64,000 bases of DNA from Chryseobacterium lathyri (GTDB lineage Bacteria > Bacteroidota > Bacteroidia > Flavobacteriales > Weeksellaceae): positions 1,922,001 to 1,986,000 of the forward strand of contig NZ_JAUSSF010000001.1 in the NCBI RefSeq assembly GCF_030812195.1, written 5' to 3'. Under the pieces are notes generated by a model. It saw nothing but the letters and a program-made list of their open reading frames with translations, did no database searches and was not told where the DNA came from. Within the stretch, counting starts at the first letter, position 1. Each line of letters opens with the position of its first letter. A program made the translations under genes and the position numbers. Positions 1 to 64,000 of the stretch are shown here, one piece after another.

Positions 1-2726
1 AAGTTAAGTCTTGTGAACACATACCTTCCGTTCTGTCCAAACTGAGAAGTTGAGCGGGAATAGATAAACTGGTCATTGTTTGTGGATGCAGTAAGGTTTT
101 TATCAGGATAAATATCAAAAAGATTGTTCACCCCTACAGTCAGTCCTACATTTTTTGTAAACTGGTAGGCCAGTGAAAGGTCGGTAATGATCTTGTCTCC
201 GATTTGCTGATGTTCATTAAACCCGGTAAGCCCGTCACCGTTGGCATCAATAATATCTGCACCCGTCACTTTTCCGAAATAGGTATTTCTAAGATAGATA
301 CTCGCCTTCTTCCAGGAAAGCGTATGCGATAAGCTTGCTTTTACCCTTGGAACTGCCTCTTCAAGGTATACTCTTGACTTTTCTGAAAAATAGATCTTCT
401 CAAGGTTAGGTGACCGCAAAAGTCCTGAAGAATGGGTATCTCCCACTTTCCTTGTCTCACTAATATTAACCGCGAAATTATTATCAAGCTTAACCCCTGA
501 AAATCTTGCAGTATGGGAAATCACCACATCTACTCCTTTTGTTTCCGTATCAATGGCATTGGTAAAAAACTGTGCTCCATTAATTCCCTCGGCATCAAAA
601 GCAGCCTGTGCGGCAGCCGGAACATCTGATCTTAAGAACTGGTCCGTAAGAATGATCCTGTTGTTGATTCTTGTAAAATATCCGTCTGCAGTAAAAGTAA
701 GTCTGGCAGAAGGAATTCTGTAGGTAAATCCTACACTGGCAGATTTGGAAGTTTCCTGCTTCAGTTTTGGCATTTCCAGTAAGCCTGCAATTTCTGAATC
801 ATTGCTGAATGTTCCCACTTCCAAAAGCTGACTGTTCGTAAATAGAGTTGACGTCACATTATAATAAATCTGATGGATGGAAGGCGCTCTGAATCCTGTA
901 GAACCAGCCAGCCTTACATTAAAATCAGGAGCTACCTTTATTCTTGAAGCCAGTTTATAATTGAAAGTAGATCCAAAATCTGAATAGTTTTCATATCTCG
1001 CTGCTGCATCCACTAATAACCAATTGGTAAAATTGAATTCAACATCAGCATACGCTGCCACGGCCTGTCTGTTCTTGTCTACAGCATTAACAGGCCGAAA
1101 ACCTCCGAAAACCTGCGAACCTCCGGGAAGTGCATTTCCAAAGAAATCCGTTGCTCTCGGGCTTGTATTATTCCACACGTTTCCTGCTGCATCATAAGTT
1201 GCGTAAGAAGCTTCCTCTCCCGGTGTTATTTTAAAATTCTCATAGCGGTGCTCTGCTCCGAAGGCAATATTAATTCCGCTCCATACATCATATTTTTTTG
1301 AGAAATCTAAATTGATCGTGTTCTGGGAAAATCTTAAACCTCCTGCATCAAACTCATCGGGAGATGCGAAACGTAATGAAGTATTTCCAGTATTGCTGAT
1401 ATTATAGGTAAATGAGTTCTGTCCGAATGTATTACTAAAGTCAATATTCCAGCCGTCCCAGTTTCCTTTAATTCCGGCTGAAAGTGACAGATCCTGAATA
1501 TCCGTTCCGATCTGAGGAAGATAACCGTCTGAATACAGTCCTGTAAACGTTCTGCTTTGGTTCGGTTTTCTGTAAAATCCTCCTGAACTGCCATGCCTGA
1601 AGCTGTATCCACCGAAAGAATATACTTTCCAATTGTCATTAATCGGAACTTCAATATTGGCAAAAAGCTGGTGGTTGTTCAGCTTAGACTGTCCTACCTG
1701 CATATTGAAATCTTTTCTGCTCAGCCCTCTGTAAGCCAGTTCCTGATCAGTAAAATCACCCTTCAAAAGTACTTATAAAGCACTAATGGTATTAGCTCCC
1801 TGAATCTGGTTCTGAAGATCCGGAGAAAAATAGCTTACACCCTGAGCATACTGATGAATATAATTAATCAGCTGTTGGGAATTGGGAACATTGTTAATAT
1901 TTGAAAAGAGAGAAGAAAGGTTTACCCCATCATTCTGAGCCCGTTTTTCAATTGCATTGTACGCATTATAAATTGCCCCGCTTTCTGCACCGGCCCTGAA
2001 AGTAGGATTCCTGAACTGTGAAGACCATGTGACGTTATAAAAACCGCCTTTATTTCCTATCTTATTTCCATAATTAAGATCCACCTGAATATTCTGTCCG
2101 TCAAAATCTCCCGTATGGTCATTTGCCGTTGGGGTTAAATTTCCGCCATAGCTCACCTGCCCCGTCAGTTTACCAATATCTTTTTTCAGTTCAAGGTTGA
2201 TAACACCTGCGATAGCATCGGATCCATACTGAGCTGAAGCACCGTCACGTAATACTTCAATCCTGTTTAATGCAAAAGAAGGAATGGAGTTCAAATCGGT
2301 GCCTACCGTTCCTCTTCCCGGTGTTCCGTTGACATTGACCAACGCTGAGGTATGCCTTCTCTTTCCGTTCACCAAAACCAGCACCTGATCCGGCCCCAAT
2401 CCTCTCAGCTGAGCCGGATCCAAATGGTCTGTTCCATCTGAATTGGTCTGAATGGTAGAGGTAAATGATGGTGCCACTGCGTTCAGAATTTGTCCTATAC
2501 TGGATTGTGGAAGAATTACCGATGATTCTTTTATATTGAAGACATCCACAGGAACCGGGCTGTCTGTTTTGGATCGTGCACCGGCTCTTGAGCCCAGCAC
2601 CACTACTTCTTCTACATTATTGGTTTTCACGCTGTCTTTTTCTTTTTCCTGCCCGAAAGCATATGTTCCGAGGAAAAAAAGAACTGAAGCTGACAAAATG
2701 GTCTTTTTATTTTTCATACCCTTCAT
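1..2726 (-). pseudogene. TonB-dependent outer-membrane receptor, interrupted by an in-frame stop and cut by the window edge
   Basis: Outer-membrane TonB-dependent receptor; such proteins import large or scarce substrates using energy from TonB/ExbBD. The substrate is not readable. Starting at the ATG at 2726 (or 2717; the more upstream codon is TTG) there is a signal peptide ending AYAFGQ-like, a TonB-box-like stretch (EEVVVLGSR) and a plug domain (LRGLGPDQVLVLVNGKRR, IEVLRDGASAQYGSDAIAGV). A TAA codon at 1773-1775 ends the frame after NTISAL, near residue 318. The same frame then stays open to position 3, and translates as a typical beta-barrel (ELAYRGLSRKDFN, GSTGFRAPSIHQIYYN, VNNLFDIYP) ending GRYVFTRLN, so only about one residue and the stop lie outside the window. 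One base change explains the break. It is either a genuine pseudogene or a sequencing error. Confidence 0.85.
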
Positions 2727-2782
2727 CAATTAAATAGTTTATGTTTTTTGAGTGGCAAATGTAGAATAAATTTACTAGTCTA

Positions 2783-2790
2783 CAAAGATA
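2783..2790 (-). promoter_or_regulatory. Candidate -7 box for the TonB receptor gene
   Basis: On the minus strand this reads TATCTTTG, matching the Bacteroidota -7 consensus TAnnTTTG, about 57 bp before the ATG at 2726. No good TTTG -33 element sits at 19-20 bp, so the call rests on one box. Confidence 0.35.
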
Positions 2791-2988
2791 ATAGACTTTT
2801 GTTTTATGAAAATTTAAGATAGCTTTCTTCTATTGTTGTTTTAAAAACGAATGATACTAATTTTTCACAAATGCCACCAGGATCGCAAAATACATTCGTG
2901 CTATCTTGCGTTTGAATAAAAAAACGGAATCCAAAAATGGAATCCGTTATAAAATATTCTCCTCAGCTTCTGTGCTGAAAATCAACTG

Positions 2989-5319
2989 TTATATTTTTGT
3001 AAGCTTAGCATATTTCAGAATAAGGTTTTTCTCTCCTTCATGAATGAAAATCACCTTGGCTTTAATGTTCTGCGGATCTGTACCATCCAGGAAAGAAACT
3101 TCTCCAATCCCGAAACGGTCGTGTCTTACCTTATCTCCGACTTCAATATCCTGTGAAGAAGCACCACTTGGATTGATAATTTTTGCAGTGCTTACAGGTT
3201 TCAGTTTTCTGACTTCCGGTGCAGGTTTTGAGCCATCTCCTTTGTCAATGGTTTTCTTTTCAACTCTTCTGAATGCTTTTTGTTCGGAAGGATGCTCATC
3301 AAAAATATTGGATTTGATTCCTGTATTATTGATAAACCTCTTTTCTAGAGCGGGATTTAAGAATTCAATATATTCATCATCAATTTCGCTCAAGAATCTT
3401 GAGGGCTCTGCATCCGTAATTTTCCCCCATTGGAAGCGCGAAACCGCGTAAGAGAAAAACACCTGCTTTTCCGCTCTTGTCAGTGCCACATAAAATAAAC
3501 GTCTTTCTTCTTCCAGATCTTCCCTTGTTGCTGAACTCATAAAGCTTGGGAAAAGGTTTTCTTCAAGCCCCACAAGGTGTACCACTGGGAATTCCAGCCC
3601 CTTGGATAGGTGAATGGTCATTAAAGAAACCATATCCTCATCCGTATTTTTATCCTGCGTATCGGCAGAAAGGGCAATATTCTCAAGGAAATTCGGAAGG
3701 CTCGGGTCACCATCTTCCAGCTGCATCTGCTCTTCAATAAATCCTTGCATAGAGTTCATCAATTCCTGTACGTTTTCTACCCTGGAAATCCCTTCAGGAG
3801 TCTGGTCGTCTTTTAAGAATTTAATCAGTCCGCTGCGTTTGGCGACTTCCATGGCCACACTATAAGCCGTGTCAGTTTTCAGCAATACCTGGAAGGCTTT
3901 GATCATGGACCAGAAATCATTCAGTTTGGTTAAAACACCATTGTTTAAGCCCAATTGCTGAGCATACATCGGTAGATTACCCAGCACCTGTGAAATGGTC
4001 ACATTATGAGAATCTGCAAAAACAATCAGTTTATTCTGTGTGGTTTCCCCAATTCCTCTTGTAGGGTAATTGATGATCCTCATCAATGCCTCCGAGTCAT
4101 TTTCATTGATCAGAAGACGCAGGTAAGCGATAAGGTCTTTCACCTCTTTTCTCTGATAGAAAGAAAGCCCTCCGTAAACCTTATACGGAATATTTTTACG
4201 TCTCAGCGCATCTTCAAATGCTCTGGTCTGCGAGTTGGTTCTGTACAAGATCGCAAAATCACTGTATTTTCTCTGGTCGGTATTTCTAAGTTCCCAGATA
4301 TTTCCGGCCACAAAATTCGCTTCATCAGCATCGGAAAGGGAACGGTATATTTTGATCTTATCTCCTTCTTCGTTATCGCTGAAAACATTCTTTTTAAACT
4401 GCTGTAAATTTTTTGCTATGACAACATTGGCTGCATTCACAATATTCTGAGTCGAGCGGTAATTCTGCTCTAGGGAAACTGTTATGGCATCAGGATAATC
4501 TTTCTTGAAATTTAAGATGTTATAAATATTCGCACCTCGGAAGGAATAGATGGACTGTGCATCATCCCCTACCACACAGATATTCTCAAATTTTGAAGCC
4601 AGCGCTTTCACAATAAGATACTGGGAATGGTTGGTATCCTGGTACTCATCTACCATGATATACCTGAACCTGTCCTGATATTTGGCCAGCACTTCCGGAA
4701 AACGGGTTAATAATTCATTGGTTTTCAAAAGTAAATCATCAAAATCCATGGCTCCGTTCTTGAAGCATGCCTCTACATATTTCTGGTAGATCTTCCCGAT
4801 GAATTTCATGTTGGCTTTTTCATCAGCTTCCATCAGTTCAGGATTGTTGAAATAAGCTTTTACCGTGATCAGATTGTTTTTGTATGTTGAAATTCTTGCC
4901 TGAACTTTTTTAGGTTTATAAAGATCGGCATCGATATTCATGTCTTTAAGAACTTTTCTGATGACATTCAGGGCATCCTGCTGGTCATAGATGGTAAAAT
5001 TGGACGGATAACCCAGATAATGACCTTCAATTCTCAGAATTCTTGCAAAAACCGAGTGGAAAGTTCCCATCCATAAGCTTCTTGCGTTGCTGTCCCCCAC
5101 TACTTTCGCGATACGGTCCTTCATTTCGCGGGCCGCTTTGTTGGTAAAAGTTAGTGCCAGAATATTAAAAGGATCAATTCCGTTGTGGATCAGGTGGGCA
5201 ATACGCATGGTAAGCACACGTGTCTTTCCGGAACCCGCCCCTGCAAGCACCATCAATGGTCCCTGTAGAGAGGTAACGGCTTCATATTGTGATTCATTGA
5301 GTCCTTTCAGATAATCCAT
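2989..5319 (-). CDS. uvrD: UvrD/PcrA-type superfamily 1A DNA helicase
   Basis: ATP-driven 3'-5' DNA helicase of nucleotide excision repair and replication-fork maintenance, cytoplasmic. Visible motifs in order are the Q motif (LNESQYEAV), Walker A GAGSGKT at residues 27-33, Walker B DEYQDTN, QNYRST (motif IV), HLSKGLEFPVVHLVGLEE (motif V) and FYVALTRAEKQVF (motif VI). The C-terminus has the Tudor-like domain of PcrA (VGDKVRHDRFGIGEV). An ATG further upstream (5370) would add 17 residues unlike the family; the ATG at 5319, directly before DYLKGLNESQ, fits the usual N-terminus, giving 776 residues. It is transcribed toward the TonB receptor gene and away from the M16 peptidases. UvrD and PcrA cannot be told apart from sequence alone. 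Confidence 0.95.
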   Translation of the reverse strand: MDYLKGLNESQYEAVTSLQGPLMVLAGAGSGKTRVLTMRIAHLIHNGIDPFNILALTFTNKAAREMKDRIAKVVGDSNARSLWMGTFHSVFARILRIEGHYLGYPSNFTIYDQQDALNVIRKVLKDMNIDADLYKPKKVQARISTYKNNLITVKAYFNNPELMEADEKANMKFIGKIYQKYVEACFKNGAMDFDDLLLKTNELLTRFPEVLAKYQDRFRYIMVDEYQDTNHSQYLIVKALASKFENICVVGDDAQSIYSFRGANIYNILNFKKDYPDAITVSLEQNYRSTQNIVNAANVVIAKNLQQFKKNVFSDNEEGDKIKIYRSLSDADEANFVAGNIWELRNTDQRKYSDFAILYRTNSQTRAFEDALRRKNIPYKVYGGLSFYQRKEVKDLIAYLRLLINENDSEALMRIINYPTRGIGETTQNKLIVFADSHNVTISQVLGNLPMYAQQLGLNNGVLTKLNDFWSMIKAFQVLLKTDTAYSVAMEVAKRSGLIKFLKDDQTPEGISRVENVQELMNSMQGFIEEQMQLEDGDPSLPNFLENIALSADTQDKNTDEDMVSLMTIHLSKGLEFPVVHLVGLEENLFPSFMSSATREDLEEERRLFYVALTRAEKQVFFSYAVSRFQWGKITDAEPSRFLSEIDDEYIEFLNPALEKRFINNTGIKSNIFDEHPSEQKAFRRVEKKTIDKGDGSKPAPEVRKLKPVSTAKIINPSGASSQDIEVGDKVRHDRFGIGEVSFLDGTDPQNIKAKVIFIHEGEKNLILKYAKLTKI

Positions 5320-5602
5320 ACTGCAAAAATTTTGGGAACACAAAATTAATGTATTCAAAGGACAATTCAAATTATGAGTTTAATTTATAGAAAGTAAAAA
5401 ATTGGACAGCCTGTTCTTAAGGGCCAAAACAGTTTTAATCAGAAGTATTCGCTGCCATCATTTTTGTTTTTGTATTGGATATCTTCCGGTTTACAAAACT
5501 GTAGACTTATAAATTTCACAAATAAATCAATAAAAAAGTAGAGTAATTATGTAACAAATGCTTCGTTTCTGTTACTAATTTATCCAAAACAATTTCTACT
5601 TT

Positions 5603-6916
5603 ATGAAAAAGCGACTTCTTTCTGTTGCAGCAGCATCTTTCTTCGGAATGATCCTGAATGCACAGCAAATTAAATTCGAAGAATATGACCTGCCAAACGG
5701 TCTTCACGTAATTCTTCACCAGGATAATTCTGCGCCGGTAGTCACTACTGGGGTCATGTATCATGTAGGTGCTAAGGATGAAGTAAAGGGAAGAACAGGT
5801 TTTGCCCATTTTTTCGAACATCTTTTATTTGAGGGAACACCCAATATCAAAAGAGGTGAATGGTTCAAGATCGTTTCTTCAAACGGAGGACAAAATAATG
5901 CAAACACTACGAATGACCGGACGTATTATTATGAAACATTCCCTTCGAATAACGAGCAGCTGGGTCTTTGGATGGAAGCTGAAAGAATGCGCCATGCTTT
6001 GATCAACCAGGTGGGAGTAGATACTCAGAGAGAGGTTGTAAAAGAGGAAAAAAGATTAAGAATGGATAACCAGCCTTATGGAAATCTTTTCCCTACCATT
6101 CAGAAAAATTTATTTACCAATCACCCGTACAACTGGCCTACGATCGGTTCTATGGAAGATCTTAACTCTGCAAAGCTGGAAGAGTTCCAGGCTTTTTATA
6201 AAAAATATTATGTTCCGAACAATGCTACATTAGTGGTTGCAGGAGACATTAAGCCTGAGCAAACTAAAAAATGGATCCAGGAATATTACGGAGGAATTCA
6301 AAAAGGAACGCTTTATCCGAAAGATTTCCCGAAAGACGCTCCTATCACTCAGGAAAAAGAGGTAACGGCTACAGACCCGAACATTCAGCTTCCTGCGTAT
6401 ATTTTTGCATACAGAACACCTGCCAATAAAGAAAAGGATGCGTATGTTCTTGATATGCTTTCTTCTTACCTGAGCAATGGTAAATCATCTGTTTTATACA
6501 AAAAACTGGTGGATCAGGATAAAAAAGCACTTGCCGTACAGGCTTTCAACCAGGGTCTTGAAGATTACAGTATTTTTGCATTCTTCGCAATCCCGATGGG
6601 ACAGACGACAAAGCAGACTTTGCAGGCTGATATCGATACAGAAATCAAAAAACTGCAGACAGGCCTGATCTCTGAGGAGGATTATCAGAAACTTCAGAAT
6701 CAGTATGAGAATCAGTTTGTAAATGCCAACTCTAGTATTCAGGGAATTGCTGCTTCATTGGCTACCAATCATGTGCTGATGGGTGATACCAACCTGATCA
6801 ATAAGGAAATTGACATCTACAGATCGATCACGAAACAAGATCTGCAAAACGCTGCCAAGAAATATCTGAATTCTAATCAAAGGGTAATCATTAATTACGT
6901 TCCTGAAAAAAAGTAA
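5603..6916 (+). CDS. M16-family zinc metallopeptidase, catalytic subunit
   Basis: Secreted or periplasmic insulinase-type peptidase. A 20-22 residue signal peptide (MKKRLLSVAAASFF...LNAQ) is followed by the inverted zinc motif HFFEH at residues 69-73, with the supporting glutamate expected near residue 149. The 437-residue length fits a two-domain M16B protease. A second M16 gene with a ruined zinc motif starts 52 bp downstream in the same direction, so the two probably form an active/inactive heterodimer like the mitochondrial processing peptidase and its bacterial relatives. Substrate unknown; degradation of periplasmic peptides is the usual role. Confidence 0.9.
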   Translation: MKKRLLSVAAASFFGMILNAQQIKFEEYDLPNGLHVILHQDNSAPVVTTGVMYHVGAKDEVKGRTGFAHFFEHLLFEGTPNIKRGEWFKIVSSNGGQNNANTTNDRTYYYETFPSNNEQLGLWMEAERMRHALINQVGVDTQREVVKEEKRLRMDNQPYGNLFPTIQKNLFTNHPYNWPTIGSMEDLNSAKLEEFQAFYKKYYVPNNATLVVAGDIKPEQTKKWIQEYYGGIQKGTLYPKDFPKDAPITQEKEVTATDPNIQLPAYIFAYRTPANKEKDAYVLDMLSSYLSNGKSSVLYKKLVDQDKKALAVQAFNQGLEDYSIFAFFAIPMGQTTKQTLQADIDTEIKKLQTGLISEEDYQKLQNQYENQFVNANSSIQGIAASLATNHVLMGDTNLINKEIDIYRSITKQDLQNAAKKYLNSNQRVIINYVPEKK

Positions 6917-6968
6917 TCATTTAAAACTCAGGTTTGAAAGATGATTATTAAAAATTAAATTTTTACAA

Positions 6969-9014
6969 ATGAAAAAGCAATTAACATATATAGCTGCAGC
7001 GTTTTTATTCGCAGGAACGGTTTCAGCACAAAAAATTGACCTTAATGCAATGCCGAAGCCGGGACCTACTCCTGCCATCAACATTGCAAAACCAAAAACT
7101 TTCCAGCTGAGCAACGGCCTTACGGTAATGGTGGTGGAAAATAATAAACTGCCGAGAGTAAATACTACCCTTTCTATGGACAGACCACCTTTTCTTGAAG
7201 GAAGTGTAGCCGGTGTAAGTTCTATCATGGCTGAGCAGTTCGAAAACGGAACAACCAATCTGAGCAAAGAGGATTTTAACAAAAAAGTAGATTATCTGGG
7301 AGCTAATTTAAGCTTTTCTTCCAATGGTGCTTTTGCAAACTCTCTTTCAAAATACTTCCCTGAAGTATTGGGCTTAATGGCAGATGCGATCATTAATCCT
7401 AAATTTTCTGCGGAAGAAATTCAAAATTCAAAAGAAAGAGCGGTAGAAGGATTGAAATCTGAAGAGAAAAATGCTTCTTCTATCGCTTCTAAGGTTTCCA
7501 CTGCCTTAATGTATGGTAAAAATACAGCCAGGGGTGAGTTTGAAACCGTGGAAACCATCAATAAAATTCAATTAGCTGACGTACAAAACGTTTATAAAAA
7601 ATATTACGCTCCGGACAATGCTTATTTAGTAATTGTAGGTGACGTGAAATTTGATAAGGTAAAATCGCTGGTGGAAAAAGCTTTCAGCGGATGGAAAAAG
7701 GCCAATACCCCTGTAACAGCTCTGGAACAGGCTTCTAACCTTGCTAAAACAGAAATTAATGTGGTGGATGTTCCTTCTGCTGTACAGTCTGTGGTTTCGG
7801 TGAACAACCTGAACAATCTTAAAATGAAGGACCCGAACTATTTTGCTGCTACAATGGCCAATTATATCCTAGGCGGTGGTGGTGAAGCAAGACTTTTCAT
7901 GAACCTTCGCGAGAAGAACGGATTTACGTATGGTGCTTATTCGAATATGAATGCCGGTAAATATTCTTCTGATTTCTCCGCTGATGCCAGTGTAAGAAAT
8001 GAGGTTACGGATAAAGCGGTTAAAGAATTTATGAATGAACTTAATGCCATTTCTACCGTAAAGCCTGAAGAACTGGAAAATGCCAAGGCTAAACTGAAAG
8101 GATCTTTCATCATGTCTCTGGAGAAACCGGAAACGATCGCCAAGTTTGCTTTAAATCAAAAGGTTCAGGATCTTCCATCTGATTTCTATACCAATTATTT
8201 AAAATCAATTGATAAAGTAACTGCCGCTGATATTTCCAATGCGGTGAAATCTACCATTCTACCTAATCAAAGCAGAATTTTTATTGCCGGTAAAGCCTCT
8301 GATATTTCTGAAGGACTTGAAAAATTGGGCTATCCTGTAAAATATTACGACAAAGAAGCCAATCCGGTAGCAAAGCCGACTGCACAAAAAGTTGATGCCA
8401 ATGTAAGTGTTGCTTCTATTGCTGACAAATACATCAGTGTAATCGGAGGAAAAGCAAATCTCACGAAAATCTCTTCTTACACAATGAACGCTTCGATGTC
8501 TATGCAGGGACAGAATATTGATTTTAAAATCACAAAAGCCCAAGGCGGCAAGGAACTAACATCAGTTACTGCCATGGGCCAGGTTGTTCAAAAGCAGGTT
8601 TTCGACGGAAAACAGGGATATTCTGAGCAAATGGGACAGAAAACACCTATGAAACCGGAACAAGTCGCTGAAAAACAGAAAAACACTGAATTATTTGAAG
8701 AATTAGGCTTTGCAAAATCTTCAGATTACAAAGTGGCCGGAATTGAAAAAATCGGTGGCGAAGATTCCTATGCTGTTAAAGGAAATAATGTAACGTATTA
8801 CTACAGTGTAGCTACAGGATTAAAAACAGGAGAAACCAGAACTGCTAAGGCCCAAGGACAGGAAGTAACCATTCCTACCACTTTTTCTAATTACAAGGAT
8901 GTAAATGGTGTGAAAATGCCACATACGATCTCAGTGAATCAAATGGGCATGGACATGGTCATGAATGTAAAATCATACGAAGTGAACCAGGCTAAAGATT
9001 CTGATTTTAAATAA
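6969..9014 (+). CDS. M16-family peptidase-like protein, catalytically dead, with a LolA-like C-terminal extension
   Basis: Signal peptide (MKKQLTYIAAAFLFAGTVSAQ), then two M16 domains (about residues 35-450). Where HxxEH is expected the sequence is SSIMAEQFENGT, so the zinc ligands are lost; the R/Y pair of M16 C-domains is kept (LREKNGFTYGAYS). About 210 further residues (from about 470) start with VASIADKYISVIGG and read as a beta-rich domain resembling outer-membrane lipoprotein-sorting (LolA-like) proteins. At 681 residues it is longer than a plain M16B subunit because of this tail. It probably partners the upstream active subunit; the tail could bind lipid or lipopeptide ligands, which is inference. 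A terminator follows at once. Confidence 0.85.
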   Translation: MKKQLTYIAAAFLFAGTVSAQKIDLNAMPKPGPTPAINIAKPKTFQLSNGLTVMVVENNKLPRVNTTLSMDRPPFLEGSVAGVSSIMAEQFENGTTNLSKEDFNKKVDYLGANLSFSSNGAFANSLSKYFPEVLGLMADAIINPKFSAEEIQNSKERAVEGLKSEEKNASSIASKVSTALMYGKNTARGEFETVETINKIQLADVQNVYKKYYAPDNAYLVIVGDVKFDKVKSLVEKAFSGWKKANTPVTALEQASNLAKTEINVVDVPSAVQSVVSVNNLNNLKMKDPNYFAATMANYILGGGGEARLFMNLREKNGFTYGAYSNMNAGKYSSDFSADASVRNEVTDKAVKEFMNELNAISTVKPEELENAKAKLKGSFIMSLEKPETIAKFALNQKVQDLPSDFYTNYLKSIDKVTAADISNAVKSTILPNQSRIFIAGKASDISEGLEKLGYPVKYYDKEANPVAKPTAQKVDANVSVASIADKYISVIGGKANLTKISSYTMNASMSMQGQNIDFKITKAQGGKELTSVTAMGQVVQKQVFDGKQGYSEQMGQKTPMKPEQVAEKQKNTELFEELGFAKSSDYKVAGIEKIGGEDSYAVKGNNVTYYYSVATGLKTGETRTAKAQGQEVTIPTTFSNYKDVNGVKMPHTISVNQMGMDMVMNVKSYEVNQAKDSDFK

Positions 9015-9032
9015 GGAATACTATTTTATAGA

Positions 9033-9065
9033 AAAAACGGCAGCTGACGCTGCCGTTTTTATTTT
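9033..9065 (+). terminator. Rho-independent terminator after the M16 pair
   Basis: Perfect 12-bp stem AAAAACGGCAGC / GCTGCCGTTTTT with a TGAC loop, continuing into a T-rich tail. Confidence 0.9.
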
Positions 9066-9088
9066 TAATAACATTTACCCTGATCTTC

Positions 9089-9119
9089 TTTGCCATTCGG
9101 TAAAAAAAGATTAAATTTG
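9089..9119 (+). promoter_or_regulatory. secG promoter, Bacteroidota consensus
   Basis: TTTG at 9089-9092, exactly 19 bp, then TAAATTTG at 9112-9119. Both boxes match the Bacteroidota sigma-ABfr type consensus (TTTG / TAnnTTTG). The predicted start is about 20 bp before the secG ATG. Confidence 0.75.
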
Positions 9120-9144
9120 CCCATTCAAAAAGATATCAGAATTA

Positions 9145-9504
9145 ATGGATACTATATTTACACTATTGATGGTTCTTGTTATGATTGCCAGCATCTTATT
9201 GGTAATCATCGTTATGGCTCAAAATCCAAAAGGAGGAGGCCTTTCCAGTACTTTCGGAGGAGCATCACCTGCACAGTTCGGAGTACAGAGAACCAATGAT
9301 TTCATGGAAAAAGCAACATGGACTCTGGGCGCAGTAATCATCGTTCTTATCCTTATAAGCGTAGTGATCACAGGTAAGCCTACAACGGCAGCTCCGACAC
9401 AACAGCAGCCAGTAAAGAAAGAAACCACAGCTCCGGCTAAGCAGTCTGCTCCGGCGGCTACTACCACTACTCCGGCTCAGACACCTGCAGCTCCGGCAAA
9501 ATAA
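9145..9504 (+). CDS. secG: Preprotein translocase subunit SecG
   Basis: Small inner-membrane subunit of the SecYEG channel. Two transmembrane helices (residues about 2-22 and 56-76) flank the conserved SecG loop QNPKGGGLSSTFGG. The C-terminal 40 residues are an Ala/Pro/Thr/Lys-rich tail typical of Bacteroidota SecG, visible in the DNA as near-repeats of GCTCCGGC. Length 119 residues fits. It has its own promoter and terminator, so it is a single-gene unit. Confidence 0.93.
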   Translation: MDTIFTLLMVLVMIASILLVIIVMAQNPKGGGLSSTFGGASPAQFGVQRTNDFMEKATWTLGAVIIVLILISVVITGKPTTAAPTQQQPVKKETTAPAKQSAPAATTTTPAQTPAAPAK

Positions 9505-9529
9505 TAACAGACCTATCTTATATACAACA

Positions 9530-9557
9530 AAAGCAGTTCAAATTGAACTGCTTTTTT
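9530..9557. terminator. Bidirectional terminator between secG and the glycosyltransferase gene
   Basis: Perfect 11-bp stem AAAGCAGTTCA / TGAACTGCTTT with a 3-nt loop, A-run on the left and T-run on the right. It serves the two convergent genes and slightly overlaps the 3' end of the glycosyltransferase. Confidence 0.88.
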
Positions 9558-10389
9558 ATTTTAGTTTGATTTTCTCGATCTTGTGGCGGAGTCTCAGTCC
9601 TGCTTTTAAAAACGAATACTGCATAGGCTTGGATTCTCTGTAGTACTTATCTATAAAGATCTGCATAGCCCCATAAAACCGATCAAGGTACACCTCATCC
9701 TTAACGGTACTTTCTCCTTTATGATGGAGAATGGAAGCTTTTCCGTAATAATAGTTTTTATAACCGTTTCTCAACAGCGTATAGCAAAGGTCTATATCTT
9801 CCCCGTACATAAAATAAGATTCATCAAGGCCTCCAATTTTTTCGTAGACATCTTTTCTGATCAATAAAAAAGCTCCGGTAACCACATCTACTTCTGCAAC
9901 TTCAGTTTCATCAATATCGCTTCTGTAATAAGATTTTGAATTGCTTCTTTTCAAATTTGTAAACAGTTTTTCAAAAGAATTGAACATATCGGGTACGGAA
10001 CGTTTACTTTCAGGCAGGAAATTCCCCTCTGTATCATGCATCCTTACTCCGAGACATCCAAAATCCGACTTGGAATCTGCAAAATCCAGAATATCTTTCA
10101 TATAAGATCCTTCCAGCTCAGTATCGGGATTTAGAAGAAGAACATATTCTCCGGCTGCTGTTTTTATCGCTTTATTATTGGCAACAGCAAAACCTTCATT
10201 TTGTTCCGAGGATATAAAATGTACTTTAGGAAATTCCGGAATGAGATCACTCCAGGAAGCGTCTGTAGATGCATTATCTATGACAATTACTTCATAGCTC
10301 TCCCCTTCCGTATATTTTTGGATAGACAGAAGGCAGTTTCTCAACAGCCGGGTCACATTATAATTAACAATAATTATCGACAGCTTCAT
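9556..10389 (-). CDS. Family 2 glycosyltransferase (rhamnosyltransferase-like)
   Basis: GT-A fold glycosyltransferase, probably building cell-surface polysaccharide. The N-terminus KLSIIIVNYNVTRLL and VIDNASTDAS is the classic GT2 nucleotide-sugar site; LLLNPDTEL is the DxD-region, and GGLDESYFMYGEDIDLCYTL is the acceptor-side motif of the WcaA/rhamnosyltransferase subgroup. 277 residues, soluble, no membrane helices. Its start lies 3 nt after the recR stop, so the two are probably co-transcribed. Donor and acceptor sugars cannot be read from sequence. Confidence 0.85.
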   Translation of the reverse strand: MKLSIIIVNYNVTRLLRNCLLSIQKYTEGESYEVIVIDNASTDASWSDLIPEFPKVHFISSEQNEGFAVANNKAIKTAAGEYVLLLNPDTELEGSYMKDILDFADSKSDFGCLGVRMHDTEGNFLPESKRSVPDMFNSFEKLFTNLKRSNSKSYYRSDIDETEVAEVDVVTGAFLLIRKDVYEKIGGLDESYFMYGEDIDLCYTLLRNGYKNYYYGKASILHHKGESTVKDEVYLDRFYGAMQIFIDKYYRESKPMQYSFLKAGLRLRHKIEKIKLK

Positions 10390-10391
10390 AT

Positions 10392-11003
10392 CTAATCCTT
10401 TTCGTTGTATGGCAACCTGTTAATAATAGATCTCCCTAAAGATACTTCATCCGCGTATTCCAGCTCGTCTCCTACTGAGATTCCTCTGGCAATACTTGAA
10501 AAACTGACATTAAAATTTTTAAATTTTTTGTAGATATAATAGGCTGTTGTATCCCCTTCCATCGTGGCGCTTAATGCAAAAATAAATTCTTTTACTCCGC
10601 CTTCATTCACCTTTCTTTCAATACTCGGTATATTGAGCTGGTTGGGTCCAACGCCTTCCATAGGTGATATTTTCCCACCTAAGATAAGGTATTTCCCTGT
10701 AAACTTCCCTGTATTTTCAATGGCAATTACATCACGTACATCTTCAACGATGCAGATCAGTTCGCTGTGCCTTTTTTCATTGCTGCAGATCTCACAAACA
10801 TCAAAATCTGAAAAATTGTGACATTCTCTACAGTATTTTATATCGTTAACAAGGTTGATTAATGAGTTTCCAAGACCTACCGCTCTGGAACTGGGTTGTT
10901 TTAACAGATGCAGCGCCAATCTCAAAGCTGTTTTCCTCCCGATTCCGGGCAGCCCTGAAATTTCGTCTACCGCTTTTGCTAAAACTTTACTAGGGTAATC
11001 CAT
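10392..11003 (-). CDS. recR: Recombination mediator RecR
   Basis: Helps load RecA in the RecFOR gap-repair pathway. It shows the N-terminal helix-hairpin-helix (ISGLPGIGRKTALRLALHLL), a four-Cys zinc finger (CRECHNF...CEIC), a Toprim domain (CIVEDVRDVIAIENTGKF, YLILGGKISPMEGVGPNQL) and the C-terminal Walker-like segment ARGISVGDELEYADEVSLGRS. Length 203 residues is standard. It heads a two-gene unit with the glycosyltransferase. Confidence 0.96.
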   Translation of the reverse strand: MDYPSKVLAKAVDEISGLPGIGRKTALRLALHLLKQPSSRAVGLGNSLINLVNDIKYCRECHNFSDFDVCEICSNEKRHSELICIVEDVRDVIAIENTGKFTGKYLILGGKISPMEGVGPNQLNIPSIERKVNEGGVKEFIFALSATMEGDTTAYYIYKKFKNFNVSFSSIARGISVGDELEYADEVSLGRSIINRLPYNEKD

Positions 11004-11008
11004 AAGTA

Positions 11009-11016
11009 CAAAAATA
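11009..11016 (-). promoter_or_regulatory. -7 box of recR; transcript may be leaderless
   Basis: On the minus strand TATTTTTG is followed by only five bases (TACTT) before the ATG at 11003. With the usual distance from this box, transcription would start at or next to the start codon. Confidence 0.5.
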
Positions 11017-11299
11017 AGGAATATTGTTGAGAATTGGATGTATTTCAGAGTGAGAGAATCAGAGTGTTTTTGGGGTTTGGGAGTTAGAAATTATGAGTAA
11101 TTAGAAATACAGGTGTGAGCGTCCTAGGGTTGGAAAGTTTTAAAATTTGAGCCAGTAAATCCGGAATATAAAAAACCAACAGTATCCGGTAGTTGAGATT
11201 CTCAAAGCAACTAGCAGTAATCTCCCATGTCTGCCATCTGATATCTAAAATCTTCGCTTTTGACTCTTGGCTCATGATTCTTGGTTCTAAAAAAACCTC
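11017..11299. other. Intergenic stretch with degenerate short repeats
   Basis: I see no gene here. The region carries wordy near-repeats, notably two adjacent copies of TGAYTCTTGGYTC at 11260-11286, and the word ATCTGATATCTAAAATCTT near 11236. Related words occur at 21040-21200 and 26397-26474. TATCTTTG at 11300-11307 is a likely -7 box for the next gene. Confidence 0.4.
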
Positions 11300-11333
11300 T
11301 ATCTTTGGGTTCTAATATGAAAAAAATAAACTA

Positions 11334-11939
11334 ATGGTACTTAAAAACCTAAACTATCCACTGGATTTCAAATTCAAAATTTCAACTTTATCAAGTGACT
11401 TCAATATTACTGATAAAAACGGAAACTATGTAGCGTATGTTCGTCAGAAAATGTTCAAGCTGAAGGAAGATGTTATTGTTTTCAATGATGAAAGCAAATC
11501 TAAGGAGCTTTTCAGGATCAAAGCCAATCAATGGATCGATTTTAATGCATCTTATTCTTTAAATGACCTTACCGATAACAAAAATTACGGAAGACTGGCA
11601 AGAAAAGGAATGCGTTCTCTCTGGAAATCCAGTTATGATATTCTGGATTCAAATGACCAACCCAAATTTACCGTTACAGAAGATAACGGATGGACAAAAT
11701 TCTTTGATGGAATGGTCAGTGAGATTCCACTTATTGGAATGTTTACAGGTTATTTTCTTAACCCGGCTTATACTGTAAGAGGTATCGACGGAAAGGAATA
11801 TTTTAAACTTAAAAAAATGCCTTCATTCTTCGGAAGAAGATTCCAGCTTGACAGATTGATCGATATTGATGACGAAGACGAAAGTTTAGTGATCTTATCA
11901 TTACTGATGATGGTTCTTCTGGAAAGAGCAAGAGGTTAA
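11334..11939 (+). CDS. LURP-one-related (Tubby-like fold) protein
   Basis: 201 residues with no signal peptide. The pattern of short beta strands with an ITDKNGNYVAYVRQKMFKLKEDVIVF start and a FTVTEDNGWTKFF middle resembles the LURP-one/scramblase-like beta-barrel family, in which a hydrophobic C-terminal helix sits in the barrel (here VILSLLMMVLLERA). Function in bacteria is unknown. A lipoprotein gene follows 19 bp later and is probably co-transcribed. The family assignment is by pattern only. Confidence 0.55.
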   Translation: MVLKNLNYPLDFKFKISTLSSDFNITDKNGNYVAYVRQKMFKLKEDVIVFNDESKSKELFRIKANQWIDFNASYSLNDLTDNKNYGRLARKGMRSLWKSSYDILDSNDQPKFTVTEDNGWTKFFDGMVSEIPLIGMFTGYFLNPAYTVRGIDGKEYFKLKKMPSFFGRRFQLDRLIDIDDEDESLVILSLLMMVLLERARG

Positions 11940-11958
11940 ACATAAAAAACCACAAACA

Positions 11959-12450
11959 ATGAAATATCTAATCATTTTCTTTTCAGCATTTCTTTTGACC
12001 GCCTGTAAAAAAGACAAGGAAACCGTTAAGGATAATGCCTCTACAGATTCTTTAACCATTACGAAGGATTCTGCCAAAACAGGAGCAGTATCCGGAAAAA
12101 TACAGGTTGACATCATTCCTTTTCCAAAAGAGATCAAAGAATGTTCCTGCTATTTTGCAAGAAATAAAGCTGATTTTGAAGCAGAAAAGTATATCTACGC
12201 TGACGATGCCGGAAAAACAGCTTATATGAAACTTGACGGGAAAAGGTTAGCAATGAATCTTATTTCATCAAGCGATATGGAAGTTGATGAAGAACTGACA
12301 AAAGAAATTGAAAGCGACAACTACAAAATCTCCGTAAGGGGCAAAAAAATAAAAAGCGAAGAGGCTTTATTATTCGAAGGTACCCTGACGATTGAAAAAC
12401 CGGATGGTACTGTGGAAACAATTCCTATTTATGGGGAATGCGGATGTTAA
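11959..12450 (+). CDS. Lipoprotein of unknown function
   Basis: 163 residues beginning MKYLIIFFSAFLLTACKKDK, a clear lipobox (LLTAC) followed by charged residues, so it is an exported lipoprotein. After a Thr/Ser/Lys linker there is a small domain starting about residue 47 (IQVDIIPFPKEIKECSCYFARNK). Two vicinal cysteine patterns (CSC, and CGC at the very end) could be a metal or disulfide site. No family recognised. Confidence 0.75.
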   Translation: MKYLIIFFSAFLLTACKKDKETVKDNASTDSLTITKDSAKTGAVSGKIQVDIIPFPKEIKECSCYFARNKADFEAEKYIYADDAGKTAYMKLDGKRLAMNLISSSDMEVDEELTKEIESDNYKISVRGKKIKSEEALLFEGTLTIEKPDGTVETIPIYGECGC

Positions 12451-12494
12451 AAAACAATAGGGCTAAAAATAAATTTACCTCTATGCTCCTTATA

Positions 12495-12527
12495 AAAATG
12501 CTTCCGGATTCACGGAAGCATTTTTTA
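12495..12527 (+). terminator. Terminator after the lipoprotein gene
   Basis: Stem AAAATGCTTCCG / CGGAAGCATTTT, 6-nt loop, then a T-run. TAATTTTG at 12533-12540 just beyond it is a candidate -7 box for pepD. Confidence 0.9.
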
Positions 12528-12556
12528 TTTTGTAATTTTGATAAAAATAAAATTTC

Positions 12557-13999
12557 ATGGAATTATCTAATATAGAACCGCAGATTATCTGGAAGAATTT
12601 CTCCAAATTAAATGCAGTTCCGAGACCGTCTAAAAAAGAAGAAAGAGTGATTGCTTTCATCAAAGAATTTGGTGAAAACTTAGGGTTGGAAACTACAGTA
12701 GATGCAGTAGGAAACGTGATCATCAGGAAGCCTGCCACTGCCGGCATGGAAAACCGTAAATCTGTTGTCCTTCAGTCGCACCTCGATATGGTATGCCAGA
12801 AAAACAGCGATGTTAATTTTGATTTTGATACAGAAGGCATCAAAATGGAGGTAGATGGAGACTGGGTAAAGGCAAAAGGAACAACTCTGGGTGCTGATAA
12901 CGGTTTAGGAGTGGCAACCATCATGTCAATCCTTGAAAGTTCAGATATTCCACATCCTGCTATGGAGGCCCTTTTTACGATCGATGAAGAAACAGGAATG
13001 ACGGGTGCGCTAGGTTTAAAGCCTGGTCAGCTTACAGGAGAAATTTTATTAAATTTGGATACAGAAGAAGATGATGAAATTGATATTGGCTGTGCCGGAG
13101 GTGTAGATGTAACCATTACCCAAAATTATGGAACAGAAGCAGCAAAAGGGCAAATTATAAGAATTGAAGTGAAAGGCCTTCAGGGAGGACATTCCGGAAT
13201 GGACATTCACAAAGGTTTCGGAAATTCCAATATTATTTTGGGAAGACTTCTTTACAGCGGTTTAGCTAACCAGAATATTCAATTGGTCTCTATAGACGGA
13301 GGCGGATTGAGAAATGCAATTCCAAGAGAAGCTACGGCACTTATTTCTGTGAGAAATGCTCAGGAATTTATAGAAACGTCCACAATTCTGAAAAAAGAAA
13401 TTTTAGAAGAGTTTGCTACGGTAGAGCCTGGTATCCATATCAATATTGAAAATTCTACTACTTCTGACAAGGCTGTTTCCGAGGAAGATTCCAGGAAGAT
13501 CATTCTTACTTTAAAATCTCTTCACAATGGGGTTTACAGAATGAGTCCGGATGTAAAAGATCTTGTAGAAGCATCCAACAATGTGGCGAGAGTGGAATTA
13601 AAAGGCGGTGAGCTTAAAATCTTAAACCTGACCAGATCATCTGTAGATTCATCTAAGTATTCGGTAGCAGAACAGTTAAAATCTGTAGCAGAATTAGCCG
13701 GAATGAATGTTGAATTCAGTGGATCTTATCCTGGATGGAAACCGAAACCTGGTTCTGAAATCGTACAGCTGATGGAAAAGATCTACACAGAAAAATTCGG
13801 AGAAAAGCCTCATGTGGTAGCTTGTCACGCAGGACTGGAATGCGGAATCATCGGAGCCAATTATCCAGAAATGGAAATGGTAAGTTTCGGACCTACGATC
13901 AGAGGTGCGCATTCTCCGGACGAGAAAGCTAATATTCCTTCTGCACAGAAATTCTGGAGTTTCACTAAAGATATTTTAGCGAATATTCCTTTAAAATAA
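12557..13999 (+). CDS. pepD: Cytosolic non-specific dipeptidase (aminoacyl-histidine dipeptidase, M20C)
   Basis: Zinc dipeptidase that completes intracellular peptide breakdown. The M20 metal-site motifs are in order: SHLDMVCQ (His/Asp, near residue 75), LGADNGLGVA (bridging Asp), DEETGMTGA (catalytic Glu plus ligand) and a late RGAHSPDE carrying the last His. CHAGLECG is typical of PepD. 480 residues matches the family. It is a single-gene unit with a likely promoter just upstream. Confidence 0.95.
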   Translation: MELSNIEPQIIWKNFSKLNAVPRPSKKEERVIAFIKEFGENLGLETTVDAVGNVIIRKPATAGMENRKSVVLQSHLDMVCQKNSDVNFDFDTEGIKMEVDGDWVKAKGTTLGADNGLGVATIMSILESSDIPHPAMEALFTIDEETGMTGALGLKPGQLTGEILLNLDTEEDDEIDIGCAGGVDVTITQNYGTEAAKGQIIRIEVKGLQGGHSGMDIHKGFGNSNIILGRLLYSGLANQNIQLVSIDGGGLRNAIPREATALISVRNAQEFIETSTILKKEILEEFATVEPGIHINIENSTTSDKAVSEEDSRKIILTLKSLHNGVYRMSPDVKDLVEASNNVARVELKGGELKILNLTRSSVDSSKYSVAEQLKSVAELAGMNVEFSGSYPGWKPKPGSEIVQLMEKIYTEKFGEKPHVVACHAGLECGIIGANYPEMEMVSFGPTIRGAHSPDEKANIPSAQKFWSFTKDILANIPLK

Positions 14000-14190
14000 A
14001 AAAGATAAAATTGCTATATTGAATATCCAAAGTCGTATGATTTTGGATATTTTTAATTTGAAACATTAAGGTTTTATTAAGTTTTTAAGATTATTAAGAA
14101 TGTGTGACTGAGCCTTAAAATATTCTTAATATTTCTTCTTAACTTTCCTAATGACTTCACTCTCTTAATGGTTAAAAAAGATTTACAATA

Positions 14191-14772
14191 ATGAAAAGTA
14201 TAACAGTATTCTGCGGTTCAAGTTTCGGTTCAGATGATATTTTTAAAGAACAGGCTTTCCTTCTGGGACAAACATTGGCAAAACAAGATATTCAGCTTAT
14301 ATACGGCGGCGCAGATGTAGGCTTAATGGGAGCCGTTGCAGATGGAGCTTTACATGAAAATGGAAAAGTTATTGGAATTCTTCCCCACTTTCTGCAATCC
14401 AAAGAAATTGCCCATAAAAATCTGTCGGAACTGATCCTCGTGGAAACCATGCACGAAAGAAAAACCAAAATGAATGATCTTTGTGACGGTGTGATCGTTC
14501 TTCCCGGCGGCTATGGAACTCTGGAAGAGTTTTTTGAAATGATCACCTGGGCACAGCTGGGACTTCATAAGAAACCAATCGGGATTTTGAATATTGATGG
14601 ATTTTATGATGATCTGATCAGCCTGGTTCAGAATATGGTTGATAAAGACTTTTTAAAGCAGATTAACAGGGATATGCTTCTGATAAGCGAAAATATTGAT
14701 GAGCTTTTGGATAAAATGAGGAATTATCAGGCGCCTACTGTTGGGAAGTGGATTTCAAAAGAAAAAGTTTAA
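14191..14772 (+). CDS. LOG-family (TIGR00730-type) protein, cytokinin-like nucleotide phosphoribohydrolase
   Basis: Rossmann-fold protein with both diagnostic motifs, GGADVGLMGAVADGA and PGGYGTLEEFFE. LOG proteins cleave N6-modified AMP or related nucleotide 5'-monophosphates to base and ribose 5-phosphate. 193 residues is normal. The true substrate in bacteria without plant contact is often unclear; purine nucleotide turnover is likely. Confidence 0.88.
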   Translation: MKSITVFCGSSFGSDDIFKEQAFLLGQTLAKQDIQLIYGGADVGLMGAVADGALHENGKVIGILPHFLQSKEIAHKNLSELILVETMHERKTKMNDLCDGVIVLPGGYGTLEEFFEMITWAQLGLHKKPIGILNIDGFYDDLISLVQNMVDKDFLKQINRDMLLISENIDELLDKMRNYQAPTVGKWISKEKV

Positions 14773-14888
14773 ACCTTTTTTAATTTCATATGAATAACTA
14801 CAACATTAATAGGAAAATGGCTGGAGTTGCTATTACAATTAAAAGAGAAATGTTATTCAAAATAAAATGATAATAATATTATAAAACA

Positions 14889-14920
14889 AAACCCGTTCAG
14901 ATTTTTCGAACGGGTTTCTA
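14889..14920. terminator. Bidirectional terminator between the LOG gene and ferredoxin
   Basis: Perfect 10-bp stem AAACCCGTTC / GAACGGGTTT with a 9-nt loop, between convergent genes. Confidence 0.85.
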
Positions 14921-14941
14921 TTAAGATTTGAATAAAATTTT

Positions 14942-15271
14942 CTAAGGATAAGGAGCAATCTCCACTTCAAGACCTTCCATAGCATCCATCATATGCAGCT
15001 GGCATCCCAATCTGCTGTTGTCTTTTACATGGTAAGCTTCCGCCAGCATAGCATCTTCTTCGTCTCCCATAGGCTCAAGGCCCGGATCATTGATCACATA
15101 TACCTGACATGAGGCGCACATCGCCATTCCCCCGCATACTCCGATGGTACCTTCTTCCGCCAGTTCATAAGAACGGATGATCTCCATCAGGTTCATAGAC
15201 ATATCTGTAGGTGCTACAACATCATGGGTTACCCCTTCCCGATCCGTGATCTTTATATTAATATCTGACAT
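14942..15271 (-). CDS. fdx: [2Fe-2S] ferredoxin, adrenodoxin/ISC type
   Basis: Small electron carrier. Cluster ligands are visible as Cys-x5-Cys-x2-Cys (GVCGGMAMCASC) and a distant fourth Cys (RLGCQL). The acidic EPMGDEEDAMLAEA segment between them is typical of adrenodoxin-type ferredoxins. 109 residues. It follows the NAD(P)H:ferredoxin reductase gene by 12 bp, so the reductase is very likely its electron donor. A -7-like box TAATTTTG at 15279-15286 (minus) overlaps the end of the reductase gene and could add independent transcription. Confidence 0.93.
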   Translation of the reverse strand: MSDINIKITDREGVTHDVVAPTDMSMNLMEIIRSYELAEEGTIGVCGGMAMCASCQVYVINDPGLEPMGDEEDAMLAEAYHVKDNSRLGCQLHMMDAMEGLEVEIAPYP

Positions 15272-15283
15272 AATAATGCAAAA

Positions 15284-16339
15284 TTAGTCAATTTTTTTCA
15301 CAACTGCCTTTTCTGCTTCTTTACGGCTACCGTCAAATCCGTCTACGCCGCTTACTGTTGTATATTTTAGTACAAATTTCTTACCTGGATTCAGTCTGTT
15401 GTAAACACTCTGACACATCAAAGTCGCTTCGTGGAAACCGCAAAGGATCAGCTTCAGTTTCCCCGGATAGGTATTGATATCGCCGATGGCATAAATACCA
15501 TCTATATTCGTCTGGTAATCAAGTGAATTATTTACAACGATGGCATTTTTCTCGATATTTAGTCCCCAGTTTCCAATCTCTCCCAATTTTGGAGTCAGTC
15601 CGAATAAAGGAATGAAATAATCCGTTTCAATATCGTACGCTTCCTGTCCTTCAATTTCTACCGTGATTGCTTCTACTTTTCCGTCACCTTTGATACCGGT
15701 AACTTCAGCAGGTGTAATTAATTTAATTTTCCCTTGATTTTTAAGATCCTGAACTTTCTCTACAGAATCCAAAGCTCCTCTGAATTCATTTCTTCTGTGG
15801 ATCAAAGTAACTTCGCTTGCAACATTAGAAAGGAAAACGCTCCAGTCGAGAGCAGAATCCCCACCTCCGGCAATCACTACTCTTTTGTTTCTGAAATGTT
15901 CAGGCTCCTTAACGAAATATTCAAGCCCTTTTTCCTCATAATCAGCAACATTTTCAAAAGTAGGTTTTCTAGGTTCAAAAGTTCCTAATCCACCGGCAAT
16001 GGCAATAGCTTTACATCTGTGAACCGTTCCTTTGTTGGTAATCACTTCAAACCATTCATCATCCACTTTTGTATAAGAAACCGCAGTTTCTCCTAAGGTA
16101 AATCCAGGCTGGAACTGCTTGATCTGCTCCATCAAATTATCTACTAATTCTCCAGCATTCACTGAAGGATATCCCGGAATATCGAAAATAGGTTTTTTCG
16201 GATAAAGCTCTGCTAGCTGTCCCCCTGGCTGCGGAAGTGCATCGATAATATGGCACTTCATTTTTAATAAACCTGCTTCAAAAACAGCGAAAAGCCCGGT
16301 AGGTCCGGCTCCTATGATCAATATATCAGTGGTTATCAT
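15284..16339 (-). CDS. Ferredoxin/flavodoxin-NADP+ reductase (YumC/TrxR-like)
   Basis: FAD-dependent reductase of the thioredoxin-reductase-like FNR class. It shows the FAD site LIIGAGPTGLFAVFEAG at the N-terminus, the NADPH site VVIAGGGDSALDW with the HRRNEFRG clamp, and the C-terminal FAD contact GIYAIGDINTYPGKLKL. It lacks the CxxC of thioredoxin reductases, as expected. The ATG at 16339 is preferred; the ATG at 16399 would add 20 residues before the nucleotide fold. TAAATTTG on the minus strand at 16372-16379 is a good -7 box for that start. It forms an operon with the ferredoxin. Confidence 0.92.
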   Translation of the reverse strand: MITTDILIIGAGPTGLFAVFEAGLLKMKCHIIDALPQPGGQLAELYPKKPIFDIPGYPSVNAGELVDNLMEQIKQFQPGFTLGETAVSYTKVDDEWFEVITNKGTVHRCKAIAIAGGLGTFEPRKPTFENVADYEEKGLEYFVKEPEHFRNKRVVIAGGGDSALDWSVFLSNVASEVTLIHRRNEFRGALDSVEKVQDLKNQGKIKLITPAEVTGIKGDGKVEAITVEIEGQEAYDIETDYFIPLFGLTPKLGEIGNWGLNIEKNAIVVNNSLDYQTNIDGIYAIGDINTYPGKLKLILCGFHEATLMCQSVYNRLNPGKKFVLKYTTVSGVDGFDGSRKEAEKAVVKKID

Positions 16340-16495
16340 AATAAAAGATAATTTAATTATACATGTAGCTGCAAATTTACTAATTTTAATGCGAAGCATA
16401 TTTAATTGATTCTAAATAAAAACCTGAGATTTATCAAATCTCTGTAAATAGTTAAGGATCTTAAATTTGGCAATGTTTTTGTTAAATGTCATATC

Positions 16496-17263
16496 ATGAA
16501 GAAAATTTTAAATCTTTTCGCAATATTTATGTTCCTGTTGGGCCATGCTCAGATTGATAATATTGCTGACGGTGAATCTATTACATTTAGAATCCATTAT
16601 GGGATCCTGAATGCCGGAACCGCCAATCTTACCACAAAGAAAACAAACTACATGGGAACTCCCCATCTGTACGTTAAAGGCACAGGACAGACGACAGGCG
16701 CTGTAAAAGCCTTCTTTAAAGTAGAAGATTTATACGAAAGTTTTATTAACACAGAAACCGGCCTGCCAAGCTTTTACGTAAGAAATGTACGTGAAGGAAG
16801 TTACCGACAGCATTTTGAAACTGTCTTTAACCATAATAACCATACACTGATCTTAACGGATAAAAAGACCCCTGCCAATGGTTCTAAAGTACTTAAATCT
16901 GTAAAAGGAGTTCAGGATATGCTTTCCTGTTTCTATTACCTGAGAAGTAAAAGTACAAATGAATTAAAGGTAGGAACAGTGATTAATATGAATGTATGGA
17001 TTGATGATGAAATGTTTCCATTTCAGCTGAAAGTGACAGGAACAGAAGATCTAAAAACCAAGTTCGGGACCATTAACTGTCTGAAAATTATCCCGTCTGT
17101 AAAAAGCGGAAGGGTTTTCAAAGAAAAAGAAGGGGTAACGATGTGGGTAACCAACGATGCCAATCACATTCCTATGCTTCTGAAAGCAGAATTGGCTGTA
17201 GGCTCCCTTAAAGCAAGTATTGAAAACCTTAAAAATGTAAAATATCCTTTAAAATACAAATAA
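16496..17263 (+). CDS. DUF3108-family exported protein
   Basis: 255 residues with a signal peptide (MKKILNLFAIFMFLLGHAQ). The body is rich in beta strands with the DUF3108 pattern: GESITFRIHYGILNAG near the start, VEDLYESFINTETGLPSFYVRNVREG in the middle, and WVTNDANHIPMLLKAELAVGSLKA at the end. The family is common in Bacteroidota and Proteobacteria; function unknown, probably periplasmic or outer-membrane linked. TAAATTTG at 16462-16469 is a candidate -7 box. Confidence 0.8.
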   Translation: MKKILNLFAIFMFLLGHAQIDNIADGESITFRIHYGILNAGTANLTTKKTNYMGTPHLYVKGTGQTTGAVKAFFKVEDLYESFINTETGLPSFYVRNVREGSYRQHFETVFNHNNHTLILTDKKTPANGSKVLKSVKGVQDMLSCFYYLRSKSTNELKVGTVINMNVWIDDEMFPFQLKVTGTEDLKTKFGTINCLKIIPSVKSGRVFKEKEGVTMWVTNDANHIPMLLKAELAVGSLKASIENLKNVKYPLKYK

Positions 17264-17287
17264 GATAATCAGTCTCTTTTGATTTAT

Positions 17288-17325
17288 AAAAAATGTCTGC
17301 AAAAATATTGCAGACATTTTTTATT
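17288..17325 (+). terminator. Terminator after the DUF3108 gene
   Basis: Perfect 13-bp stem AAAAAATGTCTGC / GCAGACATTTTTT with a 9-nt loop. The rest of the spacer to 17560 shows nothing I can identify. Confidence 0.9.
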
Positions 17326-17557
17326 CTCATGTAATATATTTTAATTTTCAGCTGTCTTATTAATAACAGCAAAAGTAAAGAGTAATAAAGATATCAGGAA
17401 TAAGTGTAATGTTTCGACTGCACTTAGTGTGACAAAATTCCGGAAAAGAAAAAATTAATATAAAATTAATAAACCTCTGTGAAGACGGTCACGTTGTAAT
17501 TTTTCAATATAATCTCGTTTTTAATTACGTTTTGTTTCTTAGGTCAGTAATTAAAAA

Positions 17558-17587
17558 CAAAAACCTCCGGAGATTCCGGAGGTTTAA
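17558..17587 (-). terminator. Terminator of pheS
   Basis: Stem AAACCTCCGGA / TCCGGAGGTTT with a 3-nt loop; read on the minus strand it is followed by a T-rich run. Confidence 0.88.
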
Positions 17588-17590
17588 TTT

Positions 17591-18601
17591 TTATAGTGAT
17601 TTAAACTGCTCTAAGGTTCTGATATCATTTTCGAAGAACATCCTGATGTCGCTCATCTGGTAAAGAAGCATTGTAATTCTTTCAATCCCCATTCCGAAAG
17701 CATATCCTGAATATTTTTCAGAGTCGATATTTACATTTTTGAGAACCGCAGGATCTACCATTCCGCACCCCATGATTTCTAGCCATCCTGTTCCTTTGGT
17801 AATTCTGTAATCTGTTTCAGAATTTAGTCCCCAATATACATCTATTTCAGCACTAGGCTCTGTGAACGGGAAATAAGACGGTCTCATTCTGATTTTGGAT
17901 TTTCCGAAAAGCTCAGTGGTAAAGAACTGGATTGTCTGCTTAAGATCTGCAAAGCTTACATTCTCATCAATATACAAACCTTCAATCTGATGGAATATAC
18001 AGTGCGAGCGTGAAGAAATTGCCTCATTTCTGAATACTCTTCCCGGAGAAAGGATCCTGATCGGGGGCTGGTTTTCTTCCATATAACGGATCTGTACGGA
18101 AGACGTATGTGTTCTTAAAAGAATATCCGGATTCTGCTCGATAAAGAAAGTATCCTGCATATCTCTTGCGGGATGATATTCAGGGAGGTTGAGCGCTGTA
18201 AAGTTGTGCCAGTCGTCCTCTATTTCAGGACCATCAGCTACTGCAAAACCAATAGATTTGAAAATTTCAATGATCCTGTTTTTCACCAGATTTATCGGGT
18301 GTCTTGACCCAAGATCCAATGGAAAAGCCGGTCTTGTAAGATCTTCTTTTTCTGTGACAATAGCAGACTGGGAAGCATCTTTCAGATCTTCCAATTTCCC
18401 TGCAACGGCCTGCTTCAAAGAATTGATCTTCTGCCCAAATTCCTTTTTCTGGTCGTTTGGAACTTCTTTAAATTTTTCAAAAAAATCATTCAGAACACCT
18501 TTTTTACCATTGTACTTGATCCGGAAGTTTTCAATTTCCTCTTTAGACGTAGCATTGAAGCTGTTTACTTCGGTAAGTAGTTCTTCTATCTTTTCTATCA
18601 T
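17591..18601 (-). CDS. pheS: Phenylalanyl-tRNA synthetase alpha subunit
   Basis: Catalytic class II subunit of PheRS. The N-terminal coiled-coil tRNA arm (about residues 1-90) is followed by motif 1 ([13 protein letters not shown]), the [19 protein letters not shown] signature, motif 2 ([30 protein letters not shown]) and motif 3 ([16 protein letters not shown]). 336 residues. The partner pheT is not adjacent, which is common in Bacteroidota. TATTTTTG on the minus strand (18627-18634) is a candidate -7 box. Confidence 0.96.
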
Positions 18602-18670
18602 TGTTTTACCCTTTCAAAATGTTTTGCAAAAATACGTTTTTTAAGTTTAATAATGAATCTGTGATAAAAA

Positions 18671-18697
18671 AATCTGCCCCTTTGCGGGAGGCAGACT
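18671..18697 (-). terminator. Terminator of the YceI gene
   Basis: Stem TCTGCC(CC) / (GG)GGCAGA; on the minus strand it is followed by seven Ts. Confidence 0.8.
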
Positions 18698-18727
18698 TCA
18701 ATCACTTATTTCACTTAAATAAAAAAA

Positions 18728-19387
18728 TTATTTCTTTTCTAAAGCTTTAACGTTGATCTGAAGAGTTACTTCATCCTTAATCACTCCGTTTTCAGCAGGA
18801 GCCTGGAACTTTACGCCAAACTCTTCTCTTTTAATATCTTTTGGCTCAGTAGCTACACTTACCTCTCCGTCTTTTACAGAAACATTAGCTTTAAACTGAA
18901 CCGGTTTTGAAATACCTTTAATGGTTAAATTCCCATCCAAAAGTGTATTGTAATCTCCTTCCATGGCTGGGGTCACTTTTGTAATTTCAAAAGAAGCAGT
19001 AGGAAATTTTTCCACTTCAAAAAAATCGCCGCTTTTAAGATGGCCATTCAGTTTTCCTAACTGATCAGCGTCATCTTTAAGATCTACAGATGTCAGAGAG
19101 TTCATATCAGCAACAAATTTTCCACTTTCAAGCTTCCCATCTTTTATCGTAACATCACCGCTTTCAAACTTTATCGTTCCAAAATGACTGGTACTTTCGG
19201 ACTTGAAAACTTTATATCCTTTCCACTCCACTTTACTGTTCAATGTGTCCACCGTATACTGATTCCCGTCTTTTGTAGTTGTCACTTCATTGCTTTCGCT
19301 GGTAATCGGTTTGTCTTTTTTACAAGAAACCGCTACCGCTGCAACAAATAAAGCAGGAATAGCTAGTGAAAACAGTTTTTTTCTCAT
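18728..19387 (-). CDS. YceI-family lipoprotein
   Basis: 219 residues. The lipobox VAAVAVSC followed by KKDKP makes it a lipoprotein. The rest is the YceI lipocalin-like barrel: DTLNSKVEWKGYKVF, SGKFVADMNSLTSVDL, LNGHLKSGDFFEVEKFPTASFEIT, GNLTIKGISKPVQF. YceI proteins bind polyisoprenoid or amphipathic lipids in the periplasm. Monocistronic, divergent from the ABC ATPase. Confidence 0.9.
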   Translation of the reverse strand: MRKKLFSLAIPALFVAAVAVSCKKDKPITSESNEVTTTKDGNQYTVDTLNSKVEWKGYKVFKSESTSHFGTIKFESGDVTIKDGKLESGKFVADMNSLTSVDLKDDADQLGKLNGHLKSGDFFEVEKFPTASFEITKVTPAMEGDYNTLLDGNLTIKGISKPVQFKANVSVKDGEVSVATEPKDIKREEFGVKFQAPAENGVIKDEVTLQINVKALEKK

Positions 19388-19462
19388 TTTTGATATATTT
19401 TTATTACTTCCGCTAATATAATAAAAAAAATTATTTTTTCATAAAAACCTTACATTTGTATT

Positions 19463-20398
19463 ATGCTTTTAGAAATAAACAATTTATATTTTTCCCACAC
19501 CAAAGATAACCCCTTGTTTCAGAACCTTAATCTGGGTTTTGAGGAAGGCAGAATCATTGCACTGGCTGGAGAAAGTGGCTGTGGAAAATCTACATTGCTT
19601 AACTTGATTTACGGACTGCTTGACTGGGAAAGCGGCGAGATTATTTTTAATGGAAACCGACTTTTGGGACCTAAAGGAAATCTTGTTCCCGGGGAAGCTG
19701 AAATGAAACTGGTAGCTCAGAATTTCGATCTGATGCCTTACGCTACTGTTGCAGAAAACGTAGGGAAATTTATTTCCAATATCAATTTAGCTCAAAAAAA
19801 AGAAACGGTTATGGAACTTCTGGAAGTGGTAGGACTTCAGGAATTCGCCCATGTACTTCCTAAATATTTAAGCGGAGGTCAGCAGCAGAGGGTTGCTATT
19901 GCCAGAGCACTTTCAGTATTGCCGAAACTGCTTATTTTAGACGAGCCTTTCAGTAATCTGGATTTTCCCAGAAAAATAGAACTTCGTGAAAGACTGTTCA
20001 GGTATGTGAAACAGCATCGGATCTCTTTAATTATTTCTACCCACGAACTTCAGGATATTATGCCCTGGCTTGACCAAATTGTCATTCTGAAGGATGGAAG
20101 ACTGATCCAGAACGATACCCCGGAAGAAACCTACAAATATCCTTATAATTCTTATGTCGCCAAACTTTTTGGTGAAGTGAATATATTCAGTGAAGAAGAA
20201 AAAGCAGAGTTCCAGCTTCCTAAATTTTCATATTATCCCAAGGAGATAAAAATTTCTGAAAACGGAATTGAAGCCGAACTCCTGGAAAGCAGATTTGCAG
20301 GAAACCATTACTGGAATAAGATCAGGATTCAAAATAAAGAGCTTATTGTCTATACAGACGAGAAAGTAGAAAAAAGTATCAAAATTTCTTTTGTCTAA
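19463..20398 (+). CDS. Orphan ABC transporter ATP-binding protein
   Basis: Cytoplasmic ABC ATPase with Walker A GESGCGKST, Q-loop AQNFDLM, signature LSGGQQQRVAIARAL, Walker B LLILDEP and the H-loop STHE. About 80 residues after the ATPase core form an extra domain, as in import ATPases of the PotA/FbpC kind. No permease or binding-protein gene is adjacent, so the partner must be elsewhere or the gene acts alone. TACATTTG at 19451-19458 lies 4 bp before the ATG, so the message may be leaderless. Confidence 0.88.
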   Translation: MLLEINNLYFSHTKDNPLFQNLNLGFEEGRIIALAGESGCGKSTLLNLIYGLLDWESGEIIFNGNRLLGPKGNLVPGEAEMKLVAQNFDLMPYATVAENVGKFISNINLAQKKETVMELLEVVGLQEFAHVLPKYLSGGQQQRVAIARALSVLPKLLILDEPFSNLDFPRKIELRERLFRYVKQHRISLIISTHELQDIMPWLDQIVILKDGRLIQNDTPEETYKYPYNSYVAKLFGEVNIFSEEEKAEFQLPKFSYYPKEIKISENGIEAELLESRFAGNHYWNKIRIQNKELIVYTDEKVEKSIKISFV

Positions 20399-20522
20399 AT
20401 CCGAAAAAAATTATCACACCAAACCTTCATAACTCATACATTTAGTTACAGTTATTGTTAATATGTGGATAAAAAAAATACAAATCTAAGAAGCTGTTTA
20501 AAACTTTTTCTTACATTTGTAT

Positions 20523-20643
20523 TTCCACAGCATAAGGAAATTTTTGGTTAATTCTCTTTCTGCCCTGAGACGGACATTAGCACCTCCCTGCAATTAAGTC
20601 TTTGAAAGATTACACTGTCCAATCTTTTCCTTTTTTATTTTTT
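20523..20643 (+). ncRNA. Candidate structured small RNA (6S-Flavo-like)
   Basis: Between two convergent genes there is a free-standing unit: a -7 box TACATTTG at 20512-20519, a predicted start near 20523, and a closing stem in which 20534-20547 (AAGGAAA, three unpaired, TTGG) pairs with 20619-20632 (CCAA, three unpaired, TTTCCTT), followed directly by a T-run. Inside, TTAATT (20548-20553) pairs with AATTAA (20592-20597), and a small hairpin TCTT-TGA-AAGA lies at 20599-20609 on the 3' side. A long closing helix and an internal bubble with a small 3' hairpin resemble 6S RNA, and Flavobacteria have their own 6S-Flavo family of about this size. The family match is from memory of its shape, not from a search. 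Confidence 0.5.
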
Positions 20644-20653
20644 GCGATAAACC

Positions 20654-21001
20654 TTACGCTTTCTTCACAAACTCTGATTTTAAGGCCATAGACCCGAAAC
20701 CATCAATTTTACAGTCGATATTATGATCGCTGTCCGGTCTCAGACGGATGTTTTTCACTTTTGTTCCGGCTTTTACCGGTTTTGGCGCCCCTTTTACAGG
20801 AAGATCTTTGATTACCACCACAGAATCTCCATCCTGGAGCTCATTTCCGTTTGAATCCAATATTTTTCCTTCGCCAGAACTTTCAGAAGTCGTGTCTTCA
20901 GGATTCCATTCGTAAAAACATTGCGAACAGGTCATCATATTATTTTCACTTGGATAAGTAAATTCAGAGCCACATTTTGGACAAAGTATAGTATCACTCA
21001 T
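20654..21001 (-). CDS. YjdM/PhnA-family zinc-ribbon protein
   Basis: 115 residues from the ATG at 21001; the upstream start at 21019 adds six residues unlike the family. Two CxxC knuckles near the N-terminus ([19 protein letters not shown]) form a zinc ribbon, followed by a KOW-like beta domain ending [14 protein letters not shown], the typical PhnA/YjdM C-terminus. The family was once linked to phosphonate use, but the name is historical and the role is unknown. TACCTTTG on the minus strand 15 bp before the ATG is a good -7 box. Confidence 0.9.
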
Positions 21002-21270
21002 ATCTTTTATTTTTTGCAAAGGTAGGATTTTTGTTTCAGATTTCAGATTCAGACGCGAGACAGAAGACAGGGATTAGGGGGAGATGGGAAGATCCCAATG
21101 GTAAATTTGCTTGCACGTGAGTGGTGAATGATTCAGATCCAAAATCTCGTACTTCGAAACTGAAGCTTTGAAACATTAAAACCCTTAGACTCTCCCACTC
21201 CTAAAACTTGAATTCTACAACTCTCAACTATAATTCGTACTTTTGCAGATTCAAACAGCGAAGCAATTTT

Positions 21271-22476
21271 ATGGAACTTATTCACAGAAACCTAGCGATC
21301 GGAATTCACGATGCTTTACAGGAAACATTTTTCGAGAAAAATAAATATGCCGATAAGGTGATCGAAAGACTTTTAAAAGCCCACAGAAAATGGGGAAGCC
21401 AAGACAGAGCTGTTGTTTCTGAGATCTTCTATAATATTATCCGCTGGAAAAAACGTCTTGAATATTATATGGGAGAAGGTGTAAAACCGACCAATATATA
21501 TAAACTGATGATTGCGTACCTGCTTTGGAGCAAGACCAATTACAAAAAGTTTGAAGAATTCGACGGAATTAAAATCGCGGATATCCTTACTAAGCTTAAA
21601 AAGAACACTGTTCCTACGAAAGCTATCGAACATTCTATTCCTGAATGGCTGGCTGAAACTTTGGAAAAAGAATTAGGTCCCGGTTGGGAAAAGGAAATGC
21701 AGGCTTTAAACGAGCAGGCTCCAACCGTATTAAGAGCAAACAGCCTTAAAACCACTCCAAAAGAACTTATTTCTGATCTTTCAGATGAGGGTGTAGTGGC
21801 TTACACGGTAAAAAATTACCCGGATGCTGTTCAGCTTGAAGAAAAAAAGAATGTTTTTCTTACAACAGCCTTTAAAGAAGGCTTATTTGAGGTTCAGGAC
21901 GCATCTTCACAGAAGATCGGGTACTTCCTTGATGTGAAAGAAGGACAGAGGGTTGTGGATGCTTGTGCAGGTGCAGGCGGAAAAACACTTCACTTAGCTG
22001 CATTGATGGGAAATAAAGGTCAGATCGTAGCTTTGGATATCTTCGAATGGAAGCTGGCTGAACTGAAACGCCGTGCAAAAAGAGCGGGAGCACACAATAT
22101 CGAAACCCGTATGATCTCTGACAACAAAGTGATTAAGCGTCTTCATGATAAAGTGGACCGACTTCTGATCGACGCTCCGTGCTCCGGACTTGGTGTTTTA
22201 AAAAGAAACCCGGACAGTAAATGGAAAATTGACCAGGATTTTATCGACAGAATCAAAAAGGAACAGCAACAGATTCTTCAGGATTATTCCAAGATGCTTA
22301 AAGTAGGCGGAAAAATGGTGTATGCTACATGTTCTATCCTGCCTTCTGAAAACAATTTACAGGTAGAAGAATTCTTGAAAACCAATTCAGGCTATAAGCT
22401 GATTAAAGATGATAAAGTAATGCCTAGCCATGGTTACGACGGATTCTATATGGCACTGATCGAAAGAGTTTCTTAA
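21271..22476 (+). CDS. RsmB-type 5-methylcytosine rRNA methyltransferase
   Basis: SAM-dependent RNA m5C methyltransferase of the RsmB/NSUN family. It has an N-terminal NusB-like helical domain (residues about 1-120), the SAM site VVDACAGAGGKTLHLA, motif IV DAPCSGLGVLKRNPDSKW and the nucleophile motif YATCSILPSENNLQVEEFL. The ATG at 21271 (ELIHRNLAIGIHDAL) is preferred; the frame extends 21 residues further upstream without a sensible start. TACTTTTG at 21238-21245 is a likely -7 box. It probably acts on 16S rRNA; the exact site cannot be read. Confidence 0.88.
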   Translation: MELIHRNLAIGIHDALQETFFEKNKYADKVIERLLKAHRKWGSQDRAVVSEIFYNIIRWKKRLEYYMGEGVKPTNIYKLMIAYLLWSKTNYKKFEEFDGIKIADILTKLKKNTVPTKAIEHSIPEWLAETLEKELGPGWEKEMQALNEQAPTVLRANSLKTTPKELISDLSDEGVVAYTVKNYPDAVQLEEKKNVFLTTAFKEGLFEVQDASSQKIGYFLDVKEGQRVVDACAGAGGKTLHLAALMGNKGQIVALDIFEWKLAELKRRAKRAGAHNIETRMISDNKVIKRLHDKVDRLLIDAPCSGLGVLKRNPDSKWKIDQDFIDRIKKEQQQILQDYSKMLKVGGKMVYATCSILPSENNLQVEEFLKTNSGYKLIKDDKVMPSHGYDGFYMALIERVS

Positions 22477-22501
22477 TTTATCTGACTCATCTACAATATA
22501 C

Positions 22502-22530
22502 AGCTGCTCTATCCGGAGCAGCTTTTTTAT
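22502..22530 (+). terminator. Terminator after the RNA methyltransferase
   Basis: Stem AGCTGCTC / GAGCAGCT with a 6-nt loop, then a run of Ts. Confidence 0.9.
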
Positions 22531-22676
22531 TAAAAAAATCAGCCAATGGATATATTTTTTTCTCCATATTAAAAAACGGTTTGTAACATCTGCATTTTAA
22601 TCCCTACTTATAATATCGTAAACTGTTGCAAATCCAGCCGGAAATTTGAAAATTAACTTTACGGAAAACCAGATTT

Positions 22677-24347
22677 ATGAATAAAAGAATTCTATTCAGC
22701 TTCTTTGTTTTATTTCTATGTTGCTGCCTTTCGTATGCACAGACTTATGAAATTGAATATACCAGTTCTTATAACGGGAAAGTTCTTACGGAACAGTCCC
22801 CTACTCTTGTCTGGGCGGACGGAAAAGATAATTTTATTCTGAATAATAAGATCGGAGAACAGAAAAGTGATTACCCATTTGAGATCACCAAAGTCGAAAA
22901 ACCTTCCAATACAGTCGTTTCTTATGCTTTCCTGAAACCGGGAGAAATTATTTCTTCTTCAGATACCGAATCTATAGGAAAACAGACATTTGAATTAATC
23001 AATGAAACGAAAAATATTCTGGGCTATACCTGTAAAAAAGCAGTGACGAAGATCAATTCCAATACAATCGAGGTTTGGTATACCCATGATTTAAAAATTC
23101 ATGGCGGGCCATCTGTTATAGGACAGAACCTGGGATTGGTGCTGGAAATCGAAAGAAATAAAAATTCGCTGATTACTGCGCGTTCCATTAAAAAAGTAAA
23201 AAAAACGGATATTGATCGTACTTTAAAAGGTTCAATACTCCCTACCGATCTGCTGGGTTACAAAGATCTTCTCTGGAAAAGCCGTTTTACCACACTGAAA
23301 GTTTTTGAAAATGAAACCATCAATTTTTCAGATGAATCTAAATCAGATGAGCGGGTAAAGAGATTTGCTAACGGAACCATCATTCTCAAAAAAATAAAAT
23401 TCCCTTCCATTAAAGAAGGCGAAAATATTTTTGTCGAAGTGAAGCAGCAATCCAACGGAGATGCTTACGACAGAACAGGAACTGTTTTTTTTGTTCCGCA
23501 GGATAAAGAAACCTCATTTTTTGACGGACTTGAAAAAGGAGCTAAAACACTTCCTGTTTATGATAACGGAAACGGAAAGCAGTATTATGGAGTAGCAACT
23601 ACCAAAAATTACAGTCCTGCAATAGAGATGATGCGATTTTTTACTGCTTTTGGAATTCAGAAATTCAATCATATCCAACTGAAAGGAAAAGACTGGCAGA
23701 CCGTAAGTCCGTTCCGACAGGATATCACAGAATTGAAGCCTTCTCTTTCTGAAAAGGAACTCTGGGTGGGTACTTTTATCGGTAATTATGATAAAGGCGG
23801 TCATAAAATAAATCTTGAGATCACTATTCATAGAAGTGACCAGAATATTTATAAAAATAATGCGGCGATTCCTCTTTTTAACACTTTAAATATCATGGAG
23901 ATGGCAGGTCAGGATTATTCAACGATGTTTGATAAGGATAAAGGACTCTTTGTAGAATTTATATTAGAAAAAGATTTAAAGAATGCTCAGCTGAGATACA
24001 TCACTACCGGACACGGAGGCTGGGAAAACGGAGATGAATTTATTCCCAAACCAAATTCTATATTTCTGGATGGGAAAATGACGTTTTCTTTTGTACCCTG
24101 GAGATCAGACTGCGGTTCTTACCGGCTTTATAACCCGGCATCAGGGAATTTTCCGGACGGACTTTCTTCATCAGACCTCAGCAGATCCAACTGGTGCCCG
24201 GGAACAGTTACCAATCCGAACTTCATTCCTCTTGGAGATTTGAATGCAGGAAAGCACACAATACAAATAAAGATCCCCCAGGGAGCAACGGAAGGTACGA
24301 GCTTCAGTTCGTGGAATGTTTCGGGAATTTTACTTGGATCCCAATAA
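22677..24347 (+). CDS. Secreted PNGase F-like glycoamidase with an N-terminal GLPGLI-type domain
   Basis: 556 residues with a signal peptide ending SYAQ. The first part (to about residue 175) reads as a GLPGLI-family domain (ILGYTCKKAVTKI, IEVWYT, GLVLEI). The rest matches both domains of peptide-N-glycosidase F, which removes N-linked glycans from glycoproteins. AYDRTGTVFFV fits the region of catalytic Asp60; GHGGWENGDEF fits the region of Glu206; RSDCGSYRLY, NWCPG and SFSSWNVSGILLG match the C-terminal domain. The third PNGase F acidic residue (Glu118) does not have an obvious counterpart (WVGTFIGNYDKGGH). The two-part design recalls PNGase F-II, which has an extra N-terminal domain. Exported; likely used to harvest host glycans. 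Confidence 0.85.
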   Translation: MNKRILFSFFVLFLCCCLSYAQTYEIEYTSSYNGKVLTEQSPTLVWADGKDNFILNNKIGEQKSDYPFEITKVEKPSNTVVSYAFLKPGEIISSSDTESIGKQTFELINETKNILGYTCKKAVTKINSNTIEVWYTHDLKIHGGPSVIGQNLGLVLEIERNKNSLITARSIKKVKKTDIDRTLKGSILPTDLLGYKDLLWKSRFTTLKVFENETINFSDESKSDERVKRFANGTIILKKIKFPSIKEGENIFVEVKQQSNGDAYDRTGTVFFVPQDKETSFFDGLEKGAKTLPVYDNGNGKQYYGVATTKNYSPAIEMMRFFTAFGIQKFNHIQLKGKDWQTVSPFRQDITELKPSLSEKELWVGTFIGNYDKGGHKINLEITIHRSDQNIYKNNAAIPLFNTLNIMEMAGQDYSTMFDKDKGLFVEFILEKDLKNAQLRYITTGHGGWENGDEFIPKPNSIFLDGKMTFSFVPWRSDCGSYRLYNPASGNFPDGLSSSDLSRSNWCPGTVTNPNFIPLGDLNAGKHTIQIKIPQGATEGTSFSSWNVSGILLGSQ

Positions 24348-24672
24348 AACAAAACCTTCTTGCAAAGAGAATTGCAAGAAGGTAAAAACACAAATGATGA
24401 AAAAAAATTATTTCGAGCCACAAAGTAAGGGCTAAAATTCATATAATAAATTACCATATATTAATAATTATTTCATTTTAATTTTGTATAGAAGGTAATA
24501 ATAACTCTATTTTCTCTAACGAAAAAAATCAATTAAATCTGTGATAATTAGCCTGAATTATTAATATTTTTCGCCAAAATAAATTATTAAGTTAAAAATA
24601 TTAACTTTTAATTATTTTTTATTGTTATTTTTAAACATCAAAGCTAATTTTGCTTCAAATAAGTAAAACAAT
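24348..24672. other. AT-rich spacer with a long hairpin and the asnB promoter
   Basis: A perfect 11-bp inverted repeat (ACCTTCTTGCA / TGCAAGAAGGT) lies at 24353-24383. Its T-run is on the left, so as a terminator it would act on minus-strand transcription, although no minus gene is nearby. The rest is very AT-rich. Near the end, ATTG at 24621-24624, a 20-bp gap and TAATTTTG at 24645-24652 make a plausible asnB promoter. Confidence 0.5.
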
Positions 24673-26343
24673 ATGTGTGGAATTGTATGTTTGTTTGATG
24701 CCAAACAAAAGACCGAAATATTAAGACCTCAGGTTTTAGAAATGTCAAAAAAAATCCGTCACCGCGGCCCTGACTGGAGCGGTGTATTTCAGGATGACAA
24801 AGTCGTATTTTCTCATGAAAGGCTTGCTATTGTAGATCCTACTTCAGGAAAGCAGCCTTTATTCACCAAGGACGAAAAAGTAGTTTTGGCAGTGAACGGA
24901 GAGATCTATAACCATAGAGAATTAAAAGAAGAGTTTCCGGATTTCGAATTTCAGACCCAGTCGGATTGTGAAGTGATCCTCGCCCTCTACAGAAAATATG
25001 GAAAAGACTTCATTGAAAAGCTCAACGGAATTTTTGCATTTGCCCTTTATGATATAGAAAAAGGAATTTATATGATCGCCCGTGATCATATGGGGATCTG
25101 CCCTCTTTACCAGGGATGGGATAAAAACGGAAACTATTACGTCGCTTCCGAATTAAAAGCGCTGGAAGGCATATGCAAAACCATAGAAACTTTTCTTCCG
25201 GGACATTTTGTGTACAGCCCTGATGGAGCAGAGCTTCAGCAATGGTACAAAAGAGACTGGGAAAACTTCGACAGCGTAAAAGACAACGAAACTGATATTT
25301 CAAAAATAAGAAAAGGCCTTGAAGATGCCGTTCACAGACAGCTGATGAGCGATGTTCCTTACGGGGTTCTCCTTTCCGGAGGCCTGGATTCGTCCGTTAT
25401 TTCAGCGGTGACTGCAAAATTTGCAAGACAGCGGGTTGAAAGCGGTGATACCCAGGAAGCATGGTATCCAAGGCTTCACAGTTTTGCTGTAGGGTTGGTA
25501 GGATCTCCTGATTTAATTGCGGCAAGAAAAGCTGCGGACCATATCGGTTCTGTACATCATGAAGTTAATTTCACCGTTCAGGAAGGATTGGATGCCGTAC
25601 GTGATGTAATCTATCATCTGGAAACTTATGATGTGACCACTATCAGAGCTTCCACACCGATGTATCTTCTGGCAAGAGTAATTAAATCCATGGGGATCAA
25701 AATGGTGCTTTCCGGAGAAGGTTCGGATGAGCTGTTCGGGGGATACCTGTATTTTCATAAGGCTCCAAACGCCAAAGAATTTCATGATGAAACGGTAAGA
25801 AAACTGGGCAAGCTGCATTTGTATGATTGTTTAAGAGCCAATAAAGCTCTAATGAGCTGGGGAATTGAGGGCAGGGTTCCTTTCCTTGATAAAGAATTTA
25901 TGGACATTGCCATGACCGTCAATCCAAAAGACAAAATGATCAACGTAGCAGAAGGGAAAATTGAGAAATGGATATTACGAAAAGCTTTTGAAGATGTTCT
26001 TCCGGAATCTATTGTCTGGAGACAGAAAGAACAGTTTTCGGACGGTGTGGGCTATTCATGGATCGATACATTAAAAGAGGTTGCTGAAAAAGAGGTCACT
26101 GATGAAATGATGACCAATGCAAGATTCAGGTTTCCATTAAACACACCTCAAAACAAAGAAGAATACCGCTACAGAACAATTTTCGAAGAGCATTTTCCAA
26201 GTGAGACAGCAGCAGCAACGGTTCCATCGGTTCCTTCAGTAGCCTGTTCCACCCCTATCGCTTTAGAATGGGATGAAGCTTTCAAAAAAATGAACGATCC
26301 AAGCGGAAGAGCGGTAAAAGTACATGAGACCAGCTATAAGTAA
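24673..26343 (+). CDS. asnB: Asparagine synthase (glutamine-hydrolysing)
   Basis: Makes asparagine from aspartate, ATP and glutamine. The start MCGIV leaves Cys2 as the N-terminal nucleophile of the class II glutaminase domain (RHRGPDWSG, AVNGEIYNHRELK). The synthetase domain has the PP-loop LLSGGLDSSVISA and the SGEGSDELFGGYLYFH motif. 556 residues is the size of E. coli AsnB. A hairpin terminator follows at 26493-26520 and the gene appears monocistronic. Confidence 0.96.
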   Translation: MCGIVCLFDAKQKTEILRPQVLEMSKKIRHRGPDWSGVFQDDKVVFSHERLAIVDPTSGKQPLFTKDEKVVLAVNGEIYNHRELKEEFPDFEFQTQSDCEVILALYRKYGKDFIEKLNGIFAFALYDIEKGIYMIARDHMGICPLYQGWDKNGNYYVASELKALEGICKTIETFLPGHFVYSPDGAELQQWYKRDWENFDSVKDNETDISKIRKGLEDAVHRQLMSDVPYGVLLSGGLDSSVISAVTAKFARQRVESGDTQEAWYPRLHSFAVGLVGSPDLIAARKAADHIGSVHHEVNFTVQEGLDAVRDVIYHLETYDVTTIRASTPMYLLARVIKSMGIKMVLSGEGSDELFGGYLYFHKAPNAKEFHDETVRKLGKLHLYDCLRANKALMSWGIEGRVPFLDKEFMDIAMTVNPKDKMINVAEGKIEKWILRKAFEDVLPESIVWRQKEQFSDGVGYSWIDTLKEVAEKEVTDEMMTNARFRFPLNTPQNKEEYRYRTIFEEHFPSETAAATVPSVPSVACSTPIALEWDEAFKKMNDPSGRAVKVHETSYK

Positions 26344-26492
26344 AGAGTTTCGAGCATTTCAATTTGGAGATATGGAACCTTAGTATAAATACCATGTCTG
26401 AAATCTCATAGCTGAAGTCTTGATTTCACTTGATATCTTTTTTCAGTTTAAAATTTGGTATCTGAAATCTCATATGTAACTGAAATTTTATC

Positions 26493-26520
26493 AATCCTGT
26501 AGAAATACAGGATTTTCTTT
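26493..26520 (+). terminator. Terminator after asnB
   Basis: Stem AATCCTGT / ACAGGATT with a 6-nt loop, then TTCTTTT. The spacer before it holds two copies of TCTGAAATCTCATA (26397-26410 region and 26461-26474). Confidence 0.75.
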
Positions 26521-26619
26521 TGAATAACGTTAATAATATCAATATAATTTAACTGACAATCAAAAATAATATCTAAGAAATAATTATATTTGGACAACGA
26601 AAATATCAATTATAAAAAA

Positions 26620-27432
26620 ATGAGAAGAAATCTTACTGTTTTATTTGCCTTACTATCCATCAGTTTTGCTTTTGGACAGGGAAAATACGGCAAATACTTA
26701 AATTCAAAGAAGCTTGCTTTGACTTATAAAAGTGTGAAAGATGCAGATAAGGATGACTATTATCAGCAGTTTTACTGGCTGGTAAAAGCAGAACAGCTTA
26801 AAACGTATCCTCACCTTAAAGATGTAAAACCTGTCGTTTTGTATGAGTTTGTAAAAAAAGTAAATCCTCAGAATCCTACCAAAAAACTGGATGACAGAGG
26901 GAAAGAACTCAGAGCCACTGCAGAATTATCTTTAAATCAATATTTTAAGAACAAAAAGTTCGAAAACAACTCAGTTTTAATGTACAACCTTGAAACTTAT
27001 GTTGACCCGTCTAAAGGACAGTTCTATACTAAGGTAGATCCTGAAAAAATCAAAGAACTGGTTCCAAAAGAACTTTTTGCCTTCAACTCTTTAAACAGAA
27101 ACTTAGGCGAAGAAAAAACATATTACCTGTGGATTGACAAGAAAAAAGACGATTTCAATATTGTAGATATCATTCCTGACGAAAAAGAAAATAAAGCTTT
27201 CTACGCAAGATTAAAACAATATCTTCCGAGCTATAAATTTTCCAAATACGTTCCATCGGTGAAGAAAGGAAATAAATCAGACAAGACAGATGTGGACTAT
27301 TACTACATTATGCCGTTTGAACAAAACACCGATAACATTGAATACAAAACAAAAGATTTCAAAACTTATATCTTAAGCCAGTACAGAAAAGCCGGCGATG
27401 AATGGAAAGGAGTAGAAAAGCCTAGAAAATAA
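26620..27432 (+). CDS. Exported protein of unknown function
   Basis: 270 residues from the ATG at 26620, which directly precedes a signal peptide (MRRNLTVLFALLSISFAFGQ). The frame opens at a TTG 30 bp earlier, but that start would bury the signal peptide. The mature part is rich in Lys and Tyr with no motif I recognise; it has alternating helix and strand segments and no further membrane helix. Monocistronic, with a terminator right after it. Confidence 0.75.
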   Translation: MRRNLTVLFALLSISFAFGQGKYGKYLNSKKLALTYKSVKDADKDDYYQQFYWLVKAEQLKTYPHLKDVKPVVLYEFVKKVNPQNPTKKLDDRGKELRATAELSLNQYFKNKKFENNSVLMYNLETYVDPSKGQFYTKVDPEKIKELVPKELFAFNSLNRNLGEEKTYYLWIDKKKDDFNIVDIIPDEKENKAFYARLKQYLPSYKFSKYVPSVKKGNKSDKTDVDYYYIMPFEQNTDNIEYKTKDFKTYILSQYRKAGDEWKGVEKPRK

Positions 27433-27435
27433 ATT

Positions 27436-27470
27436 AAAAAGTCCTGTGAAAATTCACAGGACTTTTTTAA
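27436..27470 (+). terminator. Terminator after the exported protein
   Basis: Perfect 15-bp stem AAAAAGTCCTGTGAA / TTCACAGGACTTTTT with a 2-nt loop. Confidence 0.92.
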
Positions 27471-27571
27471 TTTTATATGAAATTCTTTATCTAAAGATCA
27501 AACTGTTTAAAAACAGAAACTGATTCAATAAAAACAAATCTGGAACTCATCAGATTTCCAGTCTACATCCA

Positions 27572-28975
27572 ATGACAGAAACAAACCCGCAGCAGATCTC
27601 TGTAAAAAAAATACTCCCACTCATTCTGGCCACTGCCATCTTCATGCAGATGCTGGATTCCACGATCCTGAACACTTCCCTACCCTCCATAGCCAAAGAC
27701 CTCCATGAATCTCCGCTCAATATGCAGAATGCTATTATCAGCTACGTTTTGACCCTGGCGGTTTTTATGCCTGCTAGCGGTTTCCTGGCAGACAGGTTCG
27801 GAACCAAAAAAGTATTTATATTTTCCTTAGTCCTTTTCAGCTTAGGTTCACTGTTCTGTTCCCTATCGCAAAATCTTACCCATCTGGTTATTTCAAGAAT
27901 AATCCAGGGAGTCGGAGGCAGTTTGATGACACCGGTAGGAAAGCTGGCGCTGATCAAGACTTTCGATAAAAACGAATTGCTTAAAGCAATGAACTTCGCA
28001 ATCATTCCTGCACTGATAGGACCTGTGCTTGGTCCGCTGGTGGGAGGTTATATGGTAGATTACCTTTCATGGCACTGGATTTTCCTGATCAATATTCCCA
28101 TCGGGGTATTAGGAATTATTTTAGGTTTAAAATATATGCCGAATTACAAATCCACAGATGTAGACTTTGATCTAAAAGGTTTTTTAATTTTTGCAGCTGC
28201 ATCGTTGCTGTTATCCATTTCACTGGAATTATTCGGGGATATGCAGAATATAAGTCCGGTGCTTTTTGTCTTTATTCTTGGCTTTTTATTCCTCTACTAT
28301 TACTACAGACATGCAAGAAGAGGCGGAAATCCTATTTTCCCTCTGGATCTGTTTCAGGTAAGAACCTTCCGTGTAGGAATTGTCGGAAACCTGGCTACCC
28401 GTTTAGGAATCAGCTCCGTTCCGCTTCTGCTCCCCCTGATGATACAGATTGCCTATAAACAGTCGGCAGTGACTTCCGGATGGATCATTGCTCCAATGGC
28501 CCTGACTGCCATATTCGGGAAGTCATCCGTTATTAAAATTTTAGATAGATATGGCTACCGGCAGACTTTAATGGTTAATACATTCATTATCGGAACCCTG
28601 ATATGCCTTCTTGCCATTCCCAACATCCATACTTCTTTATATTGGTTTGTTCCCATAATTGCCATATTAGGTTTTTTCAATTCCATACAATTTACTTCGA
28701 TGAACACGATTTCTATTGCAGACCTTAGGAATTTCCAGACCAGCAGCGGCAATTCATTGATATCAGTCAATCAGCAGCTGGCTATCGGATTCGGAATTGC
28801 TTTCGGATTGATTGTTTTAAAATTATTTGAGAATTCTAATCTTATTGAAGGCGAAATGCACAATGCTTTCCGCTACACCTTCCTTACCATAGGTATATTG
28901 ACCATCATATCAGGCTTTGTTTTCAGAAGGCTCCATATTTCAGATGGAAAGAATATGAAATCTAAGGAAGATTAA
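27572..28975 (+). CDS. MFS drug/H+ antiporter, DHA2 (EmrB/QacA) type
   Basis: Inner-membrane exporter of 467 residues with hydrophobic helices throughout. It carries the DHA2 motif D1-like LDSTILNTSLPSIAKDL in helix 1, the MFS motif A GFLADRFGTKKVF after helix 2, and motif C-like GPVLGPLVGGYM in helix 5. No TetR-type regulator or membrane-fusion partner is adjacent. Substrate cannot be inferred; the MdtD-like sequence suggests a broad or metabolite exporter. Confidence 0.88.
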   Translation: MTETNPQQISVKKILPLILATAIFMQMLDSTILNTSLPSIAKDLHESPLNMQNAIISYVLTLAVFMPASGFLADRFGTKKVFIFSLVLFSLGSLFCSLSQNLTHLVISRIIQGVGGSLMTPVGKLALIKTFDKNELLKAMNFAIIPALIGPVLGPLVGGYMVDYLSWHWIFLINIPIGVLGIILGLKYMPNYKSTDVDFDLKGFLIFAAASLLLSISLELFGDMQNISPVLFVFILGFLFLYYYYRHARRGGNPIFPLDLFQVRTFRVGIVGNLATRLGISSVPLLLPLMIQIAYKQSAVTSGWIIAPMALTAIFGKSSVIKILDRYGYRQTLMVNTFIIGTLICLLAIPNIHTSLYWFVPIIAILGFFNSIQFTSMNTISIADLRNFQTSSGNSLISVNQQLAIGFGIAFGLIVLKLFENSNLIEGEMHNAFRYTFLTIGILTIISGFVFRRLHISDGKNMKSKED

Positions 28976-29068
28976 GTTTTTCACACCTTTTATCTTTACG
29001 AACTTAACACAGATCAATGCAGCTGAATCTTCGCTACCGTACTTTTGTTATATAAAATTCACAATATT

Positions 29069-29944
29069 ATGACAGCGAAAAAAGTAGAAATCGTAGCATC
29101 TCCAAAACCTGCCCATTTTGTGGGAGATGGTTTTAGAGTTCATAATTTTATACCAGGGGTACAGGGGTTAGACATGAAAAGAATGGATCCGTTCATCATG
29201 CTTGATTATAATTCAAAATTCCACTTTAACGGTTCTGAAAGGCCCAGAGGGGTGGGAGTTCATCCACACAGAGGCTTTGAAACCGTGACCATAGCATACA
29301 AAGGTAAAGTAGAGCATCACGACAGTGCCGGCGGAGGCGGAATTATAGGGGAAGGTGATGTACAGTGGATGACTGCTGCAAAAGGCGTTCTTCACAAAGA
29401 GTATCATGAAACCGAATGGTCAAAAAAAGGCGGTATTTTTCAGATGGTCCAGCTATGGGTCAACCTTCCGGCAAAAGATAAAATGAGCTGCCCGAAATAC
29501 CAGGCTATAGAAAATGCAGCAATGGAACGTATCAGTCTTGGTGAGAATGGATTTGTTGAAATCATTGCAGGAGAATATAACGGACACAAAGGTCCGGCGG
29601 ATACTTTCACCCCATTGCATATGATGAATGCCAAGTTAAAAGCTGGTGGAAAAGCTGAATTCAGTTTTCCTGCTCATTTCAATACAGCAGCACTGGTGAT
29701 TGAAGGAAGCATTACCGTAAATGGAGAAGAAAAGGCAGCAACTGACCATTTTGTTTTATTTAAAAATGAGGGCGAAACTTTCAGCATTGAAGCCAAAGAA
29801 GATGCAGTCGTATTGATCATCAGCGGAGAACCTATTAATGAACCTATTTATCCTCACGGCCCTTTCGTGATGAATTCGAGAGAAGAAATTATGCAGGCTT
29901 TCGAAGATTTTAATACCGGAAAATTCGGTTATTTGGAAGATTAG
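29069..29944 (+). CDS. Pirin-family bicupin protein
   Basis: 291 residues from the ATG at 29069; the frame also opens at a TTG at 29045. The N-terminal cupin has the metal ligands HPHRGFETVTI and HHDSAGGGG, and WMTAAKGVLHKE is a pirin signature. Bacterial pirins include quercetin dioxygenases (YhaK/YhhW) and redox-responsive regulators; the activity here is not known. TACTTTTG at 29040-29047 is a -7 box. It heads a same-strand run of eight genes, two of them pirins. Confidence 0.88.
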   Translation: MTAKKVEIVASPKPAHFVGDGFRVHNFIPGVQGLDMKRMDPFIMLDYNSKFHFNGSERPRGVGVHPHRGFETVTIAYKGKVEHHDSAGGGGIIGEGDVQWMTAAKGVLHKEYHETEWSKKGGIFQMVQLWVNLPAKDKMSCPKYQAIENAAMERISLGENGFVEIIAGEYNGHKGPADTFTPLHMMNAKLKAGGKAEFSFPAHFNTAALVIEGSITVNGEEKAATDHFVLFKNEGETFSIEAKEDAVVLIISGEPINEPIYPHGPFVMNSREEIMQAFEDFNTGKFGYLED

Positions 29945-30085
29945 AAGAATTAAATTTATCTTAATCTTAGATTCTTCCTTTTTTATTAACTTTATATACT
30001 TGTGTTTGGTAAAATGTAAAGACGTACGGTTCAGAATTACTTTGCGTCTTTGCAATCCGCCAATCCTTTTACAATACAAAAAATT

Positions 30086-30397
30086 ATGAAACCAGAATTT
30101 GAAAATATCCCTCTTGTAAAAGCGGGAAAAAGATTTGAAATAGAAATCGACGGACATTTTGCATTTATCGATTACCGTGAAATGGGTCACCAGATTGCTT
30201 TGGTACACACAGAAACAGATCCTGAACTTGCAGGGACCGGTGCAGCCACTGCTGTGGTAGAGAAAACATTAGCTTACATTGAAGAAAATGGAAAAAAACT
30301 TCTTCCATTCTGTCCGTATGTTTTTGCCTATATCAAAAAACATCCTGATTGGAAACGCATTGTTGATGAAAGATTTGAAGGCTATAATAAGCTGTAA
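30086..30397 (+). CDS. Small GNAT-fold N-acetyltransferase (YjdJ-like)
   Basis: 103 residues from the ATG at 30086 (a start at 30050 is less likely). This is the short Gcn5-related class: a strand pair, then EIDGHFAFIDYREMGHQIALVHTETDPELAGTG-like sequence containing the shortened acetyl-CoA loop, and a C-terminal KKLLPFCPYVFAYIKKHPDW that is diagnostic of this family. It lies between the two pirin genes. A second member of the same family closes the cluster at 33094. Substrate unknown. Confidence 0.85.
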   Translation: MKPEFENIPLVKAGKRFEIEIDGHFAFIDYREMGHQIALVHTETDPELAGTGAATAVVEKTLAYIEENGKKLLPFCPYVFAYIKKHPDWKRIVDERFEGYNKL

Positions 30398-30443
30398 CAA
30401 TACATCTAAAAATCTAATCCATTAACTTAATACTTACTTTATT

Positions 30444-31343
30444 ATGTCAAATATTGGACTTATCATAGAAGAAAAGGCTGCAGATATAGGAAATTTCCTG
30501 GTAGGAAGACTTCTTCCCTTCCGCGAGAAAAGAGCGGTAGGACCTTTCGTTTTTATCGATCATATGGGACCTTCTGAGCTGAAGGATTATCAGAACCTTG
30601 ATGTTCCTCCCCATCCGCATATCGGTTTATCTACTTTAACTTATCTTTTGGAAGGATCTATTTTTCACAGGGACAGCATTGGAAGTGCAGTTGAAATAAA
30701 GCCGGGAGCTGTGAACTGGATGACTGCCGGAAAAGGCGTTGTACATTCTGAAAGAACTCCCGAATATCTAAGACACAGTGATAAAAGACTTCACGGATTC
30801 CAGATCTGGGTGGGCCTTCCGAAACATCTGGAACAGACAGAACCTACATTCCATCATATTGAAGCAGATGAAATCCCAGTATGGGAAGAAGACGGAATTC
30901 AGTATAAACTGATTGCAGGTGAGGCATTCGGAAGGAAATCCGCAGTTCCGGTCCACAGCAAATTATTTTTTATCGAAATCAAAACGAAAGAGGCAAAGAA
31001 AATAAGCATCGGAAAGGATCTTTATGGCGAAGCAGCGATGTATGTCCTGGATGGAACGGTTTCCACAGAAGGGAATTCTTACGGTTCAAAACAGCTGATG
31101 ATCGCCAAGGACACCAAACTTTGTGAATTTGAGATGAGTGAAAACGGTACGGTCTATCTTTTCGGAGGCGAGCCTTTTGATGAAGAACGCTTTATATTCT
31201 GGAATTTTGTGAATTCGGATAAGGAAATGATCGATCAGGCTAAAGTCAACTGGAATGATCAGAACCATGATGCGTTTCCTCTGGTTCCCGGTGATGAAAA
31301 AGAATATGTTCCGCTTCCTAAAGCTATTTTAAACAGAAAATAA
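30444..31343 (+). CDS. Second pirin-family protein (YhhW/quercetinase-like)
   Basis: 299 residues with the cupin ligands PPHPHIGLSTLTYLLEG and FHRDSIGS and the signature WMTAGKGVVHSER. It is clearly paralogous to the pirin at 29069 but diverged in the second cupin. No signal peptide, so cytoplasmic. It is followed 23 bp later by a flavin reductase, consistent with a role in a redox or quinone/flavonoid stress cluster. Confidence 0.87.
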   Translation: MSNIGLIIEEKAADIGNFLVGRLLPFREKRAVGPFVFIDHMGPSELKDYQNLDVPPHPHIGLSTLTYLLEGSIFHRDSIGSAVEIKPGAVNWMTAGKGVVHSERTPEYLRHSDKRLHGFQIWVGLPKHLEQTEPTFHHIEADEIPVWEEDGIQYKLIAGEAFGRKSAVPVHSKLFFIEIKTKEAKKISIGKDLYGEAAMYVLDGTVSTEGNSYGSKQLMIAKDTKLCEFEMSENGTVYLFGGEPFDEERFIFWNFVNSDKEMIDQAKVNWNDQNHDAFPLVPGDEKEYVPLPKAILNRK

Positions 31344-31366
31344 CGGTTATTACAGATTAATAAACC

Positions 31367-31906
31367 ATGAAAATATTAGCATTTGCAGGAAGTACATCTT
31401 CCACTTCGATCAACAGGGAACTGGTAAAATTTGTTCTAAAGGATTTTCAGGATGAAGAGATCAATCTGATCGATCTCAATGATTTTACCATGCCGGTTTT
31501 CTCAGTGGATCTTGAAAAGAAAGGATTTCCTGATGAAGCCCATAATTTTTTAAAAGAGATCGAAGAATGTGACATAATCATCTGTTCGCTTGCAGAGCAT
31601 AACAGGTCTTACAGCTCGGCTTTTAAGAATGTCTTCGACTGGTCTTCAAGGATCAATGTCAAAGTATTTCAAAATAAGCCGATGCTTCTCATGAGCACTT
31701 CTCCGGGAGGTTATGGAGGTGGCAACGTCATGAATACGGCAAGGACCTTTTTCCCACAGTTTGCAGCAGATATCAAAGATACTTTTTCACTCCCTAAGTT
31801 TTATGAAAATTTTGACCTGGAAAGCGGTGTCATCAATCCTGATATGCTTAAGGAACTTAAAGATAAGATAGACAACTTTAAAAAAGAAGTTAAAATCAAT
31901 GACTAA
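31367..31906 (+). CDS. NADPH-dependent FMN reductase-like flavoprotein
   Basis: 179-residue flavodoxin-like fold. The start KILAFAGSTSSTSINRELVKF holds the phosphate-binding loop for FMN; CSLAEHNRSYSSAFKNVFDW and STSPGGYGGGNVMNTA are the conserved flavin-contact segments of the ChrR/ArsH/YieF type. Such enzymes reduce quinones, azo dyes or metals using NAD(P)H. Its end overlaps the next gene by 8 nt, so they are translationally linked. Confidence 0.87.
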   Translation: MKILAFAGSTSSTSINRELVKFVLKDFQDEEINLIDLNDFTMPVFSVDLEKKGFPDEAHNFLKEIEECDIIICSLAEHNRSYSSAFKNVFDWSSRINVKVFQNKPMLLMSTSPGGYGGGNVMNTARTFFPQFAADIKDTFSLPKFYENFDLESGVINPDMLKELKDKIDNFKKEVKIND

Positions 31907-32477
31907 GGGAAGATTAGAAGCTTTCAGTGATGGTGTTCTGGCAATTATCATTACCATCATGGTCCTCGAGCTGAAGGTTCCGGAAGGAAGCAGCTGGAGC
32001 AGCCTCAAGCCTCTCCTGCCCAGATTTCTCGCTTATATTTTCAGTTTTATTTATGTTGGAATTTACTGGAACAACCATCACCATCTGTTTCAGGCTGTAA
32101 AAAAGGTGAACGGAAGTATTCTATGGGCTAATCTTCATCTGCTGTTCTGGCTTTCGCTGATGCCGATCGCTACGGAATGGATCGGGACTACCCATTTTGC
32201 AGAGAATCCGGTGGCAGCCTATGGAATTTGTCTCATCATGTCTGCAGTGGCCTACACGATTTTAGAGAACCTGATTGTCCGGCATGAGGGTGAAGATTCC
32301 AAGCTTAAAGAAGCCATACATTCAAAGTTTAAAGAATATATCTCGATTATATTTTACGTTCTCGGAATCGCTGTTTCATTTTTTTATCCTTATATTGCCA
32401 TAGGTTTTTATTATCTCGTGGCTCTCATATGGCTGATTCCGGACCGAAGAATCGAAAAATCATTAAAAGAAAATTAA
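31899..32477 (+). CDS. TMEM175-family potassium-selective channel
   Basis: 192-residue integral membrane protein with about six helices. It begins with the family signature RLEAFSDGVLAIIITIMVLE, where the FSD motif forms part of the bacterial TMEM175 pore entrance, and has the WNNHHHLF segment after helix 2. Bacterial members form tetramers that pass K+. It overlaps the flavin reductase gene by 8 nt. Confidence 0.85.
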   Translation: MTKGRLEAFSDGVLAIIITIMVLELKVPEGSSWSSLKPLLPRFLAYIFSFIYVGIYWNNHHHLFQAVKKVNGSILWANLHLLFWLSLMPIATEWIGTTHFAENPVAAYGICLIMSAVAYTILENLIVRHEGEDSKLKEAIHSKFKEYISIIFYVLGIAVSFFYPYIAIGFYYLVALIWLIPDRRIEKSLKEN

Positions 32478-32478
32478 T

Positions 32479-32697
32479 ATGGAAACACACGAATATCCCA
32501 ACGGCAGCATCACTGTCATCTGGCAGCCCCAGAAGTGTATCCACTCGGCTGTCTGCGTAAAAATGCTTCCTAAAGTCTACAATCCTAAAGACAGACCCTG
32601 GATAAAAGCTGAAAACGCAACCCCTGAAGAACTTAAAAACCAGATAGATCAATGCCCTTCAGGAGCATTAAGTTATAAATTCAATACAAAACAATAA
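32479..32697 (+). CDS. YjdI-type divergent 4Fe-4S mono-cluster protein
   Basis: 72-residue protein of the Fer4_19 family. Three cysteines are visible, in KCIHSAVCVK and DQCPSGAL, spaced as in E. coli YjdI. Probably a small electron carrier or iron-sulfur sensor. It lies one base after the TMEM175 gene and shares one base with osmC. In E. coli yjdI is next to the GNAT gene yjdJ; here a yjdJ-like gene sits two genes downstream. Confidence 0.85.
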   Translation: METHEYPNGSITVIWQPQKCIHSAVCVKMLPKVYNPKDRPWIKAENATPEELKNQIDQCPSGALSYKFNTKQ

Positions 32698-33092
32698 TGG
32701 CTGTAACAGTAAAAGCAAGTTTGGGAAAAACAAAATATTATACTGAGGTAACGGCCGGCGAAAACCAGATCATTACTGATGAACCTATAGATAAAGGCGG
32801 ACAGAATAAGGGTTTCAACCCAATGGAAATCTTAGCCACATCTCTGGCAAGCTGTACTGCTGCCACTTTAAGGATGTACATCGAAAGAAAGGAATGGGAT
32901 GTGGAAAACATCAACGTAGAAGTAGAGCTTGAAAATTTTCCTTTGACGAAAAGAGCCGTATTCAAAAGGGATATCAGCTTTGTAGGCATTCTGGATGATG
33001 AACAGCTGAAAAGACTGCATACTATCGCTGATGCCTGCCCTGTACACAAAATATTAACCAACGACATAGAAATACTAACCAAATTTTCATAA
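32697..33092 (+). CDS. OsmC/Ohr-family thiol peroxidase-like protein
   Basis: 131 residues with both redox cysteines of the family, in SLASCTAATLRMY and ADACPVHKIL. The sequence FNPMEILATSLASC is the standard first-Cys environment. OsmC proteins reduce organic hydroperoxides; this short form is close to the YhfA-like subgroup. It fits the redox theme of the cluster. Confidence 0.9.
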   Translation: MAVTVKASLGKTKYYTEVTAGENQIITDEPIDKGGQNKGFNPMEILATSLASCTAATLRMYIERKEWDVENINVEVELENFPLTKRAVFKRDISFVGILDDEQLKRLHTIADACPVHKILTNDIEILTKFS

Positions 33093-33093
33093 T

Positions 33094-33381
33094 ATGACTG
33101 AAGTAAAACAAAACAACGACGAAAAACACGGAAGTTTTGAAGCTTTCATAGATGGAAGGCGCGCAGGGATCATGACTTATACCTGGGCCGGAGAAGAAAG
33201 ATTCATCATTGACCACACAGAGGTGGAAGAAGCCTACAACGGAAAAGGTGTAGGAAAAGAAATGCTCCTGGCTGCAGTAGATTTCGCAAGGAAAAACAAC
33301 AAGAAGATTATTCCTCTCTGTCCTTTTGCCAAAGCAAGTTTTCAGAAAAGTGAAGAATTACAGGATGTTTTAGTCAATTGA
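33094..33381 (+). CDS. YjdJ-like small N-acetyltransferase
   Basis: 95 residues. GERFIIDHTEVEEAYNGKGVGKEML-like sequence shows the acetyl-CoA P-loop (GKGVGKEM), and KIIPLCPFAKASFQKSEE is the characteristic C-terminal segment of this short GNAT class. It is a paralogue of the gene at 30086 and closes the pirin cluster. A terminator follows. Confidence 0.88.
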   Translation: MTEVKQNNDEKHGSFEAFIDGRRAGIMTYTWAGEERFIIDHTEVEEAYNGKGVGKEMLLAAVDFARKNNKKIIPLCPFAKASFQKSEELQDVLVN

Positions 33382-33406
33382 TCCTATTTCTGTCCTTCAG
33401 ATACAG

Positions 33407-33446
33407 ACCTTTCAGATGTTTTACTCTGAAAGGTTTTTTCTTTTTT
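33407..33446 (+). terminator. Terminator of the pirin/OsmC cluster
   Basis: Perfect 10-bp stem ACCTTTCAGA / TCTGAAAGGT with an 8-nt loop and T-runs. TATATTTG at 33465-33472 just after it is a likely -7 box for the symporter. Confidence 0.9.
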
Positions 33447-33492
33447 ACCAGAACAGAAAAAAACTATATTTGCTAAAATTTAAAATTTGAGC

Positions 33493-35052
33493 ATGAATTC
33501 AGGAACTATCCTTTTGCTATTTGTTTTTATCTATTTCGTTGGCCTTTTGGTGATTTCTTATTTCACAAGCCGGAATTCTGATAACCAGTCATTTTTCATT
33601 GGAAATAAGAAAAGTAAATGGTGGCTCGTTGCGTTTGGAATGATAGGAACCAGCTTAAGCGGGGTTACTTTTATTTCAGTTCCGGGAACTGTCGGAAAAA
33701 TGACCGGCAGCGAATATATTTTCGGAGGTTTTGAGTATTATATGATGGTCATTGGCTTTTTCATAGGGTATTTTATAGTTGCCGCCATATTGCTTCCGTT
33801 ATATTACAAGATGAATCTGACCTCCATTTATACATATTTAGGAAGAAGATTTAATGTAGAAGCTCATAAGATAGGTTCGATATTTTTCATCATTTCCAGA
33901 GCTATTGGTGCTACAGCGAGATTGTATTTGGTGGTCAACGTTTTACAGATATTTCTGCTTGAAGGTCTGGGCGTTCCGTTTTGGGTGACCGCTCTTGTAC
34001 TCTTGCTGATGGTTCTTTTATACACTTTTGAAGGAGGTGTAAAAACGATCGTGATTACTGATACCTTACAAACTTCCTTCATGATTATCAGCTTGATTGC
34101 CTGTATCGTTTATATTTTATCCAACCTGAATTTATCCTTTGGTGAAGCATACACCATTTTGGAACAGAAAAATTATACTCATTTTATCAATTTTGATCCT
34201 AATTCCAAGACATTTTTCCTTAAAACCATTTTAGGCGGAATTTTCATTACGATCGCCATGACGGGTCTGGATCAGGAAATGATGCAGAAGAATATTTCTG
34301 TAGACAACCTGCAGAATTCAAAAAAGAATATGCTCACTTTTGCAGGAACTCTTCTTTTTGTCAATCTTGCATTTTTGTTTTTAGGAGGTTTGCTTTATCT
34401 TTTTGCTTTGCAGAACGGTGCAGAATATGGATTGGCAAAATCTGAAACGGTAACCAATATTTTCGGGTTCAAAGATGCATCCGGAAATATAAAAAATATT
34501 ATGGGAGACGATCTTTTCCCTGCTCTATCGCTTCAGGGACACTTCCCTATGCCTATTTCCATTATTTTTATTATCGGACTGATTTCGGCTTTATTCCCTT
34601 CTGCTGATGGAGCCCTGACAGCAGTAACCAGCTCATATTGTGTAGATCTATTAAGCCTTAATGAAGACAAAACCAAAACAGAAAAGGAAAAGAAACACCT
34701 TCGTATGAAGGTTCACCTGACTTTCACCGTAGTTTTCTTCATACTGATCATGGTTTTTAAAGCCATGAATGATAAATCGATCGTTTATCTGATCATGGAA
34801 ATTGCCGGCTATACATACGGACCTCTTTTAGGACTTTTTGCCTTTGGAATTTTCACCAAGTTTCAGATTTCAAGAAAGTATTCCATTCTTGCTGTTACAC
34901 TTTTAGCGCCTGTTATCACTTATTTAATCAATCTATCGGTGACTACTTATACGGATTACAGAATTGGTGTGGAACTGATTGTTCTTAATGGCCTGCTTAC
35001 TTTTATTGGTTTATGGCTGGTAAAGAACAAACAGTATTTAAAAGTAGTATGA
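33493..35052 (+). CDS. Sodium:solute symporter (SSS family)
   Basis: 519 residues from the ATG at 33493; the frame opens at a TTG 6 bp earlier. About 13 hydrophobic helices. Family marks include GMIGTSLSGVTFISVPG in helix 2 (with the unwound Na+/substrate region), FEGGVKTIVITDTLQT, GLDQEMMQKNIS, and SALFPSADGALTAVTSSYCVDLL. It imports a solute such as a sugar, acid or amino acid with Na+; which one is unclear. A GDSL hydrolase follows 72 bp later. Confidence 0.9.
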   Translation: MNSGTILLLFVFIYFVGLLVISYFTSRNSDNQSFFIGNKKSKWWLVAFGMIGTSLSGVTFISVPGTVGKMTGSEYIFGGFEYYMMVIGFFIGYFIVAAILLPLYYKMNLTSIYTYLGRRFNVEAHKIGSIFFIISRAIGATARLYLVVNVLQIFLLEGLGVPFWVTALVLLLMVLLYTFEGGVKTIVITDTLQTSFMIISLIACIVYILSNLNLSFGEAYTILEQKNYTHFINFDPNSKTFFLKTILGGIFITIAMTGLDQEMMQKNISVDNLQNSKKNMLTFAGTLLFVNLAFLFLGGLLYLFALQNGAEYGLAKSETVTNIFGFKDASGNIKNIMGDDLFPALSLQGHFPMPISIIFIIGLISALFPSADGALTAVTSSYCVDLLSLNEDKTKTEKEKKHLRMKVHLTFTVVFFILIMVFKAMNDKSIVYLIMEIAGYTYGPLLGLFAFGIFTKFQISRKYSILAVTLLAPVITYLINLSVTTYTDYRIGVELIVLNGLLTFIGLWLVKNKQYLKVV

Positions 35053-35123
35053 TCAGGAAAACAATTTTAAAGCCTTGATTATAACTCAATAGCTTTTGTT
35101 CTGATGTAGTAACCTTAAAAAAT

Positions 35124-35819
35124 ATGTATGTGAAATCATCAATATTCCTTGCCATTGCCTTACTTCTAAGCGAACTGATAAACGCGCAAAGTGCTGTTGA
35201 TTTTGCTAATCTTTCCAGATACAAAGATGACAATACAGCAATTTTAAATACAAAGAAAAAAGTTGATGTGGTCTTTATGGGCAATTCCATTACTGAAGGC
35301 TGGGTAAAAACCCATTCAGCATTTTTTTCCGGGAATAATTATACTGGCAGAGGCATTAGCGGGCAAACCTCTTCCCAAATGCTGCTGCGTTTTCAAAATG
35401 ATGTTGTAGCCTTAAAACCAAGGTTAGTGGTAATTAATGCCGGTACTAACGATATTGCTCAAAACACGGGAATTTATGATCCGGACTTTACCTTCAGCAA
35501 TATTAAAGCAATGGCTGACATTGCCCGGAGCAACGGAATTAAAGTAATTATTGCCTCCGTACTTCCTGCAGCTGCATTTCCCTGGCGTAAGGAAATAGCT
35601 AATGTACCTCAGAAAGTAGATGCCTTAAACAGCAGGTTAAGAGAGTACTCGAACAGCAATAAACTTGTTTTCGTTGATTATAATACAGCAATGCGTGATG
35701 GGAAAGGCGGTATGCGCGAAGGTCTTTCAAAAGACGGTATTCATCCTGATTCTGCAGGCTACAGCATTATGGAACCGTTAATTAAAAGTGCTATTCATAA
35801 AGCCTTAGGAAAAAAATAA
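35124..35819 (+). CDS. SGNH/GDSL hydrolase, exported
   Basis: 231 residues with a signal peptide (MYVKSSIFLAIALLLSELINAQ). Block I is VVFMGNSITEGW with the nucleophile Ser, the oxyanion Gly is in GRGISGQTSSQ, block III is INAGTNDIAQN, and block V is KDGIHPDSAGY with Asp/His. The family includes esterases and acetyl-xylan or platelet-activating-factor acetylhydrolase-like enzymes; in Bacteroidota it often trims acetyl groups from glycans. Confidence 0.9.
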   Translation: MYVKSSIFLAIALLLSELINAQSAVDFANLSRYKDDNTAILNTKKKVDVVFMGNSITEGWVKTHSAFFSGNNYTGRGISGQTSSQMLLRFQNDVVALKPRLVVINAGTNDIAQNTGIYDPDFTFSNIKAMADIARSNGIKVIIASVLPAAAFPWRKEIANVPQKVDALNSRLREYSNSNKLVFVDYNTAMRDGKGGMREGLSKDGIHPDSAGYSIMEPLIKSAIHKALGKK

Positions 35820-35974
35820 AAAAATCTCTTTTTAAACCATTAAGGAATAAAGACTTTGGCAGGCCTTGATGCCGGAACGCGGCTCTCTTTTAAATTAGTC
35901 AACAAACATCATTACAAAAATATCATATACCCGAATGAAGGCTGTTAAAATCAGTATTTTTCTAAAATAATTCT

Positions 35975-36001
35975 AAATCCGGATCATCAATCCGGATTTT
36001 T
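35975..36001 (+). terminator. Hairpin terminator between the GDSL and transketolase genes
   Basis: Perfect 10-bp stem AAATCCGGAT / ATCCGGATTT with a 5-nt loop and a short T tail. The spacer before it (35820-35970) shows nothing else. Confidence 0.8.
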
Positions 36002-36057
36002 GCATTTCCGTAAGCCGTTAAAAAATTGTAAATTCGCGTGCAAATAAATCAGATATA

Positions 36058-36909
36058 ATGAGTAAAAGTATCGAAGAGTTAAAATCTCTTACTACGCAGA
36101 TCAGAAGAGACATTTTAAGAATGGTTCACGCTGTAAATTCAGGACATCCGGGCGGAAGTTTAGGGTGTACTGAATACTTTACAGCACTTTATGGGAATGT
36201 AATGAACTATAGTCTTCCTTTCACTATGGAGGGGAAAAATGAGGATCATTTTTATCTTTCAAACGGCCATATTTCGCCGGTTTACTATTCTACTTTAGCG
36301 AGATTTAATTTCTTTCCGGTAGATGAATTGAGAACTTTCAGAAAACTGGATTCAAGACTTCAGGGTCACCCAACTACCCATGAGGGTCTTCCGGGTATCA
36401 GAATTGCTTCCGGATCTCTTGGTCAGGGACTTTCTGTAGCACTTGGTGTAGCACAAGGAAAAAAACTGGACGGAGATAAGTCCCTTGTTTACACACTTCA
36501 CGGAGACGGTGAGCTTCAGGAAGGTCAGGTTTGGGAAGCTTTGATGTATGCTGCTGCCAAGAAAGTGGACAATATCATTTCAACAATTGACTATAACGGA
36601 CGCCAGATCGATGGTGATACTGATGATGTATTAAGCTTAGGAAACTTACATGCTAAACTTGAGGCATTTGGGTGGACAGTTCTAGAAGAGAAAAACGGTA
36701 ACGATCTTGAAGCTGTTATTGCTATCCTTGAAAAGGCTAAAACTGAAACTGGAAAAGGAAAACCTGTAATAATCATTCTTCACACAGAGATGGGTGCTGG
36801 TGTAGATTTCATGATGGGATCTCACGCATGGCACGGAAAAGCTCCGAATGATGAGCAGCTTAACACCGCATTCAAACAATTATATCTAGAAGCTCCTGCT
36901 GATTACTAG
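36058..36909 (+). CDS. Transketolase, N-terminal (thiamine diphosphate) subunit
   Basis: 283 residues corresponding to the first third of a classical transketolase. It carries VNSGHPGGSLG, the thiamine diphosphate/Mg motif GDGELQEGQVWEALMYAA with the later N of DYNGRQ, and HAWHGKAPN. It moves two-carbon ketol units between sugars in the pentose phosphate pathway, with the C-terminal half encoded by the next gene, 46 bp downstream. Such split transketolases are usual in several bacterial groups and archaea, so this is not a frameshift. Confidence 0.94.
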   Translation: MSKSIEELKSLTTQIRRDILRMVHAVNSGHPGGSLGCTEYFTALYGNVMNYSLPFTMEGKNEDHFYLSNGHISPVYYSTLARFNFFPVDELRTFRKLDSRLQGHPTTHEGLPGIRIASGSLGQGLSVALGVAQGKKLDGDKSLVYTLHGDGELQEGQVWEALMYAAAKKVDNIISTIDYNGRQIDGDTDDVLSLGNLHAKLEAFGWTVLEEKNGNDLEAVIAILEKAKTETGKGKPVIIILHTEMGAGVDFMMGSHAWHGKAPNDEQLNTAFKQLYLEAPADY

Positions 36910-36955
36910 TCCAGGTGATGAGTAACAGTAATCAAAATAAATAATCAGTAAAAAA

Positions 36956-37903
36956 ATGAAATATACATATACAGAAAAAAAGGATACGCGCTCAGGATTC
37001 GGAGCCGGATTAGCAGAACTTGCTGACAAAAATCCTAATGTAGTGGCACTTTGTGCAGACCTTATCGGTTCTTTGAAAATGGAAAAGTTCATTGAAAAGG
37101 CACCGGAAAGATTCTTTCAGATAGGTATTGCAGAAGCTAATATGATGGGAATTGCTGCAGGTTTGAGCATTACAGGAAAAATTCCTTTTACAGGAACTTT
37201 CGCGAACTTCTCTACTTCAAGAGTGTATGATCAGATCCGTCAGTCTATTGCTTATTCCGGGAAAAATGTAAAAATCTGTGCATCTCATGCTGGTCTTACT
37301 TTAGGGGAAGATGGTGCTACCCACCAGGTTTTGGAAGATATCGGTATGATGAAAATGCTTCCGGGCATGACGGTAATCAACCCTTGCGACTACAACCAGA
37401 CAAAAGCAGCTACTATTGCTATCGCTGAGCACGATGGTCCTGTATATTTAAGATTCGGAAGACCTACGGTCCCTGTATTCATCCCGGAAGACATGCCTTT
37501 CGAAATCGGAAAAGGAATTCTTCTTCAGGAGGGTACTGATGTAACTATTGTTGCAACCGGACATCTTGTTTGGGAATCTCTTGTAGCAGCTGACGAGCTT
37601 GAAAAAGAAGGTATTTCCTGTGAGGTAATCAATATCCACACCATTAAACCTCTGGACGAGGAGATCATCATCAAATCTGTTGAAAAAACAGGAAAGATCG
37701 TTACTGCTGAGGAGCACAACTATCTTGGTGGTTTAGGAGAATCTGTTGCAGGAATGCTTGCAAGAAAAAGACCTACAAGACAGGAATTTGTTGCGGTAAA
37801 CGATACATTCGGAGAATCTGCTACCCCTGCAGAATTGATGAAAAAATATAAGATTGATTCAGCAGCTGTGAAAGAAGCTGTGAAGAGAATTTTAGCAAAC
37901 TAA
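36956..37903 (+). CDS. Transketolase, C-terminal (pyrimidine-binding) subunit
   Basis: 315 residues with the pyrimidine-binding domain (GIAEANMMGIAAGLSITGKIPFTGTFANF, where the Glu activates the cofactor) and the C-terminal regulatory domain (VATGHLVWESLVAADEL, EEHNYLGGLGESVAG). It must pair with the upstream subunit to be active. A strong terminator ends the two-gene operon. Confidence 0.94.
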   Translation: MKYTYTEKKDTRSGFGAGLAELADKNPNVVALCADLIGSLKMEKFIEKAPERFFQIGIAEANMMGIAAGLSITGKIPFTGTFANFSTSRVYDQIRQSIAYSGKNVKICASHAGLTLGEDGATHQVLEDIGMMKMLPGMTVINPCDYNQTKAATIAIAEHDGPVYLRFGRPTVPVFIPEDMPFEIGKGILLQEGTDVTIVATGHLVWESLVAADELEKEGISCEVINIHTIKPLDEEIIIKSVEKTGKIVTAEEHNYLGGLGESVAGMLARKRPTRQEFVAVNDTFGESATPAELMKKYKIDSAAVKEAVKRILAN

Positions 37904-37924
37904 GATAGATTATATCATAAAAGT

Positions 37925-37959
37925 TCGGGCTGTTTCTTCGAAACAGCCCGAGCTTTTTT
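37925..37959 (+). terminator. Terminator of the transketolase operon
   Basis: Perfect 11-bp stem TCGGGCTGTTT / AAACAGCCCGA, then a T-run. Confidence 0.92.
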
Positions 37960-38029
37960 ACCACCGTCAAATCTTTCATTTATCACAGCATCCGTTTTGA
38001 CGCATTACTGCTTGTCTTCCATAATACTG

Positions 38030-38542
38030 TTACTGTGGTCTGTTTATAGGAATATCAAGTACGTCAAGCACCGGATATAATATATTTTCCAGAAATTCCT
38101 CTTCTTTTACGCGGGATGCTTTAGAGCCTGAAAAATAATTGCTGATCCTGTAGTTCCTGACAAACTGATTCCTTTTTTTCCCAATAACATAAGAGTAGGC
38201 ACCGCTTTCATCATTAATGAAATACGTCATCTCATCAAAGCTCATGATTTTTTTGGTAAGAAATAATTTTCTGTAGATATTCTTTTCCCGCTTGTCAAAA
38301 ATGTATTTTACAGGAACTCTGAAAAACAGATCCAGCAGAAAGTATCCCATATAAACTACCCATATAGAGGCAACGATCGTGATTGCTTTTTCAGATAATG
38401 TATTTCTGAAATAATACAGAACCGGAATTGCAAGAAAACCGGCACCCAGCCACCATTTTAGGGTGTGCAGAAAGCTGTAATTAGGCATAAAACTTATTTC
38501 GCTTCCGTTATCTGTAAATCTATATCGGTCTATGGTATTCAT
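38030..38542 (-). CDS. Membrane protein of unknown function
   Basis: 170 residues with two adjacent membrane helices (about residues 31-47 and 55-75), then a soluble, probably beta-rich C-terminal part resembling bacterial PH-like domains (PVKYIFDKREKNIYRKLF). Its start overlaps the end of the upstream gene at 38539 by 4 nt, and the two share this layout, so they may be paralogues. No family recognised with certainty. Confidence 0.65.
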   Translation of the reverse strand: MNTIDRYRFTDNGSEISFMPNYSFLHTLKWWLGAGFLAIPVLYYFRNTLSEKAITIVASIWVVYMGYFLLDLFFRVPVKYIFDKREKNIYRKLFLTKKIMSFDEMTYFINDESGAYSYVIGKKRNQFVRNYRISNYFSGSKASRVKEEEFLENILYPVLDVLDIPINRPQ

Positions 38543-39003
38543 CGTAAATTTTCATTTAACCCCATAATATCTTCGGTTTCATTCACCATTTTTTGTATTG
38601 CTTTATGGGAAAGAGCCTGTCCTATCATAAATTTATGTTCTTTTCCATTAACCTCAAAATGAATATTAAGAAATACATTCATGGTAATGAACCCAAGATA
38701 TTTCGTCGTCAAAACTTCAAAATTTATAAAATCCTGGAAAGCATAGGTCTTTGTAGAAACAAAAATACTGGGTTTACAAGTAATGGTCTGCTGTTGCGGA
38801 TCAATCACAAACTTTTTTGCAAAGAAGTTAGCAATGATCAGTACCGCAATCACAATTAAGAATAAGCCCAATAAAGGAAAATTATATTTATAGGCAAGCC
38901 CTGCAGCAATAAATGTAAGAATAACCAATACTGAACTAAATATAGGCTGGTTTTTGAAAATAAAAAGTGTTCCTTCTTTTTTGTAAAATTGATAAGTGTT
39001 CAT
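38539..39003 (-). CDS. Membrane protein of unknown function, likely paralogue of its neighbour
   Basis: 154 residues: two membrane helices (about 22-37 and 43-62), then AKKFVIDPQQQTITCKPSIF and a beta-rich tail (FEVNGKEHKFMIGQAL) of the kind seen in small PH-domain membrane proteins. A 4-nt ATGA overlap couples it to the downstream gene. Function unknown. Confidence 0.65.
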   Translation of the reverse strand: MNTYQFYKKEGTLFIFKNQPIFSSVLVILTFIAAGLAYKYNFPLLGLFLIVIAVLIIANFFAKKFVIDPQQQTITCKPSIFVSTKTYAFQDFINFEVLTTKYLGFITMNVFLNIHFEVNGKEHKFMIGQALSHKAIQKMVNETEDIMGLNENLR

Positions 39004-39037
39004 AATAAATTGTGATATATTTTAATGTTTAATTATT

Positions 39038-39592
39038 TTATCCGGATGTATAGCGTTTTGCAATCTCATCGTCACTGATGGTTGTAAAAGTATTAAGATC
39101 TGTTTTGAAGTAGCTGTCATGAATTGAAAAATAGACATCAACGTTAGCTTGGGTGAGCTCTGTGACTTTTTTCCAGCATTCAATGAACCAGTCTTCAAAC
39201 AGTTTGTATTTTTCCTCATTATACTCATCCCAGAGATCATCAAAGTCATCTTCGTTCTCATATTGTTCCTGAAAGTCTGAAGCTTCGGCCCATATCCTTT
39301 CGGGGAGAAAAGAATTCCAAGTCTCACTTTTATCTGCCTGCTTTTTCTTTTGATAAGGTAGAACCATAGTTTGGGTAATGATATTCCCTTTTTGATCTGC
39401 AGCCCAGGCTACGATGTCCAAATAATCATACTCATATTCAAAATACAGGGCTTTGATATCTGTTTTAGTCTTGCCCTCGAGATAATCTACATTTTCTCTT
39501 TTGAACATTTGTACAAGATCTTTAATGACCTCATCTTTAATTCCTTCAAGATATTTTTTTAACTCAATATTGAGTTTTTTGAGGCTTTCCAT
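39038..39592 (-). CDS. Acidic protein of unknown function (possibly DUF4303-like)
   Basis: 184 residues from the ATG at 39592 (the frame opens 45 bp earlier with no good start). Very acidic and aromatic in the middle (YENEDDFDDLWDEYNEEKY), followed by LFEDWFIECWKKVTEL and VDVYFSIHDSYFKTDLN. The layout resembles small immunity-type families such as DUF4303, but I cannot confirm it. It runs with the two membrane proteins on the minus strand. Confidence 0.6.
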   Translation of the reverse strand: MESLKKLNIELKKYLEGIKDEVIKDLVQMFKRENVDYLEGKTKTDIKALYFEYEYDYLDIVAWAADQKGNIITQTMVLPYQKKKQADKSETWNSFLPERIWAEASDFQEQYENEDDFDDLWDEYNEEKYKLFEDWFIECWKKVTELTQANVDVYFSIHDSYFKTDLNTFTTISDDEIAKRYTSG

Positions 39593-40063
39593 ACGTTGAT
39601 TTTGCCATTTAAGTTTTGATCTAGCTATTAAATGCAAAAATAGATGAAAAAATAAATGATCTGGTCATGATTTACTGTATTTTATATACCCATTTTTTTG
39701 TATGCACAATATATTCATCGTCGTGTACAACATTGATATCAGAGTATTTCCTAATGAATCAATTTTATAATACAAACCTCATATTTTCACAATCTGCGGT
39801 TAATAAAATTTTACAACATCTATAATTCTTAAGATTATTTAAACATGTACAATACGATATCAACCCATTATGAATTCACAAAAAAACTACACATTTAATC
39901 ACATTTAAGGGATATAATAATTTATAGTTTTGAAAAGATCAACGTTGATTGAAATTCGATATTTCGCCTGTAAGTGTACAGTATGGGATGAAACAAGAGA
40001 ATGACAAAACCCATGTCAGGGTTTATATGACAACACAGATTTTAACAAAAAAATTATTCAATT
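39593..40063 (+). promoter_or_regulatory. Long AT-rich leader of the RiPP precursor gene, with promoter and palindrome
   Basis: No gene seen. TAGTTTTG at 39925-39932 is a candidate -7 box. Six bases further on, ATCAACGTTGAT (39938-39949) is a perfect 12-bp palindrome placed where a repressor could block the start. A small hairpin AAACCC-ATGTCA-GGGTTT lies at 40007-40024 in the roughly 130-nt 5' leader. Confidence 0.45.
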
Positions 40064-40276
40064 ATGAAAAAGCTTCAAGGAATGAAGAATGGCTTTTCTT
40101 CATTAGAAAACAAACAACTTAAGGATTTACAGTCTATCCGTGGAGGAGATGATTCAGCGCGAACTTCATCACAGTCTTCATCTGGTAGCAACAGCTCTGA
40201 TACTGTTTATTATAAAGACGGTATAAAAACAATGACTCTGGTTATTGAAGGACCCAATCCTACTACTGCTTATTAA
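40064..40276 (+). CDS. Grasp-with-spasm RiPP precursor peptide (GG-motif leader)
   Basis: 70 residues. The leader MKKLQGMKNGFSSLENKQLK and following QSIRGG match the Bacteroidota GG-type natural-product leaders. After GG the sequence is Ser/Thr/Asp-rich, then NSSDTVYYKDGIKTMTL and EGPNPTTAY. Thr/Ser hydroxyls and Asp/Glu carboxyls in this core are the expected donors and acceptors for the ester links made by the ATP-grasp ligase encoded downstream. Which residues react cannot be read. A hairpin after the gene may hold back transcription of the rest. Confidence 0.8.
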   Translation: MKKLQGMKNGFSSLENKQLKDLQSIRGGDDSARTSSQSSSGSNSSDTVYYKDGIKTMTLVIEGPNPTTAY

Positions 40277-40289
40277 TCAGGTTTAGACT

Positions 40290-40325
40290 ACAAACAGGGC
40301 CGCTTGTGGTCCTGTTTGTTTATCT
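40290..40325 (+). terminator. Hairpin between precursor and maturation genes
   Basis: Stem ACAAACAGG / CCTGTTTGT with an inner GCC/GGT pairing, followed by a T-rich but broken run. It could be a partial terminator that makes precursor mRNA more abundant than the enzyme genes. Confidence 0.6.
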
Positions 40326-40371
40326 GTTCAAACAGTTTAATAATTAATTATTGTGTAAGGAAATCCTATAT

Positions 40372-41268
40372 ATGAAACAAAATCAACATATCAGATACCT
40401 GAGTCTAACTTCTATAATTATCTGTTTTTTCTTTTACTGCTGTAAAAGCAGGGATTATATCACTTACTACAACAAAGTAAACGAGATCGACAGCATTTAC
40501 AGAATGGCCAAACAGCCTGAAAAAGCAATAAAAAAATACAGAAAACTGTTCAGGAAATACAAGCCCCTCAATCAGGAACGGATTGAAGAATATGAGACCT
40601 ATATCAGAATTTCCGACAGATATAATAAAAGTTTCGGAGGAAAAAAAAGCCTTTATCAGCTTATCCCTTTAATTGCTCCTTACTGGAGATATAAAAAGGA
40701 AGATAAGGAATTCATTAAGCTTTATAAAAAATATGGAATTGATAGCCTGAACATAGAACAGAAAATTGCACAATGGGAAAGTAAACATGACAAGATGCTG
40801 ATTGATTCTTTTGTAGTAGCAATAGGCCGGGATCAGTATAATAGACGTTCCAACATTTCCGATATATTTGAAAATGACCTGAAAAATATCGAACTTCTGA
40901 AATGGGCCTTTAAGAATTATGGCTATCCTTCCATGCAGAAAATAGGTTTATATTACAAGGATACTTTTATGCCTATGGATGTAATACTTCTTCATATGGC
41001 AGATTATGAAGAATACTATCCTTACTTCAAAACAAAAATACTGGAATATGTAAAGTCCGGCGAGTGTCCTCCACGAGATTACGCTGCTATGGTGGACCGA
41101 AACAATATGCATCACAAAATTCCTCGTACTTATGGAGTATATATGGGATATCAAAATATAACCGATTCAGCTAAAGTAAACCGGAACAGGAAAAGTATAG
41201 GACTGCCAAGCTTGAAATATAGAAACAAAATAGCAAAAGACTTTTCTGATAGCCTGAAAACCAAATGA
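40372..41268 (+). CDS. DUF6624-like probable envelope protein in the RiPP cluster
   Basis: 298 residues from the ATG at 40372 (the frame opens at a TTG at 40351). A hydrophobic start ending FFYCCKSRDY may be a lipoprotein signal, though the box is atypical. The C-terminal half follows the DUF6624 pattern: GRDQYNRR, KNYGYPSMQKIG, LHMADYEEYYPYF, SGECPPRDYAAMVDR, then TYGVYMG. Function unknown. It overlaps the ATP-grasp gene by 4 nt, so it is a fixed part of this operon; export, immunity or core processing are possible roles. Confidence 0.7.
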   Translation: MKQNQHIRYLSLTSIIICFFFYCCKSRDYITYYNKVNEIDSIYRMAKQPEKAIKKYRKLFRKYKPLNQERIEEYETYIRISDRYNKSFGGKKSLYQLIPLIAPYWRYKKEDKEFIKLYKKYGIDSLNIEQKIAQWESKHDKMLIDSFVVAIGRDQYNRRSNISDIFENDLKNIELLKWAFKNYGYPSMQKIGLYYKDTFMPMDVILLHMADYEEYYPYFKTKILEYVKSGECPPRDYAAMVDRNNMHHKIPRTYGVYMGYQNITDSAKVNRNRKSIGLPSLKYRNKIAKDFSDSLKTK

Positions 41269-42167
41269 TACTGATATTTTCTGATAATAACGACAGAACA
41301 ACGATAGAAGTTATACGTTGGCTGGCAGCACTTAAGAAAGACTTTATTCTTGTGAATGATGATGAGTTTTTTGACATTAAAGTTGACAAAAAGCGGTTCT
41401 TTCTGCAAAGCCAGAAAAACAGCTTCTTTCTTGATGATATACAAAGCGTGTGGTACAGAAGAGGAGGGCTTTTGTTCAAACGCTATCAATACATCAACAA
41501 TTCTGTTAATATCTATATGAATGAAGCCCAGCACTGGCTGGAAGATTATATACTTAAGACTTTAGAATCCAAAAAGCATATCAACAAGCAAAGCAACAGT
41601 CACGTCAATAAACTCCTGGTATTAGAGTATGCACAGAATATAGGGCTAAATGTTCCTGAGTATTTTCTGGCTGAAAATACCCAGGAGGTTATCCTGAATA
41701 AAACCATTACAAAATCAATCACAGGTAATGTGATATTGGATAATATATCTGAAAATCTGGACGGAATCATGTACACGACAATTATTGAAGAAACGGAAAA
41801 AGAAGAATTCTTTATTTCTTTTTTTCAGGAAAAAATAGAAAAGGATTTTGAGATCAGAACTTTTTATTTGAACGGTGAATGTTATTCAATGGCTATTTTT
41901 TCTCAGAATGATGACCAGACTAAAACAGATTTCAGAAAATATAATAATGAAAAGCCTAATAGAAATATCAGATACAGTCTTCCGAAAGAAATAGAGACCA
42001 AGGTTCAAAAGCTGATGCAGACACTGGATCTTAATTGTGGCTCTTTGGATTTTATTAAAAGCGGAGATTTGTACTACTTCTTGGAGGTAAATCCTGTAGG
42101 ACAGTTTGCAAATGTAGCCTATCACTGTAATTATCCCCTATTTAAAAAAATTGCTGATTATTTATGA
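41265..42167 (+). CDS. gwsG: Grasp-with-spasm ATP-grasp peptide maturase
   Basis: 300-residue ATP-grasp ligase of the RimK/MdnC kind. The N-terminal pre-ATP-grasp domain starts ILIFSDNNDRTTIEVIRWL and has the VWYRRGG segment typical of graspetide ligases. The ATP/Mg site is at the C-terminus (DFEIRTFYLNGECYSMAIFS, DFRKYN, GSLDFIKSGDLYYFLEVNP). It should activate Asp/Glu side chains of the precursor as acyl phosphates and join them to Ser/Thr/Lys side chains. 4-nt overlaps on both sides show translational coupling. Confidence 0.88.
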   Translation: MILIFSDNNDRTTIEVIRWLAALKKDFILVNDDEFFDIKVDKKRFFLQSQKNSFFLDDIQSVWYRRGGLLFKRYQYINNSVNIYMNEAQHWLEDYILKTLESKKHINKQSNSHVNKLLVLEYAQNIGLNVPEYFLAENTQEVILNKTITKSITGNVILDNISENLDGIMYTTIIEETEKEEFFISFFQEKIEKDFEIRTFYLNGECYSMAIFSQNDDQTKTDFRKYNNEKPNRNIRYSLPKEIETKVQKLMQTLDLNCGSLDFIKSGDLYYFLEVNPVGQFANVAYHCNYPLFKKIADYL

Positions 42168-42346
42168 AAGAAAATTTTGGAGAAAAGCATAAACTGCCTT
42201 TATCATTTAAACAGATGGAATATTTTGAACATAAAAGCACTAAAAAAATCGACAGCAATACACTATGTATACTGAAAAGTGAAAAATACCAAAGCGATTT
42301 TTATGTCAGGGAGAAGCCTGTAAAACCACTGATCCGATTATTATGA
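42164..42346 (+). CDS. 60-residue protein wedged between gwsG and gwsS
   Basis: I do not recognise it. It starts in an ATGA overlap with gwsG and ends in an ATGA overlap with gwsS, which is strong evidence that it is a real gene. It is basic, with one Cys, and has no signal peptide or membrane helix; SFKQMEYFEH and SDFYVREKPVKPLIRLL are its most structured parts. It could be a small maturase partner, a leader-binding adaptor or a second peptide substrate. Confidence 0.65.
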   Translation: MKENFGEKHKLPLSFKQMEYFEHKSTKKIDSNTLCILKSEKYQSDFYVREKPVKPLIRLL

Positions 42347-43422
42347 GATATTTTAATTTGTTTTCAAATATATTAGTTACGAGAGGAGCAGGCAGAATTT
42401 TAATCTCAGATCTTCAAAGGAATGTCTCGGAACTCTACCCTTTGGAGTTATATGACATCATGGAGGAATTAAGAAACCACAGCATAGAAAATGTTATCGA
42501 TGGTTACGACGACGAATCCAAAGTTATGGTTAAGGAATATTTAAATATTTTGTTGCAAAGTGAATATGGATTTATTACAGAGGATAATTGGGACAAAAAT
42601 TTCCCGACTCTTTCCTATGAATATGAAGAGCCCAGTATTCTTTCTGAAATTTTTATAGAGTTTTCTGGAATCTCTGTTTTGAAAAAAATAAAACAATCGG
42701 TAGAACATCTTAGGATAAAGCATTTGGTTCTTTACAGCACAAAAAAATTCACAGCTGAAGATTTTATAAAGATTGATCAGATCTTTGCCACTTCTGTTTT
42801 ATCTGGCATTGAAATCTTTTCTCCATTCCATAACAATGTAAATAAGCTCTTTATAAATACCCTGCATAAGAATACAGAGAGAATATATAATATCGTATTT
42901 TATAGTTGTGGGAAAAGCCCTTTCAGAATAAAGGATGAATTCAGATTTAGCTTACAGTTTACTGAAGAAGAAGTACAAATTTCATCCTGCGGAAAAGTAA
43001 ATCTGAAATATTTCAACACTAATATTTCAAAAGTTTCAGAAGCGTTAAATCACAATTCCTGTCTCCACAAAAAAATAGGAATAGATATAAACGGCAACAT
43101 CAAAAATTGTCCCTTAATGGCTGAAAGCTTTGGAAACATCAATGATATCAGTCTCGAAGATGCACTGATAAAGCCTGAATTCAGAAAATACTGGAATCTT
43201 ACCAAAGATCACATAGAAACCTGTAAAGACTGTGAGTTCAGATATGTCTGCACAGACTGTAGAGCTTATACAGAGCGTAATCATATAAATAAAGAAGGAC
43301 TAGACGCTTCTAAGCCTCTGAAATGCGGCTACGATCCATATTCAGGAAAATGGGAAACATGGAGTAAAAGCCCTTTAAAACAAAAGGCAATACATTTTTA
43401 TAGGCAGGAATTAAGAAGCTAG
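42343..43422 (+). CDS. gwsS: Grasp-with-spasm SPASM-domain peptide maturase, without radical-SAM motif
   Basis: 359 residues. The C-terminus is a SPASM domain: CLHKKIGIDINGNIKNCPLM, ESFGNINDISLEDAL, then ETCKDCEFRYVCTDCRAY and a last Cys in PLKCGYDP, enough to hold one or two auxiliary iron-sulfur clusters. The N-terminal two thirds look like a decayed radical-SAM barrel: no CxxxCxxC motif is present. It is therefore unlikely to cleave SAM and may act as a leader-binding or scaffold protein. Last gene of the operon. Confidence 0.83.
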   Translation: MRYFNLFSNILVTRGAGRILISDLQRNVSELYPLELYDIMEELRNHSIENVIDGYDDESKVMVKEYLNILLQSEYGFITEDNWDKNFPTLSYEYEEPSILSEIFIEFSGISVLKKIKQSVEHLRIKHLVLYSTKKFTAEDFIKIDQIFATSVLSGIEIFSPFHNNVNKLFINTLHKNTERIYNIVFYSCGKSPFRIKDEFRFSLQFTEEEVQISSCGKVNLKYFNTNISKVSEALNHNSCLHKKIGIDINGNIKNCPLMAESFGNINDISLEDALIKPEFRKYWNLTKDHIETCKDCEFRYVCTDCRAYTERNHINKEGLDASKPLKCGYDPYSGKWETWSKSPLKQKAIHFYRQELRS

Positions 43423-43435
43423 ATCCATCAAGCTT

Positions 43436-43813
43436 CTATCGGAAAAACTTCCACTTCGGAATAATCGCCAGCATCCCGAAGCCCGTAAATAGGAATAGAT
43501 TGGTTACATCTGTATACAAGAATGTGGACAGGTAATAATTATGCATAAAAAAATGCAGGACCAGCAATGCAGGGAACATAAAAATCCCGATTTTTCTGTA
43601 GAAAAACATCAGGATAAGCCCAATCATCATTAGTACATCAATGGAAAAGATAACAAAAAAATACCATCTAGGAATCTGAAGATATTCATGCTGAAGATAT
43701 TCATCGAGATCAATTCCCAGCCCCATAATGGTGAACAGCATCAATGCTGCAAACGCCAAAATAAAGCCCCACCCTTTCTTAGGATCCTCGTCAAAGTAAC
43801 TGTATTCTTCCAT
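43436..43813 (-). CDS. Small membrane protein of unknown function
   Basis: 125 residues with three to four hydrophobic helices (WGFILAFAALMLFTIMGLG, WYFFVIFSIDVLMMIGLI, IGIFMFPALLVLHFFMH, and a weak fourth). No family recognised. It is convergent with gwsS, 13 bp apart. On the minus strand TATTTTTG (43819-43826) ends only 5 bp before the ATG, so the message may be leaderless. Confidence 0.7.
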   Translation of the reverse strand: MEEYSYFDEDPKKGWGFILAFAALMLFTIMGLGIDLDEYLQHEYLQIPRWYFFVIFSIDVLMMIGLILMFFYRKIGIFMFPALLVLHFFMHNYYLSTFLYTDVTNLFLFTGFGMLAIIPKWKFFR

Positions 43814-43826
43814 AGGTACAAAAATA

Positions 43827-43858
43827 AAGAACTTATGAATATATTCATAAGTTCTTTA
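43827..43858 (-). terminator. Terminator of the Lrp/AsnC gene, overlapping the next promoter
   Basis: Perfect 15-bp stem AAAGAACTTATGAAT / ATTCATAAGTTCTTT with a 2-nt loop; on the minus strand it runs into TATTTTTG, which is also the -7 box of the following gene. Confidence 0.85.
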
Positions 43859-43883
43859 ATATAATATTCGTTTAAAATTTGAA

Positions 43884-44354
43884 TTATATAGAAATAGCGT
43901 TAATCAATCTGTTTTTGTCGCTTAAGTACTCTTCCATAGAAATCATACTTTCGGTTCTCATTACATCTTGAATGTCGTCTATCTGATAGATAATTCTTTT
44001 CGCATCTTCCGTATTCTTAGCTCTTACTTTACAGAAAATATTATATTTTCCAGAAATAACACTAGCTTCGATTACGTTTGGAAGTACTGATAGTTCTTTC
44101 AATACCTCTTGAGTGCGGTTTGATTTTGTCAAAAGGATTCCAATGAAAGCTGTAAAGTGATAATCCAGCTTGCCATAATCGATATTAAGAGATGATCCCA
44201 AAATAATACCTGCATCCTCCATTTTTTTCACTCTTACGTGAATTGTTCCAGCAGAAACATCCATCTGTTTTGCAATTTCAGTAAAAGGCATTCTTGTGTT
44301 TTCGACTAAGAAATCAAGAATTTTCTTGTCTATTTCGTCCAGTTGATAGTTCAT
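43884..44354 (-). CDS. Lrp/AsnC-family transcriptional regulator
   Basis: 156 residues with an N-terminal winged helix-turn-helix (DEIDKKILDFLVENTRMPFTEIAKQMDVSAGTIHVRVKKME) and a C-terminal RAM ligand-binding domain (FTAFIGILLTK, VISGKYNIFCKVRAKN). Lrp-type proteins sense amino acids and form octamers. TAAATTTG on the minus strand at 44399-44406 is a candidate -7 box. Targets unknown; asnB in this window is one candidate but nothing shows it. Confidence 0.92.
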   Translation of the reverse strand: MNYQLDEIDKKILDFLVENTRMPFTEIAKQMDVSAGTIHVRVKKMEDAGIILGSSLNIDYGKLDYHFTAFIGILLTKSNRTQEVLKELSVLPNVIEASVISGKYNIFCKVRAKNTEDAKRIIYQIDDIQDVMRTESMISMEEYLSDKNRLINAISI

Positions 44355-44488
44355 ATTAGTTAAATTACAATTTTCTTAAAAAATCTATGTATTTGTTGCA
44401 AATTTATAAAAAATAATTTAACTAAAAAAATTATATTAAATATTAACAATAATTAACACGGATGATAAAAATCATTAAAATATTACGA

Positions 44489-47400
44489 TTATTTACTAGT
44501 TGATTTTGTAGAATCTGTTTTTATTTCCGTTTTGGCTTCCATCTGTTTTTTATCTTTTTTCTTCTTTTTAAAGAGAGAATTAAAGCTTTTACTCCACACA
44601 ACTCCCCCACCATAGGCCTGATTTGCAGAACCATTGGTACTTACCATCCCAATATTGGTAGGCTTGGAATACCCTCTTAAAACAAGACTTCCGTCATTCT
44701 TTTTAGAAACGTCGTATTCAATAGAACCCTCACCAGACAGGTAATTGGTCTGTGTACCCTCCGTTTTTGTCAGCGGAATCCCAAGTCCGGTTTTAATATT
44801 TACCCTTGGTGAAAGGGCTACACTTACCCCGGCATTGGCCCGGTCACCAGTGTTGGAATTTTGATCACCTTTTACATAATTCAAATCGATCTGGAATTCA
44901 TTACTCATTGTATTAAGAACGGATCCAAGCTGCTTCAGAAGCATGTTGTATCCAGATGATTCTGCTACGCCCGCTACATCAAAATCCACACCTCCACTGT
45001 TGGAAACATTAAAGGTGCTCAGCAGCAGGACAGAACCAAACTGAAGCACTTTTTCACCTTCCTGGCTCATCTTGGCCGCCAATGTCTCTTTTACCTGGCT
45101 GGAAACATCAAGCGCAGTCACATTCAGATCAATTTTCGGATTGATCAGAGACTGGGTAATATTAGCCTGAAGCAGCACACTGATTGGCTGCAGTTTCCCC
45201 ATGCTTAAATATTCACCTGCATTGGAAACCATTCTTACATAATTGGCTGTAATATCCAGTGCCGGCTTCATTGCATCGCCATCCCATCTGATGCTGCTGT
45301 TCTTTTCTATCTGGAATGTTTTATTAAGAATAGCTTTGGAAACAAATGTTCCGTTATCTACTTTATAAGTACCGTTCATGGCAATGCCACCCTGTCTGCC
45401 CATCTGGAACCTCAGTCTGTCGGCAGTTCCTTTTACGGTAATATTACCTACATCGTCACCTACAAGGACATTCACTGTAGTTCCTTTATCCACATCAAGA
45501 CTGAAGTCGATGTACATATTAGCTCCCGTCTTTTTCTTTTCTTCCAACGTTATAAGCCCGTCTTTTCCTTCTTTCAGGAATCTCAGCATTTTGAACTCTT
45601 CAACGTTGGAAGTCGAACTGGAATTAAAGGTAAAGTTACTTCCGTTCAGTGCCTTCATATTAGGGGTAGTTATACTCAATCCGGAAACAGGCCCATCTAC
45701 ATAAAGATCACCCTGACCATAAACTCTTCCCCAGAACAGATCATAATCTTTCTGAGTTGTATTCAGCATTAGGAGATTATCCGCTCTCATTACCAGGTTG
45801 ACCCCCATTGACGAAATTGTTTCAAACTGGATGGCACCGGAAATTGTTCCTTTAGAATTGGATCTTCCATCATGAACTTCAATATTGTTAAGAATGGCAA
45901 GTCCACGGGAAAGCGGAATCACAGTATCATCAAATGAATAATCTACTCCGGTGAACAGTAGCTTTAAACCGAAACCTTTTAAAGCAATATCTCCGCTATA
46001 ATCAAGATCGCTTAATTTCCCGTTGATCTTCAGATCACCTGTTGCTTTTCCTCTGATGTTTCCGAAAACAGTCTGAACAAACTGCTGGGTAAAGGCAAGA
46101 TCAAAATCACGCATTTCCGCAGTCAGGTCAATTGTAGGAGAAGCAGTATTATTATTTACAGTCCCTGTCAGATGAAGATTATTATTTCCCAGAATTCCTG
46201 CCGAAGCCACTTTTACATCCACGTCATACACATTCAAAGAGAAACCGTTTGTAGCAGAAATAGTAAGGTCACCCATCTGATTTCCGTTCATAACGATATT
46301 ATCTACGGTAAGATCTACGAGTGGCTGCAAAGTGCTTTTATCCATTTTGATCTTTACACTTCCGTTCGCCAGACCTTTTATTCCCATAGGGTTTCCTCCG
46401 GACTGCATTTCAAGAAGCTTTTCAACAGCAAATTCTTCAATATCCGCATCTACATAAAAGTCTTTGGCAGATTTGAACTGTGCTTCTTTGATAAACAGGG
46501 CGCTTTTATCTGAGTATATACGCAGGTTCCTGATATCGAAATCTCCTTCGTTTTTTCTGTATGTAATGGAATGATCCAACTCAGGACTAGTATCTATTGC
46601 CCAGGTAACCTCATTGAATTTAACTTCTGTAGGCTCAAATCTAAAAACATAGTCACCGGCAGCATTTGTAGACTGATCTACATTAATGGCATAAGCTTTA
46701 AGATTTTCATTCAGCTCATCTTCCGGACTTCCATGCTTGAATGTAGTGGCCAGATGAAGAGCTGTATTGTTTTCATTTTTACCTTTAAGTTCAAAATCTT
46801 TGATAATGTTTTTATTGTATTCCAGTTTACTAATTCTTGCATACAGCTGTTCGTTAAGATTTGCTGTATTAATTCTTACCATAACACTGTCGATCATTGC
46901 GCTGTCTCTGGAAATACTATTTCGGTCATTAATCTTATATTCAGGATTGGCGGCTGCCAAAGCTTTGTCCGCATCCGAGATCTCTTCCTTCTTCGTCATG
47001 ATATACTTCAGAGAGGCGGCATCCAGATTCAGGATCAGATCATTTGAATCTCCGTTATACTCTCCTTCTACCACAGCACCCTGCGGAAGCTTAAGATCAG
47101 GCAGAAAGTAATTCACAACACCCTGCTGAACATCAAAATTCATTTTAAAATTCTGACCCCTGTATAGTTTTCTCGGTGGCGGGCCTACCAGGATTCTTCC
47201 GATTCCATTCTCTACCATACCTGCAAGATCGGCAAGGTTATATCTTCCTGATATCTTCCCGCTTGCCGCACCAGGCGCATCAACATCAATGACACGTCCG
47301 CCGGCTTCTACAAAAGTTTTTAGTTTCGCAGTTGGAATAATATATTTTTGCGTAGCTGTAGCAAAGTGAAGATCGTTGGCATCCACATCCAAAGTCAAAT

Positions 47401-49279
47401 CGTTAATATCAGACATGGACATTTTACCTTCTACCCGTCCGCTCACGATCTGGTTTCCAGGTTTATTGGTAAAATAATTCATATTCAGGTAAGTGACATC
47501 CGCATTTACATCCATAGCAACCCTTGAGGTACTGAAATCAATAAGTCCTTTAATCGTTGCTTTGGCCTGTTCATCATTCACAGTGATGAGTCCGTTATAT
47601 TTTTTATGATCTAATAATCCGTCAAGATACAGATTACTGATCTGTTTATCCATAATTTCAATGCTGGTGATCTGGGATTTCGTGGTCAGACGCATTGTAT
47701 TGACGTCAAAACTCTGCCCATTAATATCAAATTTACCGGAGATCAGGCCCACAGCTTTACTTTTGGTGATGACAGAGGTATTGAGATCTTTTACATCCAC
47801 AAATCCTGAATATTTAGGCATTGCCGTGCTGTATCCGGTAAGCGAAAGTTTAGTGATCTTAGCCTGCCCTATTCCGGTCATCAGGTTTCCACTGGCAACA
47901 TATACCTGGTCCGGATTTACCTTTGCCGTTCCGTTATACTTCAGTTTTCCAAAATCATCTGCAAAATTCTTCATCTTTTTAGAAATAAATGAAGGCATCA
48001 TCGCTTTGAGATCTTTGTAAGTAAAATCAGTAGAAAGGTCGTTTGTTTCAATGGAAAAATTCCCTTCCAGCAGCCTGTCAACCTTCATTGTTTTGGTCGC
48101 GATATTAACATCAGGATTTCTGATCAGGAAATTTTCCAGATGGAATTTATTCAATGGGCCGGTCATTTTTCCGGCAAGGTTGAATGGTTTAAAGTTATCC
48201 CAGTTCGTCACAAAGTAGCTGATATCATAGCCGCTTAGCTGGCTTCCCTGCTGGATTTCCATATCCCAGCGAACCCGGTCTGCAAAATCTGACCATGAAC
48301 CGTCATGGAGATTAAATTTGATATTTCCCTGGAGCAGTGAATGGTCTGTATTCAGGGTAAGATCTTTTAATGACAGAAACTCATTCGTTAAAGAAAGTTC
48401 AGTAGAAAAGGTATCTACAAAATGAGATTTCCCCCATCTGGCAGTGACGAAGGACATATTATTGATCAATGCCGAAATATTGCCTCCGTTGACCTTTACA
48501 TTAGGTGCCTTTAAATTAAATTTTGTGGCAGTAAGCCATTTCCCGGGATCTCCCGGAGAGTTTTGACTCACAATTGAAACCTTTGAATCAATGATCTGTA
48601 CACGGGAATCCAGCTGAAATGGAGGTTTCTTCGGGTCTCTTTTCTTTCCGCTGTCGAAGAGCTGTGTAAATCTGATAAAATTGGAAATACTATCCCCTTT
48701 ATACGTTATGACCTTTACATCTGCATTAACAAGGGTAAGGGAATTAAAGCTTAGTGAATTGCTGTTTCCGGAAATAGCATTGTAAGCGAGAGACATCCAA
48801 TCTGAATTTGCACGGAATTCTCTTACTTTGATGAATTCAAGACCTTTGTAGTCTTTTATTTTTAATCCTTTTATGGTGACATCTCCAAAATAATCTACTT
48901 CTACACTTTCTGTAGACATCCCGGCTTTAAAATCCTTGTTTACGATCTGGAGCGCCTGATTGGCTGCCCAACGTTTGGTTACCGGGAGATTAATGGCAAT
49001 AAGTATTCCTCCAACAAGAATAACCCCCAGCCAGAAAAGGATCAGAAGAAGCTTTGCCCACCAGGAATAGCTGGTGACATCTTTTACTGCCTGCTTCCCA
49101 AATTCCTCAGCGGTCTCTACAGGATGATGAATAGCATCTGATGCCAGCTCAGATGCTTCTTTAACGGTCTCCTTTACAGCCCCTTCTACATCTTCAACAG
49201 TCTTCTGTACCTGATCACTTAGGTTCTCAGCTACTGATTTTTTATTCTCATTCTCGTTATTATTCTCTAACTTTGCCAT
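44489..49279 (-). CDS. TamB/AsmA-like envelope protein (very large)
   Basis: 1596 residues from the ATG at 49279; the longer frame runs into the divergent gene. A short acidic, amphipathic N-terminus (VQKTVEDVEGAVKETVKEA) precedes one membrane anchor (AKLLLILFWLGVILVGGILIAINL), then an AsmA-like start (LPVTKRWAANQALQI) and a long beta-rich body leading to the TamB (DUF490) C-terminus (TADRLRFQMGRQGGIAMNGTYKVDNGTF, GGVDFDVAGVAESSGYNML). TamB-class proteins span the periplasm and help move phospholipids or outer-membrane proteins. It is a single-gene unit, divergent from tsaD by 4 bp. Confidence 0.9.
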   Translation of the reverse strand: MAKLENNNENENKKSVAENLSDQVQKTVEDVEGAVKETVKEASELASDAIHHPVETAEEFGKQAVKDVTSYSWWAKLLLILFWLGVILVGGILIAINLPVTKRWAANQALQIVNKDFKAGMSTESVEVDYFGDVTIKGLKIKDYKGLEFIKVREFRANSDWMSLAYNAISGNSNSLSFNSLTLVNADVKVITYKGDSISNFIRFTQLFDSGKKRDPKKPPFQLDSRVQIIDSKVSIVSQNSPGDPGKWLTATKFNLKAPNVKVNGGNISALINNMSFVTARWGKSHFVDTFSTELSLTNEFLSLKDLTLNTDHSLLQGNIKFNLHDGSWSDFADRVRWDMEIQQGSQLSGYDISYFVTNWDNFKPFNLAGKMTGPLNKFHLENFLIRNPDVNIATKTMKVDRLLEGNFSIETNDLSTDFTYKDLKAMMPSFISKKMKNFADDFGKLKYNGTAKVNPDQVYVASGNLMTGIGQAKITKLSLTGYSTAMPKYSGFVDVKDLNTSVITKSKAVGLISGKFDINGQSFDVNTMRLTTKSQITSIEIMDKQISNLYLDGLLDHKKYNGLITVNDEQAKATIKGLIDFSTSRVAMDVNADVTYLNMNYFTNKPGNQIVSGRVEGKMSMSDINDLTLDVDANDLHFATATQKYIIPTAKLKTFVEAGGRVIDVDAPGAASGKISGRYNLADLAGMVENGIGRILVGPPPRKLYRGQNFKMNFDVQQGVVNYFLPDLKLPQGAVVEGEYNGDSNDLILNLDAASLKYIMTKKEEISDADKALAAANPEYKINDRNSISRDSAMIDSVMVRINTANLNEQLYARISKLEYNKNIIKDFELKGKNENNTALHLATTFKHGSPEDELNENLKAYAINVDQSTNAAGDYVFRFEPTEVKFNEVTWAIDTSPELDHSITYRKNEGDFDIRNLRIYSDKSALFIKEAQFKSAKDFYVDADIEEFAVEKLLEMQSGGNPMGIKGLANGSVKIKMDKSTLQPLVDLTVDNIVMNGNQMGDLTISATNGFSLNVYDVDVKVASAGILGNNNLHLTGTVNNNTASPTIDLTAEMRDFDLAFTQQFVQTVFGNIRGKATGDLKINGKLSDLDYSGDIALKGFGLKLLFTGVDYSFDDTVIPLSRGLAILNNIEVHDGRSNSKGTISGAIQFETISSMGVNLVMRADNLLMLNTTQKDYDLFWGRVYGQGDLYVDGPVSGLSITTPNMKALNGSNFTFNSSSTSNVEEFKMLRFLKEGKDGLITLEEKKKTGANMYIDFSLDVDKGTTVNVLVGDDVGNITVKGTADRLRFQMGRQGGIAMNGTYKVDNGTFVSKAILNKTFQIEKNSSIRWDGDAMKPALDITANYVRMVSNAGEYLSMGKLQPISVLLQANITQSLINPKIDLNVTALDVSSQVKETLAAKMSQEGEKVLQFGSVLLLSTFNVSNSGGVDFDVAGVAESSGYNMLLKQLGSVLNTMSNEFQIDLNYVKGDQNSNTGDRANAGVSVALSPRVNIKTGLGIPLTKTEGTQTNYLSGEGSIEYDVSKKNDGSLVLRGYSKPTNIGMVSTNGSANQAYGGGVVWSKSFNSLFKKKKKDKKQMEAKTEIKTDSTKSTSK

Positions 49280-49283
49280 TATT

Positions 49284-50300
49284 ATGAGCGACTCTATAAT
49301 TTTAGGTATTGAATCGTCCTGCGACGACACCTCAGCAGCTATCATCAAGGGAAACTGTATTCTGTCCAACATTGCTGCGAATCAGGCCATCCACAAAGAA
49401 TATGGAGGTGTGGTTCCGGAACTGGCATCGCGAGCGCATCAGCAAAATATAATCCCCGTTGTTGAAAAATCTCTTACTAAAGCAAATATACAACAAAATG
49501 CTATTTCAGCTATAGGATTTACACGCGGTCCCGGACTTTTAGGATCACTTCTTGTAGGAACATCATTTGCTAAGTCTTTGGCAATGAGCTTAAATGTTCC
49601 ATTAATTGAAGTAAATCATCTCCAGGCACACATTTTAGCCCATTTCATTGAGGATGCAAATCCTATGCCGCCTCAATTCCCTTTCCTGTGTCTTACGGTT
49701 AGCGGAGGTCATACGATGATTGTATTGGTGAAGGATTATTTTGATATGGAAATTATAGGTAAAACAATAGATGATGCTGCAGGAGAGGCTTTTGACAAGA
49801 TTGGAAAGATTTTTGACCTTGATTATCCTGCCGGACCTATTATAGACCGACTCGCCAAAGAAGGAAATGCTGATGCTTTTACATTCAACAAGCCCAGAAT
49901 GGAGAATTATGATTATTCATTCAGCGGAATTAAAACTTCAGTTCTTTATTTTATTCAGAAAGAGGTGAAAAAAAATCCGGATTTTATTAAAGAAAACCTG
50001 AATGATCTGTGTGCATCGGTTCAAAGAACAATTATTGAGATTTTGATGGCTAAACTTGAAAAAGCAGCCAAAGAATTAAATATAAAAGAAGTGGCCATCG
50101 CCGGTGGAGTTTCTGCCAATTCTGCTTTGAGAAAAGCAATGGAGGACAATCATGAAAAATTAGGCTGGAATATCTACATTCCAAAATTTGAATATACAAC
50201 TGATAATGCTGCGATGATTGCCATGGTTGCTCAATTGAAGTTTGAAAGAGGTGAATTTACGGATCTGAGAACTTCCGCAACTGCAAAATATGATTTATGA
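49284..50300 (+). CDS. tsaD: tRNA N6-threonylcarbamoyladenosine transferase TsaD
   Basis: Transfers the threonylcarbamoyl group to A37 of ANN-decoding tRNAs. It begins ILGIESSCDDTSAA, has the metal ligands HLQAHILAH and the LTVSGGHTMIV and FSGIKTS segments, and ends GRGEFTDLRTSA-like. 338 residues. Its start is 4 bp from the start of the divergent tamB-like gene, so its promoter must lie inside that gene's coding region. It overlaps the next gene by 4 nt (ATGA). Confidence 0.96.
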   Translation: MSDSIILGIESSCDDTSAAIIKGNCILSNIAANQAIHKEYGGVVPELASRAHQQNIIPVVEKSLTKANIQQNAISAIGFTRGPGLLGSLLVGTSFAKSLAMSLNVPLIEVNHLQAHILAHFIEDANPMPPQFPFLCLTVSGGHTMIVLVKDYFDMEIIGKTIDDAAGEAFDKIGKIFDLDYPAGPIIDRLAKEGNADAFTFNKPRMENYDYSFSGIKTSVLYFIQKEVKKNPDFIKENLNDLCASVQRTIIEILMAKLEKAAKELNIKEVAIAGGVSANSALRKAMEDNHEKLGWNIYIPKFEYTTDNAAMIAMVAQLKFERGEFTDLRTSATAKYDL

Positions 50301-50707
50301 AAATATTATTAGAAGAAAAAATACTGGGAACGCATTCTAAAAAAAATTCAAAATATTACTGGGTTTTAGAAACCGTTATAGGAAAAAATGAAGTGACAGA
50401 AAAATCTGAAGACGAAGATTATTTAATGATAAGTTCAGAAATTGGATATGTTCAAAATATAAAGGAAGAGATCATAGAGAAGATCAATTCAGAAAATGTA
50501 TTTAGTTTTACTTACGAACCCAAAGAAGGAGATTACTTATCCATCAAAAATAATTTAAGAAAAAACGAATACTTGAATTTAATTTTTATGAATAATAAGT
50601 GGGTTGAAGAAATTTACGCATGTTCATACAGAGATTGTGAAGGTGATATTTATACCACGATAAAAACCGGTGTAGCATTTTTAAGCGATAATGAAATTAC
50701 CTTTTAG
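50297..50707 (+). CDS. Protein of unknown function coupled to tsaD
   Basis: 136 residues, starting in an ATGA overlap with the tsaD stop. Acidic and beta-rich (YYWVLETVIGKNEVTE, EEIYACSYRDCEGDIYTTIKTG), no membrane segment. Not recognised. It separates tsaD from rsmE and is more AT-rich than either, so it may be a later arrival. Confidence 0.65.
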   Translation: MKILLEEKILGTHSKKNSKYYWVLETVIGKNEVTEKSEDEDYLMISSEIGYVQNIKEEIIEKINSENVFSFTYEPKEGDYLSIKNNLRKNEYLNLIFMNNKWVEEIYACSYRDCEGDIYTTIKTGVAFLSDNEITF

Positions 50708-50753
50708 TCATCACTTCTAAAATAAAATTCAGGCGCATTCTAAATATCAATAT

Positions 50754-51455
50754 ATGAAACTTTTTTTTGGCGAAATCAATAATGGAAAAGCAATAATTAA
50801 TGACGAAGAACAGCAGCACATTGTGAAAGTCCTTCGTATGAAAAATGGTGAAGATATTCATGTCACTGACGGCAAAGGAATTGTTGCTTCCGGAAAGTTA
50901 ATTATTGAAGGAAAGAAAGCCGGCCTGGAAGTTTCTGAAATTAAAACAGATATTCCGGATTTTAGTCCCCGACTTCATATTGCCATTGCTCCAACGAAAA
51001 ATATCGACAGGATTGAGTTTTTTGTTGAAAAAGCTGTGGAAATGGGTATTTCAGAGATCAGTATTATTATCACAGAGAAAACTGAACGTAAAAATATTAA
51101 TATTGATAAGATCAGAAAGCAGGCTGTAGCCGCCTCCAAGCAAAGTCTGAGGTTTCATTTCCCTGTCATCAATGATGCAGTGAAACTCACTGATTTCTTG
51201 AAAAACATTGATCCGCAACATACTTTTGTGGCACACTGTCATGAAAAGCTTGAAAGGATTGAGCTTAACCAAATTCCTGCTTTGGAACAGATCACTTTTT
51301 TAATTGGTCCTGAAGGAGATTTTTCTGAAAGGGAAATTCAATTTCTGTCCGGCAATAATGTAAAAGCAGTTTCACTTGGTAACCAAAGGCTGAGAACAGA
51401 AACGGCCGGTGTATTTGTAGCGGCCTGGAATTATTCCAAAATGATGAGAGGCTAG
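50754..51455 (+). CDS. rsmE: 16S rRNA m3U1498 methyltransferase RsmE
   Basis: 233-residue SPOUT methyltransferase. An N-terminal PUA-like domain (EEQQHIVKVLRMKNGEDIHVTDG) is followed by the SPOUT knot motifs FLIGPEGDFSEREIQFL and SLGNQRLRTETAGVFVAAW that bind SAM. It fits the translation theme set by tsaD upstream and the TrmH-like enzyme downstream. Confidence 0.95.
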   Translation: MKLFFGEINNGKAIINDEEQQHIVKVLRMKNGEDIHVTDGKGIVASGKLIIEGKKAGLEVSEIKTDIPDFSPRLHIAIAPTKNIDRIEFFVEKAVEMGISEISIIITEKTERKNINIDKIRKQAVAASKQSLRFHFPVINDAVKLTDFLKNIDPQHTFVAHCHEKLERIELNQIPALEQITFLIGPEGDFSEREIQFLSGNNVKAVSLGNQRLRTETAGVFVAAWNYSKMMRG

Positions 51456-51496
51456 GGATCAGAAGCGTATATTCATCAATAAATCAACAGCTCAGC

Positions 51497-52168
51497 CTAA
51501 ATTTTCAGATTATGATCTCTAAGATATTTTTCAAAAATCTGCTGGCCACTTCGCATTGAGTTTACAGCCCACCGGATCTTCATTTTCATCTGTTTTTCTT
51601 CATTGAGCTTATAATCAATATCTGATTTAATAAGCTTCTGCTTCAGTTCGTACATACAGATGCCTGCGGCTACGGAAACATTGTAGCTTCTTGTAAGACC
51701 AAACATTGGAATGGCTAATGTTTCGTCTGCAAAGTCTAAGACTTCTTCTGAAACGCCTTCCTTCTCAGTTCCGAATACCAGGGCGATAGGTTCCGTAATC
51801 TGATAATCAGGGAGCATCACTGCATTTTTCTCTAATGATACGGCAAGAATTTTATAACCTCTGTCTTTGATATCCTGTAATGAAGCTGTATTTTTAGGCA
51901 TTTTCTCTACTTCTACCCAGGTTTCAGCACCTTTGGTTACGGTAAGATTGGGATCAAAAACATTCTCCTCCTCCATTGCTACTACCTTGTGGAAAGCGCA
52001 GGCTTCCACAGACCTTATAATAGCCGCTGCATTCCTGAACTGGTAGACATCATCCATCACAGGAAGAACAAAATCGGAACTTTCTTTGGAGAAATGTTCT
52101 ATTTTTGAGAGTCTTTCCTCTGTTAAAAACTGCTTTAAGTATTCAAAAGTTTGCGCTAAATCTTCCAT
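51497..52168 (-). CDS. TrmH-family tRNA/rRNA 2'-O-methyltransferase
   Basis: 223-residue SPOUT enzyme. Motif 1 is VYQFRNAAAIIRSVEACAFHKV, where the catalytic Arg lies; motif 2 is LVFGTEKEGVSEEVL and motif 3 is IPMFGLTRSYNVSVAAGICMYEL. The C-terminal helices (MKIRWAVNSMRSGQQIFEKYL) are like TrmH, which makes Gm18 in tRNA. The motif 3 core is FGLTRSYNVSVA rather than the commoner SLNVSVA, a mild variation. The substrate site is inferred only. Confidence 0.9.
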   Translation of the reverse strand: MEDLAQTFEYLKQFLTEERLSKIEHFSKESSDFVLPVMDDVYQFRNAAAIIRSVEACAFHKVVAMEEENVFDPNLTVTKGAETWVEVEKMPKNTASLQDIKDRGYKILAVSLEKNAVMLPDYQITEPIALVFGTEKEGVSEEVLDFADETLAIPMFGLTRSYNVSVAAGICMYELKQKLIKSDIDYKLNEEKQMKMKIRWAVNSMRSGQQIFEKYLRDHNLKI

Positions 52169-52249
52169 TCATTTTCAAATCTTTGCAAATTAACGTAATT
52201 TTGGGCTATGAACCTGAACGAGGCTCAATTTCTTAGAAAAAAGTAATTC

Positions 52250-53266
52250 ATGAAACGAAAAGTCCTGCTCATCTATACCGGAGGAACCATCGGTATGGAA
52301 AAAGATTATGAAACCGGAAGCCTCCGCGCATTTGATTTTGGAAATATTTTCGAAAAAATGCCCGAGATGAAATTAATGGAATGCGAAGTGTTTGTCCATC
52401 CATTCGCAAAACCACTGGACTCTTCGGATATGGGACCTGAAGAATGGAAGGTTATTGCTAATTATATTCTCAAAAATTATGAACTGTATGACGGTTTTTT
52501 GATCCTTCATGGAACGGATACGATGTCTTATACAGCTTCTGCATTAAGTTTTATGTTGAAGGGCCTGAGAAAACCTGTAATTATGACAGGTTCACAGCTT
52601 CCAATCGGAGATTTGAGAACGGATGCGAAGGAAAATCTTCTGACAAGTCTTTATTATGCCAGCCTTTATGAAAATGATGAAGCGGTTATTCAGGAGGTTG
52701 CCGTTTATTTTGAATATAAATTATTAAGAGGAAACAGAACCTTAAAATATTCTGCCGAATATTTTGATGCTTATGCAAGTCCGAACTACCCGATATTGGG
52801 ACAATCCGGCGTTCATTTAAATATCATCAAAGATAATCTTTACCGTTGTGATCCTGATATAGAATTTCATGTGGATGAACATATTTCTGAAGATATTCTG
52901 TTCTGGAGAATTTTTCCGGGCATGCATCTGAGCCACTTTAAAGAAATCCCTAAAATGAAGGTTTTAATTCTTCAGGTTTTCGGATCAGGAACCATTTTCA
53001 GCAGTGAAAAAACACAGGAAACGCTTGAGGAAATCAGAAACAACGGAACAGAAATCGTTGTGGTGAGCCAGTGTATCTCAGGAGGTATTTCGTTCGGAAA
53101 GTATGAAAACAGTAATATTTTTTCAAGGATCGGAGCCATCAGCGGAAAGGATATGACGGCAGAAAGTGCTATCAGTAAAGCGATGCACCTGATAGACAAT
53201 CCGAACTATTCCGGAACCTTTGCAGATAACTTTACCAAGAGTCTTTGTGGAGAAATTACTGAGTAA
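52250..53266 (+). CDS. ansA: Type I L-asparaginase, cytoplasmic
   Basis: 338 residues without a signal peptide. The first catalytic Thr is in LLIYTGGTIGM and the second catalytic set in ILHGTDTMSYTASALSFML; GSQLPIGDLRTDAKENL is characteristic of the AnsA type. Converts asparagine to aspartate and ammonia. It is the last core gene before the tRNA-Ser and the accessory region. Confidence 0.95.
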   Translation: MKRKVLLIYTGGTIGMEKDYETGSLRAFDFGNIFEKMPEMKLMECEVFVHPFAKPLDSSDMGPEEWKVIANYILKNYELYDGFLILHGTDTMSYTASALSFMLKGLRKPVIMTGSQLPIGDLRTDAKENLLTSLYYASLYENDEAVIQEVAVYFEYKLLRGNRTLKYSAEYFDAYASPNYPILGQSGVHLNIIKDNLYRCDPDIEFHVDEHISEDILFWRIFPGMHLSHFKEIPKMKVLILQVFGSGTIFSSEKTQETLEEIRNNGTEIVVVSQCISGGISFGKYENSNIFSRIGAISGKDMTAESAISKAMHLIDNPNYSGTFADNFTKSLCGEITE

Positions 53267-53279
53267 TTTTAAATAATAA

Positions 53280-53310
53280 TTTGCAGATTCCAGAAATTAG
53301 CCTATTTTTG
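53280..53310 (+). promoter_or_regulatory. tRNA-Ser promoter, Bacteroidota consensus
   Basis: TTTG at 53280-53283, 19 bp, TATTTTTG at 53303-53310. Both boxes match exactly; the tRNA begins 12 bp later. Confidence 0.8.
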
Positions 53311-53321
53311 CAGTCTCAAAT

Positions 53322-53408
53322 AGAGAGGTGTCCGAGTGGTTGAAGGAGCTACCCTGGAAAGGTAGTATACGGGTAACTGTATCGAGGGTTCGAATCCCTT
53401 CCTCTCTG
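53322..53408 (+). tRNA. tRNA-Ser, anticodon GGA
   Basis: 87-nt class II tRNA. Acceptor arm AGAGAGG pairs with CCTCTCT, discriminator G; anticodon stem CTACC/GGTAG encloses CTGGAAA, anticodon GGA (reads UCC/UCU). The long variable arm and the T-arm loop TTCGAAT are clear. CCA is not encoded. A hairpin (about 53419-53445) with a T-rich tail follows as terminator. Everything to the right is accessory, so this gene is a likely integration point. Confidence 0.96.
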
Positions 53409-54168
53409 CAAGCATTAATTGAAATCCGTTGAAAACCAACGGGTTTCTTTGTTTTCTATAGATTTATTCCCCACTGCAAAGTTATAACGTTTTATATTAA
53501 TTTGCTTAAAAATGAGCTAAAAAGTTTTTAATTGATTAAAATACTATAATTATTTCTTTGCTTAACCACTCTCATAAATTAATAGCTATGCAGGCTCTTA
53601 CAGAAATCAGTAAGACAGCTACGAAAATATTGTATCTTTTTCGGACTATAGAAAAGTTTTGGGAAATTATTTTCCAGAATGAAAATTTATGAATCCCTAC
53701 CCCCTCTTAAAAAATCGACTTTCCTTTTGAGCAAAGAGGGGGTAGTTTTATACACAGACCTTACCGCTCCATTTTTTCTAAAAATTTTTAAAGTAGTTAG
53801 CTGCTGAATAATCTCAGACGGTCAACAAACGTACCCCAGTTTTTCCGCTTTAAAATAAATTCTGGCAATTCTATCACTTTTATAGAGATAAGGCTTAAAA
53901 CAGAACACAGTACAGCGCTAAAAACGCCAATGCAAGTCTTGCTCAATCGACAATTTACCAAGCAAAATATAAAACCTAGCAAACAGTTTACCAGAAAAGG
54001 GTTAAGTTATTTACATGGTCTTAATTATTTGTGAATATGAATACTTTTCTATAAGACAATGAGATATAGAGAATATGTACCATTATCTCGCTCTGAGAGT
54101 AAAAATAATTTGAACATTTAATATTAACGTAATGCGTATATTTAGGCGTTAACAGAAATTGTAAAAAA
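53409..54168. other. Gene-free spacer at the start of the accessory region
   Basis: About 760 bp with no gene I accept. It holds the tRNA terminator hairpin, a perfect 12-bp inverted repeat CTACCCCCTCTT / AAGAGGGGGTAG (53697-53708 and 53734-53745, 25-nt loop, T-rich tail), and at the right end GCGTATATTTAGGCGTTAAC (54134-54153), whose TAGGCGT recurs inverted at the end of the 60,017 repeat. A 61-codon minus frame at 53797-53982 is probably remnant sequence. Confidence 0.5.
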
Positions 54169-54933
54169 ATGATTGAAAAAAATCAGGATGAAATATTTGT
54201 TGAAAATGCTTTCAAAAATTTAATGGAAATCTATTTTAATCCAGAAATTGAAAGAAGAAAAAAAAATAAAACACTAGATGAAAGTTTTGAACTATATGCT
54301 GCACAAGCTTTAATATTTCCAGATGAAAGACAAAATATTATTAGACTTAATGGTGAAGTTAATGCTAAAGTGAAAATAAAAGAAGGAGTTGACAAATCTG
54401 TTAAAGATTTTTTTCCAAATTCTGAAGATGTTGAAGCAATTGATATTAATGAAGAAGAATATTTAGACTGTGGACACATCATAATAATTCGTTTTACAGA
54501 TTGTTACCAATTAAAATTTGATTTTGTATATAATAAAAAGTCTTGTAAAAAATTACTTGATAATTCAATACAATTTCTAAAAACAGCTGATTATGCGTTA
54601 AATAATGATTTTCATAATGCATATATAGATAATGCTTTCAGCGCATTTGAGTTAATGGCCAAAGCTAATCTTTTGTTTGAAGCTAACGAAAATATCGGTA
54701 TGAAATCAAATCATAAATCAATTAATCAAACGTTTAATTTAAGATATAAGAATTCTAGCCATGAAGATGAATTAGAATTAAGACGAGCTTTCAACAAATT
54801 ATCAAATGAACGTAGAAATGCAAGATATTTAGATAATGAGGTAAACTTAAATAAAGAGGAGTTAATTTCTAGTTTAGAAAAAATAAATAAATTTTATTCG
54901 AACCTTATAAATAGAATAAATAAATTTGAATAA
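54169..54933 (+). CDS. HEPN-like domain protein of unknown function
   Basis: 254 residues, strongly Lys/Asn-rich. The N-terminal half is unknown (ends about residue 120 with QLKFDFVYN). The C-terminal half is an all-helical pair like HEPN domains: FLKTADYALNNDFHNAYIDNAFSAFELMAKANLL and a late FNKLSNERRNARYLD. HEPN RNases use Rx4-6H near the second helix; here RRNARY has no His in place, so it may be a non-catalytic HEPN. First gene of the AT-rich island after the tRNA. Defence or toxin-antitoxin function is a guess. Confidence 0.6.
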   Translation: MIEKNQDEIFVENAFKNLMEIYFNPEIERRKKNKTLDESFELYAAQALIFPDERQNIIRLNGEVNAKVKIKEGVDKSVKDFFPNSEDVEAIDINEEEYLDCGHIIIIRFTDCYQLKFDFVYNKKSCKKLLDNSIQFLKTADYALNNDFHNAYIDNAFSAFELMAKANLLFEANENIGMKSNHKSINQTFNLRYKNSSHEDELELRRAFNKLSNERRNARYLDNEVNLNKEELISSLEKINKFYSNLINRINKFE

Positions 54934-54993
54934 AACAGATGTAGAATATAAAATTATAAGAAATCATAAGTTTAATCAAGATAGAATATATTA

Positions 54994-55338
54994 ATGGAAG
55001 AAATTTACAGAGGAATAATTAAATATAATGAAGGTTTAAATGATTATGGATATTTTAATTTATTTACGAATAATGAAGAAATTTATTTGAAAATATTGCA
55101 TAAAGGAATTGGTTTATTTTCGAATGATTCGAATTTTAATAGTGTAAAATTTGAATTTAAATTGTCAAAACAAATTAAAGAAAATGAAAAACAAAATTTC
55201 ATTATAAAATTTCCTAGTGAAAAACCAGAGCATTTTTATAAATTAGAAATTGAAAAAGATTTAGAAAGTATTTCAATTTTATTATTTATTTCAGGTTATC
55301 CTAATTATCCAATAAAATTTACTGGAGCTAAAATCTAA
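54994..55338 (+). CDS. Small protein of unknown function
   Basis: 114 residues, AT-rich, same strand as and 60 bp after the HEPN-like gene. Alternating strands (EEIYRGIIKYNEGL, GYFNLFTNNEEIYLKI, NFIIKFPSEKPEHFYKLEIEK) suggest a small beta domain. No signal peptide. Not recognised. It may form a pair with the upstream gene. Confidence 0.55.
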   Translation: MEEIYRGIIKYNEGLNDYGYFNLFTNNEEIYLKILHKGIGLFSNDSNFNSVKFEFKLSKQIKENEKQNFIIKFPSEKPEHFYKLEIEKDLESISILLFISGYPNYPIKFTGAKI

Positions 55339-55344
55339 TATAAC

Positions 55345-55446
55345 TTCTGCTAACATTATCATGGCAAAATGTGGGGCTTTTATTTAATTTAGACAATCTG
55401 AAAAAGCATTAGCTTTGCTCAGTCTGAATTGAACTTTTAGTTAAAT
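55345..55446 (+). repeat. Foldback element after the 114-residue protein (weak cassette-site candidate)
   Basis: Starts with CTAACAT (55350-55356) 11 bp after the gene's stop, the same word that opens the two 104-bp repeats. A central hairpin pairs CTGA/TCAG and AAAGC/GCTTT around 55398-55422. GTTAAAT at 55440-55446 fits the GTTRRRY core of integron attC sites. The match to the other elements is partial. Confidence 0.35.
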
Positions 55447-55510
55447 CCAGACCGTACTTCACCAATACTTTTTATGGTACAGGCAATTACTTCCAACACC
55501 CTTTTAAAAA

Positions 55511-56698
55511 ATGGAAAAATTTCAACTTGATAATCAGTCTTTAACTGTCAATGCTTTTTATAATGAAATGGAAATTTCCCAAAATGGAAATTTTATTCAA
55601 AAAATTAGAGGAATTTCTATTGAACCTATTCAGGTAAGAATAGAGCCTCTTAAAATTAAATTAAATTTAACAACTAAAGGACAAAATAGAATTTCTGTAG
55701 AAAAGGATTTATTTAATGGAGTATATTATACAAATGTATTAGACTATTCTTTAGGTGAAATTTCATATTTTGCAAACTTCATAACTGAAATTTGGGCAGA
55801 AAAAGTGTGGAATTTATTAATTGAGCATAAGGAAAATCAATTAATAATTACGTTGCAAGATGAAACGATAAAGAAACTTTTAATACAAGAAAACCCATTA
55901 ATATTTAAAAGTAATGAAGATATTGATGAATTTTGTAAGAAGTATAATCTTAGAATTGAAAATTTTGTTTATGCCGGAAAATTTGAAAATTTAGAAATTG
56001 AATTAGAAGGAATTTCAGCAAGATTATCATCAGAAATCATTTTTTTTAGAAAAAAGATTTTTACCGAGCTTTTAATACAAAAACTAAATTCTAGAATATA
56101 TAAATACGAGGATGTAAATAATTATTCCCTACCATTAAAGAAAAAAGAAATTTTTCTGAATTGGAAACAAAAGCAAATTGATGAAATAGGAATTGTTCAA
56201 AAATTTATACAATCTCCTTTCACATTTGATAACTTAGAACAATTTTCTTCTTTTCAGTCTTTGAATGATTTTTCAGCCAAAAATTATTCTCAACAGGATT
56301 TAGTTTCTGAAACACTTTATTGGTTAAATAATTTTTCAAAAGCTAAAAAAAGATTTGAAATTGCATTAAATCATTATAGCAAAAATGAAGATTTAAGAGA
56401 TGGTGTTGATAATTTAAGATTAACATTAGAGTTATTGCTAAAAGAGGTGTTTTGTAATAATAAAAGTCTTGAAAACCAATTATCCGAAATTGGTAAATAT
56501 CAAAAAGATTTGGGAATAAGTAAAGAAATAAGAAATACGTTTCAGAAAACAATTGAATATTATAATACATATCAAAATGAACATGTTAAACATGACGATA
56601 GTATTTCTAATAAGCATGAAGCAGAATTCATTTTTGGTTTAACTATGTTGTTTATCAGAATGCTAATAAAACCAAATCCAAAATTTAGTTCATTGTGA
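55511..56698 (+). CDS. Protein of unknown function with HEPN/Abi-like C-terminal helices
   Basis: 395 residues, Asn/Lys/Ile-rich. The N-terminal 200 residues are beta-rich and unknown. From about residue 265 it is helical (YSQQDLVSETLYWLNNFSKA, LRDGVDNLRLTLELLLKEVF) and ends with NEHVKHDDSISNKHEAEFIFG then LTMLFIRMLIK, a layout seen at the C-terminus of abortive-infection and HEPN-like proteins. It stands alone on the plus strand between two foldback elements, like a single-gene cassette. Confidence 0.55.
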   Translation: MEKFQLDNQSLTVNAFYNEMEISQNGNFIQKIRGISIEPIQVRIEPLKIKLNLTTKGQNRISVEKDLFNGVYYTNVLDYSLGEISYFANFITEIWAEKVWNLLIEHKENQLIITLQDETIKKLLIQENPLIFKSNEDIDEFCKKYNLRIENFVYAGKFENLEIELEGISARLSSEIIFFRKKIFTELLIQKLNSRIYKYEDVNNYSLPLKKKEIFLNWKQKQIDEIGIVQKFIQSPFTFDNLEQFSSFQSLNDFSAKNYSQQDLVSETLYWLNNFSKAKKRFEIALNHYSKNEDLRDGVDNLRLTLELLLKEVFCNNKSLENQLSEIGKYQKDLGISKEIRNTFQKTIEYYNTYQNEHVKHDDSISNKHEAEFIFGLTMLFIRMLIKPNPKFSSL

Positions 56699-56745
56699 CT
56701 GACTATGATATTGTATTGGCAAAATGCAAAGCGAAACAACTTCAT

Positions 56746-56849
56746 ACGTTCTCCTAACATTTCCAGACTCCAGCCCCTCAAATTATTTTTTGACACCGAT
56801 ATACCAGAAAAAAAAGATAAGGGCTAGAATCTTTGAACGCTAGGGTAAA
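56746..56849 (+). repeat. 104-bp cassette-boundary repeat, left copy
   Basis: Shares most positions with the copy at 60017-60120 in the same orientation: TTCTCCTAACAT at the start, AGCCCCTCAAATT and TTTTTGACAC in the middle, GATATACCA, GGGCTA and AATCTT. The inner arms 56766-56776 and 56821-56831 pair with two mismatches. It lies between convergent genes. Confidence 0.8.
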
Positions 56850-57084
56850 AAAGCTTTTATTGTCGTGTAGAAGACCGTATAAAATATTCTTTAGATACAA
56901 ATCTTATTTTAAAATTAATTTTGAATACCTCATTTTGATTGATATTGATTCTAAAAAGTCATATTGATCCATTAAATGTCATTTTACCAAGTAAAACGAA
57001 AATCACACTAAACAGCCTATCAGTAATGTTTAAAGATATTTATAAAGTATTTATTACGCATAAGTCTCGGAGAGCTGGTAGAAA
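56850..57084. other. AT-rich spacer
   Basis: No gene or clear signal seen; short open frames here have no start or composition in their favour. Confidence 0.5.
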
Positions 57085-57444
57085 TTATTCTCTCAACTCC
57101 AAAACTTTTTCTATTGATTTGTTAACAATATCCATCAACTGAGAAGTTGTACCTACAAAATTTATTTTCCCTTCTAAGTCTAAGAAAAATTCTTTTTCAG
57201 AAGAAAATGGTTTTGTCTTTGATAATTTAATTAATGCTTTAGAAGTGTAATTCTTAACCTTATCAAATTGTTTATCAAAACTCCCTAAATGCTTTGCAAA
57301 AGAATCTCCGTTTTCCATAGTCATTGCATTTTGCATAAAACTTAAATCTGCACCGTTCTTTGCTCCTCTTGAACACTTGAAAGCTATACGAACTAAATTC
57401 TCATATCTCGATGCTTGTGTGTAAAATTCTGTACTCATATTCAT
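57085..57444 (-). CDS. Protein of unknown function, last of a four-gene block
   Basis: 119 residues, helical and Lys-rich. ASRYENLVRIAFKCSRGAKNG then SFMQNAMTMENGDSFAKHLGSF are its most distinctive parts. Its ATG overlaps the stop of the upstream gene by one base (TAATG), so the two are translationally coupled. Not recognised. Confidence 0.6.
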   Translation of the reverse strand: MNMSTEFYTQASRYENLVRIAFKCSRGAKNGADLSFMQNAMTMENGDSFAKHLGSFDKQFDKVKNYTSKALIKLSKTKPFSSEKEFFLDLEGKINFVGTTSQLMDIVNKSIEKVLELRE

Positions 57445-57851
57445 TATTTTAATAAGGATGTTAATGATACTGTCAATAATGCTCCAACTGCCGCTCCAAT
57501 TAGCGTAGCAAGTAGGACATTGCTACTCAATTTATTCCACATTCTCATGTAATAATCTGGATTAAGTTTTTTCTTTTCTTCTTCTACCCATTTATAAGCA
57601 CCTTTGAGTTTTGCAGAAGCAAAATTATCTCCTTCGCTATACTCAAAAGATTCTACATCATCTTTATTTTTAATCACCTTTCTTGTCAGAACTTTATACT
57701 GAACTAATTGGTTAGCCATTAAATCCTCAAAATTTGGATTATTTTGTATTTTAAGAATATATCTTCCCTCTCGACTTACGGTTTGCATTATTACATCCAT
57801 AATTCTTCTTTCATCATCAATTCCCATTATACGAAAAGTTATTGTTGCCAT
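57444..57851 (-). CDS. Protein of unknown function with C-terminal membrane anchor
   Basis: 135 residues. A soluble N-terminal domain (TFRIMGIDDERRIMDVIMQTV, SREGRYILKIQNNPNFEDL) ends in one membrane helix (VLLATLIGAAVGALLTVSLTSLL) at the extreme C-terminus, a tail-anchored layout. Part of the block with the DUF2971 and DUF3800 genes, 56 bp after DUF2971. Confidence 0.6.
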   Translation of the reverse strand: MATITFRIMGIDDERRIMDVIMQTVSREGRYILKIQNNPNFEDLMANQLVQYKVLTRKVIKNKDDVESFEYSEGDNFASAKLKGAYKWVEEEKKKLNPDYYMRMWNKLSSNVLLATLIGAAVGALLTVSLTSLLK

Positions 57852-57907
57852 ATCATCAATTATTTTATAATATATACATTCAATCTTTTATGGTTATTGG
57901 TTTTAAA

Positions 57908-58969
57908 TTAATCTTGTAGCACTATTTGTTTTAAGTCAATTAATTTAAAAACATTTTCAGATACTTTTTCTAAATTAATTTTGCCAAGACTTCTTACTAG
58001 AGTATTTCCATTTTCATATTCACCAGACATATATAGATTGTCATTGAAATTTTCAGCAAGGTGATTAACTAATTCAATAAATAATTCATCATTTTCTTTA
58101 TTTTTTTCATCATCTCTTCTATAAAGTGTAAATATATTACCCTCATTAACGAATTCACAATTTTTGCCATTAAAAAAGTGTTTTCCTAAACTTATTGAAT
58201 GTATTGAATCTAGTGAATAATGAAAAAAACGATTGTCAGAACCTTCATAATCATTTGTATCAGGATACAAATTACTGAAGGGGATACCCATATCATTTTT
58301 ATAGATAGATAATCTCCATTCGTTTTCATACTCCCATTCATTTCTTTTTATGGTTGTAGCATATAAAAACGAAACATCAGGTGTTGAAAAATCCTTTGAA
58401 AATACATCAATAAATTCTATGTTTTCAACATATTGCACTGGGCGAAAACAATAGTTGTTAACATCTTTATTGATTTTAATACTATCTAACAATTTTTTTG
58501 TATCAAATTCAATCACAAAACCTGTTTCATTTGTATAGTGAGACCACATTAAAATATTGAACGGTATTGTGGTTAATGATATTATGCCAAAATTTCTTGA
58601 GAATGTTGTATATATAGCATTTCTTATATCATAAAATTTTCGCTTTTTATCTTCTTCATATAAACTTCCAAAATCGTGTTTTAAAAACTCTTCACGGTTT
58701 ATTATTCTTTCATAAAAACTAATATATCTTTCTTTAGAAATATTTCTAAAATCCAAAATCAATTCAGAACTATCAATTGAATCATTAAACAAAAATGGAT
58801 GAGTAGCATAAAGTTTTAAATCTTTTAATGCAGTTATCGAATTTTTTGTTATTGAATAATATTTGTAAATTTCTTCAGGAGTATCTCTTTTGGGATTAAC
58901 TTCTACAATGTGATTATTATTTTTGTCTAAAATATAAGTGAAATCCTTGTAAGTGTATTTTTGTTCCAT
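57908..58969 (-). CDS. DUF2971-family protein
   Basis: 353 residues. The family signature is clear: YKYYSITKNSITALKDLKLY and HPFLFNDSIDS near the start, PFNILMWSHYTNETGFVIEFD in the middle and KRNEWEYENEWRLSIY later. DUF2971 proteins are widespread in mobile and defence-rich regions but no activity is established. It is preceded 41 bp upstream by the DUF3800-like gene. Confidence 0.85.
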   Translation of the reverse strand: MEQKYTYKDFTYILDKNNNHIVEVNPKRDTPEEIYKYYSITKNSITALKDLKLYATHPFLFNDSIDSSELILDFRNISKERYISFYERIINREEFLKHDFGSLYEEDKKRKFYDIRNAIYTTFSRNFGIISLTTIPFNILMWSHYTNETGFVIEFDTKKLLDSIKINKDVNNYCFRPVQYVENIEFIDVFSKDFSTPDVSFLYATTIKRNEWEYENEWRLSIYKNDMGIPFSNLYPDTNDYEGSDNRFFHYSLDSIHSISLGKHFFNGKNCEFVNEGNIFTLYRRDDEKNKENDELFIELVNHLAENFNDNLYMSGEYENGNTLVRSLGKINLEKVSENVFKLIDLKQIVLQD

Positions 58970-59010
58970 GTATTAATTAGAGTTTAAATGGTTGGTGAAA
59001 ATTAATTATT

Positions 59011-59784
59011 TTATATTATTAACTCGATAGCTTTTTGTAAAATTTGTTCATTGATATCTAAAAAGTGAAAAAGTCCCTTACCACTTAATTCAACCATATT
59101 TTTATAACAGTCGATTGTTAATAAAGATTTTTCAAGATTTAAATTTCCACTATCATATTTATCTTTAGATAATTTGGATTTTCTAAATAAATATCCTACA
59201 AAATCAGGAAGGAATAAGAGACTTACTTTTGATTTTTCACAAAAGGTCATTTGTTTTAAAATAAAATTTTCATTGGGAAAAATAAACTCATCAGTATCAT
59301 TAACTCCGTAAACATTCCTGTCAAAATACATAATAATGTCTTTTGTTAATAAACTACTGTTGATATCTCTTAAATATGTATTCAAAATAATTAAATAATA
59401 AAATAATGCTTGAAATTCAGAATTATTAAAGTTTAATATTTCATTATTAAACTTATTTAATATTTGAGTCTTATTAAAAAACAAATCTTTTTGATACTTA
59501 TAACAAAAACAGTGTAATTTGTTTTTGATTATTAATGAAACTAAATCAGTCATTAATTTTTCTCTTGGTTTAGGCTCCTTAAATAGCTTATTTGAATGTA
59601 GTGTAGATGATTGTATTCTATGCTTTGAAATTATTGCCTTTAATTGTGCATCTATTTTTGCGACATCGTTTTTATTTACTGCAATTCCTAAATAATAAAT
59701 TGCATTTTCTATATCGCCATTTTTAATACTAAATTTAGTCTCATCACAAAAAAATAGAGTATTTATATTGTCATTTTTAGACAT
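59011..59784 (-). CDS. DUF3800-like (RNase H-fold) protein
   Basis: 257 residues from the ATG at 59784 (an ATG at 59811 is also possible). The pattern fits DUF3800: an acidic start NTLFFCDETKFS, a middle LHSNKLFKEPKPREKLMTDL, an Asp in IIMYFDRNVYG, and a late LPDFVGYLFRKS like the family's ADxxA helix. The fold is predicted RNase H-like; activity is not proven. First gene of a four-gene minus-strand block bounded by the two 104-bp repeats. Confidence 0.65.
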   Translation of the reverse strand: MSKNDNINTLFFCDETKFSIKNGDIENAIYYLGIAVNKNDVAKIDAQLKAIISKHRIQSSTLHSNKLFKEPKPREKLMTDLVSLIIKNKLHCFCYKYQKDLFFNKTQILNKFNNEILNFNNSEFQALFYYLIILNTYLRDINSSLLTKDIIMYFDRNVYGVNDTDEFIFPNENFILKQMTFCEKSKVSLLFLPDFVGYLFRKSKLSKDKYDSGNLNLEKSLLTIDCYKNMVELSGKGLFHFLDINEQILQKAIELII

Positions 59785-60016
59785 GAGTAAATATTTATGA
59801 AAATTATTCAATAATTAAGCTTTAGATATACCTGATAAAACTATTTTACAGATTTATTCTTTGCGTGTACTTGATGGAAATTTTATGGTTATGCTATTTT
59901 CTTACAAATTAAGAAAAAATATATCCTCACTATATGGGAAACCGTAATTGTTTTGACAAAATATATTTGAAAGAACAACAAATAATGTATTATTTTAAAT
60001 TAATAGATTTAAGAAT

Positions 60017-60120
60017 ACATTCTCCTAACATATCACGATTTTAGCCCCTCAAATTTATTTTTGACACTGATATACCAAAAGCAATAGAAACGGGCTAAAA
60101 TCTTGATACGCCTATGTAAA
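60017..60120 (+). repeat. 104-bp cassette-boundary repeat, right copy
   Basis: Second copy of the element at 56746, in direct orientation, 3271 bp away. Its inner arms GATTTTAGCCC (60037-60047) and GGGCTAAAATC (60092-60102) pair perfectly over 11 bp, and TATCA/TGATA extends the foldback outward. The end ACGCCTA is the inverse of TAGGCGT found at about 54145. Confidence 0.85.
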
Positions 60121-60126
60121 TATCAA

Positions 60127-60510
60127 CTAATTCTTTCCACCAATCCAAGTCCCATCCATACTTGTTGAAGTATTTATCCATGTCCCATTTGCATTATTCC
60201 CACTCATTTGTCCCGTGAATGTCGCCCCCGAACTGGCATTCCCAGCAATTGCAGAGAAATTTCCAGATTCCGAAACATTACCGTTTACGTCAAAGTCCTC
60301 ATTAAATACGGCTGATGTTGTTGTACCTGTAACCTTACCTGTTGAACTTACATCAATCTTAAATGTCCCGTGGTCTTTTGCTCCGGAATAGCTTCCAGAC
60401 CATTTACCCTGAAAAGGGAATGCTTGATTATTGTTATCATCATTGCTTGAACACGATAAAATGAAGGCACTGAAAATGATTGTTAATGTTACAAAAATTA
60501 GTTTTCTCAT
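60127..60510 (-). CDS. Small lipoprotein of unknown function
   Basis: 127 residues. The signal ends FILSCSSNDDNNN, a clear Bacteroidota lipobox with Asp/Asn after Cys that suggests surface export. The body is Gly/Ser/Thr-rich and beta (GKWSGSYSGAKDHGTFKIDV, GKVTGTTTSAVF, FTGQMSGNNANGTW), like small lipocalin-type or PKD-less lipoproteins. No family recognised. Confidence 0.7.
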   Translation of the reverse strand: MRKLIFVTLTIIFSAFILSCSSNDDNNNQAFPFQGKWSGSYSGAKDHGTFKIDVSSTGKVTGTTTSAVFNEDFDVNGNVSESGNFSAIAGNASSGATFTGQMSGNNANGTWINTSTSMDGTWIGGKN

Positions 60511-60611
60511 AATGTTAAAGTTTTTATTTGTTAATAATTAAATTTTAATTGATAAAAGTATTCTGTATTTATGATGGTTTCTTACGGATAACCGTAAATA
60601 ATAAGAGTTGG

Positions 60612-61049
60612 TTAATATTGACCTTTTTCTTGTTCTTTGTTTTTGCTCAACTGCTTTTTGGTATATGTAAATACATTGATGAGTAAAAGCACATCAATAA
60701 TTATTATTACTAATCTTACAAACCAATCTTTTAAAATCAATGATCCTAAATCCAGATTCAAAGATTCCTTGTAAAAGAATGGGAGGTAGAAAAGAATAAA
60801 AATGAATGTTCCTGATAAACCTACTACAGCTACTAAAACAGGTATAACAGTAAACACATAACTAATTTTATATTTTTGAGAAATTTGAAATAATCCTAAA
60901 CAAGCTATAACCAACCCAAATATCAACTCTACATCACTATCATGATTATAACCATGTATGATTAAAGTAATACCGCCTAAAACAAAGCCAACGAAGAATA
61001 TTAGGAATATAAATAAACGTGCAAAAATGTACTTCGTGTTGATTTTCAT
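60612..61049 (-). CDS. Small membrane protein of unknown function
   Basis: 145 residues with four hydrophobic helices and a short basic C-terminus (KKQLSKNKEQEKGQY). No family recognised. It lies between the lipoprotein gene (101 bp) and the exported protein gene (142 bp) on the same strand. Confidence 0.65.
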   Translation of the reverse strand: MKINTKYIFARLFIFLIFFVGFVLGGITLIIHGYNHDSDVELIFGLVIACLGLFQISQKYKISYVFTVIPVLVAVVGLSGTFIFILFYLPFFYKESLNLDLGSLILKDWFVRLVIIIIDVLLLINVFTYTKKQLSKNKEQEKGQY

Positions 61050-61191
61050 GATGGTAGTTTATTAAAGTTATTAGAAAGGGATAATAAATAGGCTTAATCT
61101 TAGCATATACATACCCTTGATTTTTCGATTATCTTTTTAAATTGATGTACTAACTATAGAATTCCATAACAAGAGGGAAATTATGGGGATG

Positions 61192-61815
61192 TTAGTCATT
61201 ATTTGAAGAATAAATGCTAGAGATAAGATTATTATTCATATCAATAACAATTGTTACTGTTGAATGCAAATCTTTCCAAATGTATTTTGTTATCTTTCCT
61301 GTTATAATTGTCTCATAATTTGGACCATAAACTTTCTTAGCTAGATCTAGCAATTTTGAAACCTCAAGCATATCCCCAACTGTTTCAAAAGAATTTCTCA
61401 TTTCTTTATCAAGTTGAATTTTTTGTAGCTTACCTTTTGAATTGAATTTTACAAAGCCATTTTCAAGATTATAAACAACGTATTTTTGAAACTCAATTTT
61501 CGATCTATCTAAATCTGATTTACACCTACTCATTATTCTTTCAAGTTTGCCTGTTTGAAATGTAAAATCATATGCTGTTAAAATCAATTCAGCAGGTTCA
61601 ACACCTCCTTTTTTATGCCAAGATTCTCGATTTTTTGTTTCATCTTCATAATGAAATCCAAACCATAAGTAATTGTCATCATTAGAGATGTCGTCTTGAT
61701 CACCAGATTGCTTGTAATTTATTCCCATGTACCATTTATCTGGTCTTTCATAGGTTTGAGAAAATGTGGAATTATAAAAGAAAACAAGTAAGCCGAATAA
61801 ATAGTATTTTTTCAT
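61192..61815 (-). CDS. Exported protein of unknown function
   Basis: 207 residues with a signal peptide (MKKYYLFGLLVFFYNSTFSQ). The mature start TYERPDKWYMGINYKQSGDQ is followed by an alternating helix/strand domain; KITKYIWKDLHSTVTIVIDM is near the end. No family recognised. Confidence 0.65.
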   Translation of the reverse strand: MKKYYLFGLLVFFYNSTFSQTYERPDKWYMGINYKQSGDQDDISNDDNYLWFGFHYEDETKNRESWHKKGGVEPAELILTAYDFTFQTGKLERIMSRCKSDLDRSKIEFQKYVVYNLENGFVKFNSKGKLQKIQLDKEMRNSFETVGDMLEVSKLLDLAKKVYGPNYETIITGKITKYIWKDLHSTVTIVIDMNNNLISSIYSSNND

Positions 61816-61864
61816 AAGTGATTTAATCCATCAGCCCACAAGATGAAAATTAATTATTAAAAAA

Positions 61865-62013
61865 GCGTGTGGGTTCAAACCTTGTTGTAAGAGGCTCGGC
61901 AAAGCCCACAGCAAACAAGTACTAACACACGCCCGTAGGACGAGTGCATCAGACTTGTTATTCTTGCTGTTTAAAATTTTGCCGATTTCTTACAGAACAA
62001 CAGAGTTTAACGC
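61865..62013. repeat. Large imperfect foldback (149 bp) after the 221-residue protein gene
   Basis: Successive arms pair in order: GCGT/ACGC, TTGTT-GTAAGA (61882-61892) with TCTTAC-AGAACAA (61988-62000), TCGGCAAA (61896-61903) with TTTGCCGA (61978-61985), ACAGCAA (61908-61914) with TTGCTGT (61964-61970), and ACAAGT (61915-61920) with ACTTGT (61953-61958). Unequal gaps between arms leave extrahelical bases, as in large integron attC sites. Confidence 0.75.
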
Positions 62014-62081
62014 TCCTTATATTTTTAAATGTTGTTTATTTTATTTTCTTACTTTTATTTTATACAAATTTATTATTTTAT

Positions 62082-62747
62082 TTAAACTTTTAAAATCTTT
62101 CTTCCCTCCGTAATAAATTTTTGATATACTTCTGTGAAAATATCTTCTTGTTTTCTAATTTCACTCTTAGCTTTATTAAATCTTTCACTCTGTCCATATT
62201 CCCATTCAGAAGGAATGGAAACCCAGCCGTGAAGATTAGCACCAAACACATAATTGGAAAGAGTACTATCTAGATTACTTAATTCATCAAGAATCTTACA
62301 TTTCAATGCATCCAATTGAGGATTAAGAAATTCAAAATTAGGCTTTTTACTCTCTTCTAACAAATCAATCATTGTTTCTATCCTTTCCATTTTGACTGGA
62401 TGACTTGAAAAACCGTTTCCTTTTATTTCTAATATTAATTCAAGAATTCCCTCTCCATTTGAAATTTGATTAAACAATTTTCTATCTAACTCCAAAGTTT
62501 CATTGTCATATTTAAATTGTCGCTTAGTAAAGTATAGAACTAAACAAACAGACAAACAAATAACAATAAAAATCCATAGTTCTACTTTAAAATACAAAAC
62601 CTGAGACAAAGATTCTAAGATTGTTTCATTCTTATCTTTAGCAACTAAAGCATTATATATAAAAGTCACTACAGCAAGGATTATAACAGAGATTATTTTA
62701 CTCCAAACAGAATCTTTCCATATCTTTTGAAACAGTTGGACATTCAT
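62082..62747 (-). CDS. Membrane protein paired with the nuclease-module gene
   Basis: 221 residues: two N-terminal membrane helices (WSKIISVIILAVVTFIYNALVA and VELWIFIVICLSVCLVLYF), then a cytoplasmic helical region with an acidic, Leu-rich pattern and HGWVSIPSEWEYGQSERFNKA. Not recognised. It starts 7 bp after the stop of the upstream gene, so the two are surely one operon and may work together. Confidence 0.65.
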   Translation of the reverse strand: MNVQLFQKIWKDSVWSKIISVIILAVVTFIYNALVAKDKNETILESLSQVLYFKVELWIFIVICLSVCLVLYFTKRQFKYDNETLELDRKLFNQISNGEGILELILEIKGNGFSSHPVKMERIETMIDLLEESKKPNFEFLNPQLDALKCKILDELSNLDSTLSNYVFGANLHGWVSIPSEWEYGQSERFNKAKSEIRKQEDIFTEVYQKFITEGRKILKV

Positions 62748-62754
62748 AAAATTA

Positions 62755-64000
62755 TTATTCTTTTAAATTTATTATTTCTGAAGTGATCTCATTTGATTCA
62801 ATCTGAATTCCCTTAGATTTTAGTATATCTTGTATAGACGTTTTGTCAAAAGTTAATTTATCGAGCAAATACTGATGTTTTATTTCAAATGTTAAAAATA
62901 AATCATCCCAAGTCATAGCGAAAATTTCATATCTTCCTGCTTGTTGGACAAGAAAACGTTTACCTTTATCTTTAAATGCTTCATATTGCTTTAAAATATA
63001 ATCATCGACTTTATTACTGACCAAATAAAATTTCCAAATTCTTTTTTGACTGTTAAAGCCATCTTGTTTCAAAATGAAATCTAAATAATCATCAACTTGC
63101 CTAAATTCTTTTTTCGACAAAGTAACAGTCGGTCGTTTCAATTCCACAAGAATATTTTCTTCTAGCATAGAACTATCTTCCATAACATCAGGAATATTTC
63201 TTTTCCTGCAAGCAAAAATATCAGGTCTTCTTTTCCAATCATAATCTTTAATTTCTTTCTTATCTTCTATTCCATCGATTAAATAAAGATAATTATTCAA
63301 CATTACTTGAAAATTCTGATCAGATGAAACTAAATGATATTGCTCTCCAAAAAGCCAATAATTTTCTTCAATAATTTTTTGAATATGTTCTCTTTCAGTC
63401 GTAAACTTTTTTAAAGTATAAACCAATATTTTAAGTAACTCAACTGTTTTAAACCTATTCTCCAACAACTTTATTGTTTTAGTTATTTTTGACAATGAAG
63501 TTCTTTTGAGAACATCTGTTAGTTCTTCTCTTTCTTCTGTTGTGAGATGAGTTATACTTTCTATGATTCCCAGTATATTTTCTCTTTCATCAGTATCTAA
63601 TAATAAGTTCAGAAATCCAACAAATGTTCTTTCCTGTTCTTCTTTTAAACCCTTGAAAATTTTAGGCTGTACAGTATAAAGTTCTTTTATTACATTCACC
63701 AAATCCTTCTTTCTATCTTGATCATATTTATTATTAGAGAATTTTGGAAAAACTTGGTGCTTTTCAAATTTCAATATTAGTTCATCGGCACCGATACCTT
63801 TTACATACTCTTTCTGTTTAGAATTTAAATATCCATTTAAACGAGTAATAAGAGTTTTAAAAACTGGGTGATTTTGGTTTTTAAAAAATAAACTATCCTC
63901 TATTTCAGATATATTATTTTCTGCCTCAAAATTGTTAAAAAATGATGATTCAATATATACACTATGGTGAAAATCAATTGCATTATTATTGAAAGATGTT
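62755..64000 (-). CDS. C-terminal part of a large protein with a PD-(D/E)XK/Shedu-like nuclease module (5' end outside the window)
   Basis: The frame is open from its stop at 62755 to the right edge (about 414 residues visible). A TTG at 63774 could be mistaken for a start, but the 75 codons above it (HPVFKTLITRLNGYLNSKQK) continue the same protein. It has a helical domain (QPKIFKGLKEEQERTFVGFL, REELTDVLKRTSLSKITKTI), then ENYWLFGEQYHLVSSDQNF and the nuclease-like core RRPDIFACR ... ENILVELKRPTVTLSKKEFR. This C-terminus is known from large ATP-binding (GHKL-type) proteins in defence-rich regions and resembles DUF4263/Shedu nucleases; the N-terminal domain is not seen here. Confidence 0.7.
   Translation of the reverse strand, partial: TSFNNNAIDFHHSVYIESSFFNNFEAENNISEIEDSLFFKNQNHPVFKTLITRLNGYLNSKQKEYVKGIGADELILKFEKHQVFPKFSNNKYDQDRKKDLVNVIKELYTVQPKIFKGLKEEQERTFVGFLNLLLDTDERENILGIIESITHLTTEEREELTDVLKRTSLSKITKTIKLLENRFKTVELLKILVYTLKKFTTEREHIQKIIEENYWLFGEQYHLVSSDQNFQVMLNNYLYLIDGIEDKKEIKDYDWKRRPDIFACRKRNIPDVMEDSSMLEENILVELKRPTVTLSKKEFRQVDDYLDFILKQDGFNSQKRIWKFYLVSNKVDDYILKQYEAFKDKGKRFLVQQAGRYEIFAMTWDDLFLTFEIKHQYLLDKLTFDKTSIQDILKSKGIQIESNEITSEIINLKE

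What the first reader, a model, noticed from the sequence alone, without database searches (positions are those of the whole stretch)
56746..60120. Two 104-bp direct repeats with palindromic cores bound a 3.3-kb four-gene block
Copies at 56746-56849 and 60017-60120 are the same length, the same orientation and mostly identical. Each folds back on itself (11 of 11 paired bases in the right copy). They enclose exactly the DUF3800-DUF2971-135aa-119aa minus-strand block. Such elements between unrelated AT-rich accessory genes look like recombination sites of mobile gene cassettes. They do not show a clean GTTRRRY/RYYYAAC pair and no integrase gene is in the window, so either this is an integrase-less attC-like array or a different, undescribed Bacteroidota cassette system.
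Basis: partly seen in the sequence, partly recalled or inferred. Interest (0 to 1): 0.78.

Follow-up and report, generated by a model that had tools for sequence, protein, structure and literature searches.

The report
Gene-swap repeats of Chryseobacterium islands
The two repeats belong to a small family of DNA elements, found in a survey of Chryseobacterium species only inside five related mobile islands, where several borders between different gene blocks (some predicted to be anti-phage defence genes) fall on the elements' conserved edge, so they likely act as the points at which cargo genes are swapped.

Summary
The repeats are real: 106 bp, 77% identical (81% over the best 90 bp), same strand, far beyond chance. 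Only the right copy folds better than shuffled DNA. They are two of 18 elements (types R, J, K, A; 1-7 per island) that a family model finds in 5 of 173 Chryseobacterium genomes. Four islands adjoin a tRNA gene, the fifth a tRNA-Ser fragment. The window's island spans 53397-68421 in tRNA-Ser, with a tyrosine integrase 2.7 kb past the window edge.

Three sets of cargo junctions (R2, K, J) fall within 17 bp of a core (CTNAAC|RTAYC). Best case: a 2.3-kb two-gene unit. G134 has J-genes-J, G117 at the same tRNA-Arg has one J, and that J switches from one parent copy to the other within 8 bp of the core. The flagged four-gene block is not one unit: DUF3800-DUF2971 is swapped against other genes, while 135aa-119aa-R1 is inherited separately. 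Most homology ends (53 of 63) lie elsewhere. No integron integrase passes its cut-off in 4 genomes, and attC boxes are not met.

Likely an integron-like exchange-site family with unknown recombinase; homologous recombination between linkers is not excluded.

The parts
53322..53409 (+). tRNA-Ser(GGA), the island's integration site; 16 bp of its 3' end (53397-53412) are repeated at window coordinate 68406-68421, beyond the window
53815..53928 (+). Element J: family member at the tRNA end of the island; single here, double (J2/J1) in G134
54169..54933 (+). 254-aa HEPN-domain gene, cargo
54994..55338 (+). 114-aa gene, in a 444-bp stretch absent from the G132 island
55511..56698 (+). 395-aa gene, PADLOC PDC-S32 (predicted defence candidate)
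56743..56853 (-). Element R1 (the finding's left repeat), 3' of the 119-aa gene
57085..57444 (-). 119-aa gene; its DNA is shared with G132 together with R1 (82-aa ORF there)
57444..57851 (-). 135-aa gene; homology with G132 ends at its start codon
57908..58969 (-). 353-aa DUF2971 protein (PADLOC PDC-S31); replaced in G132 by 504aa-188aa
59011..59811 (-).
60014..60123 (-). Element R2 (the finding's right repeat), 3' of the 127-aa gene; 92% identical to the element behind the same gene in G134
60127..60510 (-). 127-aa lipoprotein-like gene in front of R2; an intact homologue precedes R in G134, and a homologous stretch without a listed ORF of 80 aa or more precedes R in G132 and G139
60612..61049 (-). 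145-aa gene of the R2-127aa-145aa-K unit shared with G134
61084..61200 (-). Element K: family member in inverse orientation to J and R
61859..62061 (-). ~200-nt conserved hairpin-forming stretch of related islands (not an R-family member)

Best explanation
The two repeats are members of an island-specific family of ~105-115-bp elements that likely serve as the sites at which cargo gene blocks of a tRNA-borne mobile island are inserted and swapped, probably by strand exchange at a conserved core (CTNAAC|RTAYC in the J-type orientation) at one end of each element. Shown: the family, its confinement to five islands in the genus survey, different gene blocks beside the same element in different islands, several homology breaks at the core, and a two-gene unit present between two J copies in one island where another has a single, hybrid J that switches parents within 8 bp of the core. 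Inferred: that exchange at the core is site-specific and that the core is cut by a dedicated recombinase. The recombinase is unknown. The two island integrases compared are barely alike (21% over the catalytic part), so either it acts in trans or a host enzyme does it.
For: Family model: all 18 matches of 40 bits or more among 173 genomes lie in five islands; the next place that is not itself a known element scores 23 bits (only 21 first-look candidates per genome were scored). All 18 are the sequences the model was built from, so the search shows confinement, not membership. Membership rests on held-out profiles in about 0.2 Mb of island DNA: R+K finds 5 of 5 J elements at E 2.6e-5 to 3.6e-3; R+J finds A at 1.5e-5 and 1 of 5 K elements below 0.01 (G134's, 7e-6). 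Both relative orientations of R were tried and the better value is given. The 127aa-R unit is followed by three different neighbours in four genomes; among the three with an intact core, homology ends 8-17 bp past it. K of the window and of G134 share the gene side, and homology ends at +6 of the core. J: in G117 the informative columns -13, -9, -7, -4 all match J2, and 22 of 24 from +4 on match J1. 10 of 63 homology ends lie within 20 bp of a core against 0.9 expected from position alone. R lies 3' and K 5' of genes, J either way, so the element is not tied to one place in a transcript.
Against: 53 of 63 homology ends are not at a core, including 57852 (135aa start), 54934 (254aa stop), 54169 and 64938. 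The 10-of-63 count is not independent, since element ends are natural ends of homology. A 75-bp motif shared by J's flank and the 119aa 3' flank could have produced the G117 arrangement by ordinary homologous deletion. The J body stays while the gene beside it changes (254aa in the window and G132, 318aa in G134, 136aa in G117). The core of R in G139 is decayed while its neighbour is the same as in G132. The window's own J does not resolve the crossover (10/16 against 9/16 on the core half). K1 and K2 of G132 and K of G117 have no clear core, and 4 of 5 K elements are not found by the held-out R+J profile at E below 0.01.
Confidence: 0.42

Rival explanations
1. The elements are conserved linkers: RecA-type homologous recombination between ~100-bp repeats and other shared intergenic stretches shuffles cargo between related islands, with no dedicated site or recombinase.
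For: Many breaks lie at other shared intergenic or gene-edge sequences; intergenic stretch 55378-55473 is also shared with G134 around different genes; a 75-bp motif beside J recurs beside the 119aa gene; islands in the same tRNA could meet in one cell.
Against: J1 and J2 of G134 are only 73-76% identical, poor substrate for RecA; the resolved crossover lies within 8 bp of the core, about a 7% chance if uniform over the element (own estimate).
Confidence: 0.33
2. K and R are terminal inverted repeats of a small non-autonomous transposable unit (R-127aa-145aa-K), and the other copies are solo or degraded ends.
For: K and R are in inverse orientation; window 60013-61184 and G134 3040742-3039570 match over 1185 columns at 84.7% with both ends at cores and different outer neighbours.
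Against: No copy of 40 bits or more outside the islands in 173 genomes; J, R and A (13 of 18) share one orientation within their islands, only the 5 K are inverse; no target duplication seen by eye; no transposase among the island proteins scanned.
Confidence: 0.12
3. R is a 3'-UTR RNA hairpin or terminator carried with its gene, and exchange borders fall beside it only because genes are swapped whole.
For: All 7 R copies lie 3' of a gene or gene remnant; in R1 and R2 the sense strand folds better; the stem predicted on that strand holds more G.T than A.C cells (43 against 5; inner 12-pair stem 7 against 1, a count that leans to the strand used for the prediction); some covariation.
Against: Related K and most J lie 5' of genes and no consensus pairs are shared; no T-run follows R; the left window copy folds no better than shuffles; no copy elsewhere in the genome and no Rfam match.
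Confidence: 0.1

Closest known systems
Integron attC sites / CALIN clusters
   Same: Imperfect palindromes of about 100 bp (type R) between accessory genes; gene plus site on its 3' side for R; a conserved core with GTT (R: GTTAGGA) at the border to the next block; several copies per array.
   Different: No IntI over its cut-off in 4 genomes; RYYYAAC/GTTRRRY not met; hairpin not shared by the family; sites also lie 5' of genes and in inverse orientation. Integrons are rare in Bacteroidetes: IntegronFinder 2.0 names one complete integron there, in Salinibacter ruber M1 (PMC9024848, passages read).
Defence hotspots of P2-like phages and P4-like satellites (PMC9122126, passages read)
   Same: Variable predicted defence genes swapped inside a conserved mobile frame; the authors speculate on recombination routes, homologous recombination among them.
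   Different: Here a repeated non-coding element lies between blocks, up to seven per island.
tRNA-integrated genomic islands with tyrosine integrase
   Same: Integrase, HTH_17 excisionase-like gene, tRNA 3'-end direct repeats.
   Different: That explains the island, not the internal repeats.
Xer-dependent pdif modules of plasmids (recalled, not tested)
   Same: Gene modules bounded by short recombination sites used by a host recombinase.
   Different: pdif sites are 28 bp (recalled); these are about 105 bp with one conserved core; no Xer test was made here.

Membership tests
Integron / CALIN | Integron integrase IntI in the genome | tested here: not met
   TIGR02249: 0 of 4 genomes (G000, G132, G134, G139) over the 265-bit cut-off; best 81.8 bits; the profile also rings, below its cut-off, in all 14 control genomes. 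G117 was not tested; IntI acting from elsewhere is not excluded.
Integron / CALIN | attC core boxes RYYYAAC and GTTRRRY | tested here: not met
   Read: the 3' box is GTTAGGA or GTCAGGA in R (decayed in G139), GTTTAGA in A, and GTTCAGA, GTTCGGA, GTTTGTT or GTTCGTA in J; the 5' box is CCCTAGC in R1. Box rule recalled.
Integron / CALIN | Foldable imperfect palindrome conserved across sites | tested here: not met
   R only: 7 copies with some covariation; 0 consensus pairs over 18 members. The sense strand folds better in R1 and R2, opposite to attC as recalled.
Integron / CALIN | Cassette gain or loss with crossover at the core | tested here: inconclusive
   Met for J in G134/G117; R2 and K breaks at the core; 53 of 63 homology ends elsewhere; no empty site for the flagged block.
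REP / scattered transposon-end family | Copies scattered over the genome without link to gene-block borders | tested here: not met
   The own genome's 4 copies of 40 bits or more lie in one island; none elsewhere (large-survey filters are strict).
tRNA-integrated genomic island | Integration at a tRNA 3' end with direct repeat and integrase | tested here: met
   Window island: tRNA-Ser repeat 53397-53412 / 68406-68421, integrase 66669-67979; G132 and G134 likewise. Not shown for G117 and G139: no integrase recognised by eye in the ORF lists read (no domain search of those lists), and for G139 no TIGR02249 match listed in that stretch.
Known RNA family | Match to an Rfam model | tested here: not met
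   At E <= 1 only the tRNA and a sub-threshold hit overlapping it in 50000-64000.

The most novel reading that the evidence does not exclude
A cassette-exchange system of Bacteroidota that is not an integron: ~105-bp sites with a 17-bp core, distributed through tRNA-borne defence islands with unrelated integrases, at which a trans-acting or host recombinase inserts and removes defence genes at the AAC|RTAYC core.
Probability: 0.28. Interest if true: 0.8.

Novelty: new variant of a known kind. Interest (0 to 1): 0.5.

Why it matters
How defence islands exchange single genes while keeping their frame is open; the P2/P4 paper calls for experiments on the recombination route (PMC9122126, passages). 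A repeated element with a mapped core gives a concrete, testable exchange point in a phylum where integrons are rare. If the rivals are right, it still documents island-specific linkers that mark module borders.

Tried and rejected
Wider homologs: the first DNA queries gave short hits (20-60 bp, E 5e-4 to 1e-2) in 8 further genomes for R1 and 22 for R2; these were dropped as chance. With covariance model R1, G108 (30.1 bits) and G285 (35.7 bits) appeared; judged by eye on the sequence printed (G285 shows an unrelated short inverted repeat) they were dropped. Outside the genus the best family match is 21.9 bits (326 genomes drawn from the order). Plasmid and phage records: no match for R1 (plasmids), R2 (phages), J (plasmids) or the 127-aa protein (plasmids). 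Viral contigs: 0 for two DNA patterns; none for the 135-aa protein. The named genome scan found one contig, Chryseobacterium sp. OSA05B = G132.

Generalisation: 20 further loci that carry a relative of the 479-aa island protein, plus G054's island and one viral contig (L189), hold no R-family element (22 sources, best 11.5 bits). Internal repeats of 40-400 bp occur in 11 of the 20 loci; six of these were looked at and were paralogous genes, terminator-like hairpins, a repeat beside tmRNA or a 73-bp repeat. The other five were not followed, except that one coincides with duplicated tRNA-Phe.

First reading of R_G139 as a junction exactly at the core was withdrawn: its neighbour is the same as in G132, so the core is decayed. 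R and J were first read as one orientation, then as opposite; the profile runs favoured J(+) = R(window +), though A scored better the other way (1.5e-5 against 0.0086).

The idea that an origin-nicking protein uses the hairpin was set aside: the 479-aa island protein looks, weakly, like a family A DNA polymerase. It was not otherwise tested.

Literature: searches (listings read) showed no description of these elements; passages were read of PMC9024848, PMC3025954 and PMC9122126. The library lacks most subscription papers and all preprints.

Note: session note 4 gives the right att repeat as ending at 68424; one search bears out 68421.
Full report
OBSERVATION. They form the longest direct-repeat family of 50000-64000 (106 nt, 77% identical, spacing 3271) with a self-BLAST E of 4.6e-17. 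The right copy folds far better than shuffles; the left does not. The block between them is as listed, except that DUF3800 is not confirmed by Pfam at E <= 0.01.

WHERE IT LIES. The genus is Chryseobacterium: G132, called 'same genus', has the contig length (1058782) and the repeat spacing of Chryseobacterium sp. OSA05B. The window holds most of a ~15-kb island: tRNA-Ser(GGA) at 53322-53409, 16 bp of its 3' end repeated at 68406-68421, and beyond the window edge a 436-aa tyrosine integrase (66669-67979), a 94-aa HTH_17 protein and a 424-aa protein. G132 carries a related island in the same tRNA. G134 carries one in tRNA-Arg(TCG) with a barely similar integrase (21% over the catalytic part, E 0.008). 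G117 (same tRNA-Arg) and G139 (beside a tRNA-Ser fragment) look like remnants: by eye no integrase stands in the ORF lists read, but those lists were not searched with domain models.

THE FAMILY. By DNA the repeats have close relatives in G132 (3), G134 (1) and G139 (1). Comparing the islands showed further repeated intergenic stretches, J, K and A. Profiles with one subtype held out link them: R+K finds 5 of 5 J; R+J finds A and 1 of 5 K at E below 0.01. The selection of K and J preceded this test, both orientations of R were tried, and K is the weakest subtype. A model of all 18 finds, at 40 bits or more, exactly those 18 places in 5 of 173 genomes: G000 4, G132 7, G134 4, G117 2, G139 1. 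In that of 173 genomes have some match at E <= 0.1; apart from the 18 and their reverse strands these score 23 bits or less and are taken as noise. In 326 genomes drawn from the order, nothing outside the genus exceeds 22 bits.

ANATOMY. R has a stem with some covariation, but no structure is common to all 18. The shared features are sequence: a core, CTNAAC|RTAYC in the J-type orientation, an inner CTGGTAT or AAGATAAG region in J and K, and a degenerate inverse of the core at the far end. Within an island J, R and A point the same way and K the other way. R lies 3' of genes or gene remnants and K 5' of genes; J lies 5' of a gene in 4 of 5 copies and 3' of the 136-aa gene in G117 (read).

JUNCTIONS. 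(a) The 127aa-R unit occurs in four genomes (an intact 127aa ORF in the window and G134; a homologous stretch without a listed ORF of 80 aa or more in G132 and G139). It has three neighbours: the 266-aa gene in the window, a 296-aa gene in G134, and a 504/508-aa gene in G132 and G139. Among the three with an intact core, homology ends 8 to 17 bp past it. (b) The unit R-127aa-145aa-K matches G134 over 1185 columns at 84.7% with both ends at cores and different outer neighbours. (c) G134 has J2-245aa-433aa-J1 where the window, G132 and G117 have one J. J2 shares the tRNA side and J1 the gene side. In G117 the core half matches J2 16 of 16 (J1 11 of 16), and the informative columns switch between -4 and +4: 4 of 4 J2 before, 22 of 24 J1 after. 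G132 agrees on the core half (14 against 11 of 16) but is mixed further right; the window's own J is ambiguous (10 against 9 of 16).

AGAINST. Of 63 homology ends in the five islands 10 lie within 20 bp of a core (0.9 expected by position) and 53 do not. Others lie at gene edges (54934, 57852, 64938) or shared intergenic stretches. The flagged block is composite: [266aa-DUF2971] is replaced in G132 by [504aa-188aa-R], while [135aa-119aa-R1] is shared. A 75-bp motif beside J and beside the 119aa gene offers a homologous route to the G117 arrangement.

MECHANISM. I commit to exchange at the core (0.42), because it explains the hybrid J, the shared borders of R and K and the mixed gene orientation. 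Homologous recombination between linkers is close behind (0.33). The recombinase is not identified: no IntI passes its cut-off in the 4 genomes tested, and the two island integrases compared differ too much to be one site-specific enzyme (inference).

CARGO. Some cargo is predicted defence: PDC-S32 (395 aa), PDC-S31 (DUF2971), and elsewhere AbiTii and a DUF3644-like protein; HEPN (254 aa) by Pfam. None is tested.

KNOWN SYSTEMS. It works somewhat like an integron array but fails its membership tests. In the searches listed I saw no description of these elements.

Noticed in passing
L050:6174-7613; window coordinates about 64938-66375 (beyond the window): The 479-aa island protein next to the integrase has no Pfam, PHROG or PDB sequence match, but its predicted fold (mean pLDDT 87) gives family A DNA polymerases as best matches (Foldseek best E 7.8e-5, but TM-score only about 0.3). 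Relatives at E <= 1e-10 occur in 41 of 171 genus genomes. The window genome's copy is broken near its 3' end.
   Followed up: partly
61859-62061: A ~200-nt stretch that folds into a long hairpin here and in G132; sequence matches in 5 of 173 genus genomes (G000, G132, G054, G013 partial, G093 weak). In the last three it lies within 4 kb of tmRNA.
   Followed up: partly
L052:12405-12490 and 13328-13412: In G139 a different 86-bp repeat with a hairpin, 91% identical, flanks a single 213-aa gene; right after it comes a fragment of the 135-aa gene.
   Followed up: no
L096:9742-9885 and 14920-15066: In G013 147-bp direct repeats (87%) flank a stretch with a 1470-aa gene.
   Followed up: no
L187:13655-13727 and 16404-16476: A 73-bp direct repeat (84%) in another island flanks a 595-aa and a 210-aa gene.
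   Followed up: no
54934-55379: A 444-bp stretch with the 114-aa gene is present here and absent in G132, with ends at a stop codon and an intergenic point, not at an R-family core.
   Followed up: no
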